A program made the translations under genes and the position numbers. A stretch of DNA of 64,000 nt from Arcobacter nitrofigilis DSM 7299 (GTDB lineage Bacteria > Campylobacterota > Campylobacteria > Campylobacterales > Arcobacteraceae), in contig NC_014166.1 in the NCBI RefSeq assembly GCF_000092245.1, positions 1,860,001 to 1,924,000 on the forward strand, given 5' to 3'. How positions within the stretch are numbered: the first letter of the stretch is position 1; each line of letters begins with the position of its first letter. The notes below the pieces were generated by a model. It had not been told where the DNA came from. It did not search any database and saw only the letters and a program-made list of their open reading frames with translations. Below, one piece after another: positions 1 to 64,000 of this stretch.

Positions 1-471
1 AATTGCTTCTAATTCCTTAGATACCTCATAACAACATTTTTGTATAGAAGGTCCTAAATAAGCAGAGATATTTTCTGCTTTACAGCCTAACTCATTTATC
101 ATTTTTAGTGCTGTTTTTTGAACAATATTTAAAAAAGTTGAATTTCTTCCAGCATGAACTACTGCTATTACTTTTTTATTCTCATCACTTAAAAAGATAG
201 GAATACAATCAGCAACCATAACCATGATTGGAAGATTTTTCTCTTTTGTAATCAATGCATCACAATTATCTATCAATAAAGGAGATTTAAGATCTACAAT
301 TTCTATATTTTCACCATGTACTTGGTTCATATATCTAAGATTATCATTATCAAAGTTATATTTTTTTGATAATGCTAATCTATTATCATCAACACTGCTT
401 TTTACATCATTTACATGATAAGCCATATTCCCATCTATTGTTGTGGTTATTATTTTCAAAATAGTGCTCAT
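1..471 (-). CDS. pgeF: PgeF/YfiH (DUF152) family protein, partial
   Basis: The reading frame is open from the ATG at 471 to the window edge, giving 157 residues of what is normally a protein of about 240. The family (YfiH/LACC1-type 'polyphenol oxidase', also called peptidoglycan editing factor) has copper or zinc binding sites and is linked to purine nucleoside cleavage and to removing wrongly built muropeptides. Visible signatures are MNQVHGENI near residue 49, the ADCIPI segment, HAGRN and GPSIQKCCYEV, which carry the conserved His and Cys ligands. The C-terminal part lies outside the window. It is truncated only by the window boundary. The family call is sound; the biochemical role is less certain. 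Confidence 0.85.
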   Translation of the reverse strand, partial: MSTILKIITTTIDGNMAYHVNDVKSSVDDNRLALSKKYNFDNDNLRYMNQVHGENIEIVDLKSPLLIDNCDALITKEKNLPIMVMVADCIPIFLSDENKKVIAVVHAGRNSTFLNIVQKTALKMINELGCKAENISAYLGPSIQKCCYEVSKELEAI

Positions 472-570
472 ATTATTCCCAAATTCTTTTTATATTAATT
501 TATCATAATATTTTTAATATCCTCTTATTTTTCTTTGGGTAGAATGTCTCTCTTTATTTTAAGGAAATCA

Positions 571-1380
571 ATGTCACAAGAAAAAGAAAAATTTTTAATA
601 TTTGGTAACCCTGTTGAACACTCAAAATCTCCTCAAATGCATAACAGTGCTTTTGAACATCTAAACATTAACTCTTATTATGATAAATATTTATTAACAG
701 ATGGAAAAAAGATAAAAGATACGTTCAATCATGAAAATGCAAAAGGAGCTAATATAACAGTTCCTTTCAAAGAAGATGCATTTAGACAAGCAGATGAAGT
801 TGTTGGAATAGCAAATGAAATTGAAGCTGTAAATACTTATATAAAAAAAGACAATAAAGTATTTGCTTACAATACAGATGCTCCTGGATTTATGAAAGCC
901 ATAAAAGATTTTGGCAAAATCAAATCTGTTCTTATCTTAGGTGCAGGTGGCACGGCAAAAGCCATAGCAATGGCACTAAAAGAAGAAAATATAGAAGTAA
1001 GAATTCTAAATAGAAGTGCAGAAAAACTTGCATTTTTTAAAACACAAGGTTTTAAAACATATACTTGGGGTAATTTTCAAATGAATCACTATGATTTAAT
1101 TGTAAATTCAACAAGTGCTGGATTAAAAGATGAAGACTATCCTATTAAAAAAACTACATTAGAAAGTATATTTTTAAATGCAAAATTTGTTTTTGACTGT
1201 ATTTATGGAAAAGAAACTCCATTTTTAAAACTTGCACGATTAGAAGGATTAAAAGTAAAAGATGGTGAAGATATGCTTCTTTATCAAGGTGTTTTAGCTT
1301 TTGAGCTATTTACTGATACTACTTTAGATAATCAAACTATAGAAATTATGAGAAAAAGTTTAAAAGAAGAGTCTCTGTAG
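571..1380 (+). CDS. aroE: shikimate dehydrogenase (NADP+)
   Basis: AroE reduces 3-dehydroshikimate to shikimate with NADPH in aromatic amino acid biosynthesis in the cytosol. The 269-residue product opens with the substrate-binding segment GNPVEHSKSP (residues 12-21). It has NITVPFK with the presumed catalytic Lys67, a NTDAPGF segment, and the Rossmann loop GAGGTAKA in the second domain. The frame is open further upstream to a TTG at 535, but the ATG at 571 is preceded by AAGGA at 561-565 and fits the family N-terminus, so I chose it. The stop codon lies in the loop of a strong terminator hairpin. The gene converges on the parvulin gene. Confidence 0.95.
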   Translation: MSQEKEKFLIFGNPVEHSKSPQMHNSAFEHLNINSYYDKYLLTDGKKIKDTFNHENAKGANITVPFKEDAFRQADEVVGIANEIEAVNTYIKKDNKVFAYNTDAPGFMKAIKDFGKIKSVLILGAGGTAKAIAMALKEENIEVRILNRSAEKLAFFKTQGFKTYTWGNFQMNHYDLIVNSTSAGLKDEDYPIKKTTLESIFLNAKFVFDCIYGKETPFLKLARLEGLKVKDGEDMLLYQGVLAFELFTDTTLDNQTIEIMRKSLKEESL

Positions 1381-1395
1381 AGACTCTTCTTTTTA
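1365..1395 (+). terminator. intrinsic terminator of aroE
   Basis: A perfect 11-bp stem (AGAAGAGTCTC with GAGACTCTTCT, 1365-1375 and 1380-1390) closes a TGTA loop and is followed by a T-rich run. The last aroE codons are inside the left arm and the stop codon TAG spans loop and stem. It lies between convergent genes, so it may also stop minus-strand transcription. Confidence 0.9.
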
Positions 1396-1398
1396 TTT

Positions 1399-2292
1399 CT
1401 AATAAATTTTAATAACTGCTTTTTCTTTAAGTTCTTTTATTTTATTTATAGCCCAAGTTTTTACAGTTTTTTTAACATACTCTTCTTTTACTTTATCTTT
1501 TACCCCTTCAAAAGTACTATTGTACTCAGGAATATCATTTAAGATATAAAAAATTTCATATCCAAATTCTGTTTTTATTGGTTTATTTGTAAAAAAACCT
1601 CTTTTTTTATCTTTTAAAATTGGACTTAACTCACTATTTAATACAGACAAAGGTATTTTTCCAAAATAACCACTATTTTTAGCAGTTGGAGCCAATGAGT
1701 ATTTTTTTGCAAGTATTGAAAACTCTTGAAGTATATCTTTTGCATTTTGTAATTTTTTTATAATTTCTTTAGCTAAAGATAGTTTTTCAACTACTATACT
1801 TAAAAGTTCAATTTGTGCTGGTGTATCATATTTGTATCTTCTATCATTGTAATATTTTTCTAGTTCTTTATCACTTGGTAACAGTTGTTCCGCTTTTTGT
1901 GTAAGTAAAAAATCAAATGCTAATAATCCTTTTTTACTATTTAGTTGTTCTTGAGTATAACCTTTTATGCTCTTTTGTTTAACTATATCGGCAAGGTTTT
2001 CATTACCTTCTTTATTATCATTTTCATCTGACATTTTTAAAATATGTTTTAATACTTTTTTGTACTCTTCACTTTTTACAATATCAGTTTTTAGTGCATA
2101 ATCACTTACTAATCTTTTTTCTATTAGTTTATTCAGAATATTTTTTTGTATTTGATTATCTAAAGTTTTAAAATTATTTGGTGCAACTTCACTTGTCACA
2201 TTTCCCCCATTTACAACTGCTAAAATATCACTTGCATAAGTTGATGAGAATAAAGATACAACTATAGATAAGGTATATACTAATTTTTTCAC
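1399..2292 (-). CDS. periplasmic peptidyl-prolyl cis-trans isomerase, parvulin (SurA/PEB4-like)
   Basis: This 297-residue protein has an N-terminal signal peptide (MKK, hydrophobic stretch, likely cleavage after TYA near residue 20), a SurA_N-like helical part and a C-terminal parvulin domain at about 150-260 (AQIELLSIVV, FSILAKKYSLAPTAKNSGYFG, IKTEFGYEIFYI). Members such as Campylobacter PEB4 chaperone outer-membrane proteins in the periplasm. The start is GTG, with AAAGGA upstream; an ATG at 2294 is out of frame. It stands alone, downstream of haoA on the same strand but separated by 64 bp. The fold is clear; substrate range and exact orthology to PEB4 or SurA are inferred. Confidence 0.88.
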   Translation of the reverse strand: MKKLVYTLSIVVSLFSSTYASDILAVVNGGNVTSEVAPNNFKTLDNQIQKNILNKLIEKRLVSDYALKTDIVKSEEYKKVLKHILKMSDENDNKEGNENLADIVKQKSIKGYTQEQLNSKKGLLAFDFLLTQKAEQLLPSDKELEKYYNDRRYKYDTPAQIELLSIVVEKLSLAKEIIKKLQNAKDILQEFSILAKKYSLAPTAKNSGYFGKIPLSVLNSELSPILKDKKRGFFTNKPIKTEFGYEIFYILNDIPEYNSTFEGVKDKVKEEYVKKTVKTWAINKIKELKEKAVIKIY

Positions 2293-2356
2293 ATTCTATC
2301 CTTTTAGAATATGCAGAAGGAAAATTTTTCTCCTTCTACATTAAATAAAAATCAAT

Positions 2357-3706
2357 TTATTCTTCGATTTTACCTGATTTGATTCTTTTTTCATAAATGA
2401 TTTTAAGTTCTCTAATATCTTGTTGAACTTCAAATACTCCATGCCAGTGAGCATAATCTGGAGCACCCATTAATGCACCTTGTCTCATTCTTCTACCTTC
2501 ATGATGCCATAAATGATACCAAATTTTAAATGCTTTATCAGACCATTTATCTTTATGCATTAAACCTTTTTTAGTCAATTCATCTATCATTTTTTTAGCA
2601 TCAGTTGCATAAGTATTGTATAGTTCAACATGTTTATCTGCCATATTAAAAAAGTTTTTAGTATGTGTTGTTGTATGACAAGAAACACAAACTTGTTCCA
2701 TCTCAGTACGCGCAACAGCACTTCCATCTGGATTACCAGCTAAAGCATTACCTTTAGTGATTTTTCCATTTTCAAAATCTTTCACAGCTGTTTCATATCC
2801 ACCTTCTCTTGTTTTAGAAATTGGCATCCAAACATTCCATTTAAGTCGTTTACTAACATTATGTGTTGTTTTTAGATTACCAATACCACTCATATGACAA
2901 GTAGCACAAGTTGGTGCTCTATAATCACCTGGTTCCCAAGCATCTGGTGCTGAATCATATTTCCATGTACTACCTTCACTATTAAAAATATGTCCATGCA
3001 TTGAATTATTGTATATCTCAATATCTGGATGATCAGGTCCTAAGTGACAAGATGCACAAGCTGCTGGTTTTCTTGCTTCTTCAATAGAAAACTTATGCCC
3101 TGAGTGACAAGATTTACAGTTACCTACACCACCATCTGGATAAACATTTCCAATACCATAGTTTGGCCATGTTTCAGCAGTAGGTCTTTTGTCTTTTCCA
3201 AGTTTTATAATTGAACCATGACATTGCATACAACCTGTTGCTTCTGGAGAGTGTTTTAAATCTGGATGATTTCTACCTTCAAAATACTCCATAAGTGATA
3301 TCATTCCTTCTTTAGCTTGAATCTGAAGTGCAGCTCTTGCATGACCACTTTGTTGAAATTCTTTTACTTCATTAGGGTGACATCTTTCACATGTTTTTGG
3401 ACTTACTAATGATGATACAAAAATCTCAGTACCTTTTATACCTTCACAATTTTGTGCTGCCATAGGGCTATCTTTTTTAACACTATGACAGTCAATACAG
3501 CTCACGCCTACATGTCCATGTCTACTCTCTTTCCAGTCATTTACATGACCAGGAGTTAATTTTGCATGACATTCAACACAACTTTTTCCAGCCTCCGTTA
3601 AACCACGATCAACTTTTAAAGTTTTAACATTTGTAAGATCTCCAACATTTGCTGCAAATGCTATTACTCCAAATGAAAGAAATATAAATAACATTCTTTT
3701 TAACAT
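2357..3706 (-). CDS. haoA: octaheme hydroxylamine oxidoreductase-family cytochrome c (epsilon-Hao)
   Basis: The 449-residue exported protein carries eight CxxCH haem motifs (CVECH near residue 43, then CIDCH, CERCH, CMQCH, CKSCH, CASCH, CATCH, CVSCH) after a signal peptide ending about AFA. Its C-terminal segment (WYHLWHHEGRR and DYAHWHGVFEVQ) matches the Hao family. In Campylobacterota these enzymes pair with HaoC and are reported to reduce nitrite or hydroxylamine to ammonium rather than oxidise hydroxylamine. The frame extends 15 codons upstream, but the ATG at 3706 has AAAGGAAG in front and starts a good signal peptide. haoC lies 25 bp upstream, in the same operon. Whether a haem-crosslinking Tyr is present needs alignment. 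Confidence 0.9.
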   Translation of the reverse strand: MLKRMLFIFLSFGVIAFAANVGDLTNVKTLKVDRGLTEAGKSCVECHAKLTPGHVNDWKESRHGHVGVSCIDCHSVKKDSPMAAQNCEGIKGTEIFVSSLVSPKTCERCHPNEVKEFQQSGHARAALQIQAKEGMISLMEYFEGRNHPDLKHSPEATGCMQCHGSIIKLGKDKRPTAETWPNYGIGNVYPDGGVGNCKSCHSGHKFSIEEARKPAACASCHLGPDHPDIEIYNNSMHGHIFNSEGSTWKYDSAPDAWEPGDYRAPTCATCHMSGIGNLKTTHNVSKRLKWNVWMPISKTREGGYETAVKDFENGKITKGNALAGNPDGSAVARTEMEQVCVSCHTTTHTKNFFNMADKHVELYNTYATDAKKMIDELTKKGLMHKDKWSDKAFKIWYHLWHHEGRRMRQGALMGAPDYAHWHGVFEVQQDIRELKIIYEKRIKSGKIEE

Positions 3707-3731
3707 TTTACTTCCTTTTTGTGTATCAAAT

Positions 3732-4277
3732 TTATTTTTTAATATAATCACCTAAAATATGATGACCAACATTCTTATGACATTCAACACATTTTTTATC
3801 TGTTCTTTTTTCAAAATACTCTTTGTGTGCGATAAAAGCTTTAGTATTACTAGATGTTGCATTTTGTAAGTTTGCATGACAATTCATACAACCTGAATCA
3901 AAAACAAATCTTTTTGCGTGTTTTCTTTTATCTTCCCAATCAATAGATTCAAGATCTCCGAAATTTTGTACTCGAACATCATGTAAACCTGTTTTTGCTT
4001 TTTCAAAAAGGTAATTAGCAAGTGAATCATGGGGTAAATGACAATCAACACATTTGGCTCGTACACCATTAATATTATTTCCACCATGTGCATCACGATA
4101 ATATGAATTTGCCATTGGTTGCATAGTATGACACATCGTACAAAACTTATCACCTGAAGTTTTCTCTACTCCAACAGCTACACCAAAAGAAAAAAGTAGA
4201 CCAATAATGCCACCTAAGACAAATATTCCTATAATGAACCATAAAGACTTAATTTTTTTTTCTGTATTACAGGACAT
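3732..4277 (-). CDS. haoC: tetraheme NapC/NirT/NrfH-family quinol dehydrogenase (HaoC)
   Basis: This 181-residue membrane-anchored cytochrome has one N-terminal transmembrane helix (about 12-35) and four CxxCH motifs: CTMCH (46-50), CVDCH, CMNCH and CVECH. The NapC/NrfH family takes electrons from menaquinol and hands them to a periplasmic reductase. Its position directly upstream of the octaheme protein indicates the HaoCA module. The ATG at 4277 has AGGAG about 8 bp upstream. A perfect 18-bp palindrome lies just 21 bp upstream of the start codon. The family call is secure; the donor and acceptor are inferred from context. Confidence 0.92.
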   Translation of the reverse strand: MSCNTEKKIKSLWFIIGIFVLGGIIGLLFSFGVAVGVEKTSGDKFCTMCHTMQPMANSYYRDAHGGNNINGVRAKCVDCHLPHDSLANYLFEKAKTGLHDVRVQNFGDLESIDWEDKRKHAKRFVFDSGCMNCHANLQNATSSNTKAFIAHKEYFEKRTDKKCVECHKNVGHHILGDYIKK

Positions 4278-4297
4278 AAAAACTCCTAATTATTATA

Positions 4298-4315
4298 ACT
4301 TTGATTAATCAAAGT
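4298..4315. promoter_or_regulatory. 18-bp perfect palindrome upstream of haoC
   Basis: ACTTTGATTAATCAAAGT is a perfect inverted repeat 21 bp before the haoC start codon. Its core TTGAT-TA-ATCAA resembles a Crp/Fnr-type half-site pair but with a 2-bp spacer instead of the usual 4 bp. It could be an operator or an mRNA leader hairpin. Confidence 0.5.
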
Positions 4316-4553
4316 AAAAGATGGTAATTAAATCATCTAACTCAAAATTTACTATTTATAAAATAAATTATGTTTATATTTTTATACCTAGTTTATAAAA
4401 TATTCTTTTATAATAGTAAAGGGAAAGTAGTCAAAATAACCTCCTTTTATTTACTTTGATTTTAATAATAATTAACCTCATAAGATAAATATAAAATTTA
4501 TAAGTTAATTTTATTATTAAAGAATATTTTAACTAAATGAAAATAGAAAAAAA

Positions 4554-4567
4554 TTGACCAAGGTCAA
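4554..4567. promoter_or_regulatory. candidate Crp/Fnr-family binding site
   Basis: TTGACC-AA-GGTCAA is an inverted repeat matching the TTGAN-N4-NTCAA layout of Fnr/Dnr/Nss-type regulators. It lies 277 bp upstream of haoC and 160 bp upstream of the ygiB-like gene, so the target is uncertain. Control of a nitrogen-oxide reductase operon by such a regulator would be typical. Confidence 0.5.
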
Positions 4568-4727
4568 GAAATGAATAGTAATTCACTAAGAAATTACTCT
4601 TTAATTACAAGATAAAAACTTTTTTATTAAGCAAACAAAAAGATTATTCATCTTTTATTAACAAAATTTCGATAAAATATCTCAAATAATTTAATAAATA
4701 ATTTTTTAAATAATGCGAAGGAACTAT

Positions 4728-5367
4728 ATGAAACATATAAAAAAAATATCAGACTATGCGATTGTTGGTGGATTAGGTGCAATACTCATCACTGGGCTAG
4801 TTGGATGTGGAGATAACTCAAATAATAATAAAGATGGTCAAGACAGTACCTTTACAAATGCTAGTCAAAAACAAGCGGCATTTGTAGTTATTGAAGAGAG
4901 TAAAGATGGTAAATACAAAATAGTAGATGAATTTCCCTCTTCTAAAACAACAATTGTATTAAGAAAACCAGATGGAAGTGAGAAAATTCTTAGCCAAAAT
5001 GAAATACAAAAATTAGTAAAAGAAGAAGAAGTGAAAATAGACAATGGAACTTCTGCTTTAACAAACCCTGAAATGTCAAGTGGAGGAATGGGTCTTGGGG
5101 GAGTTTTATTATCTTCAATTGCAGGAGCAATGATTGGTTCATGGATTGGAAATAAGTTGTTCAATAACCAAAACTTTCAATCGCAAAGAAGAACTCAGTA
5201 CAAATCACCTCAAACGTATTCTAAAAGTCAAAGTTCATTTACAAAAGCTGCTAATACAAGTAAAACTTCTACTTCAAGTAAAAAGAGTGGTTTTTTTTGG
5301 AGGAGGAAGTTCTTCTAAATCTAGCTCATCTTTTGGTTCTAGATCTTCTGGTTTCTTTGGTGGTTGA
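4728..5367 (+). pseudogene. YgiB-like (UPF0441/DUF1190-type) lipoprotein, split by a frameshift in a T8 tract
   Basis: The ATG at 4728 follows AAGGAAC and starts a lipoprotein (signal peptide, lipobox LVGC at about residues 25-28) with a low-complexity middle, a Gly-rich membrane-like stretch (GGMGLGGVLLSSIAGAMIG) and a Ser/Thr/Gln-rich tail. In the original frame it stops at 5318 after KSGFFWRRKFF. Removing one T from the run at 5291-5298 joins it to GGGSSSKSSSSFGSRSSGFFGG ending at 5367, a Gly/Ser tail typical of YgiB proteins, just 3 bp before the next gene. The joined product is about 212 residues. The YgiC-like gene next door supports the YgiB identity. Phase variation, slippage and sequencing error are all possible. 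Confidence 0.7.
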
Positions 5368-5370
5368 TTA

Positions 5371-6549
5371 ATGAAATTACAAAAATTAAAACCTCTTACA
5401 AATGAATACTTAGAATCAATAGGATTTGTTTGGCATACAGATGAAGATGAAACTTCATATATATCAGATGAGATAATTCAAGTAAGTGAAGATGAAGCAA
5501 ATGCTTATTATGAAGCTACAAATGAGTTATATGACATGTTTTGTGAAGCTGGGGATTATGTTATAGAAAATAATCTCTTTCATGAAATAAATATACCATT
5601 TAACTTAGTAAACCTTATAAAAGAATCTTGGGAAAATGATGTTCACTGGCATCTATACTCAAGATTTGATTTAGCTGGTGGGATAGATGGAAAGCCTATA
5701 AAGTTAATTGAATTTAATGCAGATACACCAACAGCAGTTTTTGAAACAGCAATTATTCAATGGGCTATGCTAAAAGCTAATAATTTAGATGAAGCAAGTC
5801 AATTTAACAACTTATATGATGCATTAAAAGATAATTTTAAAAGAATTATCACTATGGAAGATGATATAGAGAAGTTTGAAGAATTTTACAAAGATTTAGG
5901 TTGGAAAATACTTTTTTCTTCTATTGCTTCTAGCAGTGAAGATATTAATACAACTAAGCTCTTACAGCACATTGCTACAGAAGCTGGTTTTAACACTGAT
6001 TTTGAATATATTGACAAAGTTCAATTCAATGATCAAGGTATTTATAAAGATGATATAAACTTTGAGTTTTGGTTTAAACTTATACCTTGGGAAAATATTG
6101 CCATAGATGAAAGTGAACTAGCTTTGATTTTAGAAGATATTATTGCCAATAAAAAAGCAATCGTTTTCAATCCAGCTTATACTTTAATGTTTCAATCAAA
6201 AGGTTTTATGAAAATACTTTGGGATTTATACCCAAATCATCCACTTTTGCTTGAAACTTCATTTGAACCTCTTGTTGGGAAAAAACAAGTTGAAAAAAGA
6301 TGTTTTGGAAGAGAAGGTGCAAATGTTGCTATTATAAATAGTGACAATTCACTAGATATGAAAACTGATGGTGATTATGAAGGATTTAAAGCCATCTACC
6401 AAGAGTATGTAGAACTTCCAACAGATGAAAATGGAGCTTCTTACCAAGCTGGAGTATTTTATGCTTATGAAGCTTGCGCTTTAGGATTTAGAAAAGGTGG
6501 AAAAATACTAAACAATATGTCAAAATTTGTAGGACATATTATCAAATAG
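5371..6549 (+). CDS. glutathionylspermidine synthase-family ATP-grasp protein (YgiC-like)
   Basis: At 392 residues this matches the length of E. coli YgiC/YjfC, ATP-grasp homologues of the C-terminal synthetase domain of glutathionylspermidine synthase. Visible segments are RFDLAGG and KLIEFNADTPTAVFE near residues 105-135 and KKQVEKRCFGREGANVAI near 310-325. The family forms amide bonds using ATP, but the substrates of YgiC-type proteins are unknown. It follows the ygiB-like lipoprotein by 3 bp, and this pairing is conserved in other proteobacteria. A perfect hairpin follows the stop codon. The family assignment is firm; the function is open. Confidence 0.85.
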   Translation: MKLQKLKPLTNEYLESIGFVWHTDEDETSYISDEIIQVSEDEANAYYEATNELYDMFCEAGDYVIENNLFHEINIPFNLVNLIKESWENDVHWHLYSRFDLAGGIDGKPIKLIEFNADTPTAVFETAIIQWAMLKANNLDEASQFNNLYDALKDNFKRIITMEDDIEKFEEFYKDLGWKILFSSIASSSEDINTTKLLQHIATEAGFNTDFEYIDKVQFNDQGIYKDDINFEFWFKLIPWENIAIDESELALILEDIIANKKAIVFNPAYTLMFQSKGFMKILWDLYPNHPLLLETSFEPLVGKKQVEKRCFGREGANVAIINSDNSLDMKTDGDYEGFKAIYQEYVELPTDENGASYQAGVFYAYEACALGFRKGGKILNNMSKFVGHIIK

Positions 6550-6554
6550 TTTAA

Positions 6555-6586
6555 CTAAACTGTAAAGAAGTTTCTTTACAGTTTAG
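6555..6586. terminator. 15-bp hairpin between convergent genes
   Basis: CTAAACTGTAAAGAA (6555-6569) pairs perfectly with 6572-6586 across a 2-nt gap. It overlaps the stop codon of the minus-strand kinase gene. No strong T-run follows on either side, so it is a probable bidirectional terminator or 3'-end hairpin rather than a textbook intrinsic terminator. Confidence 0.6.
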
Positions 6587-8612
6587 CTAGTTCAATTATA
6601 AAATTTGCTCCACGATATAGTTTTTTATTATGAGTAAATTCACTATTTTCCACATGAATTTTACCTTTCATACTATCTGAAATAATTTGATATGTCATAT
6701 ACAAACCTAATCCAGTACCTTGTGTTTTATCTTTAGTTGTAAAATATGGTTCAAATATTTTATTTACAAGACTCTCATCTACTCCACCAGCACTATCTTT
6801 GATACTAATATAAGCCTTATCTTTTGATGAATAAGTTTTAATAAATATAATTCTATTACTTTCATCTTTTTGTTTCTCTTTTAAGGCATCTTTTGCATTG
6901 TTTAATATGTTAACTAAAGCTTGAATAAGTTCATTTAAATAGTTATCTAAAAAAATATTTTTTTCGAAATCTTTTATAATAATCAGTTTATGATTATGAA
7001 CAGAAGCATCTAAAATATTTAAAGCTTGTTTTACTGAATCATTTATATCAAAATTAACTAGCTTTTTTTCACCTTTTACATAATTTCTAAAATCATCAAT
7101 TACTTGTGATAGATATTGGGTATTTTTGACAATATTATCTGTTAAGTCAAATAAATCTTGATCTTCTAAAATATTCAATTCTTTTTTCAAATGTATACTG
7201 CTTGCAGCAACAGAGATTGAACTTAAAGGTTGTCGCCATTGATGGGCAATATTTCCAATCATCTCTCCTAAAGCTACCATTTTAGATTGTTCTTCAAGGA
7301 CTTTGTTCTTTTTTGCTATCTCTTCTGTCCTAGCTTTTACTTTTAATTCTAACTTTTCATTTAACTCTTTTAACTCTTTTGTTTTTTCTTGAACTTTGTT
7401 TTCAAGAGTTGAATTTGCTTTTTCTAGTTCATATTGTTTATTCTTTAAACTCTCTTCATAATCTAAAAATTTTCCATTGATTTTTTTTGAAATTAGATAT
7501 GAAATAATACTAACAATAATTAAAATTATAATTGAGATAATTAATATGTTTAATATTACATCTTTTATTTCATGAGTTTCTTTTTCTTTAAATTTTTCAA
7601 CATTACTATGAATATCTTCTAAATAAACTCCAGTACCAATAACCCAATCCCAGTCTTTGATATATCTTACAAATCCAATCTTTTTTAAGATTTTTGTACC
7701 ATTTGGTTTAGTCCAATGATACTCTACAAAAGAACCATTTTCATCTTTTAAAGCTGCTTTTATAAATAAATCACTTAAAAGAGCACCTGTCTTCTTGTCT
7801 AATTCTGTATTTATTTTTCCTATATCAGATTTTTTGTATGGATGTTCTAGAAGTACACGATTTGTTGATATAGTCCAAATATAACCATAATTAGGATATT
7901 TGAAAAGTTTTAATCTATCTAAGGCTTCTTTCTTTATATTTTTTTCAAAATCATCCATATATTCACCATATCCAATAAACCAATTATAAGGTGGAAAGCT
8001 TTTTATAAATGAAGTTTTTTCTATTTGCTCTTTATTATTAGTTAGTTTATGCCATTTATAGTGAACAAAACCCTCTTTTTTTTCACTTATAACTTTTACA
8101 AACTCTTTCCCATAATATTTATTATCAATATCTTTTATTAAATAGACATTTGTTCCCTCTTTTTCAGGAGTAGCTGGTAGCATTTTAGCAATTGTTTCAG
8201 TATCACTTTTTATTTCTGCAACAAAAAAATAGCCAGTATTGCCAAATCTTACTTTTCTAAGTGTTTCTAAAATCTTTTTTTGTAACTCTTCTTTAGGAAG
8301 TTTATCTTTTTCTTTTTCATATATTTTATTAGCTAAAGAATAAGCCATATAGACTCTATCTTTAAGTTTTTGTTTAAATCTCTTAGGGGCTTCAGTTTTT
8401 TTATATTCTATATAATTATATATACTATCAATTTGAGTTTTTATATGTTGTTTTTGTAGTTCTAGTTCTTGGTGGCTAAGATTTAATATATTCTTATTAT
8501 AGTTTTCGTATAAAATAGAAATCGTGATTGAAGACATAGCAATTATTGTAGTAAAAATAAAAAATATTGGAACAATAATAATTAATTTAGTTACATTAGT
8601 TTTTTTAGCCAT
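6576..8612 (-). CDS. membrane sensor histidine kinase with periplasmic Cache domains
   Basis: The 678-residue protein has a TM helix at about 9-33, a large periplasmic part with two similar Cache-type units (FGNTGYFFVAE, WFIGYGEYMDDFE; then YGYIWTIST, WVIGTGVYLEDI), a second TM at about 352-375, a long coiled coil (380-440), and a kinase core. The H-box MIGNIAHQWRQP places the phospho-acceptor at His457. The ATPase domain shows NILNNAKDAL (N), DSAGGV (G1) and TGLGLYM (G2). Cache domains usually bind small metabolites. No response regulator is adjacent, so it is an orphan here. The ligand is unknown. Confidence 0.9.
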   Translation of the reverse strand: MAKKTNVTKLIIIVPIFFIFTTIIAMSSITISILYENYNKNILNLSHQELELQKQHIKTQIDSIYNYIEYKKTEAPKRFKQKLKDRVYMAYSLANKIYEKEKDKLPKEELQKKILETLRKVRFGNTGYFFVAEIKSDTETIAKMLPATPEKEGTNVYLIKDIDNKYYGKEFVKVISEKKEGFVHYKWHKLTNNKEQIEKTSFIKSFPPYNWFIGYGEYMDDFEKNIKKEALDRLKLFKYPNYGYIWTISTNRVLLEHPYKKSDIGKINTELDKKTGALLSDLFIKAALKDENGSFVEYHWTKPNGTKILKKIGFVRYIKDWDWVIGTGVYLEDIHSNVEKFKEKETHEIKDVILNILIISIIILIIVSIISYLISKKINGKFLDYEESLKNKQYELEKANSTLENKVQEKTKELKELNEKLELKVKARTEEIAKKNKVLEEQSKMVALGEMIGNIAHQWRQPLSSISVAASSIHLKKELNILEDQDLFDLTDNIVKNTQYLSQVIDDFRNYVKGEKKLVNFDINDSVKQALNILDASVHNHKLIIIKDFEKNIFLDNYLNELIQALVNILNNAKDALKEKQKDESNRIIFIKTYSSKDKAYISIKDSAGGVDESLVNKIFEPYFTTKDKTQGTGLGLYMTYQIISDSMKGKIHVENSEFTHNKKLYRGANFIIELAKL

Positions 8613-8675
8613 CTTAACCCCAATGTTATATCTTATATTATCATTAGAAATTTTATTTAATTTTTGTTATTTATA

Positions 8676-9146
8676 TTATACCTTTTTATTTTCTAATTCA
8701 ATATATTTTAATAAAATTTCAAAGTTTCTTTCTATATTTTTAAAAACTTTTACTAATAAAACAGGGGTATGAGAGAGTTTCTTACTTAAATCTTCTTTTC
8801 TGGCACTATCATCTCTTATATCTATTTCTCCATTTGTTAAAACAATGTCATATTTTCTTTTTCCATCTGTAAAACAAATACTAAAAGGAATATAATATTC
8901 TTCTTCATCACAATACCAACTAGGATCTCTTCTTAAAAAAACATGGGGTAAATCACTATTGATTTGACAATGTAAGAGTTTGTTTTTATTAAAAACTATT
9001 TTTCTCATATTTGGTATATTTATAATAGATTTTTTTAGTCTTTTTTGTACTCTTTTATGTAATATTTTCCAAAGAAATGAATTGATTTTTTTAGAACCAT
9101 CAAGATGTCCTAAATTATCTTCATCCATATAATAAATATTTGTCAT
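8676..9146 (-). CDS. hypothetical protein at the end of the lpxK operon
   Basis: I do not recognise this 156-residue protein. It has no signal peptide or TM helix. The middle contains an acidic/aromatic stretch (RRDPSWYCDEEEYYIPFSI) and the C-terminus is Lys/Glu-rich. Its ATG overlaps the lpxK stop by 4 nt (9143-9146), so it is very likely translationally coupled to lpxK and expressed with the operon. It is the last gene of the eight-gene minus-strand unit. The coupling argues that it is real; no function is proposed. Confidence 0.7.
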   Translation of the reverse strand: MTNIYYMDEDNLGHLDGSKKINSFLWKILHKRVQKRLKKSIINIPNMRKIVFNKNKLLHCQINSDLPHVFLRRDPSWYCDEEEYYIPFSICFTDGKRKYDIVLTNGEIDIRDDSARKEDLSKKLSHTPVLLVKVFKNIERNFEILLKYIELENKKV

Positions 9147-10102
9147 TTATACTTTTTACCTTTTATATATTTTTCTAAACTTGAAAAATCAATATCAGCT
9201 CTAAATTCGATTTCTAAATCCATCAAAACCAAATTCTTTATATGAAACTTTTCTAGTTTTACAAAATCTTTTGCAGTAGTTAATATAGTAAAATCTTTAT
9301 ATGATTTTTCAACTACCTCAATATCAACTTTTGTAAAATTGTAATGGTCAGGAAAAGAGACTAACTCACAAGAAGATGGAACAAAGTCTAAAAGTCTTTT
9401 TGCCTTTGAAATTGCTGTTAAAATGACTATTTTAGAAGGTAATTCATCTAAAAGTTTACCCTCTTTTTTAAACTTTACAACTCTCTTGAAATCAATACCC
9501 TCTTTTAAAACCATATTAGCTGTTGAATACATCATTTTGGGTTCTCTATATCCACCACTTGGTAAACAAAATATATTTTCAGGTTCTTTATAAGGCCTTA
9601 ATAATATATCAAATTTATTTATATGGTATTTTGAAAAGCCATCATCTAAAAAAACTAGTTTGCATCCAAGCTCTTTTGCTTTTAAAATAGCTTTTATTCT
9701 ATCTTCACTGACTATTACAGAAGCTGTTGGTAAAGAGTTTGCTAAAAGCATAGCTTCATCGCCACTTACACTTACATCTTCTAAAATCTTTCCATTTTGA
9801 CTTATAACATAAAGTCCTTGGGATTTTCTTCCATATCCTCTTAATATAACTGCTACATCTTCTTTGTCTTTTGCAAGGGCAATTGTTATGGGAGTTTTTC
9901 CACTTCCACCTACTACTATATTTCCAATTGAAATAATTGGTATAGCAAAGTCTAATTTTCGAGAAGATGACATACGTTTAAAAGCTATAATTATCATATA
10001 AATTAAAGTAAAAGGAATAAGTAAAAAAGAGATTATTTTTTGAAAAAGTGTTGGAAAGAAGAGATACTCTTCTATCCAAATATTAAATTTTTGTTTTAGC
10101 AA
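9143..10102 (-). CDS. lpxK: tetraacyldisaccharide 4'-kinase (lipid A biosynthesis)
   Basis: LpxK phosphorylates the 4' position of the lipid A precursor at the inner membrane using ATP. The 319-residue protein begins with a membrane-associated N-terminal helix (about 20-42) followed by SIGNIVVGGSGKTP with the Walker A GGSGKT at 65-70, then ILRGYGRKSQG and the switch-like LVFLDDGFSKYHI, all family hallmarks. The best start is TTG at 10102, three bases after the aminotransferase stop; no ATG lies in the required position. It is embedded in an operon with nadE and a sugar-type aminotransferase. Confidence 0.95.
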   Translation of the reverse strand: MLKQKFNIWIEEYLFFPTLFQKIISFLLIPFTLIYMIIIAFKRMSSSRKLDFAIPIISIGNIVVGGSGKTPITIALAKDKEDVAVILRGYGRKSQGLYVISQNGKILEDVSVSGDEAMLLANSLPTASVIVSEDRIKAILKAKELGCKLVFLDDGFSKYHINKFDILLRPYKEPENIFCLPSGGYREPKMMYSTANMVLKEGIDFKRVVKFKKEGKLLDELPSKIVILTAISKAKRLLDFVPSSCELVSFPDHYNFTKVDIEVVEKSYKDFTILTTAKDFVKLEKFHIKNLVLMDLEIEFRADIDFSSLEKYIKGKKYK

Positions 10103-10105
10103 CTA

Positions 10106-11242
10106 TTAAATCCAAGAAGAAGCTATATCAATGATTTGATCACAAATATAATTTACCTCTTCATTTGTAAGTCCTGGATAAATAGGAATAGATAAAATTT
10201 GTTGATAAGATGTTAAAGCACTTCCATAAGTAGTGATTTTGATATTATATTTTTGTTTATAATAATTTAAAAGATGTAAAGGAATATAATTTAATCCTGT
10301 ATTAATACCTCTCTCTTTTAACTCTCTTGCAAAAGCATCTCTATTTCTTGAGATTTTAATAATATAGTGAGTAAAAATATGTTCTTCTTTTTGTTTAGGT
10401 ATTTCTATATGTTTTACACCTGTAAGTCTTTCTTTGTAGATTTTTGCTATCTCTTTTCTTCTTTTTATAAAACTATTTGTTTTTTTAAGTTGTGCCAAAG
10501 AGAATGCTGCATCTAATTCACTTAAGTCATATTTGTGCCCAATATCAACAACATCATAAATATAATCTAGATTTCCATAATCATCATATGTAGTTGTAAC
10601 AGCATGAGTTCTAAGTAATTTAGCACGAGATGCCAATTCTTCATCATTTGTAACAATAACTCCACTATTACTTACATCTGTTTTACCATTTGATGGATTT
10701 GTTGAAAAAACTGTCATATCTGCATCTAAAGAACCAACTGTTTCATCATTGTATGTAACTCCAAGAGCGGAAGTACAATCTTCTATCAATATTATTTCAT
10801 ATTTTTTACAAATAGCATATAATCTATCTAAATCAGGAGTTTGCCCTGCAACAAAAGAGATAATAGCACCTCTTAGTTTTTTAGAATTATTTTCTTCCAA
10901 TGCTTTTTCAAATTTGTTTAAATCAATATTCATATCATCAATATTTATATCAATAAAAATAGGTTCAGCATCAAAGTGTCTTACAACTTCTGGTACATTT
11001 ACAAAAGAGTTTACAGACATTAATATCTTATCTCCTCTTTTTAATTTAATAGCACTAAGAGCTAGATGTAAAGCTGAAGTTCCATTACATGTAGAAATAG
11101 CATATTTTGCACCAATAAATTTAGCCATATTTTCTTCAAACTCAAGTACTTTAGAACTATCTTTTTTAAGTTCTAAAACTGTTTTTAACTGTGCTAGTTC
11201 TTCTTCCCCAACCGATGATTTATAAAAAGCTATTTCTTTCAT
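10106..11242 (-). CDS. DegT/DnrJ/EryC1/StrS-family PLP aminotransferase
   Basis: This 378-residue type I-fold PLP enzyme belongs to the family that aminates keto-sugars on nucleotides. Seen: STCNGTSALHLAL (cofactor phosphate contact) near residue 51, IEDCTSALG with the PLP-binding Asp near 157, and FSTNPSNGKTD with the probable Schiff-base Lys near 187. Its neighbours lpxK and nadE suggest surface glycan or lipid A chemistry. A GnnB-like role (making the 3-amino sugar precursor for amide-linked lipid A) is an attractive guess, but no gnnA-type dehydrogenase is adjacent. The ATG has GGAG upstream. Family confidence is high and substrate confidence low. Confidence 0.85.
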   Translation of the reverse strand: MKEIAFYKSSVGEEELAQLKTVLELKKDSSKVLEFEENMAKFIGAKYAISTCNGTSALHLALSAIKLKRGDKILMSVNSFVNVPEVVRHFDAEPIFIDINIDDMNIDLNKFEKALEENNSKKLRGAIISFVAGQTPDLDRLYAICKKYEIILIEDCTSALGVTYNDETVGSLDADMTVFSTNPSNGKTDVSNSGVIVTNDEELASRAKLLRTHAVTTTYDDYGNLDYIYDVVDIGHKYDLSELDAAFSLAQLKKTNSFIKRRKEIAKIYKERLTGVKHIEIPKQKEEHIFTHYIIKISRNRDAFARELKERGINTGLNYIPLHLLNYYKQKYNIKITTYGSALTSYQQILSIPIYPGLTNEEVNYICDQIIDIASSWI

Positions 11243-11243
11243 A

Positions 11244-12002
11244 TTAACTCCATTTAATTTTTGCTATTGTTGGAAGCTTACCTTTAAATGCGTTAGCTTT
11301 CATTCTATAATTAATCATGTCAATAAGTTCTTTATCAACACCGTTACTCTTTAAATCATCAGCTGAAACCTTTTCATCAACCAATTTTTTAAGTATTTCA
11401 TCCATTTGTTTATAAGAGTATCCAAGTTCATCTTCATCACTTTGACCTTCCCATAAATCAGCACTTGGTCTTTTTTCTAAAATAGACTCAGGAACTCCAA
11501 GGAATTTACCAAATTCATATTCATCACTTTTGTACATTTCCCCTATTGGATTAATTGCACAAGCAACATCTCCATAAATAGTTCCATATCCCAAAAGAAT
11601 TTCGCTTTTGTTTGATGTACCAACAACCAAAGATTTATCTCTAGCACTTACATCATATAAAACTGACATTCTCATTCTTGCACTAAAGTTACCAATTCTT
11701 AGTTTATCCCCATCCATAAATTTTTCATATGCTTCAACCATAGGAGCAATCTCAACTATTTCATGATCAATATCAAACTTTTTGCATACTTCTAAAGCAT
11801 GACTTATACTTCCCTCACTTGAATAATGAGAAGGCATAAGTACACAACTCATGTTTGCCCCAAATGCTTCTTTAGATAAAATAGCTACTATTGCAGAATC
11901 TAAACCACCAGATAATCCTACCGTAACTCTTTCAAGACCAGCTTTTTTAACTTCGTCTTTTAGAAATACTATTAATTGTTCTTTTATATTCTTCCATTCC
12001 AT
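11244..12002 (-). CDS. nadE: NH3-dependent NAD+ synthetase
   Basis: NadE adenylates nicotinic acid adenine dinucleotide and amidates it to NAD+ in the cytosol. The 252-residue length, with no glutaminase domain, indicates the ammonia-dependent type. The ATP-pyrophosphatase P-loop SGGLDSAIV is at residues 31-39, followed by GTSNKSEILLGYGTIYGD and the NPIGEMYKSDEY segment. The ATG at 12002 has AAAGGA upstream. One base separates it from the downstream aminotransferase. It belongs to the eight-gene minus-strand operon. Confidence 0.96.
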   Translation of the reverse strand: MEWKNIKEQLIVFLKDEVKKAGLERVTVGLSGGLDSAIVAILSKEAFGANMSCVLMPSHYSSEGSISHALEVCKKFDIDHEIVEIAPMVEAYEKFMDGDKLRIGNFSARMRMSVLYDVSARDKSLVVGTSNKSEILLGYGTIYGDVACAINPIGEMYKSDEYEFGKFLGVPESILEKRPSADLWEGQSDEDELGYSYKQMDEILKKLVDEKVSADDLKSNGVDKELIDMINYRMKANAFKGKLPTIAKIKWS

Positions 12003-12022
12003 AATTATTATCCTTTAATAAA

Positions 12023-12238
12023 TTATATCTCATTTATTTTTGTTTTTTCATAAATTTGTTCAAGAAAATCCTTATTATTTTCCCTAAAATTCTCTTTTTT
12101 ACTTAATAAATTCTCTTTTATATCATATAACTCTTCTAAATCAAAATAATCCAAAAATTTTGGATTGATATCAATTTTTTCACCAGTAGATGAAATAAGA
12201 GTTTTTATTTCATCTATTACATACTCTTTTTCTTCCAT
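12023..12238 (-). CDS. small hypothetical protein in nadE operon
   Basis: This 71-residue acidic protein (MEEKEYVIDEIK at the start) has no recognised domain. It is predicted mostly helical, with no TM segment. It starts within the stop codon of the upstream ferredoxin-like gene (TAATG overlap at 12238), which supports translation. It lies 20 bp upstream of nadE. The function is unknown. Confidence 0.7.
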   Translation of the reverse strand: MEEKEYVIDEIKTLISSTGEKIDINPKFLDYFDLEELYDIKENLLSKKENFRENNKDFLEQIYEKTKINEI

Positions 12239-12471
12239 TAACTTACTTTCACAAACTTATCTAATATTGTTGTTAAATACAATTCCATTTTTTCTTCTCC
12301 AAAATCTTTTTCACTACTCACACAACAACCACAACAGGTTCCCGCATCAGTTAATTCCCCAATTTTTTCAATTGTGTTAGCATTTTTTTCTTTTATAGCA
12401 TATAAGATTTCTCCAAGTGTTACATGCTTACAAGCACAAACTTCGTAAGAGTGAGAGAATTTTTTAGCCAT
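12238..12471 (-). CDS. BFD-like [2Fe-2S]-binding domain protein
   Basis: The product (about 77 residues from the ATG at 12471) has the BFD-like pattern of CxC near residue 12 (EVCACKHVT) and a distal pair in DAGTCCGCC, spaced about 32 residues apart. In bacterioferritin-associated ferredoxin, NirB and similar proteins this domain binds a [2Fe-2S] cluster. It partly overlaps the end of a second BFD-like gene upstream. Two extra Cys beside the distal pair (CCGCC) are unusual. It may act in iron or redox homeostasis, but no partner is identified. Confidence 0.8.
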   Translation of the reverse strand: MAKKFSHSYEVCACKHVTLGEILYAIKEKNANTIEKIGELTDAGTCCGCCVSSEKDFGEEKMELYLTTILDKFVKVS

Positions 12472-12694
12472 TTGCAAACTCTCCTAATATATCTTTACAA
12501 TAAATCTTTTTTTTAACTTTTCCAAAATCGACTTCATTCATCAGACAGTTTCTACACTCAGTCCCTGCTCTAGTCTTTTCTTGCAAATCCCTTAATGATT
12601 TTACACCATCATTTATAATTGAAGTTTTTATATCACTAATTGTAACTTTAATACAATTACAAACTTCATAATTCTTATCAAAATTTTCTAACAA
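12464..12694 (-). CDS. second BFD-like [2Fe-2S]-binding domain protein
   Basis: This 76-residue paralogue of the next gene carries CxC (EVCNCIKVT) and CxxC (TECRNC) separated by about 32 residues, as in BFD-type [2Fe-2S] domains. It starts with TTG immediately after the TAA of the TerB-DnaJ gene and its 3' end overlaps the next BFD gene by 8 nt, so the three are likely co-translated. The two copies are clearly diverged, which suggests an old duplication. Confidence 0.78.
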   Translation of the reverse strand: MLENFDKNYEVCNCIKVTISDIKTSIINDGVKSLRDLQEKTRAGTECRNCLMNEVDFGKVKKKIYCKDILGEFANG

Positions 12695-13450
12695 TTATAT
12701 ATTCCTACTTTTTTTAATCATTTCATATGCTTCATTTATCTCTTGCAGCTTCTTAGTTGCTTCATCAATAATATTCTGACTTGCACCCTGCCCTGATATA
12801 ATATCAGGGTGATGTTTTTTTACCAATTTTCTGTAATTGTTCTTTATAGTCTTATCATCATCTTCTTTTTTTGACTCTAATACTACATAAGCTTGTTCAA
12901 GTGTTGTTGCTTGATTTTGAGCTTGTGAAGCATAAAAATTTTTAAATGCATTAATCATATGATTAAAATCATTTGTTTTAATTTGTAAAGAATTTGATAT
13001 ATCTTCACAAATCATTCGCTCGGCATCACTAAAAGTTTTATCAATAAAAGCAAGATTCAATAGATATTCTAAAATTTTGAGTCTTTTTTGGTAGTCACTT
13101 CTTGTTAGTTTATAAAGTTTTTGGGAAAGCTCCATTGTATTATCAAAACTTTTTTTCTCTTCATTATATATATTTTTTAACTTTTCTCTTATATCTTCAC
13201 TATTTTCAAAATGACTAGAAATATCAGTAAATGTATGTTTTAACATCTCTGCTTCTAATTCACAAACAGCTCCATCAGCTTTTGCAACTTTTGCCATAAG
13301 AGCAATTAAAAGACCTGCTTCATGATGAAGTAAATCTCCTTGAAAATTTTCTTTAATATTAAATTTAATATTTTCAAACTTTTCTGTTTTATAACTTCTT
13401 GCTATAAAATATAAAATAATTCCTACAAAAAGTAAAACTAATAACTTCAT
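12695..13450 (-). CDS. membrane-anchored TerB-DnaJ (DjlA-like) co-chaperone
   Basis: This 251-residue protein has one N-terminal TM helix (about 3-18), a TerB-like helical domain (about 45-165: GLLIALMAKVAKADGAVCELE is typical) and a C-terminal J domain with the HPD motif (KKHHPDI near 212-218) that would stimulate DnaK ATPase. The architecture is that of DjlA. It is the first gene of the eight-gene minus-strand operon that continues into the BFD genes, nadE and lpxK. Its DnaK clients are unknown. Confidence 0.85.
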   Translation of the reverse strand: MKLLVLLFVGIILYFIARSYKTEKFENIKFNIKENFQGDLLHHEAGLLIALMAKVAKADGAVCELEAEMLKHTFTDISSHFENSEDIREKLKNIYNEEKKSFDNTMELSQKLYKLTRSDYQKRLKILEYLLNLAFIDKTFSDAERMICEDISNSLQIKTNDFNHMINAFKNFYASQAQNQATTLEQAYVVLESKKEDDDKTIKNNYRKLVKKHHPDIISGQGASQNIIDEATKKLQEINEAYEMIKKSRNI

Positions 13451-13532
13451 CTAACGCCTTTTAAAATAATTAGATAGATTTTATCAAAAATAAGGTAAAA
13501 TCTTTCCTTTAATAATGAAATGGAGACATTAT

Positions 13533-13991
13533 ATGTTTGGAATGGGATTTATGGAAATAATGTTAATTGCAATTATTGCAATTATTGCACTAGGCCCTGA
13601 GAAGTTACCTGATGCCATGGTATCAGTTGCACGATTTTTTAAGAAATTTAAAAGTAGTCTTGAAGATGCTAAGTCTACACTAGACAATGAATTAAATATA
13701 TCAGATATGAAAGAAGAAGCTACTAAGTTTAAAAATCAAATAGAAGATGCGAAATCATCAGTTACAAAATTTGATGATTTTGATTTAGGTGTCAAAGATA
13801 TTTTAAAAGATGACAAAAATGAAAAAGATACTAAAAAACCTAAAAAAGTATCATTTAAAGATGAAAAAGTAGAAGATAAAATTGAAGAAGTAAAAAAAGA
13901 AGAAGTTAAAGAAAATACTTCTTCTACAAAACCAAGTGATAAATTTAAAATTAAAAAAGAAATAAAAGAAAATGAAGGGGACAAAGCCTAA
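13533..13991 (+). CDS. tatB: Sec-independent protein translocase subunit TatB
   Basis: TatB is the substrate-recognition partner of TatC in twin-arginine export. The ATG at 13533 with TGGAG upstream starts MFGMGFMEIMLIAIIAIIALGPEKLP, a short TM helix followed by the conserved GPEKLP hinge, an amphipathic helix and a long Lys/Glu-rich tail; total 152 residues. Length and linkage to tatC indicate TatB rather than TatA. Its stop codon shares one base with the tatC start (TAATG). Confidence 0.92.
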   Translation: MFGMGFMEIMLIAIIAIIALGPEKLPDAMVSVARFFKKFKSSLEDAKSTLDNELNISDMKEEATKFKNQIEDAKSSVTKFDDFDLGVKDILKDDKNEKDTKKPKKVSFKDEKVEDKIEEVKKEEVKENTSSTKPSDKFKIKKEIKENEGDKA

Positions 13992-14722
13992 TGTTTGAAG
14001 ACTTAAAACCTCATATTGCTGATCTTAGAAAAAGATTAATTATTTCTGTATTAACTTTAGTTGTTGCTTTTTTTGTTTGTTTTTCATTTTATGAACCAAT
14101 TTTAAACTGGATGATGGTTCCAATTGAAGCTGTACTTCCAGCAAAATCGCAAATGGTTGCAGTAGAAATACAAGAAACATTTTTCACAGCTTTAAAAGTT
14201 GCTTTTTTTAGTGGTTTTATACTATCTTTGCCGGTTATTTTTTGGCAATTATGGTTATTTTTAGCACCTGGACTTTATGATCATGAGAAAAAACTTGTTT
14301 TACCATTTGTATTTTTTGCTACATTGATGTTTCTATCTGGTGCTGCTTTTGCTTATTACGTAGTTGTTCCTTTTGGATTTGAATTTTTAATTAATTTTGG
14401 TTCTGCAGTTGTTACAGTATTACCTAGTATTGGTAAATATGTAGGCTTTTTTACAAAACTTTTATTTGGTTTTGGAATTGCATTTGAACTTCCTGTTATC
14501 ACATTTTTCCTAGCAAAAATTGGACTTGTTGATGACAAGATGTTAAAAGATTTTTTCAAATATGCCATTGTAATAATTTTTATTGTTTCTGCCTTGCTAA
14601 CTCCTCCTGATGTTTTAACACAATTTTTAATGGCTGGCCCACTTATCATCTTATATTTAGCTTCAATTTATATTGCAAAAGTATTTAACCCTGCGGATAA
14701 ATCTTTAGATGATGAAGAATAA
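13991..14722 (+). CDS. tatC: Sec-independent protein translocase subunit TatC
   Basis: TatC is the six-helix inner-membrane core that binds twin-arginine signal peptides. The 243-residue product starts FEDLKPHIADLRKRLI, the conserved cytosolic segment, then the periplasmic-loop motif PVIFWQLWLFLAPGLYDHEKK and six hydrophobic segments (FELPVITFFLAKIGLV, ALLTPPDVLTQ). It is translationally coupled to tatB upstream and overlaps queA by 14 bp downstream. Confidence 0.97.
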   Translation: MFEDLKPHIADLRKRLIISVLTLVVAFFVCFSFYEPILNWMMVPIEAVLPAKSQMVAVEIQETFFTALKVAFFSGFILSLPVIFWQLWLFLAPGLYDHEKKLVLPFVFFATLMFLSGAAFAYYVVVPFGFEFLINFGSAVVTVLPSIGKYVGFFTKLLFGFGIAFELPVITFFLAKIGLVDDKMLKDFFKYAIVIIFIVSALLTPPDVLTQFLMAGPLIILYLASIYIAKVFNPADKSLDDEE

Positions 14723-15746
14723 TTTGGATCCACTAAAGACATCTAGCTATGATTATTTTTTACCAAAAGAACTCATAGCTAGTAAACCTTTGTACCCAGC
14801 TGATAGTGCCCGACTTCTAGTATATAATAGGAATAGTGACACTATAACTCATACTACATACAAATATTTACTTGATTTTTTACCTGAAAATTTAGATATC
14901 TTTTTAAATGATACAAAAGTAATAAAAGCAAGAATTTATGGGAAAAAAGACAGTGGTGGAAAAACAGAATTGCTCTTTAATAAACCACTATTTATGGACA
15001 GATATCAAGTTATGATAAAAGGTAAAGTTCAAAAAGGAACAAAACTTTTTTTTGATGAAAACTTAAGTGCTGAAGTTCTTGAACTGAATAATGAAGATGG
15101 AACTAGAACTGTTAAATTTTTTAAAGATGAAAAACAACTAGATTTTTTGTCTTTAATAGATATTTTAAATAAAATAGGACATTTACCTCTTCCTCACTAT
15201 ATGAATAGAGAAGATGAAAAAGAGGATGAAAAAGATTATCAAACTTTATTTGCTAAAAATTATGGTGCTGTTGCAGCTCCTACTGCTTCATTACACTTTA
15301 CAGATGAACTTTTGGAAAAATTGCACAATAAACACAATATAAATTATTTGACATTACATGTTGGAGCTGGAACGTTTAAACCAGTTGATGCAGAAGATAT
15401 TTTAAATCATCCTATGCATAGTGAGTATTTTGAAATTTCAAGAGAAAGCTTAGAAGCTTTAAAAGAAAAAAATAAAACTCTTGCAGTAGGAACAACTGTT
15501 ACAAGAACCATAGAATACTATGCCCGAACAAATAAAATTCAAGGTGAATGTGATCTATTTTTAAATCCAGCAAACAAACCAATAAAAGTAGACCACTTAC
15601 TTACAAACTTTCATTTACCAAAATCAACTCTTATTATGTTAATAGCCTCATTTGTAGGTTTAGAAAAAACTTTAGAGATATATGAGACTGCTGTAAAAGA
15701 TAAATATAGATTTTTCTCTTATGGTGATGGAATGTTAATAATATAA
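14709..15746 (+). CDS. queA: tRNA preQ1(34) S-adenosylmethionine ribosyltransferase-isomerase
   Basis: QueA transfers and isomerises ribose from SAM onto preQ1-modified tRNA to give epoxyqueuosine. Family markers in the 345 residues include YDYFLPKELIA (about 14-24), FLNDTKVIKARI, AAPTASLHFT, LTLHVGAGTFKPV and NFHLPKSTLIMLIASF. The start lies inside the end of tatC; ATG codons at 14709 and 14712 and a TTG at 14724 are all possible, and I kept the first. The tat-queA linkage suggests one transcript. Confidence 0.96.
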   Translation: MMKNNLDPLKTSSYDYFLPKELIASKPLYPADSARLLVYNRNSDTITHTTYKYLLDFLPENLDIFLNDTKVIKARIYGKKDSGGKTELLFNKPLFMDRYQVMIKGKVQKGTKLFFDENLSAEVLELNNEDGTRTVKFFKDEKQLDFLSLIDILNKIGHLPLPHYMNREDEKEDEKDYQTLFAKNYGAVAAPTASLHFTDELLEKLHNKHNINYLTLHVGAGTFKPVDAEDILNHPMHSEYFEISRESLEALKEKNKTLAVGTTVTRTIEYYARTNKIQGECDLFLNPANKPIKVDHLLTNFHLPKSTLIMLIASFVGLEKTLEIYETAVKDKYRFFSYGDGMLII

Positions 15747-15762
15747 AAGAAAAGGAAATTTT

Positions 15763-16521
15763 ATGCCAAAATACGTACTATTTGATACAGAAACCACTGG
15801 AAATCAAGAAGAAGATAGAATCATACAACTAGGAGCCATGATAGTAGATGCAAAAGCACCCGTAGAAGTTTATGATGAATTATGTTTTTCTGATGTTGAA
15901 ATAAAACTTGAAGCTATGGAAGTACATAATATAACACCTGATATGATTATAGGAAAACCAGAAGCAACTCAAACAAAATTTTATCAAAAACTACAAGAGT
16001 ATAATAATCCATCAAACTATTTAATTGCTCACAATATAAATTTTGATTTAGGAATGATAAAAAAAGAGGGATTTGAGTCACAGTATCAAATTTTAGATAC
16101 TCTAAGATGTGCACAACATCTCTTCCCTGAACTTCCATACCATAGACTTCAATACCTAAGATATGCCCTTGATATTTATATGGATGAAGAGGAAGAAGCA
16201 GCAAAACATAATATTACAATAAAAGCCCATGATGCAATTGGAGATGTTTTAGTTATGAAACTATTTTTATCACAACTTGTTGCAAAATGTAGGACTGCAT
16301 ATCCAGATTTTAATCCTATGGAAAAATTAGTTGAACTTACAAAAACACCTGTATTTATACAAACATTTAAATTTGGAAAATATAAAGGAAAAGAGACAAC
16401 TCAAGTTGCAAAAGAAGATCCAAGTTATATTATGTGGATGATGAAAAATATGGATATGGATGAAAATCTAAAATATACTTTAGAAAAATTAACATCAAAT
16501 ACAACAAATGATTACTACTAA
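15763..16521 (+). CDS. DEDDh 3'-5' exonuclease with C-terminal DUF3820-like segment
   Basis: The 252-residue protein has the DnaQ/RNase T fold: FDTETTG gives Asp8 and Glu10, AHNINFDLGMI near 88 gives the second Asp, and KAHDAIGDVLVMK holds the His and Asp of the DEDDh set. The C-terminus FKFGKYKGKETTQVAKEDPSYIMWMM resembles the short module seen in putative 'quorum-sensing-regulated virulence factor' exonucleases. It lacks polymerase or UvrC domains. RBS AAAGGA precedes the ATG. The response regulator gene begins inside its 3' end. The physiological substrate is unknown. Confidence 0.85.
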   Translation: MPKYVLFDTETTGNQEEDRIIQLGAMIVDAKAPVEVYDELCFSDVEIKLEAMEVHNITPDMIIGKPEATQTKFYQKLQEYNNPSNYLIAHNINFDLGMIKKEGFESQYQILDTLRCAQHLFPELPYHRLQYLRYALDIYMDEEEEAAKHNITIKAHDAIGDVLVMKLFLSQLVAKCRTAYPDFNPMEKLVELTKTPVFIQTFKFGKYKGKETTQVAKEDPSYIMWMMKNMDMDENLKYTLEKLTSNTTNDYY

Positions 16522-17188
16522 AAATGATAAAGTCAAAATCCTTTATGTGGAAGATGATGATATAACAAGAGAAAATGCTATAGAGTATTTGGAAAACTAT
16601 TTTGTAAATATTTATGAAGCAAAAGATGGATTAGAAGCACTAAAAAAATTTGAGCAAATAAATCCAGATATCATAATTACAGATATCCAAATGCCAAAAG
16701 TAGACGGTTTAGAGTTTATTAAAAGTGTAAGACAAAAAAATAAAGAAGTTCAAGTTATAGTTATAACGGCATTTTCTCATAAAGAGTATCTTTTAAAAGC
16801 AATTGAACTTCAATTGGTAAAATATCTTATGAAACCAATTAAAGAAAATGAATTAAAAGATGCCCTTGAACTTTGTGTAAATAATCTAAAAAATAGTAGT
16901 ACAAATATAATAAAACTAAATGAAAGTTCTGTTTTTGACAAATATAATCATACTCTTCTTATAAATGATAAACTAATAAAATTAAGAATAAAAGAGACTG
17001 ATTTATTAACACTTCTTCTAAATAATAAAGATAGATATGTTACATATGAAGAGATAGAAAATTATGTTTGGAAAGATTTTCCTATGACAAAAGATGCTTT
17101 AAAAACTTTAGTTAAGTATCTAAAACAAAAAATCTCAAAAGATATAATCTCAAATCAAAATGGAGTTGGATATAAAATAAATGTATGA
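16508..17188 (+). CDS. OmpR-type response regulator
   Basis: The receiver domain shows the acidic pocket VEDDD (14-18), phospho-acceptor Asp59 in IITDIQMPKVDG, the Thr/Ser at VITAFS and the Lys in LMKPIKENEL. The C-terminal winged helix (about 150-226: IKETDLLTLLLNNKDRYVTYEEI, LKTLVKYLKQKI) is of the OmpR/PhoB class. The start overlaps the exonuclease by 14 nt and the end overlaps the kinase gene by 8 nt, so it forms a two-component pair with that kinase. Confidence 0.9.
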   Translation: MITTKNDKVKILYVEDDDITRENAIEYLENYFVNIYEAKDGLEALKKFEQINPDIIITDIQMPKVDGLEFIKSVRQKNKEVQVIVITAFSHKEYLLKAIELQLVKYLMKPIKENELKDALELCVNNLKNSSTNIIKLNESSVFDKYNHTLLINDKLIKLRIKETDLLTLLLNNKDRYVTYEEIENYVWKDFPMTKDALKTLVKYLKQKISKDIISNQNGVGYKINV

Positions 17189-18497
17189 TTTAACTACTGT
17201 TTTATCTTATGGAATAACTTTTGGAATTCTAATGATGACAATAGTATATACTTTTATTCGATATATTTACTCAAAAGAGCTTTTTTATTTAAGTTACTGC
17301 TTTATGCAGATTTTTTCTCTGTCATATATTATTTTATATAGTAAGTTCTTCTATTCTGAACTTTTTTTTCAAGACTTTTCACTTTTTTTTGCAACTGTTT
17401 CTGCTTTAGTATTTGCAGTTAGATTTTATGAGGGTAAATTTATTCCTAAAATAACAAATACTAATGAACTAATATTAAACACCTTATTACTTATATTCAT
17501 AATCTTAACTGCTTTATATCACTATTTATTATTTGAATACTTACCATATACAATTATATATGCAATACTTTTTGTATCAATAGTATTTAATTTAAACCAA
17601 GGTTTTAAAGCTACTGCAATTTATGTTATTGGCTGGTCCGTAATTTGTCTTATTTTGTATCTTTTAAACTTTAAAACATATTTTAAGATGCATACTAACT
17701 TGGACTTAGTCTTACTAGCTTTTGCTATGGAAGCCATTTTATTTACTATTTCAGTAGCATATAAATATAATCTTTTGAAAAAAGAGAATATAGAAATAGA
17801 ATCAATGCTTTTACAGCAATCAAAACTTGCACAAAGTGGAGAAATGATTGCTAATATCACACATCAATTTAGACAACCTTTAAATAATCTTTCATATATT
17901 TTAATAAACTTAAAAAATAAATATGAAAGTAGTAATTTAGAAAAAAGCTATTTTGATAGAAAAACTTCTCAGGCAAATGAACAGATAGAATATTTGTCTA
18001 GTACAATTGAGAATTTTAGGAATTTTTATACAGAGTCAAAAGAAAAAGAAGATTTTGAGATTAAAGAGGTCATTCAAAATTCCCTTGCAATTTTAAGTGG
18101 TGATATAAAAAACATAGAAGTAATTGTTGATCTAACTTTTAATACAAATGAACATATAAAAATATTCGGCATAAAAAATGAATTAGCTCAAGTCTTAGTT
18201 GCAATAATTTCAAATGCTCTTGATGCAATAAAAACCATTGAAAATAGAAAAATTGAAATTGAAATTAGCTCAAATACAGCAGATGTAATTTTATCAATTA
18301 AAGATAATGGAAAGGGAATAAAAGCTAAATTATTAGATAAGATTTTTGAACCATATTTTACTACAAAAAGTTCAGGTACTGGACTTGGATTGTATTTATC
18401 AAAAATGATTATTGAAAAGAGTTTTAAAGGGAAACTTAATGTAAAAAGTAACCCAAAAGGAACTACTTTTTACATAAATATTGAAAAATCAGTTTAA
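17181..18497 (+). CDS. histidine kinase with 7TM (7TMR-DISM-like) sensor
   Basis: The first 195 residues contain about seven hydrophobic helices without a large periplasmic loop, resembling 7TMR-DISM_7TM sensors. A short coiled region leads to the H-box MIANITHQFRQP with His228. The ATPase domain has IISNALDAI, DNGKGIKAK and GTGLGLYLS. It overlaps its cognate response regulator by 8 nt. The stop is 1 bp from the convergent ccoG stop. The signal is not apparent from the sequence. Confidence 0.88.
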   Translation: MYDLTTVLSYGITFGILMMTIVYTFIRYIYSKELFYLSYCFMQIFSLSYIILYSKFFYSELFFQDFSLFFATVSALVFAVRFYEGKFIPKITNTNELILNTLLLIFIILTALYHYLLFEYLPYTIIYAILFVSIVFNLNQGFKATAIYVIGWSVICLILYLLNFKTYFKMHTNLDLVLLAFAMEAILFTISVAYKYNLLKKENIEIESMLLQQSKLAQSGEMIANITHQFRQPLNNLSYILINLKNKYESSNLEKSYFDRKTSQANEQIEYLSSTIENFRNFYTESKEKEDFEIKEVIQNSLAILSGDIKNIEVIVDLTFNTNEHIKIFGIKNELAQVLVAIISNALDAIKTIENRKIEIEISSNTADVILSIKDNGKGIKAKLLDKIFEPYFTTKSSGTGLGLYLSKMIIEKSFKGKLNVKSNPKGTTFYINIEKSV

Positions 18498-18498
18498 A

Positions 18499-19803
18499 CT
18501 ATTTTGGAGAGAAGAATAATATTCTTTTCTGCATTTTTACTTTTTTATTCTCTTTTGCATAAAATAATAAGTTTATTTTTGAAGTGTTAATTTTATTTTT
18601 ACTAGCTAAAATCAATACAGTTTTTCTTGTTTGCTTTGGATTTAAAGTTATTGGAGTATATCTTTTAATAGTAATATTTTTATCTAAAACTTCAATATCA
18701 AAAGTATATCTTTTATCAGCACTATTATAAATAGTCAATAAATAGTTATTTACAACTTTCCCATTTTCATCTATTTTATATAACTCTGTATTTTTATTTA
18801 TATTTACTAAAAAAGGCTCTTTTTCAGACATAAAATAAGCAGTAAATAGTATACAAATTACTAAAGCTGCAATATACACAAGATTTCTAGGATTTAGAAA
18901 CTTCTCAAATTTTTCTAATAAAACACTATTAGTACTCCCCCAATAAATCAAAGACTTTTTACCAAGTTTTCCCATTACACTGCTACAAGCATCTGAACAT
19001 TCCAAACAATTAATACACTCAACTTGTAACCCTTTTCTAATATCAATATGAGTAGGACAAACTTTCACACAAGCTTCACAAGTAGTACACTCTTCACTTC
19101 CTGACCATTGTTTTACATTAAAAATACTCTTTTCATTATTTGGATAGATTTGCCCACCTCTATTGTGGTTATAAACAACTTGTTTTGTATTATTATCATA
19201 TAAAACAGACTGAATTCTAGAGTATGGACATACATAAGTACAGAAGTGTTCTTTCATAAAAACAACATCATATACTAAAAAAACAACAATACTAAGTATA
19301 AACATCACTAAGAAAAAATGATCTTGGGGTGTTTTCATATACTCAATAAAATCTTCAGGTGGTACAAAATAAAGCATAAAATTGATTGCTATAACAAAAG
19401 ATAAAGCTATCCATAAAAGCAATCCAATATATTTTTTAATTTTAGTAGAAGTTTTATTATAATTGATATCTTTTTGTTTATTTTTAATTCTTCTCAGTTT
19501 TAATAAAAAAGTCTCTATCAAGTCTCTATATATAACTCTAAAAATAGTCTGAGGACATCCCCAACCACACCAAAGCCTACCAAACATAGATGTTATTGCA
19601 AATATTCCAATGAATAATAACATCAATAAAAACGGCATAATAAAAAACTCATTCATATTATATACGTTTCCAAGAAAATGAAAATCATATGTAACAAATG
19701 ATAACAATAATATATGATTACCACCTATTTTTATGAATGGTATTACCATGACAAAAATACTTATAATTGCATATGTAATATATCTTTTTTTCGAATAACT
19801 CAT
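18499..19803 (-). CDS. ccoG: cytochrome c oxidase accessory protein CcoG (FixG/RdxA)
   Basis: CcoG is a membrane ferredoxin needed for copper handling in cbb3-type oxidase assembly. The 434-residue protein shows RLWCGWGCPQT, CTYVCPYSRIQ, the ferredoxin segment CTTCEACVKVCPTHIDIRKG and VECINCLECSDAC, several TM helices (about 10, 40, 125, 155, 305) and a C-terminal Ig-like periplasmic domain (ITLNPKQTRKTVLILA). The cbb3 structural operon is not in this window. It is a single gene between convergent and divergent neighbours. Confidence 0.95.
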   Translation of the reverse strand: MSYSKKRYITYAIISIFVMVIPFIKIGGNHILLLSFVTYDFHFLGNVYNMNEFFIMPFLLMLLFIGIFAITSMFGRLWCGWGCPQTIFRVIYRDLIETFLLKLRRIKNKQKDINYNKTSTKIKKYIGLLLWIALSFVIAINFMLYFVPPEDFIEYMKTPQDHFFLVMFILSIVVFLVYDVVFMKEHFCTYVCPYSRIQSVLYDNNTKQVVYNHNRGGQIYPNNEKSIFNVKQWSGSEECTTCEACVKVCPTHIDIRKGLQVECINCLECSDACSSVMGKLGKKSLIYWGSTNSVLLEKFEKFLNPRNLVYIAALVICILFTAYFMSEKEPFLVNINKNTELYKIDENGKVVNNYLLTIYNSADKRYTFDIEVLDKNITIKRYTPITLNPKQTRKTVLILASKNKINTSKINLLFYAKENKKVKMQKRILFFSPK

Positions 19804-19936
19804 ATCTTCTCCTTTTTATAAATGCAATTATAAAAATTAAAAGTGGTAGATTTGTGGTATATAAATGGAATATTTAAAAATATTAATTATTTTTAATTAA
19901 TTTCTTTAATTTATAAAAAATAAAGCTTAGGAAACT

Positions 19937-19951
19937 AATTTCTAAGAAATT
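19937..19951. repeat. 15-bp palindrome in ccoG/transporter intergenic region
   Basis: AATTTCT-A-AGAAATT is a perfect inverted repeat 53 bp upstream of the transporter start in the 200-bp divergent gap 19804-20003. It could be an operator, but short AT palindromes arise easily at this base composition. Confidence 0.3.
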
Positions 19952-20003
19952 TATAGATAGAATTAGCCCTTTAAAAAATATAGCAATTATAGAAGGAATA
20001 TAT

Positions 20004-21338
20004 TTGAATAAATTTACAAGAATTGGGTTTATTTTGGCAGCAGCTGGTTCGGCTGTGGGTTTAGGTAATATTTGGAAGTTTCCATATATTACAGGAGAAT
20101 ATGGTGGTGGAGCATTTGTTATTGTTTACCTGTTAGCAATACTTTTTATAGGATTGACAATATTTATAGCTGAAACTGTTATTGGTCAATATGGAGAAGC
20201 TAATGTTTCTACATCATTTGTAAAAATGTCAAAATCTAAAAATGAAAATTGGAAATTTGCCGCATTTATGATATTTGCAGGACTTATTATTCTTTCATTT
20301 TATTCCGTTGTATTAGGTTGGATTTTAAACTATATTGTTACATCATTTCAAACACTTCCTTCTAATTCTGAGATTGCAGGGAAAACTTTTACCAATCTTG
20401 TTTCAAAAGAGATTTCATCTGAAATCTTTTATCATACACTTATAGCATTATCTGTTGCTTTTATTGTCTTAAAAGGTGTAAAAGATGGAATAGAGAAATT
20501 AAATCTTATTTTAATGCCCTTATTAGGTTTAATTCTACTTGGACTTTTAATTTATGCTTTAACTTTAGATAGTTTTTCACAGGCTCTTAGTTTTATGTTT
20601 GTTGCTGACTGGAGTAAAATAAATGGTGATGCTCTACTAGCTGCACTAGGACAAGCATTTTTTACTCTATCTGTTGGAATTGGTACTATTATTACATATT
20701 CAGCCTCTTTAGATAAAAAAGCAAACTTTTTTAAATCATCAGTTCTTGTAGCCTTAGTAGATACTATCATTGCAATAATTGCTGGTTTGATTATCTTTAC
20801 TTTCCTTTTTGATGCTGGAGCAAAAAGTGCAGCAGGACCAGGACTTGTATTTATTTCACTTCCAGTTATTTTCTCACAATGGGGAATTTTAGGACATGTT
20901 ATTGCTATCTCATTTTTTTCAGCATTAGTTTTTGCAGGAATTACATCGGCTGTATCTATGATAGAGCCTGCTTTGATGTTTTTAATTGAGAGATATAAAA
21001 TGACTAGACTAAAAGCAACTATAATTTGTGGTTCATTTTTCTATGTATTTGGTATTATTGCCATACTTTCTATGTCTTCATTATATGGTAAATCACTAAC
21101 ATTTTTTGGGAAAAATGCCTTTGATTGGATGGATTTCTTAACCTCTTCTATCTCAATGCCACTTGCAGGAATAGTAACTTGTATTTTCTTAGGATTTTAT
21201 GTTGATAAACAATTACTAAAAGATAAATTTACAAAATTTGTATCTGTTGGAGTATTTAATATCTGGTATGCCTTGATTAAATATATTGTTCCAATTGCCA
21301 TAGCAATTTTATTATTTAATAAATTAGGTCTTATCTAA
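20004..21338 (+). CDS. sodium-dependent transporter, NSS/SNF family
   Basis: The 444-residue protein begins GFILAAAGSAVGLGNIWKFPYITGEYGGGAF, the unmistakable TM1-TM2 signature of LeuT-type neurotransmitter:sodium symporters, and has about 11-12 hydrophobic segments. Such bacterial members import amino acids or related compounds with Na+. The start is TTG at 20004 with AGAAGGAA upstream. It is monocistronic. The substrate cannot be read from the sequence. Confidence 0.92.
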   Translation: MNKFTRIGFILAAAGSAVGLGNIWKFPYITGEYGGGAFVIVYLLAILFIGLTIFIAETVIGQYGEANVSTSFVKMSKSKNENWKFAAFMIFAGLIILSFYSVVLGWILNYIVTSFQTLPSNSEIAGKTFTNLVSKEISSEIFYHTLIALSVAFIVLKGVKDGIEKLNLILMPLLGLILLGLLIYALTLDSFSQALSFMFVADWSKINGDALLAALGQAFFTLSVGIGTIITYSASLDKKANFFKSSVLVALVDTIIAIIAGLIIFTFLFDAGAKSAAGPGLVFISLPVIFSQWGILGHVIAISFFSALVFAGITSAVSMIEPALMFLIERYKMTRLKATIICGSFFYVFGIIAILSMSSLYGKSLTFFGKNAFDWMDFLTSSISMPLAGIVTCIFLGFYVDKQLLKDKFTKFVSVGVFNIWYALIKYIVPIAIAILLFNKLGLI

Positions 21339-21343
21339 ATTTT

Positions 21344-21364
21344 TATAGGAGATTTTCTCCTATA
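21344..21364. terminator. 9-bp hairpin between convergent transporter and comEC
   Basis: TATAGGAGA (21344-21352) and TCTCCTATA (21356-21364) pair perfectly around TTT, overlapping the comEC stop. T-runs are weak on both sides, so the termination role is plausible but not proven. Confidence 0.5.
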
Positions 21365-22595
21365 GATATAAGTATAAATTAAACCCCACAAGCAAAATAT
21401 TTAAAACTACAAATGCCTCTTTTCTAATAATTGCAAGTAATGAAATCAAAATATAAGTTATAAAAAACCAAAGTGGTGTAATAACTTCAAAACTATGAAA
21501 TTTTATATTTGTGGCAATAGTTAAAAATGAATCTAATAAATTTCCATATCCAATTAAATGTAAAAATAGTTCTAAAGGATAAAAAATAGTAAAAACTATG
21601 GTAATAAGTGGAGAAAATAGTTGAACCCATGATGTTACTCCAAAAAAGTAATGAACTATTGGATTAAAACTTGCGAAAATCCAAATATTAAAAAATAAAA
21701 ATAGAAATACTTTATTAAAATTTTGAAAATATTTTATAAATAAAAATATATAAAATACTCCAATAATAGAAAACCACAAAGAGATTGAAAATAGATATTT
21801 GGGAAAAAGAACAATTATAAATAGTAGTGTAAGTAAAAGTGTTTCAAAGGAGATTAATTTTATATTTGCCCTTAATAAAAATATTCCAAAAAACATCATA
21901 ATAAAAGCCCTTAAAAGAGAGGGCATTAAATTTGTAAAAATCAAATATGAAAATAAAAAAATCATTACCATACATAAAATATCAAACCTTCTATTTCTAT
22001 AAGGAAAATACTTATTATGAAAAAAGTTATATGGATAATAAAATATAAAATAAAGAATAAAGGACAACACACCTAAGTGAAATCCAGAAATTGCGATTAA
22101 ATGTGAAATGGAATATACTGCAAAAATATCTCTTAACTTGCTATTTGTAGGAAGCCCTAAAAAAATGGCTTCATATATTTCACTTATATTCTTATTTGTA
22201 TGTTGAGATTCTATTTTTTCTTTTAAATCTTTTTTTATACTATTTTTTTGCTTTTTAAAGATATTGAAACTTTTTACATAAAAACCTTTTAAATACTCTA
22301 AGAATGATATTTGAGAAGTAAGTATAGATATATCAATATAATCTAATCTTTTTAAATCTAATTCCTTAGAAACAGATGTAAAAAAAGAAAAATCACTCGC
22401 TTGTAATTTGTATATATTAAAATCTTCTTTTTCATACTTATTTATAACTTGTGCCTCAAGTTTATAAATGGAATTTGTTATTAAATTTTTATAATTGTTG
22501 TACTGAAAAGAAAGAGTAATAAAAAAAGTAAGTAATAAAAGAAAAGAAAAAACAAATAACTCTTTTTTGTCATTTATCAAATTTAATTTTTGCAT
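21360..22595 (-). CDS. comEC: ComEC/Rec2-family DNA uptake channel protein
   Basis: The 411-residue multi-span protein has the Competence domain signature DIFAVYSISHLIAISGFHLG near residues 160-180 and about eight TM helices, with LRAFIMMFFGIFLLR further on. ComEC forms the inner-membrane channel for single-stranded DNA in natural transformation. At 411 residues it lacks the C-terminal metallo-beta-lactamase domain found in Bacillus ComEC; short forms are usual in Campylobacterota. No other competence genes are in the window. Confidence 0.88.
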   Translation of the reverse strand: MQKLNLINDKKELFVFSFLLLLTFFITLSFQYNNYKNLITNSIYKLEAQVINKYEKEDFNIYKLQASDFSFFTSVSKELDLKRLDYIDISILTSQISFLEYLKGFYVKSFNIFKKQKNSIKKDLKEKIESQHTNKNISEIYEAIFLGLPTNSKLRDIFAVYSISHLIAISGFHLGVLSFILYFIFYYPYNFFHNKYFPYRNRRFDILCMVMIFLFSYLIFTNLMPSLLRAFIMMFFGIFLLRANIKLISFETLLLTLLFIIVLFPKYLFSISLWFSIIGVFYIFLFIKYFQNFNKVFLFLFFNIWIFASFNPIVHYFFGVTSWVQLFSPLITIVFTIFYPLELFLHLIGYGNLLDSFLTIATNIKFHSFEVITPLWFFITYILISLLAIIRKEAFVVLNILLVGFNLYLYL

Positions 22596-22600
22596 TAATT

Positions 22601-22637
22601 ATTCTACTAAATAATGATTTAATTTATTTAGTAGAAT
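22601..22637. terminator. 14-bp hairpin between ovoA and comEC
   Basis: ATTCTACTAAATAA (22601-22614) and TTATTTAGTAGAAT (22624-22637) form a perfect stem with a 9-nt loop. It follows the ovoA stop on the minus strand by 7 bp. There is no clear T-run, so it may separate the two genes or protect the ovoA mRNA end. Confidence 0.5.
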
Positions 22638-22643
22638 ATGGTT

Positions 22644-24737
22644 TTATTTAATTTTTTTCCAAATACTCATTTGAGAAATTGTATGTTGATGTTTTCTTGC
22701 CGTCTCTTTTATCACAAAAGGTACATCTATCGTATCAAGCAGCTCAAATCTATCACTTAAATTTTCTTTTAAAGTATCTAAAGTTTTTACTTCTTTATTA
22801 TCTCTTACAAATCCACCTAACCAGTTTTGTTTTGGAGTATAATCTTCAAGCCAAGTATATGGACTCAAGATTACTAAAAGACCACCTTTATTTACCCTAT
22901 TTGGAATATCATCTAAGAATTTTTGTGGATAATATAATCTATCTATCAAGTTTGAACAAAATATCAAGTCATAGGCTGTATACATATCTTTTAAATTACA
23001 AGCATCACCTTGCATAAAAGTAACTCTCTCTTTTGTCTCTTCAAGTCCAAAGTCATCTAAAGCAACAGTTTTTTCTTCATATAATTCACCCTCTGTTGCA
23101 ACTTTATAAGTCAAGCTATCATATTTTTTTAGTTTTATTCCAACACTTATAAAGTTAGCACTAAAGTCTATTCCTAATACCTCATCAAATATCTTTCCTA
23201 GCTCAAATGAACTTCTTCCTACACTACAACCCAAATCAAGTGCTTTTTCTTTTTTTACACCTTCTAAATATGGTTTTAATACTTCAACCGAATTTTTAGG
23301 AAAGTTTTTAACTCCATAAATCTCTTCACCATAATGGAATTCACAATATTGAGAGATCTGCTCATCTGTTTCATATACATTATCATTTAGTTTAGTTCTA
23401 TATTCATTATCACTTTTTACATATCTAAATCCAGCATGTTGAAAGAAGTGCTTTCTAAAAGCATACCTTGCACTTCGTAAAGTCTCATTTCCTAAACTTA
23501 TAAATGAGCCACCTTTTATAAGGGCATGTCTATCATCAAAAGTAGGAGTTGTAAAGTCATCATATACAGGATGAGTTTCAAATCCATCAAGTGGATACAT
23601 AGGAGTTATACTCCATTGCCATACATTTCCAATCACGTCATAAAAATCGCCCATAGGATATTTATCTACTGGTGTTTGATTAAAATACTTTAATCCTATA
23701 TTTGCATCACACTCTTGTGCTTTAACATAATCATTTAATCTATAAAACTCATCTTCACTTGGAAGTCTTACTTCAAAACCAAGTTTTTCACTCTTATATT
23801 TACAAAATGCTTCTGCTTCATATACATTTATATCAACTGGGTAATTTAAAGGTAAAGGAACTACTCTATTTATCTCTCTTAAATAATACTTATCACCATC
23901 TTTTAACCAAAAAGTAGGCATTTTAGTTTGTGTAAAATCTAACCACTTCAATCCATCTTTACTAAAGTAATGTAGTTTATTATAACCACCCTCTTTTACA
24001 AACTCTAAAAACTCTCCATTTGATACCAGATACTTACTAGCTTCAAAATCTTTTATACTTGCTCTATGAAAGGCAAACTCATTATCCCAACCATAATAGT
24101 TTGGTTTTTTATGATCTTTTTGAAGTATAACTTCTCCACCTTCTACTTTTACTAATTCATTTTGTGGATAAGTTTGGCTTCTTTCATTGTTATATTCAAA
24201 TAACTCATCCTCTTTAAAATATTTTATGTCAAGTTCTCTTAATAATACAGATGATGTTTCTATATGGATATTTTCATGCTCTATTCCCATAAGTATAACC
24301 CACATAGGAGAATTCCAATTTATAGGTATAGAGAACTCAATACTATCAATAATATCCAATACTAAAGCTTTTACTTCATCTCTATATGCTTTTGTCTCTT
24401 CATATGTTGGCCATTGATAATTTTCATCATTTAAATCATCCCAACTCATTTCATCAACACCAATTGCAAATAGAGACTCAAGTGTTTTATTTACTCTTTT
24501 AGTTGTTATATTTGATACATTTAATTTATTCATAAAAAATGTAGCTGTATGTCCAAAATAAAATATTAAAGGATGTCTTAACCTATTTGGTTGTTCAAGT
24601 ATATGTTTCTTATCTTTTAATAAATCAAAAAGTTTTTCATCTAATTCATAAGTTCTTAAAAAATATTCTCTTATCTCTTTTCTTTTTTCTTCAACTGTTC
24701 CGTTATTTAAATCTATCGTTTTCCAATTATAATTCAT
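22644..24737 (-). CDS. ovoA: 5-histidylcysteine sulfoxide synthase / methyltransferase (OvoA)
   Basis: OvoA couples cysteine to histidine with O2 at a mononuclear iron, the first step to ovothiol. The 697-residue protein has the N-terminal DinB-like domain with His63 (GHTATFF) and His154/His158 (EHENIHIE) as the likely iron triad, a formylglycine-enzyme-like domain (GNVWQWSITPMYPLDG; GGSFISLGNETLRSARYAFR), and a C-terminal SAM methyltransferase (ALDLGCSVGRSS, LGIDFSANF). This three-domain layout is OvoA rather than EgtB. No OvoB lyase gene is adjacent. It is probably monocistronic. Confidence 0.93.
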   Translation of the reverse strand: MNYNWKTIDLNNGTVEEKRKEIREYFLRTYELDEKLFDLLKDKKHILEQPNRLRHPLIFYFGHTATFFMNKLNVSNITTKRVNKTLESLFAIGVDEMSWDDLNDENYQWPTYEETKAYRDEVKALVLDIIDSIEFSIPINWNSPMWVILMGIEHENIHIETSSVLLRELDIKYFKEDELFEYNNERSQTYPQNELVKVEGGEVILQKDHKKPNYYGWDNEFAFHRASIKDFEASKYLVSNGEFLEFVKEGGYNKLHYFSKDGLKWLDFTQTKMPTFWLKDGDKYYLREINRVVPLPLNYPVDINVYEAEAFCKYKSEKLGFEVRLPSEDEFYRLNDYVKAQECDANIGLKYFNQTPVDKYPMGDFYDVIGNVWQWSITPMYPLDGFETHPVYDDFTTPTFDDRHALIKGGSFISLGNETLRSARYAFRKHFFQHAGFRYVKSDNEYRTKLNDNVYETDEQISQYCEFHYGEEIYGVKNFPKNSVEVLKPYLEGVKKEKALDLGCSVGRSSFELGKIFDEVLGIDFSANFISVGIKLKKYDSLTYKVATEGELYEEKTVALDDFGLEETKERVTFMQGDACNLKDMYTAYDLIFCSNLIDRLYYPQKFLDDIPNRVNKGGLLVILSPYTWLEDYTPKQNWLGGFVRDNKEVKTLDTLKENLSDRFELLDTIDVPFVIKETARKHQHTISQMSIWKKIK

Positions 24738-24824
24738 ATCTACCCCAAATTTTTCTATCTTGTTATTCTATTTATATTTATTGTACATTTGTATACATAT
24801 AAAGACATCTCATACTTTGTAATA

Positions 24825-25895
24825 TTACTCTTCTATAATATCTGAAAGTTTTTTAGCCAATTCTAAAATCTCTTCTTTTTCATTTAAACCATCAATAAAT
24901 CTTTGTGGAATATTTTTCAAGCCAACTTGTGCACCAACTAAGGCACCAGTTAATATTGATCTAGCTTGATTTTGTCCTCCACCATTAAGTGCGTGTAATA
25001 TTGCACTTTCAAAATCATCATTAAATCTTGCCGATAAATAGTAACATGCTGGTAACATATGATAAATAGCACATGGCATTCCATATACTAAAGATACTTT
25101 CCAAGCTGGCTCTATTTTTATATCCTTGTCATTTGCTGCTTGTGCCATAAAAGATGGAGATAATAAAGCATCAGGGGAAGCAAATAAGCCTATATTTGAT
25201 GGATCTTTAGCACCATCTTTTGGTGGTTTTAAATTATCAGAAGTAACTGCATGAAAAGGCAATTCACCTTTTTTAACTAGTTTCATTAATTTTGTAGATA
25301 TATCTTTATCTAACTTTTCACCTTGAATTAACTGAGCTAGTACTGCGCCATATGCAACAGTCATTGAACCTACTATATCATCAACTTGTGTTAAAAAGGT
25401 ATTATGGGAAATACTTTTTGCTAACTCTTTTGTATTTAGTGCATATAGTACAGCAAGAGCTAAAGTTCTCTCTATACCTTCAGTTGTATCTGCTCTACTT
25501 CCCACTTTATCCCATGGTAGTTTTTGCTCTACTCTTTGTCTATATACTTCCCTAATAGATTGAGAAGTATAACCTCCAGGTCCATGTGTTGGAATACCAT
25601 CTATTTTTGTAAATAAATCTTCATCTAGTTTTTTGCAAAAATCTTCTTGATTATAAGCTTTATTTTCTATAAGAGATTTAATCATAAGCTTTAGAATATA
25701 TCCTGATTGGGATTGATTACCTTTTTCTTCATGTTCATGGTATCTTCCCTTTTTAGGAGTTGTATATGTTGTAATCCATTCACCATAATCTTTATGTTGT
25801 TCATCTAAATCATAATACCAATGTGGGCCTAATGCAATTGCATCACCAATAAATGCTCCTACTATGGCACCTTGTGCTCTATCTTTTAAGTTCAT
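24825..25895 (-). CDS. ADP-ribosylglycohydrolase-fold protein with altered metal sites
   Basis: The 356-residue protein has the all-helical ADP-ribosylglycohydrolase (DraG/ARH, crystallin J1) layout: GAIVGAFIGDAIALGPHWYYD at the N-terminus and GALVGAQVGLKNIPQRFIDGL at the C-terminus. In active members a TDDT-type motif and a GGDTDT motif bind two metal ions; here the matching places read GNQSQSGY (near 60) and GGGQNQARS (near 305), with Asp replaced by Gln. Classical hydrolase activity is therefore doubtful. It has its own near-consensus promoter bearing two palindromes. RBS AAAGGA precedes the ATG. Confidence 0.85.
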   Translation of the reverse strand: MNLKDRAQGAIVGAFIGDAIALGPHWYYDLDEQHKDYGEWITTYTTPKKGRYHEHEEKGNQSQSGYILKLMIKSLIENKAYNQEDFCKKLDEDLFTKIDGIPTHGPGGYTSQSIREVYRQRVEQKLPWDKVGSRADTTEGIERTLALAVLYALNTKELAKSISHNTFLTQVDDIVGSMTVAYGAVLAQLIQGEKLDKDISTKLMKLVKKGELPFHAVTSDNLKPPKDGAKDPSNIGLFASPDALLSPSFMAQAANDKDIKIEPAWKVSLVYGMPCAIYHMLPACYYLSARFNDDFESAILHALNGGGQNQARSILTGALVGAQVGLKNIPQRFIDGLNEKEEILELAKKLSDIIEE

Positions 25896-25910
25896 ATATA
25901 TCCTTTATTT

Positions 25911-25926
25911 ACTACTAATTAGTAAT
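25911..25926. promoter_or_regulatory. operator-like palindrome, downstream copy
   Basis: ACTACTAATTAGTAAT contains the perfect 12-bp palindrome TACTAATTAGTA (25913-25924) and lies just downstream of the predicted transcription start. It matches the second copy at 14 of 16 bases, 31 bp away. Confidence 0.6.
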
Positions 25927-25936
25927 TTATTTTAGA

Positions 25937-25965
25937 ATTATACTACTAACTAGTATTAAAGTCAA
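25937..25965 (-). promoter_or_regulatory. near-consensus sigma70 promoter for the ADP-ribosylglycohydrolase-like gene
   Basis: On the minus strand TTGACT (25965-25960) and TATAAT (25942-25937) are separated by exactly 17 bp, starting just beyond the rraA stop codon. The predicted start is near 25930, giving a leader of about 35 nt. One operator-like palindrome fills the spacer. Confidence 0.75.
25942..25957. promoter_or_regulatory. operator-like palindrome, spacer copy
   Basis: ACTACTAACTAGTATT holds TACTA-AC-TAGTA (25944-25955) between the -35 and -10 elements, where a bound protein would block RNA polymerase. The cognate regulator is not identified in the window. Confidence 0.6.
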
Positions 25966-25966
25966 G

Positions 25967-26446
25967 TTATATTAATAACTCTTTTGAAAGTATAACTCCA
26001 TCCATATCTGCATAAACAATATCACCTTGAGAAAAATTAATACCACAAAAAGAGACATCAACCCCTACTTCACCTTTTGTTTCAATAGCATATTTTCTAC
26101 TACAAGTTCCCCTTGCAAATAATATTAAATCCATATCTTTTGTAAAAAAAGTATCTCTAACATAACCATTTACGATTAATCCTTCATAGTTATTATCAAC
26201 TGCAAATTTTGCGAGGTTATCCCCTACTACTGCAAAATACTCATCTTCCACATCTACTACAACTATTTTACCTGTACCATCTACATCTTTTAACAAATTT
26301 TTAAGATCTGTATTATTTCTATCAAGCTTTATAGTTACTACTTCTCCATAGGCCTTTTGTTTTCCGCCATAATTTTTAAACTCATTATCTAATACATATA
26401 CTTTATCTGGGTGTGCATCACTTATATCTGCTGTAAAAAAATCCAT
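25967..26446 (-). CDS. rraA: RraA-family protein
   Basis: The 159-residue protein matches the RraA/HMG-aldolase fold: AVVGDNLAKFA with the GDN segment near 85-90, and GLIVNGYVRD with the Arg-Asp pair near 110-115. Members named RraA inhibit RNase E in E. coli, but many act as divalent-metal aldolases or oxaloacetate decarboxylases. The R/D residues used in catalysis are present, so an enzymatic role is possible. The gene sits 12 bp downstream of ltaE, in the hydrolase-ltaE-rraA minus-strand unit. Confidence 0.85.
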   Translation of the reverse strand: MDFFTADISDAHPDKVYVLDNEFKNYGGKQKAYGEVVTIKLDRNNTDLKNLLKDVDGTGKIVVVDVEDEYFAVVGDNLAKFAVDNNYEGLIVNGYVRDTFFTKDMDLILFARGTCSRKYAIETKGEVGVDVSFCGINFSQGDIVYADMDGVILSKELLI

Positions 26447-26458
26447 TTATTTTCCTTT

Positions 26459-27481
26459 TTATAATTTATTTTTAAAAAACTCTTTGAAAAGTTCTATTAC
26501 ATAATCAATATCTTCACTTGTAACATCTCTATGAGTTACAACTCTTAACTCATCATAAGTTCCTGATATATTTATACCTTTATTTTTTAAATAATTTATT
26601 AATAAATCTACATTAGTATCTTTTAATTCAATAAATACCATATTTGTATCATTTGATAAGATTTTTATTTGATTAATCTTTTCTAATTCTAAAGCTAATT
26701 TTTTTGCATTTTGATGATCGATTTGTAAATCTTTTATATTATTATCTAAAGCATAAGAACATGCAGCTGCTAAATAACCAGATTGTCTAAGTCCACCTCC
26801 TAGCATCTTTCTATATCTTCTAGCTTTATTTATAAACTCTTTACTTCCAACTAATACAGAACCGACAGGAGCACCTAAACCTTTTGAGATACATATTGAC
26901 ATAGAATCAAAACAAGCACTTATATCTTTAATATCTATATCTAAATCAATAACTGCATTAAAAACTCTTGCTCCATCAAGATGTAATAAAAGATTTTTAT
27001 CATGTGTAAATTTTCTTGCTTCTTGTAAATATGAAAGTGGCAAAACTTTTCCATCATGGGTATTTTCCAAACATAAAAGTTTAGTCATAGCAAAGTGAAA
27101 ATCATCAGGTTTTATTTTTTTATTTACCTTATTTAAATCCAAAGTTCCATCTATTTCAAACTCTATTGGTTGAGCAACTATTCCACCAAGAACAGAGGAA
27201 CCTCCTCCTTCATACTTAAAGATATGGGAATCTTGTCCACAAATATACTCTTCACCCCTTTGACAATGGGAAAGCATTGCTAATAAATTTGCTTGTGTAC
27301 CACTTGTAGCAAATAAGGCTGACTCTTTATTTGTAAGTCTTGCTACTTTTTCTTCAAGTGCATTTACACTTGGGTCTTCACCATATACATCATCTCCAAC
27401 TTGTGCATTAAACATATAATCTTTCATCTGCTTTGAGGGCATTGTAAAGGTATCACTTCTAAGTTCTATTATTTTATTCAT
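26459..27481 (-). CDS. ltaE: low-specificity L-threonine aldolase
   Basis: This PLP enzyme cleaves L-threonine or allo-threonine to glycine and acetaldehyde. The 340 residues show IELRSDTFTMPS, GEDPSVNALEEK, ATSGTQANLLA, HLDGARVFNA (PLP-binding Asp and Arg) and SICISKGLGAPVGS with the Schiff-base Lys near 200. The ATG at 27481 has AAAAAGGC upstream; an in-frame upstream start at 27502 would overlap the hydrolase gene. It is the middle gene of a three-gene unit with rraA. Confidence 0.92.
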   Translation of the reverse strand: MNKIIELRSDTFTMPSKQMKDYMFNAQVGDDVYGEDPSVNALEEKVARLTNKESALFATSGTQANLLAMLSHCQRGEEYICGQDSHIFKYEGGGSSVLGGIVAQPIEFEIDGTLDLNKVNKKIKPDDFHFAMTKLLCLENTHDGKVLPLSYLQEARKFTHDKNLLLHLDGARVFNAVIDLDIDIKDISACFDSMSICISKGLGAPVGSVLVGSKEFINKARRYRKMLGGGLRQSGYLAAACSYALDNNIKDLQIDHQNAKKLALELEKINQIKILSNDTNMVFIELKDTNVDLLINYLKNKGINISGTYDELRVVTHRDVTSEDIDYVIELFKEFFKNKL

Positions 27482-27492
27482 TTTGTGCCTTT

Positions 27493-28185
27493 TTAAAACC
27501 ACTGTATAATTTTCTCTTTTACCTCTTTTGTTCTTTCAAGTGGTAACATATGTGTTTGAGCTTCTATTTGTGTAACTTCAATATTTTTTGCTTTTAAAGA
27601 GAAGTTTTCCATAAATTTTGAACTAACAAGTCTATCTTCATTGGCATATAAAAAAGCTAAATTCAAATCACTATTTATAAGTTTTTCACTTAAATCTTCT
27701 CTTATTATTGTGGCCTTAAATTGAGAATAAAAAGCTTCTTCTCCTACATCTATATACATTTGAAGTATTAAATTTATTAGTTCTTCATCCCCTTGATTTT
27801 TTGGTTCCACTAAACTTAAAACCTTTTTTCTACTAAGACCTTTAAAGCCAAACTTTTTAGTTAGTTCAATAGTCTCTCTTCTTCTTTGGCACTCTATTTC
27901 ATTTAAGTTTGCAGGACTACAAGCAACTGCTAAAATTTTATTTATTCTATTTGGATACTTTAATCCAAAATAACATGAAATATAACCCCCAAGGGAAAAT
28001 CCCAAAAGATTTATTTTTTCATCTTTTATTTTATCATTTAGCACTTCTACTATTTCATCAAAACTATCTTTTTTTGGAATTTCAAGATGAATAAATTCAT
28101 AGGTATCATCAAAAAGAGGAATTAACCTACTCCATAGTTTTTCATCATTCATAAAGCCTGGTATCAAATATATTTTTCTTTTCAT
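27493..28185 (-). CDS. alpha/beta hydrolase
   Basis: The 230-residue protein has the alpha/beta hydrolase fold with IPGF near residue 8 (oxyanion hole), the nucleophile elbow GFSLGG (Ser64), an Asp in ANEDRLV near 180 and the catalytic His in AQTHMLPLE near 210. The size and pattern fit small esterases such as the BioH/MenH-like group. I chose the ATG at 28185; a GTG at 28194 is also in frame. It heads the operon with ltaE and rraA. The substrate is unknown. Confidence 0.82.
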   Translation of the reverse strand: MKRKIYLIPGFMNDEKLWSRLIPLFDDTYEFIHLEIPKKDSFDEIVEVLNDKIKDEKINLLGFSLGGYISCYFGLKYPNRINKILAVACSPANLNEIECQRRRETIELTKKFGFKGLSRKKVLSLVEPKNQGDEELINLILQMYIDVGEEAFYSQFKATIIREDLSEKLINSDLNLAFLYANEDRLVSSKFMENFSLKAKNIEVTQIEAQTHMLPLERTKEVKEKIIQWF

Positions 28186-28285
28186 AATATTCACTTATAT
28201 TTTTTAGCCTATTCTATCTAATAAAAGTTTTACATACTTTTAGCTATTCTAATGCCCTTTATAAAATGAACAAATAGGCAATTAA

Positions 28286-28696
28286 ATGAAAGTAGTAACA
28301 GGCGTTGTAGGAAACGATATACACGTTGTAGCAAATAGATTAATTGATCTCTCACTACAAGCAAGGGGATTTGAGGTATTTAACCTTGGGGTTAATACTT
28401 ATTTAGAAGAATTCTTTGATGCTGTAGTTGAAACCAATGCAGATGTACTTTTAATCTCTTCTTTAAATGGTGAAGCAGAAGGTTGGTGTAGAGAAGTAAA
28501 GATACTAAAATCAAAATATAAAAACTTAGATAATGTAGTTTTTATGATTGGTGGAAACTTAGTAGTTGGAACAGGTGATGCTTCAATTATCGTACCAAAA
28601 TTCAAAAAATTTGGTTTTGATTTAGTATTTCATCAAGTGGATTTAAATACAGGACTTGATGAATTAGAAAAATATTTAAAAACGAGAGAATCATGA
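28286..28696 (+). CDS. glutamate mutase-like sigma subunit, cobalamin-binding (GlmS/MutS)
   Basis: The 136-residue protein is a stand-alone B12-binding Rossmann domain like the small subunit of glutamate mutase. It begins VVTGVVGNDIHVVANRL: Asp11 and His13 of the DxHxxG motif are present, the His being the lower cobalt ligand, but the motif Gly is Ala16. ISSLNGEAEGW and FMIGGNLVVG match the other cobalamin-contacting loops. It overlaps the E subunit gene by 4 nt. The family is clear; that the substrate is glutamate is inferred. Confidence 0.85.
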   Translation: MKVVTGVVGNDIHVVANRLIDLSLQARGFEVFNLGVNTYLEEFFDAVVETNADVLLISSLNGEAEGWCREVKILKSKYKNLDNVVFMIGGNLVVGTGDASIIVPKFKKFGFDLVFHQVDLNTGLDELEKYLKTRES

Positions 28697-30057
28697 GTTT
28701 ATTACAAGAAGAACGAGAGATAATTTTAAGTAATGAATATGTAGAACATTTTGACTTTGCTGAGGTTGAAGAATTTATAAAAAATGCTTCAAAAGATCTA
28801 TTTATTTCACATAACTTTAGAACAAAAAACAAAATGCTAGTACAACCACGTGGTGGTTTTCCTACATATAACAAAATGTATGCACTTTATGAATTCTTTG
28901 TAAATGCAAATGTAGATGTATTGCCTTGTACTATTGATTCTAATACTAGATTAAATGACTATGCAACATCTAAAAAAATGTTAAGACTTTCAGAAGAGAG
29001 TGAAGTTGATATGTTAAATGGTTATCCCTTAGTTAACCATGGATATAGAACTACTAGAAAGATGATTACTCATTTTAACAAGCCTGTATCACTTAGACAT
29101 GGAACCCCAGATGCTAGACTACTAATTGAAACAGCTATTGCTTCAGGTATTTTTGAGATAGAGGGTGGACCAATCACTTATCTTTTACCCTACTCTAAAA
29201 ACTTTCCATTAGATAAAGCCTTTTTATATTGGAAATATGTTGAAAGAGTTTGTGCTAAATATTCAACACTGAATGAACCAATAAATAGAGAATCATTTGG
29301 ACCCCTAACTGCAACCTTAGTTCCTCCATGTATTACTATTGTAATTCAACTACTTGAGATGCTTTTATCTCTTGAAGAGGGAGTTAAATCATTTTCTGTA
29401 TCTTTTTCTCAAAGTGGAAGTGTAAACCAAGATATTGTAACTGGTGCAGTTATAAGAAAACTTGCAAAACATTATGCCAATGAGATTGGCTGTGGAGATG
29501 CTGAGATTCATTTAGTATATCACCAATGGATGGGTGCTTTTCCTATGGATCAAAACTTCTCATCTCAACTTATCTCTTTGTCAACTGCAATTGCAGCTAT
29601 GGTTGGTGCGGATAAGATTATTACAAAAACAAAACAAGAGGCTTCTGGAATTCCTACAAAAGAAGCGAATGCAGAAACAGTTGCAAATACCCAATATCTT
29701 CTTAGAATTTTAAATGGTCTTCCAAATGTAGTAGATGTAGAAGAAGAAGAAAATCTAACTCTAGAAGTTAAAGCTATCATGGAAGCTATATTCAATGACA
29801 GTGCTGATACTTTATGGAGAAAAGCCTTTAATAGTATTAAAAATGGAATAATAGATGTACCTTTTTCTCCACACATTATAAACCACAATGAAATGATTAC
29901 TATACGAGATGTAAACAAAAATATTAGAATAATGAAAAGAGGAAATGTTCCAATTCCAGACAAGTGTTTTGAATATGAAAAATCAAAATGTGATTTAAAA
30001 AAAGATACTACATCAATAGTAAATGATATTATCCATGATATAGGAATTATGCAATGA
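28693..30057 (+). CDS. glutamate mutase-like epsilon subunit (GlmE/MutE)
   Basis: The 454-residue catalytic TIM-barrel subunit would interconvert L-glutamate and 3-methylaspartate by a radical mechanism with adenosylcobalamin. Conserved Arg-bearing segments are visible: VQPRGGFPTYNK (near 50), VSLRHGTPDARLL (near 135) and RESFGPLTATLVPP, plus SFSQSGSVNQDI and VYHQWMGAFPMDQ. It is slightly shorter than clostridial GlmE (about 480). Stop and start overlap by 4 nt with both neighbours. The gene order S-E-L differs from the S-L-E order common in clostridia. Confidence 0.87.
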   Translation: MSLLQEEREIILSNEYVEHFDFAEVEEFIKNASKDLFISHNFRTKNKMLVQPRGGFPTYNKMYALYEFFVNANVDVLPCTIDSNTRLNDYATSKKMLRLSEESEVDMLNGYPLVNHGYRTTRKMITHFNKPVSLRHGTPDARLLIETAIASGIFEIEGGPITYLLPYSKNFPLDKAFLYWKYVERVCAKYSTLNEPINRESFGPLTATLVPPCITIVIQLLEMLLSLEEGVKSFSVSFSQSGSVNQDIVTGAVIRKLAKHYANEIGCGDAEIHLVYHQWMGAFPMDQNFSSQLISLSTAIAAMVGADKIITKTKQEASGIPTKEANAETVANTQYLLRILNGLPNVVDVEEEENLTLEVKAIMEAIFNDSADTLWRKAFNSIKNGIIDVPFSPHIINHNEMITIRDVNKNIRIMKRGNVPIPDKCFEYEKSKCDLKKDTTSIVNDIIHDIGIMQ

Positions 30058-31244
30058 GCCAATTAAATAACAAACTACTAATAGATGTAGGAAGTACATA
30101 TTTTAAAGTTAGTTCATCAAAGGGTGTTGAACAACACTTTAGAGACTTCAATAAAGATATATACGATGACTTAACATATAAGTGTGGAGATACAATTAAA
30201 ACATATGAAAAAGAGAATGTTTATATTTGTTCATCTGCAAATGGGGGATTAAGCACTCTTATCATTGGTGTTACAAACTCTTTTTCACTTAAATATGCAA
30301 CAAATATTGCCTTTAATTCTGGAATAAACATTATTGATACTGTTTTATACCAAGATATAGAAACATCTTCAATTCCAAGTGATTTGATAGATGTTGTTAT
30401 TGTTGTAGGTGGAATAGATTCTGTTTCAAATATTTTTGGGAAAGAGTTATTTAGCTATTTAGAGAAAATTACTTACTCAAATATTGTATATGTAGGAAGT
30501 AGTAAGGATAGTGAAACTCTACAAAAAAATATAGAAAACCTAGTTATTTTGCCAAATGTAATTGATGATAAACTGCATATTGTAGAAGAGCACTTAAAAG
30601 AGTATTTAACAAACCTTTATCAAGCAGATATTATGGGTAAAGAGGATATCAAAAATCTTTATGAAATAACATCAAATCAAATATACTCTACTCCATATAT
30701 AGTAAATAAAACTTTGCCATTTATTACAACAAAATTCTCAGTTGTTGATCCTTATATTCTTATAGATATTGGAGGAGCAACTACTGATATTCATTACTCT
30801 AAAGACTTAGTTGATGATAATTTAGTTACTACAAATGAGTATGATAGACTTGTATTTAAAAAACTTGGAGTTTTTAAATCAAAAGAATCTTTGATATTTA
30901 GTGCAAAAAACAATGAGTTTGTATATGAGCTATTATCACACTTAAAAGTTACAGAAAATATTTTTGAAGAACAAAGTGAAAAGGCTTTAAGAATATTAAT
31001 GCAACTTGCGATATTCTTAGTTTTATGTAAAGTATCACATTATAGAAAAGCCTATGTAAACTTAAAACTATTATCATTAAATAGTTTAGTTTTAACAGGT
31101 GGTATAACAAAAGTTTTATCACAAGAAGAGATTGAAGATATCATCTCATTTTTTTATAAAAAAATTCTAAATTCAAACCATAACCCAAGTGTTGTAATGG
31201 ATTCAAATTACGACATTTGGACTCTTGGTTTAACTCAAAAATAA
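30054..31244 (+). CDS. MutL/GlmL-like mutase reactivating factor
   Basis: The 396-residue protein has an actin-like ATPase fold: LLIDVGSTYFKVS at residues 8-20 (phosphate 1), VIVVGGIDSVSN, and YILIDIGGATTDIHYS near 235 (second Asp-Gly motif), then LVLTGGITKVL near the C-terminus. MutL/GlmL proteins are thought to reactivate glutamate mutase by exchanging damaged cobalamin. It is shorter than typical GlmL (about 460). It overlaps the E subunit by 4 nt, which fits a chaperone for that enzyme. Confidence 0.82.
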   Translation: MSQLNNKLLIDVGSTYFKVSSSKGVEQHFRDFNKDIYDDLTYKCGDTIKTYEKENVYICSSANGGLSTLIIGVTNSFSLKYATNIAFNSGINIIDTVLYQDIETSSIPSDLIDVVIVVGGIDSVSNIFGKELFSYLEKITYSNIVYVGSSKDSETLQKNIENLVILPNVIDDKLHIVEEHLKEYLTNLYQADIMGKEDIKNLYEITSNQIYSTPYIVNKTLPFITTKFSVVDPYILIDIGGATTDIHYSKDLVDDNLVTTNEYDRLVFKKLGVFKSKESLIFSAKNNEFVYELLSHLKVTENIFEEQSEKALRILMQLAIFLVLCKVSHYRKAYVNLKLLSLNSLVLTGGITKVLSQEEIEDIISFFYKKILNSNHNPSVVMDSNYDIWTLGLTQK

Positions 31245-31254
31245 AGGATAAAAG

Positions 31255-32832
31255 ATGTCTATAAATTGTATTAGAAGATTAATTGAAGATGCAGCAATCT
31301 CACATCCACAAAAAAATGCTTTAATCCTAAATGAAAAAAGTTTAACATATAAAGAGTTATTAACAAAAGTAAATCAAGTAGCTTTTTATCTAAATGAGTT
31401 AGATTTGCCAAAAGGTAGTAGAGTTGGTATTTACTCAAATAAATGTATGGAACAAGTTATTGCTATACTTGCTATTTTATCAACTGATTATGTTCTTGTA
31501 CCTCTAACAAAACTACTTAAACCAGATCAAGTTAAATATATAATAAAAGATTGTGACATAAAATGTATCATAACAGATAAGATAAAAGAAAATAGCATTG
31601 AAGATATTGATTTTAATGGACATCTTATTTCATATATTACAGTACACAAAGATGTTCCTTCTTTTGAAGAAATTTTCAAATATTACAACAAACCATATAT
31701 CTGTGAAATAAATGGACATAGTAATGCTGTAATTACCTACTCTTTTGGTATAACTGGAACTCCAAAAGGAATTGTTATATCTCATAGAAACCTAATAGAT
31801 AGTGCAAGGGTTGTCTCACAATACTTAAGTTTAAAAGAAGATGACATAATATCTGGAATTTTACTATTTAATTTAGATTATGGATTGAACCAAATTTTTT
31901 GTTCTTTATATAAAAGAGCAACTTTAGCTTTACATAGATTTATTCTAGCAAGTGATTTTTTCAATCACTTGATAAACGACAATGTAACAGTTATTCCACT
32001 TATGCCAATTAGTATTACTCAAATGTTTGATGAAGATTTACATAGACTTCCTAGTGTGGAGTTATTAAGTAATATAAGAATTATCACCTCTTCAGGTGGT
32101 AACTTAACACCTAAAATGTTAAATGATGTACAAAAATATTTTACAAATGCAAAAATATTTTCAATGCATGGTTTAACGGAAGCATTTAGATCAACATATT
32201 TAGAACCAAGTCAAATAAATATAAGACCTAACTCTATAGGAAAAGCTATTCCAGATGTTGAATTATATGTTATTGATGAAAATGGAAATGAGTGTGAACC
32301 AAGAGTCGTAGGTGAACTAATTCACAGAGGTGGATATATCTACAAAGGTTTTTGGAATGCTCCTATTGAAACAAAAGAGAGATTTAAATCAGTCAATATA
32401 CTTAAAAATGTAATTAATCTTGAGGGACAATTAAGGGATGAAGTTGTTGTAAAAACTGGAGATTTTGTTTATAAAGATGAAGAGGGATATTTATACTTTG
32501 TATCAAGACAAGATGATATGATTAAAACAAGAGGATTTAGAGTAAGTCCTTATGAAATTGAATCTGTTGCAATAAATAATATACCACAAATAGAACAATG
32601 TGCAGTATTTTCAATAGAAAATGCAGAGATTGAAGAAGAGATTGTTTTTGTATATAGTGCAAAAAGTGAACTATCTTCTAAAGAGATAACTTTTGAATTA
32701 AAAAAACATCTAGCATCATATATGATTCCTTTAAGAATTATTTATAAAAAATCACTACCTTTAATTCCTAGTGATAAAAATAAAGTTAACAAAAACCAAC
32801 TTAGAGCTGAATTACTTGATTCTTTAAAATAG
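31255..32832 (+). CDS. AMP-forming adenylation enzyme / acyl-CoA ligase
   Basis: The 525-residue protein belongs to the ANL superfamily, which activates carboxylates as acyl-AMP for transfer to CoA or a carrier thiol. Seen: P-loop YSFGITGTPKGIVISH (near 160; degenerate against YTSGTTG), SMHGLTEAFR (A5), VVKTGDFVYKDEEGYLYF and RQDDMIKTRGFRVSPYEIE (A7-A8) and a C-terminal NKVNKNQL with the A10 Lys. It has no attached carrier or condensation domain. It sits 10 bp after the mutase reactivase with RBS AAAGGA, so it is probably functionally linked to the mutase. The substrate is unknown. Confidence 0.88.
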   Translation: MSINCIRRLIEDAAISHPQKNALILNEKSLTYKELLTKVNQVAFYLNELDLPKGSRVGIYSNKCMEQVIAILAILSTDYVLVPLTKLLKPDQVKYIIKDCDIKCIITDKIKENSIEDIDFNGHLISYITVHKDVPSFEEIFKYYNKPYICEINGHSNAVITYSFGITGTPKGIVISHRNLIDSARVVSQYLSLKEDDIISGILLFNLDYGLNQIFCSLYKRATLALHRFILASDFFNHLINDNVTVIPLMPISITQMFDEDLHRLPSVELLSNIRIITSSGGNLTPKMLNDVQKYFTNAKIFSMHGLTEAFRSTYLEPSQINIRPNSIGKAIPDVELYVIDENGNECEPRVVGELIHRGGYIYKGFWNAPIETKERFKSVNILKNVINLEGQLRDEVVVKTGDFVYKDEEGYLYFVSRQDDMIKTRGFRVSPYEIESVAINNIPQIEQCAVFSIENAEIEEEIVFVYSAKSELSSKEITFELKKHLASYMIPLRIIYKKSLPLIPSDKNKVNKNQLRAELLDSLK

Positions 32833-32835
32833 ATT

Positions 32836-32876
32836 TTATCTAATACTTAAGATAAAGTATTAGATAAATAATTTTT
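32836..32876 (+). terminator. terminator of the mutase-ligase operon
   Basis: TTATCTAATACTT (32836-32848) and AAGTATTAGATAA (32855-32867) form a perfect 13-bp stem with loop AAGATA, followed by ATAATTTTT. It marks the end of the four-gene operon. Confidence 0.75.
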
Positions 32877-32892
32877 GAAAATTTTAAAAATT

Positions 32893-32906
32893 TTGACTAA
32901 AATCAA
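32893..32906. promoter_or_regulatory. candidate Crp/Fnr-family site upstream of cytochrome c
   Basis: TTGAC-TAAA-ATCAA fits the TTGAN-N4-NTCAA half-site arrangement and lies 60 bp upstream of the first tandem cytochrome c gene, a position suited to activation under oxygen limitation or nitrogen-oxide exposure. Confidence 0.5.
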
Positions 32907-32965
32907 TTAAATTTACACTTTTTTATCTTATAATACATAAATTAAAAAATCAAAAGGATAAAATA

Positions 32966-33241
32966 ATGAAAAAAATTCTACTTTTAACTTCAATCTTAGC
33001 ATGTGTAGCCTTTGCTAATCCATTTGCAAAATGTGTAGGTTGTCATGGGGCAAATGGAGAAAAAGTTGCCTTAGGAAAATCAAAAATAATTAAAGATATG
33101 ACTAAAGCTGAAATAGTTACAGCTTTAAAAGGTTATAAAGACGGAACTTATGGTGGACCAATGAAAGGCTTAATGAAAGGTCAAGTTACTTCTTTAAGTG
33201 ATGCTGACATTCAAGCAATCGCAGACAAAATCGGAAAATAA
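32966..33241 (+). CDS. small periplasmic monoheme cytochrome c (class I), copy 1
   Basis: The 91-residue protein has a Sec signal peptide (cleavage after AFA, near residue 17), the haem site CVGCHG (near 23-28) and a Met-containing stretch GGPMKGLMKGQV that supplies the distal ligand. It resembles c553-type cytochromes that shuttle electrons to cbb3 oxidase or periplasmic reductases. It is 147 bp upstream of a close paralogue on the same strand. RBS AAAGGA precedes the ATG. An Fnr-like site lies upstream. Confidence 0.9.
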   Translation: MKKILLLTSILACVAFANPFAKCVGCHGANGEKVALGKSKIIKDMTKAEIVTALKGYKDGTYGGPMKGLMKGQVTSLSDADIQAIADKIGK

Positions 33242-33245
33242 TCAA

Positions 33246-33269
33246 AGTAAGAAGAGCTCTCTTCTTACT
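33246..33269 (+). terminator. 11-bp hairpin after cytochrome c copy 1
   Basis: AGTAAGAAGAG (33246-33256) pairs perfectly with CTCTTCTTACT (33259-33269). No T-run follows, so it may stabilise the mRNA end or terminate weakly before the second cytochrome gene. Confidence 0.5.
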
Positions 33270-33388
33270 AAAATAATGTTACTCTTCTCCTCAATTTAAT
33301 TTTTCTTAACGAATTATTAACAAACTAATCAACTTAAAAGTTAAAGTACTATAATATTTTAATTGTAAATTAATAATAAGGGATAACA

Positions 33389-33664
33389 ATGAAAAAAATA
33401 ATACTTCTTAGTACAATTTTAGCATGTGCACTATTTGCTGATCCATATGCAAAATGTGTGGCTTGTCATGGGGCAAATGGAGAAAAAGCTGCAATGGGAA
33501 AATCTAAAATTATAAAAGATATGACAAAAGCTGAATTTATTGCGGCACTAAAAGGTTATAAAGATGGAACTTATGGGGGAGCTTTAAAAGGTTTAATGGC
33601 TGGACAAGTTACTTCTTTAAGTGATGCTGATATGGAAGCACTTGCAAATCAAATTGTTAAATAA
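33389..33664 (+). CDS. small periplasmic monoheme cytochrome c (class I), copy 2
   Basis: This 91-residue paralogue of the gene just upstream has the same length, signal peptide (ending LFA), haem site CVACHG and distal Met region (GGALKGLMAGQV). The first stretch after the haem (ANGEKAAMGKSKIIKDM) is nearly the same as in copy 1, pointing to tandem duplication. Each copy has its own leader, so separate regulation is likely; no Fnr-like box is seen before this one. Confidence 0.9.
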   Translation: MKKIILLSTILACALFADPYAKCVACHGANGEKAAMGKSKIIKDMTKAEFIAALKGYKDGTYGGALKGLMAGQVTSLSDADMEALANQIVK

Positions 33665-33738
33665 TTTTAACTAAATTGATGCTTTTAAAGGTTTTTTTTG
33701 TAATATAATAACAAAGAAAGTTTTTAAAGGCATTGGTT

Positions 33739-36033
33739 TTGAAATTAAGTTATAAAGTTAAATTTTTATTCTTCCACTTTTTATCCGTATTTATTTTAAT
33801 AAGTGCAATTTATATTTACGATTCTATAGCTAATAAATCAAACATAACTAATATCTCAAATAAAAACTTTAATGTTGTTTTTGATGAAAAACAAAGATAT
33901 ATAACTAATCTCATTAATTCAAATAAAATTATTTTAAATACACTATCAAGTAACCAAATTTTTCAAAATTATATTAATAATAATGAAAATGTAAAAAATA
34001 GTGAAAATTTATTTTCAGCACTTATTAATACAGATTCTCTTGCTTTTCAATTAAGCTATATTGATTTAGATGGTAATGAAAAAATAAAAATAAATAAAGA
34101 CCTTTTTTCAGAAAATAAACTTGTAACAAAAACACCTAACAATGAATTAAAGAATATCTCTAATAGTACTTTTTTTAAAACTTTTGTTAATCTAGATAAT
34201 GAAGTTTTTGGTATTTCAAATATAAATTTAAATATTGACAATGAAAAGACACCTAAAATAAAAATTGCCTCTGTAAAAGTTGCTAAAACTATTTTTGACA
34301 AATCTAATAATAAAAAAGGTTATATTATCCTGAATATTCGTATAAATGACCTTTTCTCATATTTAAAAAAAGATGAATTTTTTAACATATATATAATTTC
34401 AAGTAAAGGTGAAATTATATTTCCAAATGATAATAATATGGGAGTTTATTCAAAAAACTTCAAAGAGCATATGACAAATTCAAACTTTAAAAAAGTAGAT
34501 ATAAACTCAATTTTAAATAATGAAGATTTTTCAAATGGAAAATACTTTTCAAAAAAAATAACAAGCTTTAATAAGGGTCAAAATATAACACTTTTATTTG
34601 AATCAAAATACAATGATTTAAAAAAAGATTTGGATAAACAAAAGTTACAACTTATTTATGCACTTATTGCAATATCAATTTTATCTCTTCCTCTTGTATT
34701 ATATTTTGCAGGTATTCCAGAAAGGCTTGAGAAAAAGATAATCAAACAATTTATAACAGATGATTTAACTAAATTACCAAATTTGGAACACTTATTAAGT
34801 GATTTAAAAGAAAAAGAGTTTAAAAATTGTCTAATAATACTATTAAATATAACAAACGATAAAAATATTCAAAATATATATGGATATAATGTTACAAAAG
34901 AATTATTAAAAAGCTGTGCGCAATTCTTCTCAGACTACAAACAAAAAGACAAAAGATTTTTAAAAATATATAAAGTAAAACACAATGTTTTTGCTTTTAA
35001 ATATTTATATAAAAATAGAGAAATACTAGATGAATCTTTAAGCAAAATCCAAAACTTGTTAGAGAATAAAGAGTTTTTAATACTAAATAAGTATGAGATA
35101 ACTATAGATACGACTATTGGTGTAAGTGGTATAGATATACTAAATAACAATATTAATGAGTTAAAAGAAGCTGAGATAGCTTTAGATGATGCCTTACAAT
35201 TAAATCATGACATCTCTATTTATAATAGTTCCCATGTTGAAAATCTTGAAAAACATAAATTAAATATTGAAAAGATAAAAGTTATAAAAGATGCCATTTT
35301 AAACAATAATGTAATTATAGCTTTTCAACCTATTTTTAATAACTTTCAAGGAAAAGTTGAAAAATATGAAGCCCTTGTAAGACTGAAATATAAAGATAGA
35401 ATATTTTATCCTGATGAATTTTTACAAATCTCTAAAAAAATTAAAAAATATAAAACCTTGACAAAAATAATTATAGAAAAAACATTTGAATTTTTCAAAG
35501 ATAAAGATTTTGAGTTTTCTATTAATTTAAGTATGGAAGATATCGTTGATAATGAAATTAGAGAATATCTTTTTAAAGAAATTGCTAAATACAATTTCCA
35601 AAATAGACTTGTAATTGAACTTGTTGAAACAGAGGCTATAAATAACTATGAAGCATTTACAAGTTTTATAAAAGAGATAAAAAAATTAAATTGTAAAATT
35701 GCAATAGATGATTTTGGTAGTGGATATTCAAACTATGATTATATAATTAAGCTTTCTGATTATATAGATTACTTAAAAATTGATGGAACACTAATTACAG
35801 ATATAGATACAAATAAAAAGACTCAGCTTCTTGTAGGTACTTTAAAATTCTTATGTGATAGTTTAAAAATAAAAACAATTGCAGAATATGTAGAAAATAA
35901 AGAGATTTTTGAATTTATTAAAGCAATGGATATCTCTTATTCTCAAGGATATTATATAGGTAAACCAGAATTTGAACTAACAGAGAATGAGTGGATTAAA
36001 GATGAAAAGGAAAAAGATTTAAACTACTTCTAA
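33739..36033 (+). CDS. membrane GGDEF-EAL protein, probable c-di-GMP phosphodiesterase
   Basis: The protein of about 764 residues has TM1 (about 9-28), a long periplasmic sensor part, TM2 (about 305-325), a degenerate GGDEF domain (TDDLTKLPNLEHLL is kept but no GG[DE]EF signature is found) and a C-terminal EAL domain with the catalytic set YEALVRL, NLS, ELVETE, IDDFGSGYSN, LKIDG, AEYVE and SQGYYIGKP. It should hydrolyse c-di-GMP. The TTG at 33739 is better spaced from AAAGG than the TTG at 33733. Its 3' end overlaps a GGDEF gene on the other strand by 15 bp. Confidence 0.88.
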   Translation: MKLSYKVKFLFFHFLSVFILISAIYIYDSIANKSNITNISNKNFNVVFDEKQRYITNLINSNKIILNTLSSNQIFQNYINNNENVKNSENLFSALINTDSLAFQLSYIDLDGNEKIKINKDLFSENKLVTKTPNNELKNISNSTFFKTFVNLDNEVFGISNINLNIDNEKTPKIKIASVKVAKTIFDKSNNKKGYIILNIRINDLFSYLKKDEFFNIYIISSKGEIIFPNDNNMGVYSKNFKEHMTNSNFKKVDINSILNNEDFSNGKYFSKKITSFNKGQNITLLFESKYNDLKKDLDKQKLQLIYALIAISILSLPLVLYFAGIPERLEKKIIKQFITDDLTKLPNLEHLLSDLKEKEFKNCLIILLNITNDKNIQNIYGYNVTKELLKSCAQFFSDYKQKDKRFLKIYKVKHNVFAFKYLYKNREILDESLSKIQNLLENKEFLILNKYEITIDTTIGVSGIDILNNNINELKEAEIALDDALQLNHDISIYNSSHVENLEKHKLNIEKIKVIKDAILNNNVIIAFQPIFNNFQGKVEKYEALVRLKYKDRIFYPDEFLQISKKIKKYKTLTKIIIEKTFEFFKDKDFEFSINLSMEDIVDNEIREYLFKEIAKYNFQNRLVIELVETEAINNYEAFTSFIKEIKKLNCKIAIDDFGSGYSNYDYIIKLSDYIDYLKIDGTLITDIDTNKKTQLLVGTLKFLCDSLKIKTIAEYVENKEIFEFIKAMDISYSQGYYIGKPEFELTENEWIKDEKEKDLNYF

Positions 36034-36861
36034 CCTATCTCTTCCATTTGCCTTTGCTTGGTAAACTTTTTCATCAGCCATTTTTATAAACTCATCTATA
36101 GAGTTTGCCTTACTATAAAAAGATACTCCCATAGAAACAGTTATAGATATCTCTTTTAAAGGATGAAAAATCATTTGAGATTTTATATCTTCTCTTAAAA
36201 TATTAAGTTTTTTTATTAATTCATCTTTTTTTTCAAAGCACAAAATTATAAACTCTTCTCCTCCATATCTATAAGCTTCACCATTTAAGCTATACGCATG
36301 TGATTGAATCTTATTTGCTAAGTATTTTAACACCCTATCCCCAGTATCATGTCCAAAATTATCATTTATACCTTTAAACCTATCTGCATCAATAAATACA
36401 GCACAAAGCAAGGAAGAGTGTTTTTGCTTAGTAAAAATTTCTAAATCTGCCTCCATCTTTCTTCTATTATATAAAGAAGTTAAGGCATCTTTATTCATCA
36501 TATCTTTAAGAAATTCTTTTTCCCTTAAAAGCTCTTCTATCAAGTTATCTTTAAAATTTTCGCTTGTATTTATATTCTTTTGTTCTAAGATTTTTCCTAA
36601 TTTAAATTCAAATTTATTTAATTTAGAATTATAATCTACTTCTTTACACTCAATTTTAATAGAGGGCTTTTCTTCACCTAAGCCATTTGTTAGAATTAAA
36701 CTATCTACTTTTTTAATGTCATATCTTATTTTATCGTCTACAATTTTTATATCTAGAAGTTCACTTCTCCAATATTTATTAATATCTTTGGATAGAACTC
36801 TTAATTTCATATTCAAAATATCTTCAAATATCTCTTTTCCAATAGAAATTGTAATTGTCAC
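36019..36861 (-). CDS. diguanylate cyclase (GGDEF)
   Basis: The 280-residue soluble protein has an unrecognised N-terminal region (about 1-110), a short coiled linker and a complete GGDEF domain (NKDALTSLYNRRKME, FIDADRFKGINDNFGHDTGD, YRYGGEEFIIL, MADEKVYQAKANGRDR), so it should make c-di-GMP. An RxxD inhibitory site is not evident at the usual spacing. The start is GTG. It converges on and overlaps the 3' end of the EAL gene, pairing opposite c-di-GMP activities. Confidence 0.88.
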   Translation of the reverse strand: MTITISIGKEIFEDILNMKLRVLSKDINKYWRSELLDIKIVDDKIRYDIKKVDSLILTNGLGEEKPSIKIECKEVDYNSKLNKFEFKLGKILEQKNINTSENFKDNLIEELLREKEFLKDMMNKDALTSLYNRRKMEADLEIFTKQKHSSLLCAVFIDADRFKGINDNFGHDTGDRVLKYLANKIQSHAYSLNGEAYRYGGEEFIILCFEKKDELIKKLNILREDIKSQMIFHPLKEISITVSMGVSFYSKANSIDEFIKMADEKVYQAKANGRDRLEVV

Positions 36862-36982
36862 TTACTTTTAGCCTTTAAAACTCTTTTTAACATGATATAG
36901 TATTACAATTTACAAAGACATAAACATCAATTTAAAATTCATTATGATAAAATCACAAAATTTACTAAACATTAGGATTATT

Positions 36983-38290
36983 ATGAAAAAAATTTACCTT
37001 CTTTTATCTATTTTTACTATTTCATTTCTTTTTTTAGGTTGTTCATCTAAACAATTAGACACAGAGGTAAATGATCTAAAAATATATAAACAAGACCCAA
37101 AAGAGTACACCTCTTCTATTCCTAAGTTGGATAAAAATGTTCAAGATGAATTAAACAAAGAGTTTAATAAAAGATATTTTAGCCCTTGGCATAAAGAGAA
37201 ATTTGAAGCAAGCTTGAAAGATGTAACTTGGCAATTTAGCTATAAAAATAAAAAGGTTTATGGTGATAATAATAGATTAATCAAAAAAGAGTGGTTTGAT
37301 GAGCAAATTGATAACTCTAATTTTGAAAAATATAATACCTTTTTAAAAAAAGCAATTACTGTAAAAAACTCAAATCTAAGACTTTTCCCAAGCGATAGTA
37401 AAATTTTTTATAACCCTTCTATTGCAGGAGAAGGTTTTCCTTTTGATTATAATCAAAACTCTGGTATAAAAATAAATTCACCAATTTTGATTTCTCACTT
37501 ATCTAAAGATAGAGCTTGGGCTTATGTTTTATCTTCTTTTGCAAAAGGCTGGATAAAAGTAACTGATTTAGCTTATATGAATGATAAACTAATGAAGTTT
37601 TTTGAAAATGAAAATTACTATGTTGCAATTAAAGATAATTTTCCCATATATAAAAAAGGTGTCTTTGTAGAATATATAAAATTAGGGACACTCTTTCCTG
37701 TAAAAAATAATAAAGCAATTACCATTGGAAGATATGGGAATAATGAAGGTTATAGTAGAGTGATAGAGATACCAAATGTATATATTGCAAAAAAACCAAT
37801 TGACTTTAATAGTGAAAATATTACAAATATCATGAATCAATTAATTGCAGAACCATATGGTTGGGGTGAAATCCTAAATCACAGGGATTGTTCAGCTTTG
37901 ACAAAAGATTACTTTGCACCTTTTGGAATAAACCTAAAAAGAAACTCTTATGGTCAAACTTTAGATTATAAATATTATGATATAAAAAAACTCTCAAATA
38001 AAAAGAAAAAAGAGTTTATTATAAAAAATGGTATTCCTTTTTTGACTTTAGCATATATGCATGGTCATATCATGCTTTATATTGGAGCAAAAGATGGAGA
38101 ACCTCTATTTTTCCATAATGTTTGGGGTGTAAAAACAAAAAGTTTCTTTGGAAAAGATGGTAGAAAAATTGTTGGGAAAGCAGTAATTACTTCTTTAAAT
38201 ATGGGTGAAGAGGTAAACAACTTTGATGAAAAAAGAAGTTTAACCTCAAGAATATTAGGAATTGTAAATGTTACTCAAAAAAAAGAGTAA
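36983..38290 (+). CDS. NlpC/P60-like lipoprotein with SH3 domains (cell-wall peptidase)
   Basis: The 435-residue protein starts with a lipoprotein signal (MKKIYLLLSIF, lipobox FLGC near residue 19), has an N_NLPC_P60-type segment, SH3-like repeats (RAWAYVLSSFAKGWIKVTDLAY) and a C-terminal cysteine peptidase domain: GWGEILNHRDCSALTKDYF holds the nucleophile Cys and YMHGHIMLYIGA the His. Such enzymes cleave stem-peptide bonds in peptidoglycan. The ATG at 36983 has AGGA upstream; an earlier in-frame start would spoil the signal peptide. Confidence 0.88.
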   Translation: MKKIYLLLSIFTISFLFLGCSSKQLDTEVNDLKIYKQDPKEYTSSIPKLDKNVQDELNKEFNKRYFSPWHKEKFEASLKDVTWQFSYKNKKVYGDNNRLIKKEWFDEQIDNSNFEKYNTFLKKAITVKNSNLRLFPSDSKIFYNPSIAGEGFPFDYNQNSGIKINSPILISHLSKDRAWAYVLSSFAKGWIKVTDLAYMNDKLMKFFENENYYVAIKDNFPIYKKGVFVEYIKLGTLFPVKNNKAITIGRYGNNEGYSRVIEIPNVYIAKKPIDFNSENITNIMNQLIAEPYGWGEILNHRDCSALTKDYFAPFGINLKRNSYGQTLDYKYYDIKKLSNKKKKEFIIKNGIPFLTLAYMHGHIMLYIGAKDGEPLFFHNVWGVKTKSFFGKDGRKIVGKAVITSLNMGEEVNNFDEKRSLTSRILGIVNVTQKKE

Positions 38291-38294
38291 CACT

Positions 38295-41200
38295 TTACAG
38301 TTTTCTTAAATAAACAATTCTATAAAGCATAGGTACATAATATAGATTTAAAACCGTAGCCCACAATACCCCAAAACCTAAAGATACAGCCATTGGCTGT
38401 AAAATAAGAGCTTGTCCAGAAGCAAAAAACATCAAAGTAAACAAACCTAAAATAGTTGTAATAGACGTTAGTAAAATAGGTCTTAACCTCAAAAGTGCAA
38501 GCTCTAAAAGCTCATCTAAAGTTTTTGCTTTTTTAATAAAATCCATCATAATTATTCCATCATTAACAATAACTCCTGCTAGTCCAACCATACCAATCAA
38601 ACTTGCCATTGTGATATTTAAACCAAGAACAAAATGTCCAATAAAAACACCTAAAATAGATAAAGGAATAGTAGAAAGGATTATAAGTGATTTAAGTACA
38701 GAATCAAACATCCATACAAGAGCAATAAAGATAAGTATAATAGCTATTATAGCTGCTTCACCCATCTCTTTTTGTACTTTTTTATTCTCTTTTTGCTCAC
38801 CTTTTATATCAATGCTAACTTTTGATCTGTATTTATCTAAAATTGGATTTAACTTATCAAATACTTCTGTTGAAGTCATTTTTCCACTAATAGAACCTGT
38901 TACAGATACTATTCTCTCTCCATTTTCTTTAAAAATTTGTGAATAAGCATTTTTTCTAACAATATCAACCACATCTTTTAAAAATACTTTTTCATTTGTA
39001 TTAGGTACAATTATCTCAAAATCATTTAAACTTTTTATATAATCTTTATTTTTACTTTGAAAAACAACATCAACTATACCCTTTTTATCAAACATTTTTG
39101 AATATGTACCTTTAAAATAAAAAGGTCTAACTGAGGAGATAATGTAATTTTCACTTATTCCTAAATCTTGACCATAGGCATTAACTTTAAACTTAAGCTC
39201 AATATTTCCCATCATAAAATCATCAGCTACATTTGATACCCCATCTATATTATTCAAAGCTTTTTTGATATTTGTAACAGCAGTTCTTACCTCTTTTTCA
39301 TTACCACTTATTGATAATTCTAAATCATTTTTAACTATTCCAGCTTTTGGTGTAAATACTTTTAAATCTTCAAATTTACCAGATTTTATCTCTGGTTCTA
39401 AAAGTTTTTGTAACTCTTTTTCTATTGTTTGTGATGATTTTTCCCTTATCATATTTGTAGCATCATATTTAGGTGAAAGATATGGATTTATAAATTTATC
39501 AAAGAAATTTTGAGGTGCTCTTTCATTTAGATTAACAAATATTTGAAAATAAAATTCTTCAGTCTCTGGTTGATTTTTACCATCAAGTTTTAAACCAATT
39601 ACAGAAGATACAGATTGCAAATTATTGGCAAAATCATAATTCTTTAAAATCTTATCTTCAATTTTTTTTACAATTGCTTCTGTTTGTTCTATTTTCTTAC
39701 CAACACCAACTGATCCACTTATATACACTTGTGTGGAGTCAAAATCAGACAAAAATTTAAATTTTGAGCTCATAACAATAAAAATTGTTAAAGTAACAAT
39801 TGTTAAAACCATAATAATAAGAGATGTATATTTTTTCTTTAGTAAAAAGCTTAAAATCTTTTTATAAAATTTTTTATTCCAATCCCATATTTTATCTGCT
39901 TTTTGCTCTTGTTTATTTACTCTTAAAATCTGTTTTGCATGTAAGGGCAAAAAGAAAAAGGCTTCAAGCAAAGATGAAATAAGAAGAATAGTAATCATAA
40001 TAGGAAGTATTTTCATAAACTTTCCTATTTCTCCTGTCATAAGTAAAATTGGCAAAAAGGCGAATATTGTTGTTGCAGTTGCAGTTAATACAGCTGGATA
40101 AACTTCAACAGAACCATCAATAGCAGCTTGTAATCTATCCTTTCCCATTTCCATATGTCGATATATATTTTCACCTACAACTATAGCTTCATCTACAAGC
40201 ATTCCAAGAGCAATCAATGCACCCAATAAAGAAAGCATATTTAAACTATAACCCATAGCCTCAGCACTAATAAGTCCTATCATAAATGAAGTTGGAATCC
40301 CAATAGCTATTACTATTGCAATTCTTGCATTTATAAAGAAAAATAAGGCTAAAAAAAGTAAACACAGTCCAAAAAAGATATTTGAAAAAACAGTATTTAG
40401 CCTATTTTTTATCCAAACAGAAGTATCAGTATGCGTTGCAAAATTAAGTTCTGGATACTTTTTTTTGTACTCTTTTAGCTTCTCTTTTATTTGATGAACG
40501 AGTTCAACTGCATCACCAGTCTCTCCCTTATTTATACCAATAGAAACATCTCTACTACCATTAAAGTGGGAGATAGTATTAACATCTGCTAATTCATATT
40601 TGATTTTTGCAATATCTTTTAAATAAATTTTTTGATTTGATATTTTCAAAATCGTATTTTTGATATTATTAATATCTTTTTCACCATTAAAAGTACTCAA
40701 ATAATAGTGTCTAGAACTATCTTTTATAATACCTGCTGGGAAAATAGAACTTAAATTTTCAACTGCTGTTAGTACTTCTTGTAAATTAAGTCCATAAGCT
40801 AAGATTTTCTTTTCATCAAACTCTACAAGTAACTCTTTATCACTATCTCCCCAAATAGAAATATCACTTAAATCACCCATTTTTGAAAATGTTGATTTTA
40901 AATCTTTTGCTATTTCTAAAAGTTGGGGTTTAGTTTTTTCCCCGTAAACTACAACTGTAATAAGAGGTATTGCATTAACTTTTTCTTTTACCGTTGGTTC
41001 ATCCATATCTGTTGGAAAGTTTGTTTTTACTTTTGTAATAATATCTTTGATATCACCTATTACATTTTGTGCTTTAAAACCTTTTTTTAATTTAACTGTA
41101 ATTGAAAAATATCCATTTTTTATTGTTGAAGTAACATCAGCGGCTTCTTTTACAGAAGATAATTCATCTTCAATATCCTCTACAGCCATTTTATCAAGTA

Positions 41201-41378
41201 AATCTGAACTAGCTCCTGGATAAGAACCATTTATAACAACAGCATCAAGAGCCGATGGAGGAAATATCTCTTTTGGGATATTGTTATACGCAAAGATTGA
41301 TAATATCAATAAAAATAGTAAAAGCAGATGATTTAACATCGGCTTTCTAAGAGCGAATTCTATTATATATTTAATCAC
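38295..41378 (-). CDS. RND efflux transporter permease subunit
   Basis: The 1027-residue protein is a full-length RND inner-membrane pump with 12 predicted TM helices and two large periplasmic loops. The TM4 region reads ALGMLVDEAIVVGENIYRHME, where the usual Asp-Asp proton pair is Asp-Glu; TM10-11 shows GMVGLAGVIVNDGIIMMDFI. Membrane-fusion and outer-membrane partners are not in the window. It overlaps the FtsL-like gene by 4 nt (GTG start at 41378), so it is transcribed with rsmH. The exported substrate is unknown. Confidence 0.9.
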   Translation of the reverse strand: MIKYIIEFALRKPMLNHLLLLFLLILSIFAYNNIPKEIFPPSALDAVVINGSYPGASSDLLDKMAVEDIEDELSSVKEAADVTSTIKNGYFSITVKLKKGFKAQNVIGDIKDIITKVKTNFPTDMDEPTVKEKVNAIPLITVVVYGEKTKPQLLEIAKDLKSTFSKMGDLSDISIWGDSDKELLVEFDEKKILAYGLNLQEVLTAVENLSSIFPAGIIKDSSRHYYLSTFNGEKDINNIKNTILKISNQKIYLKDIAKIKYELADVNTISHFNGSRDVSIGINKGETGDAVELVHQIKEKLKEYKKKYPELNFATHTDTSVWIKNRLNTVFSNIFFGLCLLFLALFFFINARIAIVIAIGIPTSFMIGLISAEAMGYSLNMLSLLGALIALGMLVDEAIVVGENIYRHMEMGKDRLQAAIDGSVEVYPAVLTATATTIFAFLPILLMTGEIGKFMKILPIMITILLISSLLEAFFFLPLHAKQILRVNKQEQKADKIWDWNKKFYKKILSFLLKKKYTSLIIMVLTIVTLTIFIVMSSKFKFLSDFDSTQVYISGSVGVGKKIEQTEAIVKKIEDKILKNYDFANNLQSVSSVIGLKLDGKNQPETEEFYFQIFVNLNERAPQNFFDKFINPYLSPKYDATNMIREKSSQTIEKELQKLLEPEIKSGKFEDLKVFTPKAGIVKNDLELSISGNEKEVRTAVTNIKKALNNIDGVSNVADDFMMGNIELKFKVNAYGQDLGISENYIISSVRPFYFKGTYSKMFDKKGIVDVVFQSKNKDYIKSLNDFEIIVPNTNEKVFLKDVVDIVRKNAYSQIFKENGERIVSVTGSISGKMTSTEVFDKLNPILDKYRSKVSIDIKGEQKENKKVQKEMGEAAIIAIILIFIALVWMFDSVLKSLIILSTIPLSILGVFIGHFVLGLNITMASLIGMVGLAGVIVNDGIIMMDFIKKAKTLDELLELALLRLRPILLTSITTILGLFTLMFFASGQALILQPMAVSLGFGVLWATVLNLYYVPMLYRIVYLRKL

Positions 41379-41629
41379 TTATTATTATCCAAAGTATTTA
41401 TTAAAAGAGAATCTATAATTTGATTTTTAAATTTCATATCTTCTAATTGTTGTTGTAAAAATCTATTTTCTTCTTTTAGTGAGATATAATTGGCATATAA
41501 TTTATTAATATCTTTACTAACATAATAAATATTATTTGCTAAATATATTTTAGGAAAACATAAAATTAATGATACTGCTAATACTGACAAAACTATTACT
41601 AATGAATTTTTTGCATTTAATTTAATCAA
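41375..41629 (-). CDS. FtsL-like division protein (single TM plus coiled coil)
   Basis: The 84-residue product has a short cytosolic tail, one TM helix (about 8-30) and a periplasmic Leu/Glu/Lys-rich coiled coil (SLKEENRFLQQQLEDM). This topology, and the position right after rsmH (8-nt overlap), matches FtsL of the dcw cluster, which forms a complex with FtsB and FtsQ at the septum. FtsL sequences are too variable to recognise by sequence alone. The start is TTG at 41629. Confidence 0.6.
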   Translation of the reverse strand: MIKLNAKNSLVIVLSVLAVSLILCFPKIYLANNIYYVSKDINKLYANYISLKEENRFLQQQLEDMKFKNQIIDSLLINTLDNNK

Positions 41630-42524
41630 ATTTAAAAACCCTCAATTTTGAACTTCTACTTCTTGGATTGACTTTTATCTCTTCATTTGTTGGAATTATA
41701 GGTTTTTTAGTAATGATTTTCCCTAAAGCATTATCATTTCCACAAGTACAACGCATAACATCACTTGGACAAATGCAGTTTTTGCTCCATTTTTTAAAGT
41801 AATTTTTTACGATTCTATCTTCTAAAGAGTGAAAAGAGATTATTGCTATCAAACAGTTCTTTGGCTTTAGCTCTTCTATTGAATCAAAAAGTCTTTCTAA
41901 GACTCCTAATTCGTCATTTACTTCTATTCTAATACCCTGAAAAGGAAGAGTTGCAGCATGAAGCTTACCTTTATGCATATTTTTTGCTATAAAAGTTGAT
42001 AACTCTTTTGCACTAGTAAAGGGTCTATTATTTACGATTAAAGAAGCTACTTTTTTATACTCTTTAACTTCTCCACACTCTTTAAAAACTCTCTCTAACT
42101 CACTTTGAGAGTAAGTGTTTACTACAACTGAAGCATCTAAAGATTGTTCTTGATTCATCCTCATATCTAAAGATTCACTATCAAAACCAAATCCCCTATC
42201 TTCTTTATCTAATTGTAAAGATGAAACTCCAATATCTGCTAATATTCCTCTAATATCATACTCTTTAAAACTATTCAAAACCGTTTCAAAATTTCCTTTA
42301 TTAAAAGTTGCCCTATTTAAAAAAGGCTCTAATCTCTTTTTAGAAAACTCTAAAGCTTCATTGTCTTGGTCATTACATATTAACTTCACATTAGAATTTT
42401 GTTTTAAAAGCCCTTCTGAATGTCCAGCATATCCTAAAGTACAATCTATTATATACCCAGAATCAATATTTTCGAAGACTCCTAGTGTCTCTTTATACAA
42501 TACTGGGATATGTGGGATATTCAT
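41622..42524 (-). CDS. rsmH: 16S rRNA (cytosine(1402)-N4)-methyltransferase
   Basis: RsmH (MraW) methylates C1402 in the 16S decoding centre. The 300 residues open with HIPVLYKETL, then DCTLGYAGHSEGLL (SAM loop), ILADIGVSSLQLD, GFGFDSESLDMRM, ISFHSLEDRIVKNYFKKW and the end motif NPRSRSSKLRVFK. It heads a unit with the FtsL-like and RND genes. It is divergent from the aldolase-like gene across 60 bp. Confidence 0.97.
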   Translation of the reverse strand: MNIPHIPVLYKETLGVFENIDSGYIIDCTLGYAGHSEGLLKQNSNVKLICNDQDNEALEFSKKRLEPFLNRATFNKGNFETVLNSFKEYDIRGILADIGVSSLQLDKEDRGFGFDSESLDMRMNQEQSLDASVVVNTYSQSELERVFKECGEVKEYKKVASLIVNNRPFTSAKELSTFIAKNMHKGKLHAATLPFQGIRIEVNDELGVLERLFDSIEELKPKNCLIAIISFHSLEDRIVKNYFKKWSKNCICPSDVMRCTCGNDNALGKIITKKPIIPTNEEIKVNPRSRSSKLRVFKFD

Positions 42525-42584
42525 TAAAAGGGTCCTTATAATTTTTTATATATAATATCTAAAATAATATTTAAGGCATTTAAA

Positions 42585-43160
42585 ATGATCGATCAAAATC
42601 ATGTAGACCAACTAAGTAAACTATCTTTGACACTTTTTAGAAAAAACTTTTTTGGTATATATCACGGTTCTATTTCTACAAAATTAGATCATAATACATT
42701 TATGATAAACACTTCAGATGCAATCTTTGATGAAATGAACGAAAAATCATTTTGTGAATTAAGCATGACAAGTCAAGATTATAGATGGAAACTAGCAAGT
42801 ATAGAGGCACATATACATGCAACTATATATAATAATATACATGAAGCAAAATATATTGCCTTTGGGGTTCCTATTTATACAACTGCTTATACTTTTGAAC
42901 ATGATGAGATAGTTTTGGATGATTTTTTTGGAAAAACATCTTTTGAAAAAATAAAAATATTTGACCCTGGAGATTTTTCAACTTGGTATGATAGAAATGC
43001 ACTTGAAATAACAAAATATCTAAAAGATACAAATAATCATGTTATGGTTATAAAAGGAATTGGTGCTTATGTATACGATAGAGATATAAATGAACTAGTA
43101 AAAAAAGTTGCAATTCTTGAAAATAGTTGTAGATTATTGAGTATAAAATCTAGTTTTTAA
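42585..43160 (+). CDS. class II aldolase/adducin-family protein
   Basis: The 191-residue protein resembles the class II aldolase/adducin N-terminal domain: GIYHGSISTKL near 25-35, EAHIHATIYNN (two His of the zinc site) near 89-95, and a C-terminal helix ELVKKVAILENSCRLL. The third zinc His is usually in an NHG-type loop; here the region reads NNHVMVIKGIGAYVYD, so a His is present but displaced. It could be a sugar-phosphate aldolase, epimerase or non-catalytic relative. No sugar pathway genes are nearby. Confidence 0.7.
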   Translation: MIDQNHVDQLSKLSLTLFRKNFFGIYHGSISTKLDHNTFMINTSDAIFDEMNEKSFCELSMTSQDYRWKLASIEAHIHATIYNNIHEAKYIAFGVPIYTTAYTFEHDEIVLDDFFGKTSFEKIKIFDPGDFSTWYDRNALEITKYLKDTNNHVMVIKGIGAYVYDRDINELVKKVAILENSCRLLSIKSSF

Positions 43161-43287
43161 GCATTAAAAGTCATTTTTTTATAAATAAACCTCTATTTAG
43201 GGGAAAAATAGCAATACTTTTAGCTATTTTAAAGTTTAAATAGTATAAAGTTTTGGTAACTTTAAATCTTAAACAAGGAGTTCTTCA

Positions 43288-43563
43288 ATGAACAAAGCTG
43301 AATTTATCGACGCAGTAGCAACAAAAGCTGGATTATCTAAAAAAGACGCAAAATGTGCAGTTGATTCTGTATTAGAAACTATTACTGAGACTTTAGTAAA
43401 AAATGAATCTGTAAGTTTCATAGGATTCGGAACATTCTCTACAGCTGCTAGAGCTGCTAGAACTGCAAAAGTGCCTGGTACAGATAGAACTGTTGATGTT
43501 AAAGCTACTACTGTAGCTAAATTTAAAGTTGGTAAAGCTTTAAAAGAGGCTGTTGCTAAATAA
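43288..43563 (+). CDS. hup: HU-family DNA-binding protein
   Basis: This 91-residue nucleoid protein matches HU: MNKAEFIDAVATKAGLSKKDAKCAVDS, then GFGTFSTAARAARTAKVPGT (the beta-arm region) and VDVKATTVAKFKVGKALK. The arm carries an Ala/Arg-rich sequence in place of the common RNPRTG. It bends and packages DNA without strong sequence preference. RBS AAGGAG is strong and a strong intrinsic terminator follows, as expected for a highly expressed single gene. Confidence 0.95.
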   Translation: MNKAEFIDAVATKAGLSKKDAKCAVDSVLETITETLVKNESVSFIGFGTFSTAARAARTAKVPGTDRTVDVKATTVAKFKVGKALKEAVAK

Positions 43564-43588
43564 TTTTAAATTATTGAATAATAGATTA

Positions 43589-43622
43589 AAAGGTAGGTTA
43601 TTTTTAACCTACCTTTTTTTTA
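43589..43622 (+). terminator. intrinsic terminator of HU gene
   Basis: AAAGGTAGGTTA (43589-43600) and TAACCTACCTTT (43605-43616) form a perfect 12-bp stem with a TTTT loop, followed by a T-run. The stem core is shared with the icd terminator. Confidence 0.92.
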
Positions 43623-43623
43623 T

Positions 43624-44181
43624 TTAAAAATTTATATTTGTTTCAACAGTTACGTAGTTCTCTCGATATGGTGAGAACTTTGAGTATGATTTTCCATTAT
43701 ATTTAAAATAATTTTCATAACCTTTTAAAACACTTTTTTTAATCACTCTATTATTACAAATATTTCTTCTTTTAGTTTCATAGTAATACTCTGTATTATT
43801 TCTATTATTATGTGAATAATCACTATTTCTTATTCCATTTGCAAGGGTTGCACCTAAAAGTCCACCAACAATTTTTGCAGCAACTTTCCCATTTCCTCTT
43901 CCTATTTGATTACCTATAATTACACCTGTTGTAGCACCAATAATAGTATCTACTCCTATAGTATTTTCATTTCTATAAGATGAAGTTCTATGTTTAGGTG
44001 TTCGAACCTCGTACTCTTCATAACAACGAGAATCATGATTAGGAATTACTTCTTGAATATTTTCATAAACTGGTTTTGAATAATTTACTTTTACCCTTTG
44101 GGTAAATGTGTCACCATCTGCAAAAAGAGATGAAGAAAAGATTGTTAATCCTAAAATTAAACATGCACTTTGTTTTTTCAT
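43624..44181 (-). CDS. glycine-zipper 2TM outer-membrane-type protein
   Basis: The 185-residue protein has a signal peptide (cleavage after LFA, near 22) and a central glycine zipper (TIIGATTGVIIGNQIGRGNGKVAAKIVGGLLGATLANGI approximately at 80-118, cited in parts), as in the Rickettsia 17-kDa antigen/SlyB group. Flanks are Tyr/Asn-rich with four Cys outside the signal peptide. It probably sits in or at the outer membrane. No lipobox is seen. It follows the convergent HU terminator closely. The function is unknown. Confidence 0.78.
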   Translation of the reverse strand: MKKQSACLILGLTIFSSSLFADGDTFTQRVKVNYSKPVYENIQEVIPNHDSRCYEEYEVRTPKHRTSSYRNENTIGVDTIIGATTGVIIGNQIGRGNGKVAAKIVGGLLGATLANGIRNSDYSHNNRNNTEYYYETKRRNICNNRVIKKSVLKGYENYFKYNGKSYSKFSPYRENYVTVETNINF

Positions 44182-44221
44182 AACTTGCTCCTTGATAAAT
44201 AATAGATTATAAAATCTATTA

Positions 44222-44527
44222 TTATTTTAATGTTGAAATATAATCAGCAACTGCTTCAATTTTTTCATCATCAAGTCTAGCAACTTGGCCTTTCATAACG
44301 CCTTTCATTGCTCCACCATAAGTTCCTGCTTTATAACCTTTTAAAGCATCAACTACTTTTTGTTTATCCCAACCTTTTATAATTTGTGATTTTCCTAAGG
44401 CTGCTTTTTCAGCGTTTGCTCCATGGCAAGAAGCACAAGCTTTAAAAATAGTTTCACCCTCATTTGCCATAAGTGATGTTAAACTTAAAATTGAACTTAC
44501 TACTAAGATTTTTGTTAAAGTTCTCAT
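44222..44527 (-). CDS. periplasmic monoheme cytochrome c (c553-like)
   Basis: The 101-residue protein has a signal peptide (LTSLMA, near residue 21), the haem site CASCHG near 31-36 and the distal Met stretch GGAMKGVMKGQVARL. Blocks such as AALGKSQIIKGW and LKGYKAGTYGGAMKG are clearly homologous to the two tandem cytochromes at 33 kb, making a third family member. RBS AAAGGAG lies upstream of the ATG. It is likely a soluble electron shuttle. Confidence 0.9.
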   Translation of the reverse strand: MRTLTKILVVSSILSLTSLMANEGETIFKACASCHGANAEKAALGKSQIIKGWDKQKVVDALKGYKAGTYGGAMKGVMKGQVARLDDEKIEAVADYISTLK

Positions 44528-44599
44528 ATTAACTCCTTTTATTGTTTTTATAAAAGAAGTATAAAATATAAAAGTGGAGTGATTGTGAATTTTAATAAA

Positions 44600-44932
44600 T
44601 TATTTTAATTTTCCAAATACTTTATAGATATCCCAATACTCATCTAGCGCTTTTTTAAGTTCTTCATCACTTAACGTACTCTTATTTTTTATACCAAATC
44701 TACTTATAAAAGCATCTGGCATAATTGTCGTATCTTTACTTGGATTTTTTAGATATTTAAGCATAGCAGCATTTACAGCTCTTTTAGAACTATATTTAAG
44801 TAAATATCTATAGAAATATTTATCAATAGATACAGGAAGCTTATTATGACAGGTTACACAATTTTTTTCATATACATTTGCAAATAAAAATGAATTAAGA
44901 AAAAGAGCTAATATAAGTGTTATTTTTACCAT
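44600..44932 (-). CDS. small periplasmic cytochrome c with single CxxCH
   Basis: The 110-residue exported protein has a signal peptide (cleavage after FA near 18) and a haem motif CVTCHNK, followed by a region unlike the c553 group (YFYRYLLKYSSKRAVNAAMLKYL), with Met residues that could be the distal ligand. It starts 7 nt inside the end of the kinase gene upstream, so it belongs to the two-component operon. It may be a target or redox partner of that system; this is inference. Confidence 0.82.
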   Translation of the reverse strand: MVKITLILALFLNSFLFANVYEKNCVTCHNKLPVSIDKYFYRYLLKYSSKRAVNAAMLKYLKNPSKDTTIMPDAFISRFGIKNKSTLSDEELKKALDEYWDIYKVFGKLK

Positions 44933-46110
44933 GTAAGCTCCATTTGAGTTCCAATATTAAGTTCTGATTTTATTTTTATATCTATATTATACTCTTTTGT
45001 TATCATATAAACTATATTTAGCCCTATTCCAAAACCACCTACACTTTTATCAAACCTAGCATATCTTTCAAACATAGCTGGTATTTTATCTTTTTGAATT
45101 CCTTTTCCACTATCTTTTATTATTAGTTTCTTATTTTCAAGAATCACTTCTATAGATCCACTAATTTTATTATATTTTATAGCATTTGATAAAAGATTGT
45201 CTACTACTTTCCCTATCTTTTTTTCATCACAAAAAATTTTTACACCAGAATTTATATTTTTTATAAAAGATATTTTTTTGACATCAGCTAAAGTTTTAAA
45301 ATAATCAATTCGATTTAAAACTATTTTTGATAAATCCAAATCTTCATTTTTTGAAATAATTTTATTCTTTAGTGCCAAATATGTTAAATCTTGATAAATA
45401 TTTGAGACTGTTTTGGCTCCTGTATCTATTCTTTTTAGTTTCTTTTGTAATTTCACATCTTCTAAACTTGCAATATCTATCATCTCTATATTTGTGATAA
45501 TAGCGCTTATAGGCGTATTTAACTCATGTGTTGTATCTTTTATAAACCTATCCAAAAGATGAAGAGAATCTCGCATAGGTCTTAAAAATAGTTTTAATAG
45601 AAAGTATCCACAAATAAACATAATAGAAAAACCACAAATCAAGAAAATAGTTACTTTATTTCTAACATCATTTATCCAAGCTTTATCTTCTGGTATTTCA
45701 AGAAGTACATATTTAGCTCCTAAATAGTACGACTCAGGTTCTTTTATATAGTGAATATAGTTATTTGTAGTATAAGTTATCTCATCAAGCTTTACTTTTG
45801 GGGAAATAAGTGTTGAGAAAATAAGATTTCTGTCACTATCATAAATAGCAGAATTAAATCTCTCATCCCTTGGATAAAATTTGTATTTATCAAAATTTAT
45901 GTGAAGATCTTTTAATCTTGAAATTAAATCATTTGAGTACTCTTGCAAAATCAATCTTTTGTTTTGAAGCATCAAATCTTTTTTGAAATTGTAATATAAA
46001 AATGATATAAACAATAAAATTACAATACAAAGTACACTATATAGTGTCAAAAAGCCCCAAAGAGTCTTTTTTTCACTCTGTGGTAAATCTATATCCAAGC
46101 TTTTTAACAC
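44926..46110 (-). CDS. sensor histidine kinase
   Basis: The 394-residue protein has two TM helices (about 20-42 and 152-176) flanking a periplasmic domain of about 110 residues, no clear HAMP, an H-box KDTTHELNTPISAI with His195, and ATPase motifs DNLLSNAIKYN, KDSGKGIQKDKI and GFGIGLNIVYM. It pairs with the response regulator upstream; the annotated GTG start overlaps that gene by 38 nt, so a later start such as the TTG at 46098 is possible. The ligand is unknown. Confidence 0.88.
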   Translation of the reverse strand: MLKSLDIDLPQSEKKTLWGFLTLYSVLCIVILLFISFLYYNFKKDLMLQNKRLILQEYSNDLISRLKDLHINFDKYKFYPRDERFNSAIYDSDRNLIFSTLISPKVKLDEITYTTNNYIHYIKEPESYYLGAKYVLLEIPEDKAWINDVRNKVTIFLICGFSIMFICGYFLLKLFLRPMRDSLHLLDRFIKDTTHELNTPISAIITNIEMIDIASLEDVKLQKKLKRIDTGAKTVSNIYQDLTYLALKNKIISKNEDLDLSKIVLNRIDYFKTLADVKKISFIKNINSGVKIFCDEKKIGKVVDNLLSNAIKYNKISGSIEVILENKKLIIKDSGKGIQKDKIPAMFERYARFDKSVGGFGIGLNIVYMITKEYNIDIKIKSELNIGTQMELTW

Positions 46111-46744
46111 TTATAATTCTCTCTTTCCCCAATATTTTTCTCAAATTTTTTATGTATGTTCGTAAGGAAAAATCACTGCTTTCTTCCCCATAATCCCAAA
46201 CATACTCATAAATTTGATCATGTGATAAGATTTGGTCTTGATTTTGTAAAAATAGTTTTAAAAGTTTTGTTTCTTTGTTGTTTATTTTTATTTCTTCATT
46301 GTTTTTAAAAAGTAAATTAGAACTTGTATCAAAAAATATATCATCTATAATATTTACTTTTGTATCATTTTTATGAAAATATCCTCTTTTTAGTATTGAT
46401 TCAACTCTTATTAATAACTCTTTTAGTTCAAAAGGCTTTCTAATATAATCATCACAACCCAAGTTAAAGCCCTTTTCAAAAGATTCCATTGAATTTAATG
46501 AAGTCATAAATATAACAGGAGTATTTATATTATCAATTCTTAGATTTTCTAAAAGTTCAAAACCACTTAGAGTAGGAACATTTACATCAAATATTAGTAA
46601 ATCAAACTTTTCTTCATAGATTTTTGTATAAGCTTCTTCACCATCATATATTGACACTACTTCAAAATCATTATCCTCTAAATACTCAACAACAGTTTCA
46701 TTTAATGTAATATCATCTTCTAAAAGTAAAATTTTCCTTTTCAT
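46073..46744 (-). CDS. OmpR/PhoB-type response regulator
   Basis: The 223-residue regulator has the acidic residues LLEDD (7-11), phospho-acceptor Asp53 in LIFDVNVPTLSG, FMTS and IRKPFELKELL, and a C-terminal winged helix (NNKETKLLKLFLQNQDQILSHDQIYEYVW; FSLRTYIKNLRKIL). It is 2 bp downstream of a small exported protein and overlaps the kinase gene. Its promoter targets likely include this operon, but no binding site was identified. Confidence 0.92.
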   Translation of the reverse strand: MKRKILLLEDDITLNETVVEYLEDNDFEVVSIYDGEEAYTKIYEEKFDLLIFDVNVPTLSGFELLENLRIDNINTPVIFMTSLNSMESFEKGFNLGCDDYIRKPFELKELLIRVESILKRGYFHKNDTKVNIIDDIFFDTSSNLLFKNNEEIKINNKETKLLKLFLQNQDQILSHDQIYEYVWDYGEESSDFSLRTYIKNLRKILGKERIISVKKLGYRFTTE

Positions 46745-46746
46745 GT

Positions 46747-46974
46747 TTATCTTTTATCTTTTGATTTTTTCATATTGATTATGTACTGATTTTTCTCTTT
46801 TACACTCATAGTTGAAACTCTAGATTTTAACTCTTTTTCAAATTTTGCTATATTTTCTTTTTTAACAAAACCAATAATTTCTATCAATTCTTGAGTAGAC
46901 ATTTCAGAATAATCAACAGCAAAAAGTGGTGTTAATAAAAATAAAAGTACAAATATAGATAAGAATTTTTTCAT
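46747..46974 (-). CDS. small exported DUF1104-like protein
   Basis: The 75-residue protein has a signal peptide (MKKFLSIFVLLFLLTPLFA) and a Lys/Glu-rich helical mature part (YSEMSTQELIEIIGFV, FEKELKSRV). The pattern resembles DUF1104 periplasmic proteins of Helicobacter and Campylobacter. It is the first gene of the unit with the response regulator, kinase and cytochrome, so it could be an accessory or sensed component of that system. The function is unknown. Confidence 0.65.
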   Translation of the reverse strand: MKKFLSIFVLLFLLTPLFAVDYSEMSTQELIEIIGFVKKENIAKFEKELKSRVSTMSVKEKNQYIINMKKSKDKR

Positions 46975-47170
46975 GTGTTTTCTCTTTAAATTTTTCTTTT
47001 ATCATACCATAAATATTGTGGAAAAATTGTAAAACAATGAACTTTTAGCTTTCTTAAATTAAGATAAAAATGATATATTTTCTCAAGTTATCATTATATA
47101 ATATATAATAATTAAAGTATTTATTGTATATAATACAACATTTAAATAAAGTTCTAAAAAAGGCTTAAAG
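46975..47170. other. AT-rich divergent intergenic region
   Basis: This 196-bp gap between divergent genes holds an extreme A+T tract (about 47085-47150) with overlapping TATATAAT/TATAATAA repeats and a TATATAAT-like -10 near 47125-47140. No ORF or RNA gene was found in it. Confidence 0.5.
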
Positions 47171-47944
47171 ATGATTCAAGTAGGAAAACTTTTTCAAAAA
47201 GTTCCATATTATGTTAGAGATTTAGAGTGTGAATATAAAATAATTCATGATATTGAAGAGATAGTAGATGAGTTCCTTTCTAATTATATGATGACAACTG
47301 CTGATTTGTATAGTGTGTTTTCAAATAATAGAGATTCTTCTACAAATTTACATATAGTAGTCAATGATGGAGCTATGCCAAAAAATTCAATTCATCCTGA
47401 TTTTGAACATAATGTTTTTGATATTACTTATGAAGAATTAAAAGATTCTAAAAATAAAACTACCAAAGTAAACTCACTCATGTTTATTGAAGAGTTTCAA
47501 AATAGAAGAGAAGATGCACTAGCAAAAACTTTTGATGAAATAATGGGTTGTGATGGTGAGGAGTTATTTATATCGTTAAAACAAGAAAAATTAGATATGT
47601 TTAATCCAAGTTCTCCAAACTTCGACCATAGAGTAAATTTAATTAGCAAAAAAGAGTTGATTCTTGAAGTTTGTAAATTATTTGATATCTCTTCAACTCG
47701 TTTATATACACAACTAAATCCAAATATTGTAAAACATGTATGTAAAGACTTAAATATAACCTATAAAGCCTTAGCAAAAGAGATAGGCTATAAACCAGAT
47801 ACTATAAATAAAGCAGCCTCTTTAGGGAAAGTTTCAGAACAACTTAACAAGGCTATAAATATGTATCTTGAAAACTTACGATTAAAAGAGTTTCTAAAAG
47901 ACTTTGATGTTATGAAATCTACCCTAAAGAAAATTTTAGATTGA
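47171..47944 (+). CDS. hypothetical protein with C-terminal helix-turn-helix-like region
   Basis: I do not recognise the family of this 257-residue soluble protein. The C-terminal third contains ITYKALAKEIGYKPDTINKAASLG and VSEQLNKAINMYLENL, which reads as an XRE/Cro-type helix-turn-helix. The N-terminal part is acidic, with no known motif. It has its own AT-rich leader (TTGTATATAATACA at about 47125) and lies 37 bp before a small lipoprotein gene. A DNA-binding role is plausible but not established. Confidence 0.7.
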   Translation: MIQVGKLFQKVPYYVRDLECEYKIIHDIEEIVDEFLSNYMMTTADLYSVFSNNRDSSTNLHIVVNDGAMPKNSIHPDFEHNVFDITYEELKDSKNKTTKVNSLMFIEEFQNRREDALAKTFDEIMGCDGEELFISLKQEKLDMFNPSSPNFDHRVNLISKKELILEVCKLFDISSTRLYTQLNPNIVKHVCKDLNITYKALAKEIGYKPDTINKAASLGKVSEQLNKAINMYLENLRLKEFLKDFDVMKSTLKKILD

Positions 47945-47981
47945 TTATATTAGAATCAAATCAAAATAAGAAAGAGACTAA

Positions 47982-48272
47982 ATGATAAGAAATATTTTAC
48001 TTATATGCCTTACACTAGGCATATTTACTGGTTGTTTTTTTGATGGAGAAAAAAAGGAAGAATGGACTTCATATATTTATCCTGATAAAACTAACACAAA
48101 AAGAAGCATGATTTCACCTACTAAATTTCCTACTTTTGCAACGTGTAGAGATGTATCATTAGGTGTTTTAAAAGAAAAAGGCTTAGAAACAAAAGGAACT
48201 TTTAAATGTGGTAAAAACTGTTCTTATCACGAAGGTATGAAAGTTGATATTTGTGAAGAGATGAGACAATAA
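47982..48272 (+). CDS. small Cys-rich lipoprotein, hypothetical
   Basis: The 96-residue product has a lipoprotein signal (MIRNILLICLTLGIFTGC, lipobox FTGC near 15-18) and a mature part with four further Cys (ATCRD, FKCGKNC, DICEE) that could form disulfides. I recognise no family. Its stop codon abuts the 3' end of the RNase P RNA gene, which runs in the opposite direction. Confidence 0.7.
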   Translation: MIRNILLICLTLGIFTGCFFDGEKKEEWTSYIYPDKTNTKRSMISPTKFPTFATCRDVSLGVLKEKGLETKGTFKCGKNCSYHEGMKVDICEEMRQ

Positions 48273-48591
48273 AGGTACAACTGTAAGCCGCGTTTTGTAT
48301 TAGACAATAATTTATCTAGTTGTTAAATTACTTAAACAATCCTGCGAAGAGAAAAACTGTGAAGTTAAATACCGTCTCTTCTTGCTGCGGGTTGGGTTTA
48401 CATAGCTGTTAAGATTACTCAAAACACTGGTAAGCTCTTACCTTACCCTTTCACCCTTACCATAAATGGCGGTTTACTTTCTGTTGCACTGTCCCTTAGG
48501 TCTCCCTAGCCATCCTTTAGATGGAACCCTACTTCACTGCAGCCCGGACTTTCCTCTTGAATTATTTCAAGCTATTGTCTGTTGTACCTTT
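48273..48591 (-). ncRNA. rnpB: RNase P RNA (class A)
   Basis: Read on the minus strand, the about 319-nt segment starts with a P1 arm (AAAGGTACAAC) that pairs with GTTGTACCTTT at the 3' end. It contains the near-universal RNase P core GAGGAAAGTCCGGGCT near the 5' side, GGGTGAAAGGGTAAGGTAAG, the GTAAACCCAACC...GCAAGAAGAG region (CRIV/CRV) and CGGCTTACAG near the 3' end. RNase P removes 5' leaders from tRNA precursors. End points are set by P1 pairing and may be off by a few bases. Confidence 0.93.
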
Positions 48592-48618
48592 AAGATTGGA
48601 ATTCTAGCAAAAAAATAA

Positions 48619-49146
48619 TTACTTTCTTATTATGTCATAGTTCTCAGGTGGCAAAAATTTAAATAAACCATCATCAATGTCTGTATTTTGTTTTACATTA
48701 GAAAAAGTGATTGTAACATTGTTTTCAAGAGCATCTTTATATTCAATTTTATTTATCTTATTATCTTTTGTAAAAAGATTATATTTTACATCATAAATAT
48801 TAGCTACAAACCTATTCTTCGATACTTCTTTTGCATTTTTGATAAGATTGAAAATGTCAATTTCATTTTTCAGTTTAGTTAATATTGCTTGTTCTAGTTC
48901 TGGTTCATCAATAATGGCAAAATCATTTACAATATATACACTTTTTATGATAGGTTTTTTATATTGCCACAAAATATAATAAGGATCTTTTAAATATAAG
49001 TGTCCACTATATAAAATTTCTTTTTTTGATGGATTTATAATTTTTTGTTCAAAATCTGCATCAAAAGACTTAATATTATTCAAAGTAGATGCTTCTAAAA
49101 ATACAGATAATACAAACATTACAACAAAAATCGCTTTATAAAACAT
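48619..49146 (-). CDS. lolA: outer membrane lipoprotein carrier protein LolA
   Basis: LolA ferries lipoproteins across the periplasm from LolCDE to the outer membrane. The 175-residue protein has a signal peptide (ending FLEAS, near 20), FDADFEQKIINP (typical beta-strand with the phenyl-rich start), GHLYLKDPYYILWQYKKP and FKFLPPENYDII at the end. It diverges from secA, with a LolC/E-like permease gene downstream of secA, so lipoprotein export genes cluster here. Confidence 0.9.
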   Translation of the reverse strand: MFYKAIFVVMFVLSVFLEASTLNNIKSFDADFEQKIINPSKKEILYSGHLYLKDPYYILWQYKKPIIKSVYIVNDFAIIDEPELEQAILTKLKNEIDIFNLIKNAKEVSKNRFVANIYDVKYNLFTKDNKINKIEYKDALENNVTITFSNVKQNTDIDDGLFKFLPPENYDIIRK

Positions 49147-49203
49147 AATTTAACCTTCTTTTTTATATAATCATCGGATTATAACGGAAAAGGACTATAT
49201 TTT

Positions 49204-51816
49204 ATGTTAAATATTTTTTCAAAAATTTTTGGTACGAGAAATGATAAAGAAGTAAAAAGATATAAAAAAAGAGCTGAAACTATAACTCTACTTGAACCAA
49301 AGTATGAGCAAATGAGTGATGATGAGTTAAAAGCTACATTTGAAACTTTAAAAAGTGATGTTCAAAGTGAATCAGCAAAATTAGATGATATTTTAAATGA
49401 CGTATTTGCAATAATTAGGGAAGCTAGTAAAAGAGTCCTAAATATGAGACATTATGATGTTCAATTAATAGGTGGTATGGTTTTACATGATGGAAGAATA
49501 GCAGAAATGAAAACAGGTGAAGGTAAAACTTTAGTTGCTTCATTACCAGTTATATTAAATGCTATGACAGGCAAAGGTGTGCATGTAGTTACAGTAAATG
49601 ACTACCTAGCTTCTAGAGATGCTGCTGAACTATCACCTTTATATAATTTCCTTGGCTTTACTATTGGTACAATATTAGGTGATATTAGAGATGAAGAAGA
49701 AAGAAAAGCTCAATATGCTTGTGATATTACGTATGGTACAAACAATGAATTTGGGTTTGATTATTTAAGAGATAACATGAATTATGATTTAAATGAGTGT
49801 GTTCAAAGACAACATCACTTTGTAATCGTAGATGAAGTGGATTCAATCTTAATTGATGAAGCAAGAACTCCTCTTATTATATCAGGGCCATCAAATAGAA
49901 AAGGTTCAGATTATGCAAAAGCTGACCAAATTGCCAAACAACTTGAAAAAGGTGAAAAAATTGAGCCTAAAAGAGCTGATGAGCATGCTATTACAACTGG
50001 GGATTTTATTGTTGATGAAAAAAGCAAATCTGTTCTTTTAACAGAACAAGGTCAAAAGAGAGCAGAAGAATTATTTGGAGTTGAAAACCTTTATTTACTT
50101 GAAAATGCAACACTATCTCATACTTTAGACCAAGCACTTAAAGCTAACTATGTATTTGAAATAGATGTTGATTATGTTGTAAAAGACAATGAAGTAATCA
50201 TAGTAGATGAATTTACAGGAAGATTAAGTGAAGGAAGAAGATTCTCTGAAGGTTTACACCAAGCACTTGAAGCAAAAGAGAAGGTTTCTATTCAAGATGA
50301 ATCACAAACTCTAGCAGATATTACATTCCAAAATTACTTTAGAATGTATGACAAATTAGCTGGTATGACAGGGACTGCTCAAACAGAAGCAACAGAGTTT
50401 GCTGAGATTTATAACCTTGATGTTGTATCTATTCCTACAAATGTACCAGTTGTTCGTGATGATAGAAATGACCTTATTTACAAAAGTGAAAGAGAAAAAT
50501 TCAATGCAGTTTGCGATAAAATTGCAGAACTTCATAAAAAAGGTCAACCTGTACTTGTAGGTACTGCTTCAATTGAAAAATCAGAAAAATTACATGAAAT
50601 ATTAAAACAGAAAAAAATACCTCATACAGTTTTAAATGCAAAACAACATGAAAAAGAGGGAAAAATAATTGCCGATGCTGGACAAAAAGGTGCAGTAACA
50701 ATTGCTACAAATATGGCAGGACGGGGAGTTGATATTAAATTAACTCAAGAAATCCTAGACCTTGGTGGTTTAGCAATCATAGGAACAGAAAGACACGAAA
50801 GTAGAAGAATTGATAATCAGCTAAGAGGAAGAGCTGGTCGGCAAGGTGATGTGGGTGTTTCTCAATTTTATCTATCATTAGAAGATAATCTTCTTAGAAT
50901 CTTTGGAAGTGATAAAATCAAAGGTATCATGGAAAGATTAGGTATTGAAGAAGGTGAACATATCGAATCTAAAATGGTTACTCGTGCAGTTGAAAATGCA
51001 CAGAAAAAAGTGGAAACAATGCACTTTGAGAGTAGAAAACACCTTTTAGAATATGATGATGTTGCAAATAAACAAAGAAAAGTAATCTACAGCTTTAGAA
51101 ATGATTTATTAGACCCTAACTTTAAAATTACTGAAAAACTTGATGAAAATAGAGCTGAATATATAACAAACTTACTTATGCATGCAAATATCATAAATGG
51201 TATGGCAGCAGAAGATTTTGATTATGACTTTATTATTAACAAAGTAAAAGAAGAATTAAACTTAGAACTTACATTAGAGGATATCAAAGCAGAATCTTTT
51301 GATGATTTACAAGAAAAACTACTTACAATCATAAAAGAAGTATATGAAGAAAAAATGAGTATGGCAGCTCCTGAACAAAAAGCTGAAATTGAGAGAATTC
51401 TTTACTTACAAATTCTTGATAATGCTTGGAGAGAACATTTATATTCAATGGATAACCTAAAAACTGGTATTGGTCTACGAGGTTATAATCAAAAAGACCC
51501 ATTAGTTGAATATAAAAAAGAATCTTACAATATGTTCTTAGAACTTATTGCAAATATTAAAAATGAGATTATCAAAATATTATTCACAGTTCAATTAAGA
51601 GATTCTCAAGAAGAAGAGAAAGAAAAAGAAGCAATTGAAGCTATGAAAGCAAAAATGATAGAAGCTTCTGAAAATATTTCAACTAACTTTGAAGAGGTTC
51701 CAAGAGCAGAAAAGAAAATAGCTAGAAATGACCCTTGCCCTTGTGGGAGTGGAAAAAAATATAAACAATGTTGTGGAGTAAGTGGTCCTAAAAGAGGATT
51801 GATAGCAGGTAAATAA
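49204..51816 (+). CDS. secA: preprotein translocase ATPase SecA
   Basis: SecA drives secretory proteins through SecYEG. The 870-residue protein shows [11 protein letters not shown] (Walker A, near 102-112), [18 protein letters not shown] (DEAD-like Walker B), [35 protein letters not shown] (motif VI) and the C-terminal zinc module [16 protein letters not shown] has AAAAGGAC upstream. The next gene begins 1 bp after the stop. Confidence 0.98.
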
Positions 51817-51817
51817 T

Positions 51818-53026
51818 TTGAATAATCAACTTATTAACTTTGTTGTCAAAAAATACTTAAAATTTGACAAAAAAAACCCTTTTATATCAATAAGTGCTAT
51901 TTTAGCATTTGTTGGTGTAGCTGTTGGTGTTATGGTACTTATCATAACAATGGCTATCATGAATGGAACAGAAAAAGAGTTTAAAGATAAACTTTTTACT
52001 ATGAATTATCCTTTATCTGTTTATGCTAAGTTTGGAAATGGAATAAATGATAATTTACTTAATCATCTTGAAAAAAAATTCCCAAATTTAAAATTTTCTC
52101 CATATATATCTTCTCAAGCAATAGTACAACATGATGAAAAAATATCAGGTGGTCTGATTTTTGGTGTTGATCCCAAAAGAGAAGCTAAAATAAACTCTAT
52201 TTATGCAAAAGCAACTAAAAACCTAGTTTTAAATAAATATGATTTAATAACAGGAATTGGAACATCTGATAAGCTTTATTTATATGATGATAGTAAAGTA
52301 ACCATGTATTTTACCTCTTTAAATCCAAATGGCTTTTCAATGATGCCCAAAATGAAAAGATTTAACTACAAGGGTTCTTTTAGTTCAGGATTAAATGCAT
52401 ATGACAACTCTTATATGTACACATCAGCTGCTGCTTTAAGAACCATATTAAGAAAAAAAGATGATTATTATGATGGTATTCATATTTATTCAAATGATGC
52501 CTTTAATGATATTAAATTACTAGAAAAAGAGCTACAAAAATACCCAAGTGTTGGAGTAATTGGTTGGTGGCAACAAAATGGAAATTTTTTCTCGGCAATG
52601 GCATTAGAGAAAAAAGCTCTTTTTGTTGTTTTGATGTTGATTATATTAGTAGCTTCACTTAATATCATTTCATCATTACTTATGACAGTTATGAGTAGAA
52701 GAAAAGAGATAGCCCTACTTTTATCAATGGGTGCAACAAATAAAGAGATAAAGAAAATATTTTTAAAACTTGGTATTGTAATTGGTTTTTCTGGTATTAT
52801 AATCGGTACATTTTTAGGTTTTTTTGGTATTTTTATACTTGATAATTTTAATATTATTTCTCTTCCAGCTGATGTTTATGGAACAAGTAAACTTCCCTTG
52901 GATTTAGATATGATAGATTTCATATCAATTATGATAGGCTCAGTAATAATAATATTATTATCTTCATATTATCCAGCATCAAAAGCTACTAAAATTGATG
53001 TTATTGATGTTCTAAGAAACGAATAA
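51818..53026 (+). CDS. LolC/LolE-like lipoprotein-releasing ABC permease
   Basis: The 402-residue protein has a TM helix at about 23-48 (AILAFVGVAVGVMVLIITMAIMNGTEKEF, cited in part as VGVAVGVMVLIITM), a large periplasmic MacB-like domain and three C-terminal FtsX-type TM helices (LFVVLMLIILVASLNIIS, RKEIALLLSMGATNKEI, ending IDVIDVLRNE). In LolCDE such subunits extract lipoproteins from the inner membrane for LolA. It starts with TTG 1 bp after secA; the LolD ATPase is not in the window. Confidence 0.9.
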   Translation: MNNQLINFVVKKYLKFDKKNPFISISAILAFVGVAVGVMVLIITMAIMNGTEKEFKDKLFTMNYPLSVYAKFGNGINDNLLNHLEKKFPNLKFSPYISSQAIVQHDEKISGGLIFGVDPKREAKINSIYAKATKNLVLNKYDLITGIGTSDKLYLYDDSKVTMYFTSLNPNGFSMMPKMKRFNYKGSFSSGLNAYDNSYMYTSAAALRTILRKKDDYYDGIHIYSNDAFNDIKLLEKELQKYPSVGVIGWWQQNGNFFSAMALEKKALFVVLMLIILVASLNIISSLLMTVMSRRKEIALLLSMGATNKEIKKIFLKLGIVIGFSGIIIGTFLGFFGIFILDNFNIISLPADVYGTSKLPLDLDMIDFISIMIGSVIIILLSSYYPASKATKIDVIDVLRNE

Positions 53027-53030
53027 ACTT

Positions 53031-55910
53031 TTACTTCTCAAATAGCTTTGCTGGTGAAGTAATTATTCTTTTTAAAACATCAATTGGTGCTGAAATAGAA
53101 TCTTTAGCCAAATTTGTATCTATTTTAGGATCATTTAAATTACCTGTAATATCAACTTTTGTAGATACTCTTTTATCATCACCTAAAAAGATATAACTCA
53201 AACCTGGTATATAACTAACAATCTTACTATAATCTTTCATAAAAATTAAATCAACACTTGAGTCTATAGTTGAATCTTTTAGATTAATTGTTGCATAACC
53301 ATCAAAATCAACAGAATTGCCAATTGTGTGTATCTTAATCAAGTTTAATATTTTATTATCAAAATCATAAGTAAAATTCACATATCCTTCATTTACAGCA
53401 TATCCATTTAGATTGAATCCACCATTTGTAACCATTCCAAAAACTGCAGGAATAGCTAATAAAGGGTTAATAAGAGCAGGACTTGTATTTACTAAAGTAA
53501 TGATGTTATTTAATATATTTAAATTTAATAATCTATTTTTATTAAAAAGCATTTTCCCACTCATAAAATTGTATTTCCCATCAGCAGTTAAGGAAAAACT
53601 TCCTCCTTTTATAAGCTCTTTATCAAAAAAAGTATTTACAAAGTTATCATTAATATTTTTAGCATCTAAACTAATATTTTTATAGATATCTCTTGTATAT
53701 CTTATTTTTCCATTTAAATAATCTAAATCAAATATCGCTTTGTTTCCATTTGAAGTAATATTATACTTGTCTGCTAAAACCTTATATTTATCATTTACAA
53801 TTATATTTGAATTTTTACCTTCAATTTTCACTTTTTTATACTTATCTACCCTTGAAGTTTCAGTATCATACATCAAATCATAGTTTTTTAGTTTTAAATA
53901 AAAATCATTATCATTTTTCAAAGTGAAATCAATATTTTTATCTTTTGAAATAACTTTTATTAAATCTTTTTTAGAATATCCTTTTATATTTAAAGTATCT
54001 ATTTTCTTTTTCCCATTACTAATTGGAATATCAAGTTTTCCAAAAGTACCATCAAAAAATACATTATCTTTTATTAAATCTATATTTGAATCTATAGAAT
54101 AAAAGCTATTATCTTTTAAGAATATGTTGGAATTTATTAATCTAATACTTAAGTCTTGGCCTAAACTATTTTTATCTTTTTCATCAGCTAAATCAATATC
54201 ATAAGAATTAATTATCAAATTAATTTTATCCTTTATAATATCGATTTTAAGATCATTGGAATATGTATTTATAGTAGTTTTTTTATCATTAATCAATCCA
54301 AATAATCTTAAACTATCTACTTTTTTGCCATCTTTTTTTAATGGTAATTTAAGATCATACAGATTTGTCAAAAAATTAATATTATTTTTATCATCTAATT
54401 TTATATCTATGTCACCCTTTTTTATAGCTAAATCTTTTAAAAGTTTTGAATACGGATAGATTTTCCCTATATCTTTGATATTTATATCTGTACCAGTTTT
54501 TTGAAATAAAATTTCAGTTTCCAAATCATCAATAGTAAATTTTGTATTTTCTTTAAAGTCTATGCCAAAATTAATTTTTTTGTTTTCTATATTTACAATT
54601 TCTTGATTGTCACTTTTTATTAAAAATTTATTCAATAAAGCATCACCTTTTGAATCCATAGTTTTAGTATTAATATTTAGATTTACTTTTGCATCTATCA
54701 TATCTTTATGGACAAAATCAGTATCTTTTATAATTAGATCACTATTTATTAAATCCACACTTCCTTGTTTTGAATAAAACTCAAAATCATTTATCTTGAA
54801 AGTTGAATCTTTACTTTTAAATACACCAAAAGTCTTCATAGGAGAGTCATAGGGTATGTATAAGTGTACATTAGCATCAGTTTTACCTGATAGTTGTTTT
54901 ATTGGAAGATTTATCTTATAGGCTTTTAAAATGCCTAAGACATTATCATCAAGCATATGAGTAGCTTTTAAAGTTACATCAACATGTCCATATTTTAAAC
55001 TTGTCATATCATGTATATCTACAAAACTACCATCAATACTTATACCTTTAAAAATAGGCTTTTTTAAATTAATTAGTAAATTATCATTTTGATACTGGAG
55101 ATTTATAAGTGGTGTTTCTACAGCATCCAAATCATTATGAAATTTGACCTTTGCATCGGTAACTCTTGCATATCCTTTGATACTTTTTAAAATAGGTCTT
55201 AAAGTTTTTAAATTAACTTTTCCATACAAATAATCTAAATAGATTTTCCCTTTTACATTATCATACATCCATGATTCAGCTATTTTGTCCAAACTTACAT
55301 ATTTTTTTATAAATTTTATATCTTTCATCTCACCAGAATTTATAAAAAAATCAAGTTCTTCTTTGTTGGATTGAATATTTAATTGACCACTTGCTAAATT
55401 TTTATAATCATAATTCCCTAAAAAAACTAAAATATTATTATGTAAATCCAATTTTATTTTTCCCAAAAGCAATAAATCAAGATCTTTTAAGTAAATAGAA
55501 TAAATATTCAATTTTAATACATCACCCTCTTTTGAGTATTGAGAAGCTATATTTACAAACTTATTATCTACATATATATAATCATCATCTAGTCTTATTT
55601 TAAAGGTGTTATCTGCTATTTTCATAGTTTCTATATCAATACTTTGAAACAAGTCCAAAATCATAGGAGCTTTGCTTATCATAGACTTTATATCTTCAAA
55701 TGAGCTATGAACTTTTGTTTTTTTGTTTTTTATGTCTATTTCATCTATTCGTAAAATGAGCTTTTTATCAATTTTTATATAGAATTTCGAAATTGAAAAA
55801 TTACCAAAAGAGAATGAATCCAAATTGATACCATTAATTAAGAAAAAAACTAAAAATGACATTAGTGATAAAAAGAATAAAATAAAAGCAATAATTTTTT
55901 TTAGTAACAT
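53031..55910 (-). CDS. YhdP/AsmA-like (DUF3971-type) envelope protein
   Basis: The 959-residue protein has one N-terminal TM helix (about 5-27) and a very long, beta-strand-rich periplasmic part with repeating Asp/Asn/Lys-rich segments and an AsmA/YhdP-like C-terminus (ILNIITLVNTSPALINPLLAIP, FGMVTNGGFNLNGYAV). Such proteins bridge the periplasm and move phospholipids to the outer membrane. It converges on the LolC/E gene by 4 bp and overlaps mltG head-to-head by 86 bp. The family call rests on architecture and the C-terminal pattern. Confidence 0.75.
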   Translation of the reverse strand: MLLKKIIAFILFFLSLMSFLVFFLINGINLDSFSFGNFSISKFYIKIDKKLILRIDEIDIKNKKTKVHSSFEDIKSMISKAPMILDLFQSIDIETMKIADNTFKIRLDDDYIYVDNKFVNIASQYSKEGDVLKLNIYSIYLKDLDLLLLGKIKLDLHNNILVFLGNYDYKNLASGQLNIQSNKEELDFFINSGEMKDIKFIKKYVSLDKIAESWMYDNVKGKIYLDYLYGKVNLKTLRPILKSIKGYARVTDAKVKFHNDLDAVETPLINLQYQNDNLLINLKKPIFKGISIDGSFVDIHDMTSLKYGHVDVTLKATHMLDDNVLGILKAYKINLPIKQLSGKTDANVHLYIPYDSPMKTFGVFKSKDSTFKINDFEFYSKQGSVDLINSDLIIKDTDFVHKDMIDAKVNLNINTKTMDSKGDALLNKFLIKSDNQEIVNIENKKINFGIDFKENTKFTIDDLETEILFQKTGTDINIKDIGKIYPYSKLLKDLAIKKGDIDIKLDDKNNINFLTNLYDLKLPLKKDGKKVDSLRLFGLINDKKTTINTYSNDLKIDIIKDKINLIINSYDIDLADEKDKNSLGQDLSIRLINSNIFLKDNSFYSIDSNIDLIKDNVFFDGTFGKLDIPISNGKKKIDTLNIKGYSKKDLIKVISKDKNIDFTLKNDNDFYLKLKNYDLMYDTETSRVDKYKKVKIEGKNSNIIVNDKYKVLADKYNITSNGNKAIFDLDYLNGKIRYTRDIYKNISLDAKNINDNFVNTFFDKELIKGGSFSLTADGKYNFMSGKMLFNKNRLLNLNILNNIITLVNTSPALINPLLAIPAVFGMVTNGGFNLNGYAVNEGYVNFTYDFDNKILNLIKIHTIGNSVDFDGYATINLKDSTIDSSVDLIFMKDYSKIVSYIPGLSYIFLGDDKRVSTKVDITGNLNDPKIDTNLAKDSISAPIDVLKRIITSPAKLFEK

Positions 55911-56913
55911 TATAGAAGTAATCCTAGTATTTAGTATCGTAATACTTTTTTATATAACAATTCCCTTATCATCTTCAAAAGTAATTTTTATACCTAAAGG
56001 GAGTACGAATTATATTATAACATACCTAAATAAATCAGGCTACGACTTAAATATAATTGATAAAATAATCATTAAAGCAAAAGGCTATCCCCAAAGTGGT
56101 TGGATTGATTTAAAAGCCACAAAAATGACTAAAGCTGACTTTATAAATAGACTGCTTACTTCAAAAGCAGCTTTAAAATCAATAACACTGATTCCAGGGG
56201 AAACAGCATATTATTTCTTACAAGAAATTTCTCAAAAATTAAAATTATCTTTTCCAAAGCTTCAAGAAGCTTATAATAAGTATTCATACAAACTTGATGG
56301 TAATATTTTAGCAGAAACATATAATCTTCCAATAGGAATGGACGAAGATCATATTGTTTTTTATTTAATTTCATATACGGATAATAAGTATAAAGAGTTT
56401 TCAAATAAAATATTTGGCCATTACATAAAAAAAAGCTGGTATAAATATGTAATAATAGCTTCTATAATACAAAAAGAAGCAGCAGATGTTAATGAAATGT
56501 CAACAGTATCGAGTGTCATTCAAAATAGACTTAAAAAAAGAATGCCTTTACAAATGGATGGTACTTTAAACTATGGGATTTATTCTCATACTAAAATAAC
56601 ATCAAAAATGATTAAAGAAGACACATCTTCATACAATACATACAAATATGCAGATTTACCAGATAATCCAGTTTGTGCTGTTAGTTTAGATGCTATTAAA
56701 GCTGCAATTTTCCCATCAAAAAGCCAATACTTATATTTTTATAGAAATAAAAGTACAGGAAAGCATCTATTTACAAATACATATAAAGAACATATAGATA
56801 ATATCAACAAGCTAAAAAATGTAAAAAGAGCAGAAGAAAAAAAAATATTTCCCAAAAAAGATAAGCCAGAATCTAAAAAAACTATAAAAAGTCTGTGGAA
56901 AACAATTAATTAG
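55825..56913 (+). CDS. mltG: endolytic peptidoglycan transglycosylase MltG
   Basis: MltG cuts glycan strands within the nascent wall. The 362-residue protein has an N-terminal TM helix (about 24-49), a LysM-like part (VIFIPKGSTNYIITYL), then the catalytic YceG core: IIASIIQKEAADVNEMSTVSSVIQNRL holds the Glu near 215, followed by MPLQMDGTLNYG and YNTYKYADLPDNPVCAVSLDAIKAA. Only a TTG at 55825 supplies a start that keeps the TM helix, and this places the first 86 bp inside the 5' end of the divergent YhdP-like gene. Confidence 0.9.
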   Translation: MIPLIKKKTKNDISDKKNKIKAIIFFSNIIEVILVFSIVILFYITIPLSSSKVIFIPKGSTNYIITYLNKSGYDLNIIDKIIIKAKGYPQSGWIDLKATKMTKADFINRLLTSKAALKSITLIPGETAYYFLQEISQKLKLSFPKLQEAYNKYSYKLDGNILAETYNLPIGMDEDHIVFYLISYTDNKYKEFSNKIFGHYIKKSWYKYVIIASIIQKEAADVNEMSTVSSVIQNRLKKRMPLQMDGTLNYGIYSHTKITSKMIKEDTSSYNTYKYADLPDNPVCAVSLDAIKAAIFPSKSQYLYFYRNKSTGKHLFTNTYKEHIDNINKLKNVKRAEEKKIFPKKDKPESKKTIKSLWKTIN

Positions 56914-56982
56914 TTGAGAAGTATTGAAACAAGAAATTTAAACTGTTTCCTTCTTGGCACTTATTTAAAATATTATGTATAA

Positions 56983-59226
<2,244 letters not shown>

Positions 59227-59246
59227 CTTTTTATAGCTATTATTTT

Positions 59247-59280
59247 AAAGGTAGGTGTAAAAACCTACCTTTTTTTATTT
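59247..59280 (+). terminator. intrinsic terminator of icd
   Basis: AAAGGTAGGT (59247-59256) and ACCTACCTTT (59263-59272) form a perfect 10-bp stem with loop GTAAAA and a run of seven T. The stem is the same as the core of the HU terminator. Confidence 0.92.
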
Positions 59281-59300
59281 ACGAATTTTAAAGGAAAGAT

Positions 59301-60248
59301 ATGAAAAACAAAAAAGTGGGAATCATAGGAGTTGGTAATGTGGGTTCAACACTTGCTTATACTTTAGCTTCAAAAGGAATTTGTGGAAAAATAGTTTTAA
59401 AAGATATTAGAGAAAATATTGTAAAAGCAATGGCTTTAGACATCTCCCAAGCTGCAAATGCTGCAAGTTCTAGTACACTTGTAAGTGCCGCAAAAGATTC
59501 AAACGATTTAAAAGATTGTGATGTTATTGTTATAACTGCGGGAATACCAAGAAAACCAGGTATGAGTAGAGATGATTTACTTCTTACAAATGCAAAAATT
59601 ATGAAAATAGTTGTAAAAGATATAGAAGAACAAGCTCCAAATGCAATTATAATAGTGGTATCAAATCCCCTTGATGTGATGGTTTATACAGCACTAAAAG
59701 TCTCAAATTTCTCAAAAAATCAGATTATAGGAATGGCAGGTATTTTAGATAGTGCAAGAATGAGCCACTTTATTTTAGAAAAACTAGGATATGGAGCAGG
59801 ACAAATAAATGCTTCTGTTATGGGTGGACATGGAGATGATATGGTGCCCCTACCAAACTTCTCAACAGTAGCAGGAGTACATCTAAGTGAAGTTCTTAGT
59901 TCACAAGATATAGAAGATATAGTAGAAAAAACAAAAAATGGTGGTGCTCAAATTGTAAAATACCTAGAAAGAGGATCAGCATACTATGCACCAGCATATT
60001 CCACTTCACTTATGGTAGAAGCAATCTTACACGATAAAAAAGAAGTCTACCCTTGTGCTGTTTTACTAGATGGTGAATATGGTTATAAAGATATAGTTTC
60101 AGGAGTTCCAATAATGCTTGGAAAAAATGGAGTTGAAAAAATCATAGAATTAAATTTAACAGATGAACAAAAAGAGTTATTTAAAAAATCTGTAACATCA
60201 GTTAAAGAATTAGTTGACACACTAAACAAAAACAACTTTTTCGAATAA
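59301..60248 (+). CDS. mdh: malate dehydrogenase
   Basis: The 315-residue enzyme oxidises malate to oxaloacetate. Seen: VGIIGVGNVGSTLAYTL (NAD loop), KDI acidic end of the second strand (NAD preference), AGIPRKPGMSRDDLLLTN with the substrate-loop Arg residues of MDH, VSNPLDVMVY and MGGHGDDMVPL with the catalytic His. Length and motifs fit the LDH-like MDH group. RBS AAAGGAAAG precedes the ATG. It follows icd. Confidence 0.95.
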   Translation: MKNKKVGIIGVGNVGSTLAYTLASKGICGKIVLKDIRENIVKAMALDISQAANAASSSTLVSAAKDSNDLKDCDVIVITAGIPRKPGMSRDDLLLTNAKIMKIVVKDIEEQAPNAIIIVVSNPLDVMVYTALKVSNFSKNQIIGMAGILDSARMSHFILEKLGYGAGQINASVMGGHGDDMVPLPNFSTVAGVHLSEVLSSQDIEDIVEKTKNGGAQIVKYLERGSAYYAPAYSTSLMVEAILHDKKEVYPCAVLLDGEYGYKDIVSGVPIMLGKNGVEKIIELNLTDEQKELFKKSVTSVKELVDTLNKNNFFE

Positions 60249-60348
60249 GAGATAATTTAATCCTGCCCTTAGAATAGCTTACTTCTTTTAATTCGTCAAT
60301 AATTAGAGTAAAATAATAGTAGTAGAACTTTTATAAAAGGAATACTCT

Positions 60349-60729
60349 ATGAAAACTAAAAAACACGAACTAACAGTTGGTATACAAAAAGTTGACTCAA
60401 GCATTTTACTTACGATAAAAGCAGTAGGAACACTTACTCATGAAGATTATGAGACAATAACTCCTTTGATTGATTCTGCCCTTGAAGGTGTTACAAATCC
60501 TAAAATAAGGGCGATATGTGATTGTACAGAACTTGAGGGTTGGGAACTAAAAGCCGCTTGGGATGATTTAAAAATTGGACTTAAACATGGAAACCAATTT
60601 GAAAAAATTGCAATCATTACAGGGAAAAGTTGGATAAAAATAGGTTCTAAAATCACTTCTTGGTTTATACAAGGGGAAGTAAAAAACTTCGAAAATGAGT
60701 TAGAAGCCTTTGAATGGTTAAATGAATAA
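60349..60729 (+). CDS. SpoIIAA-like (STAS-fold) protein
   Basis: The 126-residue protein matches the SpoIIAA-like family (PF11964 type): TLTHEDYETITPLID near 29-43, ICDCTELEGWELKAAWDDLKIG and KIAIITGKSWIK, ending EAFEWL. The fold resembles STAS domains, but the phospho-acceptor Ser of anti-anti-sigma factors is not clear. It is monocistronic with its own RBS and a terminator at 60730-60759. The role is unknown; a lipid or protein-binding role has been suggested for the fold. Confidence 0.82.
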   Translation: MKTKKHELTVGIQKVDSSILLTIKAVGTLTHEDYETITPLIDSALEGVTNPKIRAICDCTELEGWELKAAWDDLKIGLKHGNQFEKIAIITGKSWIKIGSKITSWFIQGEVKNFENELEAFEWLNE

Positions 60730-60759
60730 GATGCAGAGATTTTATTCTCTGTATCTTTT
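60730..60759 (+). terminator. intrinsic terminator of SpoIIAA-like gene
   Basis: GATGCAGAGA (60730-60739) pairs with TCTCTGTATC (60746-60755) with one G-U pair, loop TTTTAT, followed by TTTT. It separates convergent genes. Confidence 0.8.
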
Positions 60760-61819
60760 ACTGTAAAAGTGGTAGTTTATTTAATAACTCTTCACAATAA
60801 TCCCATTGGTCTAAAGTATCTCTCCACTCTTTTGGAATAGCATTTACCCCAAAATAAGCCCCAAGTACCATACCAATCATAATACCTCTAGAAGCATTAT
60901 CACCACCAACCATAGCATTAGCTTGAAGTGCCTTTTTAAGACCATCTTCTTTGTTAGCATATTTCAAGATAAAATAAATACTTCCAGGCATAGTTCCTTC
61001 AGTAGGACTAGCTTTCCCTACTTTTATAGGTTCACTTCTTCCCACATCCCAAAGTCTTGCCATTGAGGTAAGTGCTAAATCATCACTAAACTGCTCTTTT
61101 GATAAATCAGATTCAGGATTTGATTCCTCTTCATATTTTGCAATTGCTTGATTAACTTTATCTTGATAAAAACCACCCATAAGTTTTCCAACCTCTTCAA
61201 TAGCGACTCTTGGGTTGGTTCCATTTATAACTCGGTTTGTAACCCTTGCAAAAAACTCTGCTCCACCTAAGGCATGAGATTCTTTATGGGTAAACATAGC
61301 TTTTTTTGCCACATCTACTAGGACTTCTTCATCATCATAATAAGCATGAGCTGCCACATGTCTTATAGCTGTAGCATTTGAATAACCACCTAAGTCTTCA
61401 GTTTTCACACCTCTTTTTACTTGTGCATAAGTTTCCCTTGTCATTGTACAAATCCAAGAGCCCCAACTATTTTCTAATCTATTCATCCAATGGGGAATGA
61501 TAGCTTTTACATCGAACTCTTGGATAGGGTTTGCAGTTTTTGCTAAATGTTCTAATATAAGAATATTATAATCTCCATAATCAGTTGTTCCACCAGCTTT
61601 TTTGCCAGGATGATAGTTTTGTTCACCCCAACCTATTCCATGGGTCATTCCACCCATCATTTCACCGGGACTCATAAATTTTTCTATTGGTTTTTCACCA
61701 TATGCTTTATATATTTTTTTTGCATCATATTCATAATGACTACCTAAACATAAAGCATCTGCAACAATTGATGCAAAAAAAGCACCTCGTATAGAGTCTT
61801 GTTTTGTAATATTATTCAT
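60758..61819 (-). CDS. ADP-ribosylglycohydrolase-family protein
   Basis: The 353-residue protein shares the helical ADP-ribosylglycohydrolase layout with the gene at 24825 but is clearly distinct: RGAFFASIVADALCLGSHYEYD at the N-terminus (AD where GD is usual), KAGGTTDYGDYNILILE where the family has a TDDT-like motif, and VGGDNASRGIMIGMVLGAYFG where it has GGDTDT. Some metal-binding Asp positions are kept, so weak or altered hydrolase activity is possible. The start ATG is 31 bp from the sodB terminator. The substrate is unknown. Confidence 0.85.
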   Translation of the reverse strand: MNNITKQDSIRGAFFASIVADALCLGSHYEYDAKKIYKAYGEKPIEKFMSPGEMMGGMTHGIGWGEQNYHPGKKAGGTTDYGDYNILILEHLAKTANPIQEFDVKAIIPHWMNRLENSWGSWICTMTRETYAQVKRGVKTEDLGGYSNATAIRHVAAHAYYDDEEVLVDVAKKAMFTHKESHALGGAEFFARVTNRVINGTNPRVAIEEVGKLMGGFYQDKVNQAIAKYEEESNPESDLSKEQFSDDLALTSMARLWDVGRSEPIKVGKASPTEGTMPGSIYFILKYANKEDGLKKALQANAMVGGDNASRGIMIGMVLGAYFGVNAIPKEWRDTLDQWDYCEELLNKLPLLQ

Positions 61820-61849
61820 TTTTTTACCTAAGTTGTATGGTTGGGAGAG

Positions 61850-61880
61850 ATTAAAAAAGGGTCATGAGATATGACCCTTT
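61850..61880 (-). terminator. intrinsic terminator of sodB
   Basis: AAAGGGTCAT (61856-61865) and ATGACCCTTT (61871-61880) pair perfectly with a 5-nt loop; on the minus strand the stem is followed by TTTTTT. It lies 14 bp past the sodB stop codon. Confidence 0.9.
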
Positions 61881-61894
61881 AAATTAGTTTTAAA

Positions 61895-62470
61895 TTATTT
61901 AAGATTTTTAGCTACAAAATCCCAGTTAACTAGTTTCCAAAAGTTTTCTAAATAGGCAGGTCTTGCATTTCTAGTATCAATATAATATGCATGCTCCCAC
62001 ACGTCACATGTAAGAATTGGAGTTAAACCATCAGTTAATGGAGTTCCAGCATTTGCAGTAGCAACAATTGATAATTTTCCACTTGCATCTTTTACTAACC
62101 AAGCCCATCCTGAACCAAAGTGAGTTACTGCTTTGTTTGTAAATTGAGTTTTAAACTCTTCAACTGATCCAAAAGCTTCAACTAAAGCAGCTTCTACATC
62201 ACCAGAGATAGTTGAACCACCTGGAGTTAAACCATTCCAGAAAAAGTCATGATTAAATACTTGTGCAGCATTATTAAAAAGACCACCTTCAGCCTCTTTT
62301 ACAATCTCAACTAGAGATAAATCTTCAAACTTTGTTCCAGCTATTAAATTATTTAAATTATTTACATATGTTTGATGATGTTTTCCATAGTGAAATTCTA
62401 AAGTCTCTTTTGACATTAATGGTGCTAATGCATCCATTTCGTAAGGTAGTTTCATTAATTCGTGTTTCAT
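61895..62470 (-). CDS. sodB: iron superoxide dismutase
   Basis: SodB converts superoxide to O2 and H2O2 in the cytosol. The 191-residue enzyme has the metal ligands in [11 protein letters not shown] (His27), [11 protein letters not shown], and [31 protein letters not shown]. Length, the AQ.FNH.F.W arrangement and [16 protein letters not shown] fit Fe-type SOD rather than Mn-type, though metal choice needs testing. RBS AAAGGAAT precedes the ATG and a strong terminator follows. Confidence 0.95.
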
Positions 62471-62584
62471 TTTAATTCCTTTAAAAAATATTGTTGAGTA
62501 ATAATGATACCCCTATTTAATTAAAAAAGAATAATAAGTTCAAATTAGTTTTATATTTAAGAGAAGTTTTTTTGTAATATTAGA

Positions 62585-62611
62585 TAAAAAAAGGGAAAGA
62601 AAATCCCTCTT
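62585..62611 (-). terminator. terminator of the thioredoxin-fold gene
   Basis: On the minus strand GAGGGA and TCCC form a short stem around TTTTCTT, followed by seven T, just past the gene's stop codon. Confidence 0.7.
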
Positions 62612-62614
62612 TTT

Positions 62615-63205
62615 TTATTTTAATAAGTCTACTAGTGGTTGTAAAGAAGCTTTTTTCTCATCTTCACTCATTGAGCCTTCCATTGCATCTTCTTTAACTT
62701 TTCCATTGTAAATATTTGTTATATTTCCATTTTCATCAATCAAATATGCAAAAAACCCAGTTTTTGAAGTATCATATTGATTTAAAGATTTTACCATAGA
62801 ACCATCATAATCATAAACCATAGGTATATTAGAATCCTTTGTCAACTCTTCTAGTTTTCCAGGGATAGCCCACTTTTTGATAAACCATGGAGCTGCTGAA
62901 ATATTTGCAACCATTACATATGGCATATCAATAGGAAAGTATTTTTTCAAATCTTTTACAACAGATAATGAATCATGATTTCCAACAATAACTAAAGTTT
63001 TAGTACCTTTTTTAAATACTTCACTTGAAGAAATAATATTTTTGCTTCCAACAAGTTCAATATTTTTTGGTAGATTTTCTAAAGTTAACTTACTATTTGC
63101 AACAACATTTGGATTAACTTGTTCTGGTTTTTCAGCAGTAAAATAAACAAGTAATCCAAAACCTATTAAACCCAGAATTACAATTTTTAATATATTTTTA
63201 AACAA
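62615..63205 (-). CDS. membrane-anchored thioredoxin-fold protein without CxxC
   Basis: The 196-residue protein has an N-terminal TM helix (about 5-24) and a periplasmic domain resembling thioredoxin-like or YtfJ-like folds: KTLVIVGNHDSLSVVKDLKKYF, MVANISAAPWFIKKWAIPG and a Gly/Asp-rich strand GFFAYLIDENGNITNIYNGKV. The usual CxxC redox pair is absent and there are no Cys at all in the mature part, so a disulfide role is unlikely. It is monocistronic. The function is unknown. Confidence 0.7.
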   Translation of the reverse strand: MFKNILKIVILGLIGFGLLVYFTAEKPEQVNPNVVANSKLTLENLPKNIELVGSKNIISSSEVFKKGTKTLVIVGNHDSLSVVKDLKKYFPIDMPYVMVANISAAPWFIKKWAIPGKLEELTKDSNIPMVYDYDGSMVKSLNQYDTSKTGFFAYLIDENGNITNIYNGKVKEDAMEGSMSEDEKKASLQPLVDLLK

Positions 63206-63272
63206 TTTTTTTCCTTTTATAAAATTGGAAGAGTTTAACTATTTATTATAAAAATTAGATTAATAAAGAATA

Positions 63273-64000
63273 TCATTTTATTCTTCTAACCCATTTTTTA
63301 AACAATCTATCAACTGTAATTTCATCTTCTAAAGTGTCATTTCTTTTAATAAAATCTACAAGTTTTTTTGCTAAATATGGAGATAAAACAAAACCTCTTC
63401 CTCCTACTCCATTTAGTACAAAAAGGTTATCATATCTTATAAATCTTTCACTTTTTACAGGTGTTCCATTTTTTAAATATGGAAACATATTTAATGTTTC
63501 TTTAGAATCAATCAAACTTCCTACTAATGGAAAATAATCAAAGCTACTAGCTCTTGGTCCAAAGTAAGTTTTGAGTACTTTAACATCATTTAAAGGTCTG
63601 ATATTATTAGCTTTATCTAAAAGTTCAAAAGTATCTTTTTTGTATAAGTTATTTGTATAACCAATATTGACTAAATTTGATAATTCTGGATTTTCAAAGG
63701 CTTTATATTTCTTTTCAAGATTATTATCAAACCTATGATGTGTAGCACCTATTGATACTTTATAGGTTTTATCATCTAACTTTTCATGTGAAGTTGATAC
63801 AGAACACTCTTTATGATAGTTAAAGTCTATACAAGTTGTAGTGGAAATATCAATTCTTTGTCCCCATACAGCTCTTATTTTTATATACTCTTCATCTATT
63901 AATTCTATGTCAGAGCCAGTAGTTAAAATAAGGTTTTTTGCTTTTATTTCATCGTTAATAATATAAAAATTATCTATTCTTTTTATATGTTTTACATCAT
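63273..64000 (-). CDS. mnmC: MnmC-type FAD-dependent tRNA-modification oxidoreductase, partial
   Basis: The frame is open from the stop at 63273 to the window edge, giving the C-terminal ~240 residues of a DAO-family FAD protein. AKNLILTTGSDIELI, AVWGQRIDIST, FGPRASSFDYFPLVG and LNGVGGRGFVLSPYLAKKLV match the FAD-dependent half of MnmC, which demodifies cmnm5(s2)U at the tRNA wobble position. The methyltransferase half, if present, lies outside the window. A related D-amino-acid oxidase-type enzyme cannot be fully excluded. Confidence 0.75.
   Translation of the reverse strand, partial: DVKHIKRIDNFYIINDEIKAKNLILTTGSDIELIDEEYIKIRAVWGQRIDISTTTCIDFNYHKECSVSTSHEKLDDKTYKVSIGATHHRFDNNLEKKYKAFENPELSNLVNIGYTNNLYKKDTFELLDKANNIRPLNDVKVLKTYFGPRASSFDYFPLVGSLIDSKETLNMFPYLKNGTPVKSERFIRYDNLFVLNGVGGRGFVLSPYLAKKLVDFIKRNDTLEDEITVDRLFKKWVRRIK

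Follow-up and report, generated by a model that had tools for sequence, protein, structure and literature searches.

In glutamate mutase operons of the characterized type, the methylaspartate ammonia-lyase gene lies beside the mutase genes, and the order S-L-E-lyase is seen in Peptoclostridium and on a Salmonella plasmid. In the vicenistatin system of Streptomyces (VinN, VinH-VinI), a glutamate mutase is accompanied by a stand-alone protein of the ANL fold with a pocket for 3-methylaspartate. A glutamate-mutase route to 2-ketobutyrate is also on record, in the passages of PMC7476758 that cite Abramsky 1962. We found no gene set for such a glutamate-mutase isoleucine route in the literature searched, and no prior description of the genes reported here in the literature on glutamate mutase with Arcobacter, Sulfurospirillum or Campylobacterota.

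We analyzed a window of 64,000 nucleotides from Arcobacter nitrofigilis DSM 7299, in which the following features are considered:

25967-26446, minus strand: gene for an RraA-type class II aldolase / 2-oxoacid decarboxylase (Pfam RraA-like, 114 bits)
28286-28696, plus strand: S subunit gene (136 aa; Pfam B12-binding, 5.8e-12; NCBIfam PRK02261, 166 bits)
28693-30057, plus strand: E catalytic subunit gene (454 aa; Pfam Met_asp_mut_E, 393 bits; aligned to PDB 6h9e/1cb7)
30054-31244, plus strand: L gene, a short form of the MutL/GlmL-type reactivating ATPase (396 aa; Pfam MutL, 96 bits)
31255-32832, plus strand: gene for an ANL-fold ligase homologue, here called LIG (525 aa; Pfam AMP-binding, 210 bits)
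31741-31770, plus strand: degenerate phosphate loop of LIG, residues 163-172, SFGITGTPKG (canonical TSGSTGKPKG)
31876-32190, plus strand: amino-acid pocket of LIG, from D208 (VinN D230) to R312 (VinN R331), with D208, Y209, N212, T278, S280, M304 and R312 invariant
32782-32784, plus strand: A10 catalytic-lysine position of LIG, K510, with K present in the window protein

The four genes at 28286-32832 are successive open reading frames on the plus strand, separated by 4-base overlaps or a 10-base gap, and Pfam identified the S, E, L and AMP-binding protein genes, so that the tightly coupled glutamate-mutase operon of the initial annotation is confirmed as real. Its remark that the order S-E-L is unlike S-L-E also holds. 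The order is not due to chance, since it is kept across several families of Campylobacterota and in Gammaproteobacteria. The RraA-type gene is the divergent neighbor of these genes in most loci. No Rfam match to a B12 riboswitch was found within 24000-36000 of the window.

The mutase itself appears complete in its active site. The arginine claw, whose role in glutamate mutase has been described (PMC9545868), is represented in E by R53, R86 and R135, and these residues, together with E157, Y163, Y167, K312 and E316, are kept in 119 of 119 orthologues; in the alignment to PDB 6h9e/1cb7, they match R66, R100, R149, E171, Y177, Y181, K326 and E330. Because every glutamate-binding residue is kept, it is very likely, judging from the sequences, that S and E turn glutamate into 3-methylaspartate. 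In the DxHxxG motif of S, D11 and H13 are invariant and the G is replaced by A in 111 of 111 orthologues, and the three ATPase motifs of L are invariant (100/100). Among the NCBIfam models, S exceeded the cut-off of PRK02261 (110 bits) and scored 98 bits against TIGR01501 (cut-off 136), while E scored 374 bits against TIGR01503 (cut-off 390). Mutases of Streptomyces and of a Methylobacter plasmid were considered as close relatives and set aside, being 26-33% identical and lying in other gene contexts.

To follow chosen families across the phylum, we compared 397 Campylobacterota genomes, 57 with the mutase and 340 without it. A LIG homologue was present in 56 of the 57 mutase-bearing genomes and in none of the 340 mutase-free ones; for the RraA-type protein, the figures were 57/57 and 4/340. 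In three of four genomes with split operons, L and LIG lie together, or nearly so, away from S-E. The initial annotation spoke of a pathway not obvious in Arcobacteraceae, which is too narrow a frame: the module spans 20 genera of Campylobacterota and extends to Gammaproteobacteria, and the gene set is common to many marine and sediment bacteria. The Gammaproteobacteria carry the same set, with a dicarboxylate aminotransferase of the AspC type added in 11 of 12 loci, where it adjoins the RraA-type gene (10/12) or lies close by (1/12).

Could LIG be the stand-alone AMP ligase of the initial annotation, activating 3-methylaspartate for attachment to an acceptor? Its fold is that of the ANL enzymes, as its structural model (pLDDT 88) matched hundreds of ANL structures. 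In the pocket region, the best PDB match was VinN (1.5e-7; the next, 4e-4), and the top structural match was 3wv5, a VinN structure that contains 3-methylaspartate, at Z 48.3, level with a second ligase at 47.8. The VinN pocket residues D230, S299 and R331, whose roles we took from a review, correspond to D208, S280 and R312 in 96 of 96 orthologues, with F231 replaced by Y and K330 by F. However, the pocket D and R are also common to exosortase-type relatives, and therefore these two residues alone do not specify 3-methylaspartate. Against the exosortase-A ligase model TIGR03098, LIG scored 427 bits, under the curated cut-off of 592. The relatives of LIG outside the module adjoin an ACP gene, and two of the three also adjoin a gene for a PLP decarboxylase.

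The AMP-binding signature (PS00455) was matched by 17 of 21 other AMP-binding proteins from four genomes and by all three close LIG relatives; it was matched by none of the 96 LIG orthologues, every one of which has a degenerate ATP phosphate loop. The A10 lysine is kept in 57 of 94 orthologues and missing in 37; 35 of the 94 retain both K171 and K510, so that some members of the family may have residual activity, and 15 have lost both. Because of the degenerate loop, LIG is probably no normal adenylating ligase but a probable pseudo-ligase. Annotation pipelines would name its gene an acyl-CoA ligase, probably wrongly. No ACP gene occurs in the module loci, and the PP-binding profile has a single match, presumably the fatty-acid ACP, in 5 of 20 mutase-bearing genomes, against 9 matches in another genome; on these grounds, a dedicated carrier protein is not favored as the partner of LIG. 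Of the initial annotation, then, the ligase fold stands, with a pocket like that of VinN; the activation of 3-methylaspartate and its attachment to an acceptor are not supported, and the label "AMP ligase" fits LIG by fold only. An active VinN-like ligase that adenylates 3-methylaspartate and hands it on, whether to CoA, to the fatty-acid ACP or to another acceptor, thereby starting an uncharacterized product, would suit the pocket and the gene neighborhoods of the outside relatives, but the degenerate loop, the lost lysines and the lack of a linked carrier make it unlikely.

The RraA-type decarboxylase that co-occurs with the mutase and the gammaproteobacterial aminotransferase were both absent from the initial annotation. 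The R97-D98 pair of the RraA-type protein is invariant (75/75), as is an acidic residue, D or E, 21 positions before R97 (75/75; D76 in the window protein). In the gammaproteobacterial copies, the same arrangement is found in 12 of 12, with E as the acidic residue. Relatives of RraA decarboxylate oxaloacetate and are also class II pyruvate aldolases, the two activities sharing an enolate intermediate (PMC5065237). In the AspC-type aminotransferase of Gammaproteobacteria, the PLP lysine can be recognized, as can the two substrate arginines; a search of 60 Campylobacterota genomes found no enzyme of this type, with a query that had no positive control there. In Arcobacteraceae, the conserved neighbors of the RraA-type gene are ChaC-like and OvoA-type genes, and the protein may thus have other ties. 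OvoA (ovothiol synthase) was rejected as its true partner, as several mutase-bearing genomes lack OvoA and several mutase-free ones have it.

We tentatively, and with somewhat less than even confidence, read the whole set as a B12-dependent glutamate-to-2-oxobutyrate module with LIG as an accessory or sensor of the mutase. The co-occurrence of the RraA-type decarboxylase and the aminotransferase of the Gammaproteobacteria point to this keto-acid route. S and E would convert L-glutamate to 3-methylaspartate, and L, as in its family, would use ATP to keep the mutase active. The next step, to 3-methyloxaloacetate, would be taken by an aspartate-type aminotransferase, whose gene lies next to the set in Gammaproteobacteria; in Campylobacterota, a housekeeping enzyme presumably fills this place. 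The RraA-type enzyme would then decarboxylate 3-methyloxaloacetate to 2-oxobutyrate and CO2, in line with the action of its relatives on oxaloacetate. The net conversion would be 2-oxoglutarate to 2-oxobutyrate and CO2, supplying isoleucine or propionyl-CoA with no threonine consumed. As for LIG, we infer that binding of an amino acid like 3-methylaspartate, and probably of an adenosine group, has been retained, that the usual formation of an adenylate from ATP has been lost, and that the protein most likely serves the mutase together with L.

The module is possibly the genetic basis of the 1962 "glutamate mutase route" to isoleucine. Threonine deaminase (TIGR01127) was present in 40 of 40 genomes tested, with the mutase or without it; the mutase route is therefore not needed for isoleucine, and an obligatory role was rejected. 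A stronger version, which we consider unlikely, would make LIG an adenylation enzyme put to a new use: having lost ATP-dependent ligation, it would bind 3-methylaspartate or glutamate and an adenosine group (for example, 5'-deoxyadenosine or AMP) and, with the L ATPase, guard, repair or gate the B12 radical mutase, and the set as a whole would supply the genes that have been lacking for the 1962 route. If the module works as proposed, the ATP and NADPH otherwise needed for threonine synthesis would be saved, reckoned from textbook pathways, which could matter for vent and sediment autotrophs with direct synthesis of 2-oxoglutarate. In addition, a 2-oxobutyrate/isoleucine route that, in the passages citing it, has been known since 1962 only by labelling would gain its genes, and a ligase fold that had lost its ATP loop would be seen to have become the constant companion of a B12 radical enzyme.

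Two other readings fare worse. In a keto-acid aldol route, resembling nikkomycin-type logic, the RraA-type protein would act as an aldolase with pyruvate or 2-oxobutyrate as donor, and the aminotransferase would aminate the product to an unusual amino acid; the aldolase relatives and the gammaproteobacterial aminotransferase are in keeping with this, but the loci have no conserved gene for export or for an enzyme that makes an aldehyde, and we regard this route as quite improbable. Ordinary methylaspartate glutamate fermentation with an unlinked or unrecognized lyase is very improbable, since the PF07476 matches seen in 7 of 20 mutase-bearing genomes are weak (22-40 bits), are of the size given by other enolase-superfamily enzymes and occur also in 11 of 14 control genomes, and the complete 3.19-Mb genome of A. 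nitrofigilis has no PF07476 match at all, in agreement with the initial annotation.

Compared with clostridial GlmES and GlmL (Clostridium, Peptoclostridium), the glutamate-to-2-oxobutyrate module proposed here agrees in its subunits, in every substrate and ribose contact and in the ATPase motifs of L; on the other hand, it is ~36% identical, has a shorter L and no ammonia-lyase, and its mutase is linked to LIG and RraA. With the vicenistatin system, it shares the glutamate mutase, the stand-alone ANL protein and the D/S/M/R pocket, whereas no stand-alone ACP or decarboxylase of that kind is linked, the ATP loop is degenerate, and the partners are RraA and an aminotransferase. By sequence, the closest outside relatives of LIG are the TIGR03098 ligases found in exosortase-A and ACP clusters (31-36% in alignment). 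They have the TEAFRSTYL motif in common with LIG, but their TSGSTGKPKG loop is intact, and an ACP gene, often together with one for a PLP decarboxylase, lies alongside. The isoleucine route of Abramsky 1962, which the citing passages describe from labelling only, likewise has 3-methylaspartate as a source of 2-oxobutyrate. Finally, the HMG/CHA aldolases of the RraA family have the same fold and the R-D catalytic pair with an acidic residue 21 positions before it; in the module, this residue is D or E, and the enzyme is linked to glutamate mutase rather than to aromatic degradation.

A four-gene operon, as proposed in the initial annotation, was confirmed, with 4-base overlaps and one 10-base gap between the genes. 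Pfam and NCBIfam assign the products as B12-binding (S), mutase E subunit (E), MutL-type (L) and AMP-binding (LIG). The operon and its neighbors in the window are as follows:

22644-24737, minus strand: OvoA-type ovothiol synthase with FGE-sulfatase and methyltransferase domains; often clustered in Arcobacteraceae with the genes for RraA and for ChaC-like and ComEC-like proteins
25967-26446, minus strand: RraA-type class II aldolase/2-oxoacid decarboxylase (RraA), divergent to the operon
26459-27502, minus strand: PLP enzyme of the GntG/threonine-aldolase family, encoded between RraA and S and absent there in the other loci examined
28286-31244, plus strand: S, E and L
31255-32832, plus strand: LIG, an ANL-fold ligase homologue of 525 aa
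32966-33241 and 33389-33664, plus strand: two tandem small c-type cytochromes directly downstream of LIG, found so in most Arcobacteraceae loci and not in other families

The E subunit was found in 57 of 397 Campylobacterota genomes (20 genera), as a single type with 69–91% identity to that of the window. The proposed S-E-L-ligase linkage held. LIG (E ≤ 1e-100) is present in 56 of these 57 genomes versus 0 of the 340 others; the only exception is a draft genome, G355, in which an unrelated gene follows L. In four further genomes, S-E stands alone and LIG is still encoded elsewhere. The earlier parts list was right about the four operon genes and missed RraA, which is present in 57/57 mutase genomes versus 4/340 others, its gene being the operon's divergent neighbor in most of the loci whose gene orders were compared. 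Fisher tests of co-occurrence with the mutase gave p < 1e-60, but because related genomes are not independent, the counts weigh more than the p value. The operon is real and conserved.

Could LIG still act as a ligase? K326 and E330 of clostridial glutamate mutase are presumably adenosyl ribose contacts. Equivalents of both, and of R66, R100, R149, E171 and Y177, which hold glutamate in that enzyme (PMC9545868), are present in 119/119 E sequences. The B12-binding D and H of S are invariant, with the G of DxHxxG being A in 111/111; three ATPase motifs are retained in 100/100 L sequences, and RraA keeps R-D and an acidic residue 21 before the R in 75/75. As judged from these residues, the active sites are intact in four of the set's five parts, which serves as an internal control for LIG.

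The phosphate-binding loop is YTSGSTGKPKG in close relatives of LIG, whereas the LIG orthologues have YSFG(L/S/V/A/I)(S/T/D/E/Q)GxP(K/R/N)G. Position 164 is S or T in none of 96 orthologues and position 166 in just 38, while K171 is replaced by R or N in 37. The AMP-binding signature is matched by 0/96 LIG orthologues and by 17/21 other AMP-binding proteins from four of these genomes. The A10 lysine, on which adenylation depends, is missing from 37/94 orthologues, and 15 lack both this lysine and K171. On the other hand, the expected ribose contacts D403 and R418 are invariant, and pocket residues D208, Y209, N212, T278, S280, M304 and R312 do not vary among the 96. This conservation indicates that the amino-acid site, and probably the adenosine site, is kept, whereas the degenerate loop marks the ATP-phosphate site as decayed and makes the proposed ligase chemistry doubtful.

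Searched alone against the PDB, the pocket region matched VinN, the 3-methylaspartate-adenylating enzyme of vicenistatin biosynthesis in Streptomyces, best (1.5e-7), followed by an engineered beta-phenylalanine enzyme (4e-4). The predicted structure (pLDDT 88) aligned best with VinN with bound 3-methylaspartate (Z 48.3, 2.1 Å over 378 residues), tied with another ligase (Z 47.8). D208, S280 and R312 correspond to VinN D230, S299 and R331. Since the nearest outside relatives (the exosortase-A-type family TIGR03098 and similar) share the pocket D and R, these residues point to a substrate class of aspartate-like or beta-amino acids, not to 3-methylaspartate alone.

These relatives have intact loops and each lies beside an acyl carrier protein (ACP), two of the three also beside a PLP decarboxylase. 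An exosortase-A ligase and PLP decarboxylase, with an ACP nearby, occupy 7992-10792 of locus L192 and 7489-9029 of L193. These clusters resemble the VinN-VinO-VinL logic, which suggests loading of an aspartate-like acid by this family, followed by its decarboxylation on the carrier. Sinorhizobium meliloti (L194:3726-8531) has an asnB-ACP-ligase-nadE-like cluster, possibly an aspartate-type beta-amino-acid carrier system, in which the ligase has the VinN-type TECKR motif. The earlier idea of a co-occurring carrier found no support: none is linked to the mutase loci, and there is just a single PP-binding match in 5/20 genomes. Beyond the window, its genome (2177727-2204421) contains a multi-gene nonribosomal peptide synthetase cluster with several AMP-binding and PP-binding matches and ORFs of up to 3241 aa, which might use 3-methylaspartate, though in this one strain alone.

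In broken operons, L directly adjoins LIG in one genome and lies two inserted genes away from it in two more, each time away from S-E. This ties LIG to the reactivase and not to the pathway, although inherited gene order could equally be the cause.

A GTDB genome scan revealed the set in Gammaproteobacteria as well, under the record names Alteromonadaceae Bs31, Hahellaceae, Oceanospirillaceae and uncultured Vibrio, with 9/390 genomes of one order carrying it. The gammaproteobacterial E subunits are 80–87% identical to the window's, that of Sulfurospirillum being more distant (~74%). In a tree with midpoint rooting only, the gammaproteobacterial sequences fall within Campylobacterota. Together, this suggests acquisition by transfer from Campylobacterota. 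An AspC-type aminotransferase adjoins RraA in 10 of 12 gammaproteobacterial loci and is nearby in one more; none was found in the 60 Campylobacterota genomes searched. The PLP lysine and two substrate arginines of the aminotransferase are recognizable by alignment.

These co-occurring parts would provide a short path to 2-oxobutyrate, every functional step of which we infer. S and E, kept active by L, would convert glutamate to 3-methylaspartate, an aminotransferase would yield 3-methyloxaloacetate, and RraA would release 2-oxobutyrate and CO2. Linkage evidence for the aminotransferase step comes from Gammaproteobacteria only. RraA relatives decarboxylate oxaloacetate via the same enolate intermediate as their own aldol reaction (PMC5065237). 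A glutamate-mutase route to 2-ketobutyrate, from a 1962 labelling report, is one of nine known routes according to PMC7476758; the literature searched gave no gene set for it. Threonine deaminase is encoded in every genome tested, and the route would therefore be a second source of 2-oxobutyrate.

The departure from the textbook pathway noted in the initial annotation was borne out, as no match to the methylaspartate ammonia-lyase family was found in the whole genome (3.19 Mb, one contig). The reference operons of Peptoclostridium and a Salmonella plasmid have the order S-L-E-ammonia-lyase, and that of Gemmobacter has S-E-lyase-CoA transferase-CoA lyase. Unlike all three, the window's operon runs S-E-L-ligase without a lyase. 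What stands out most in the set is LIG, a probable pseudo-ligase linked to a B12 mutase.
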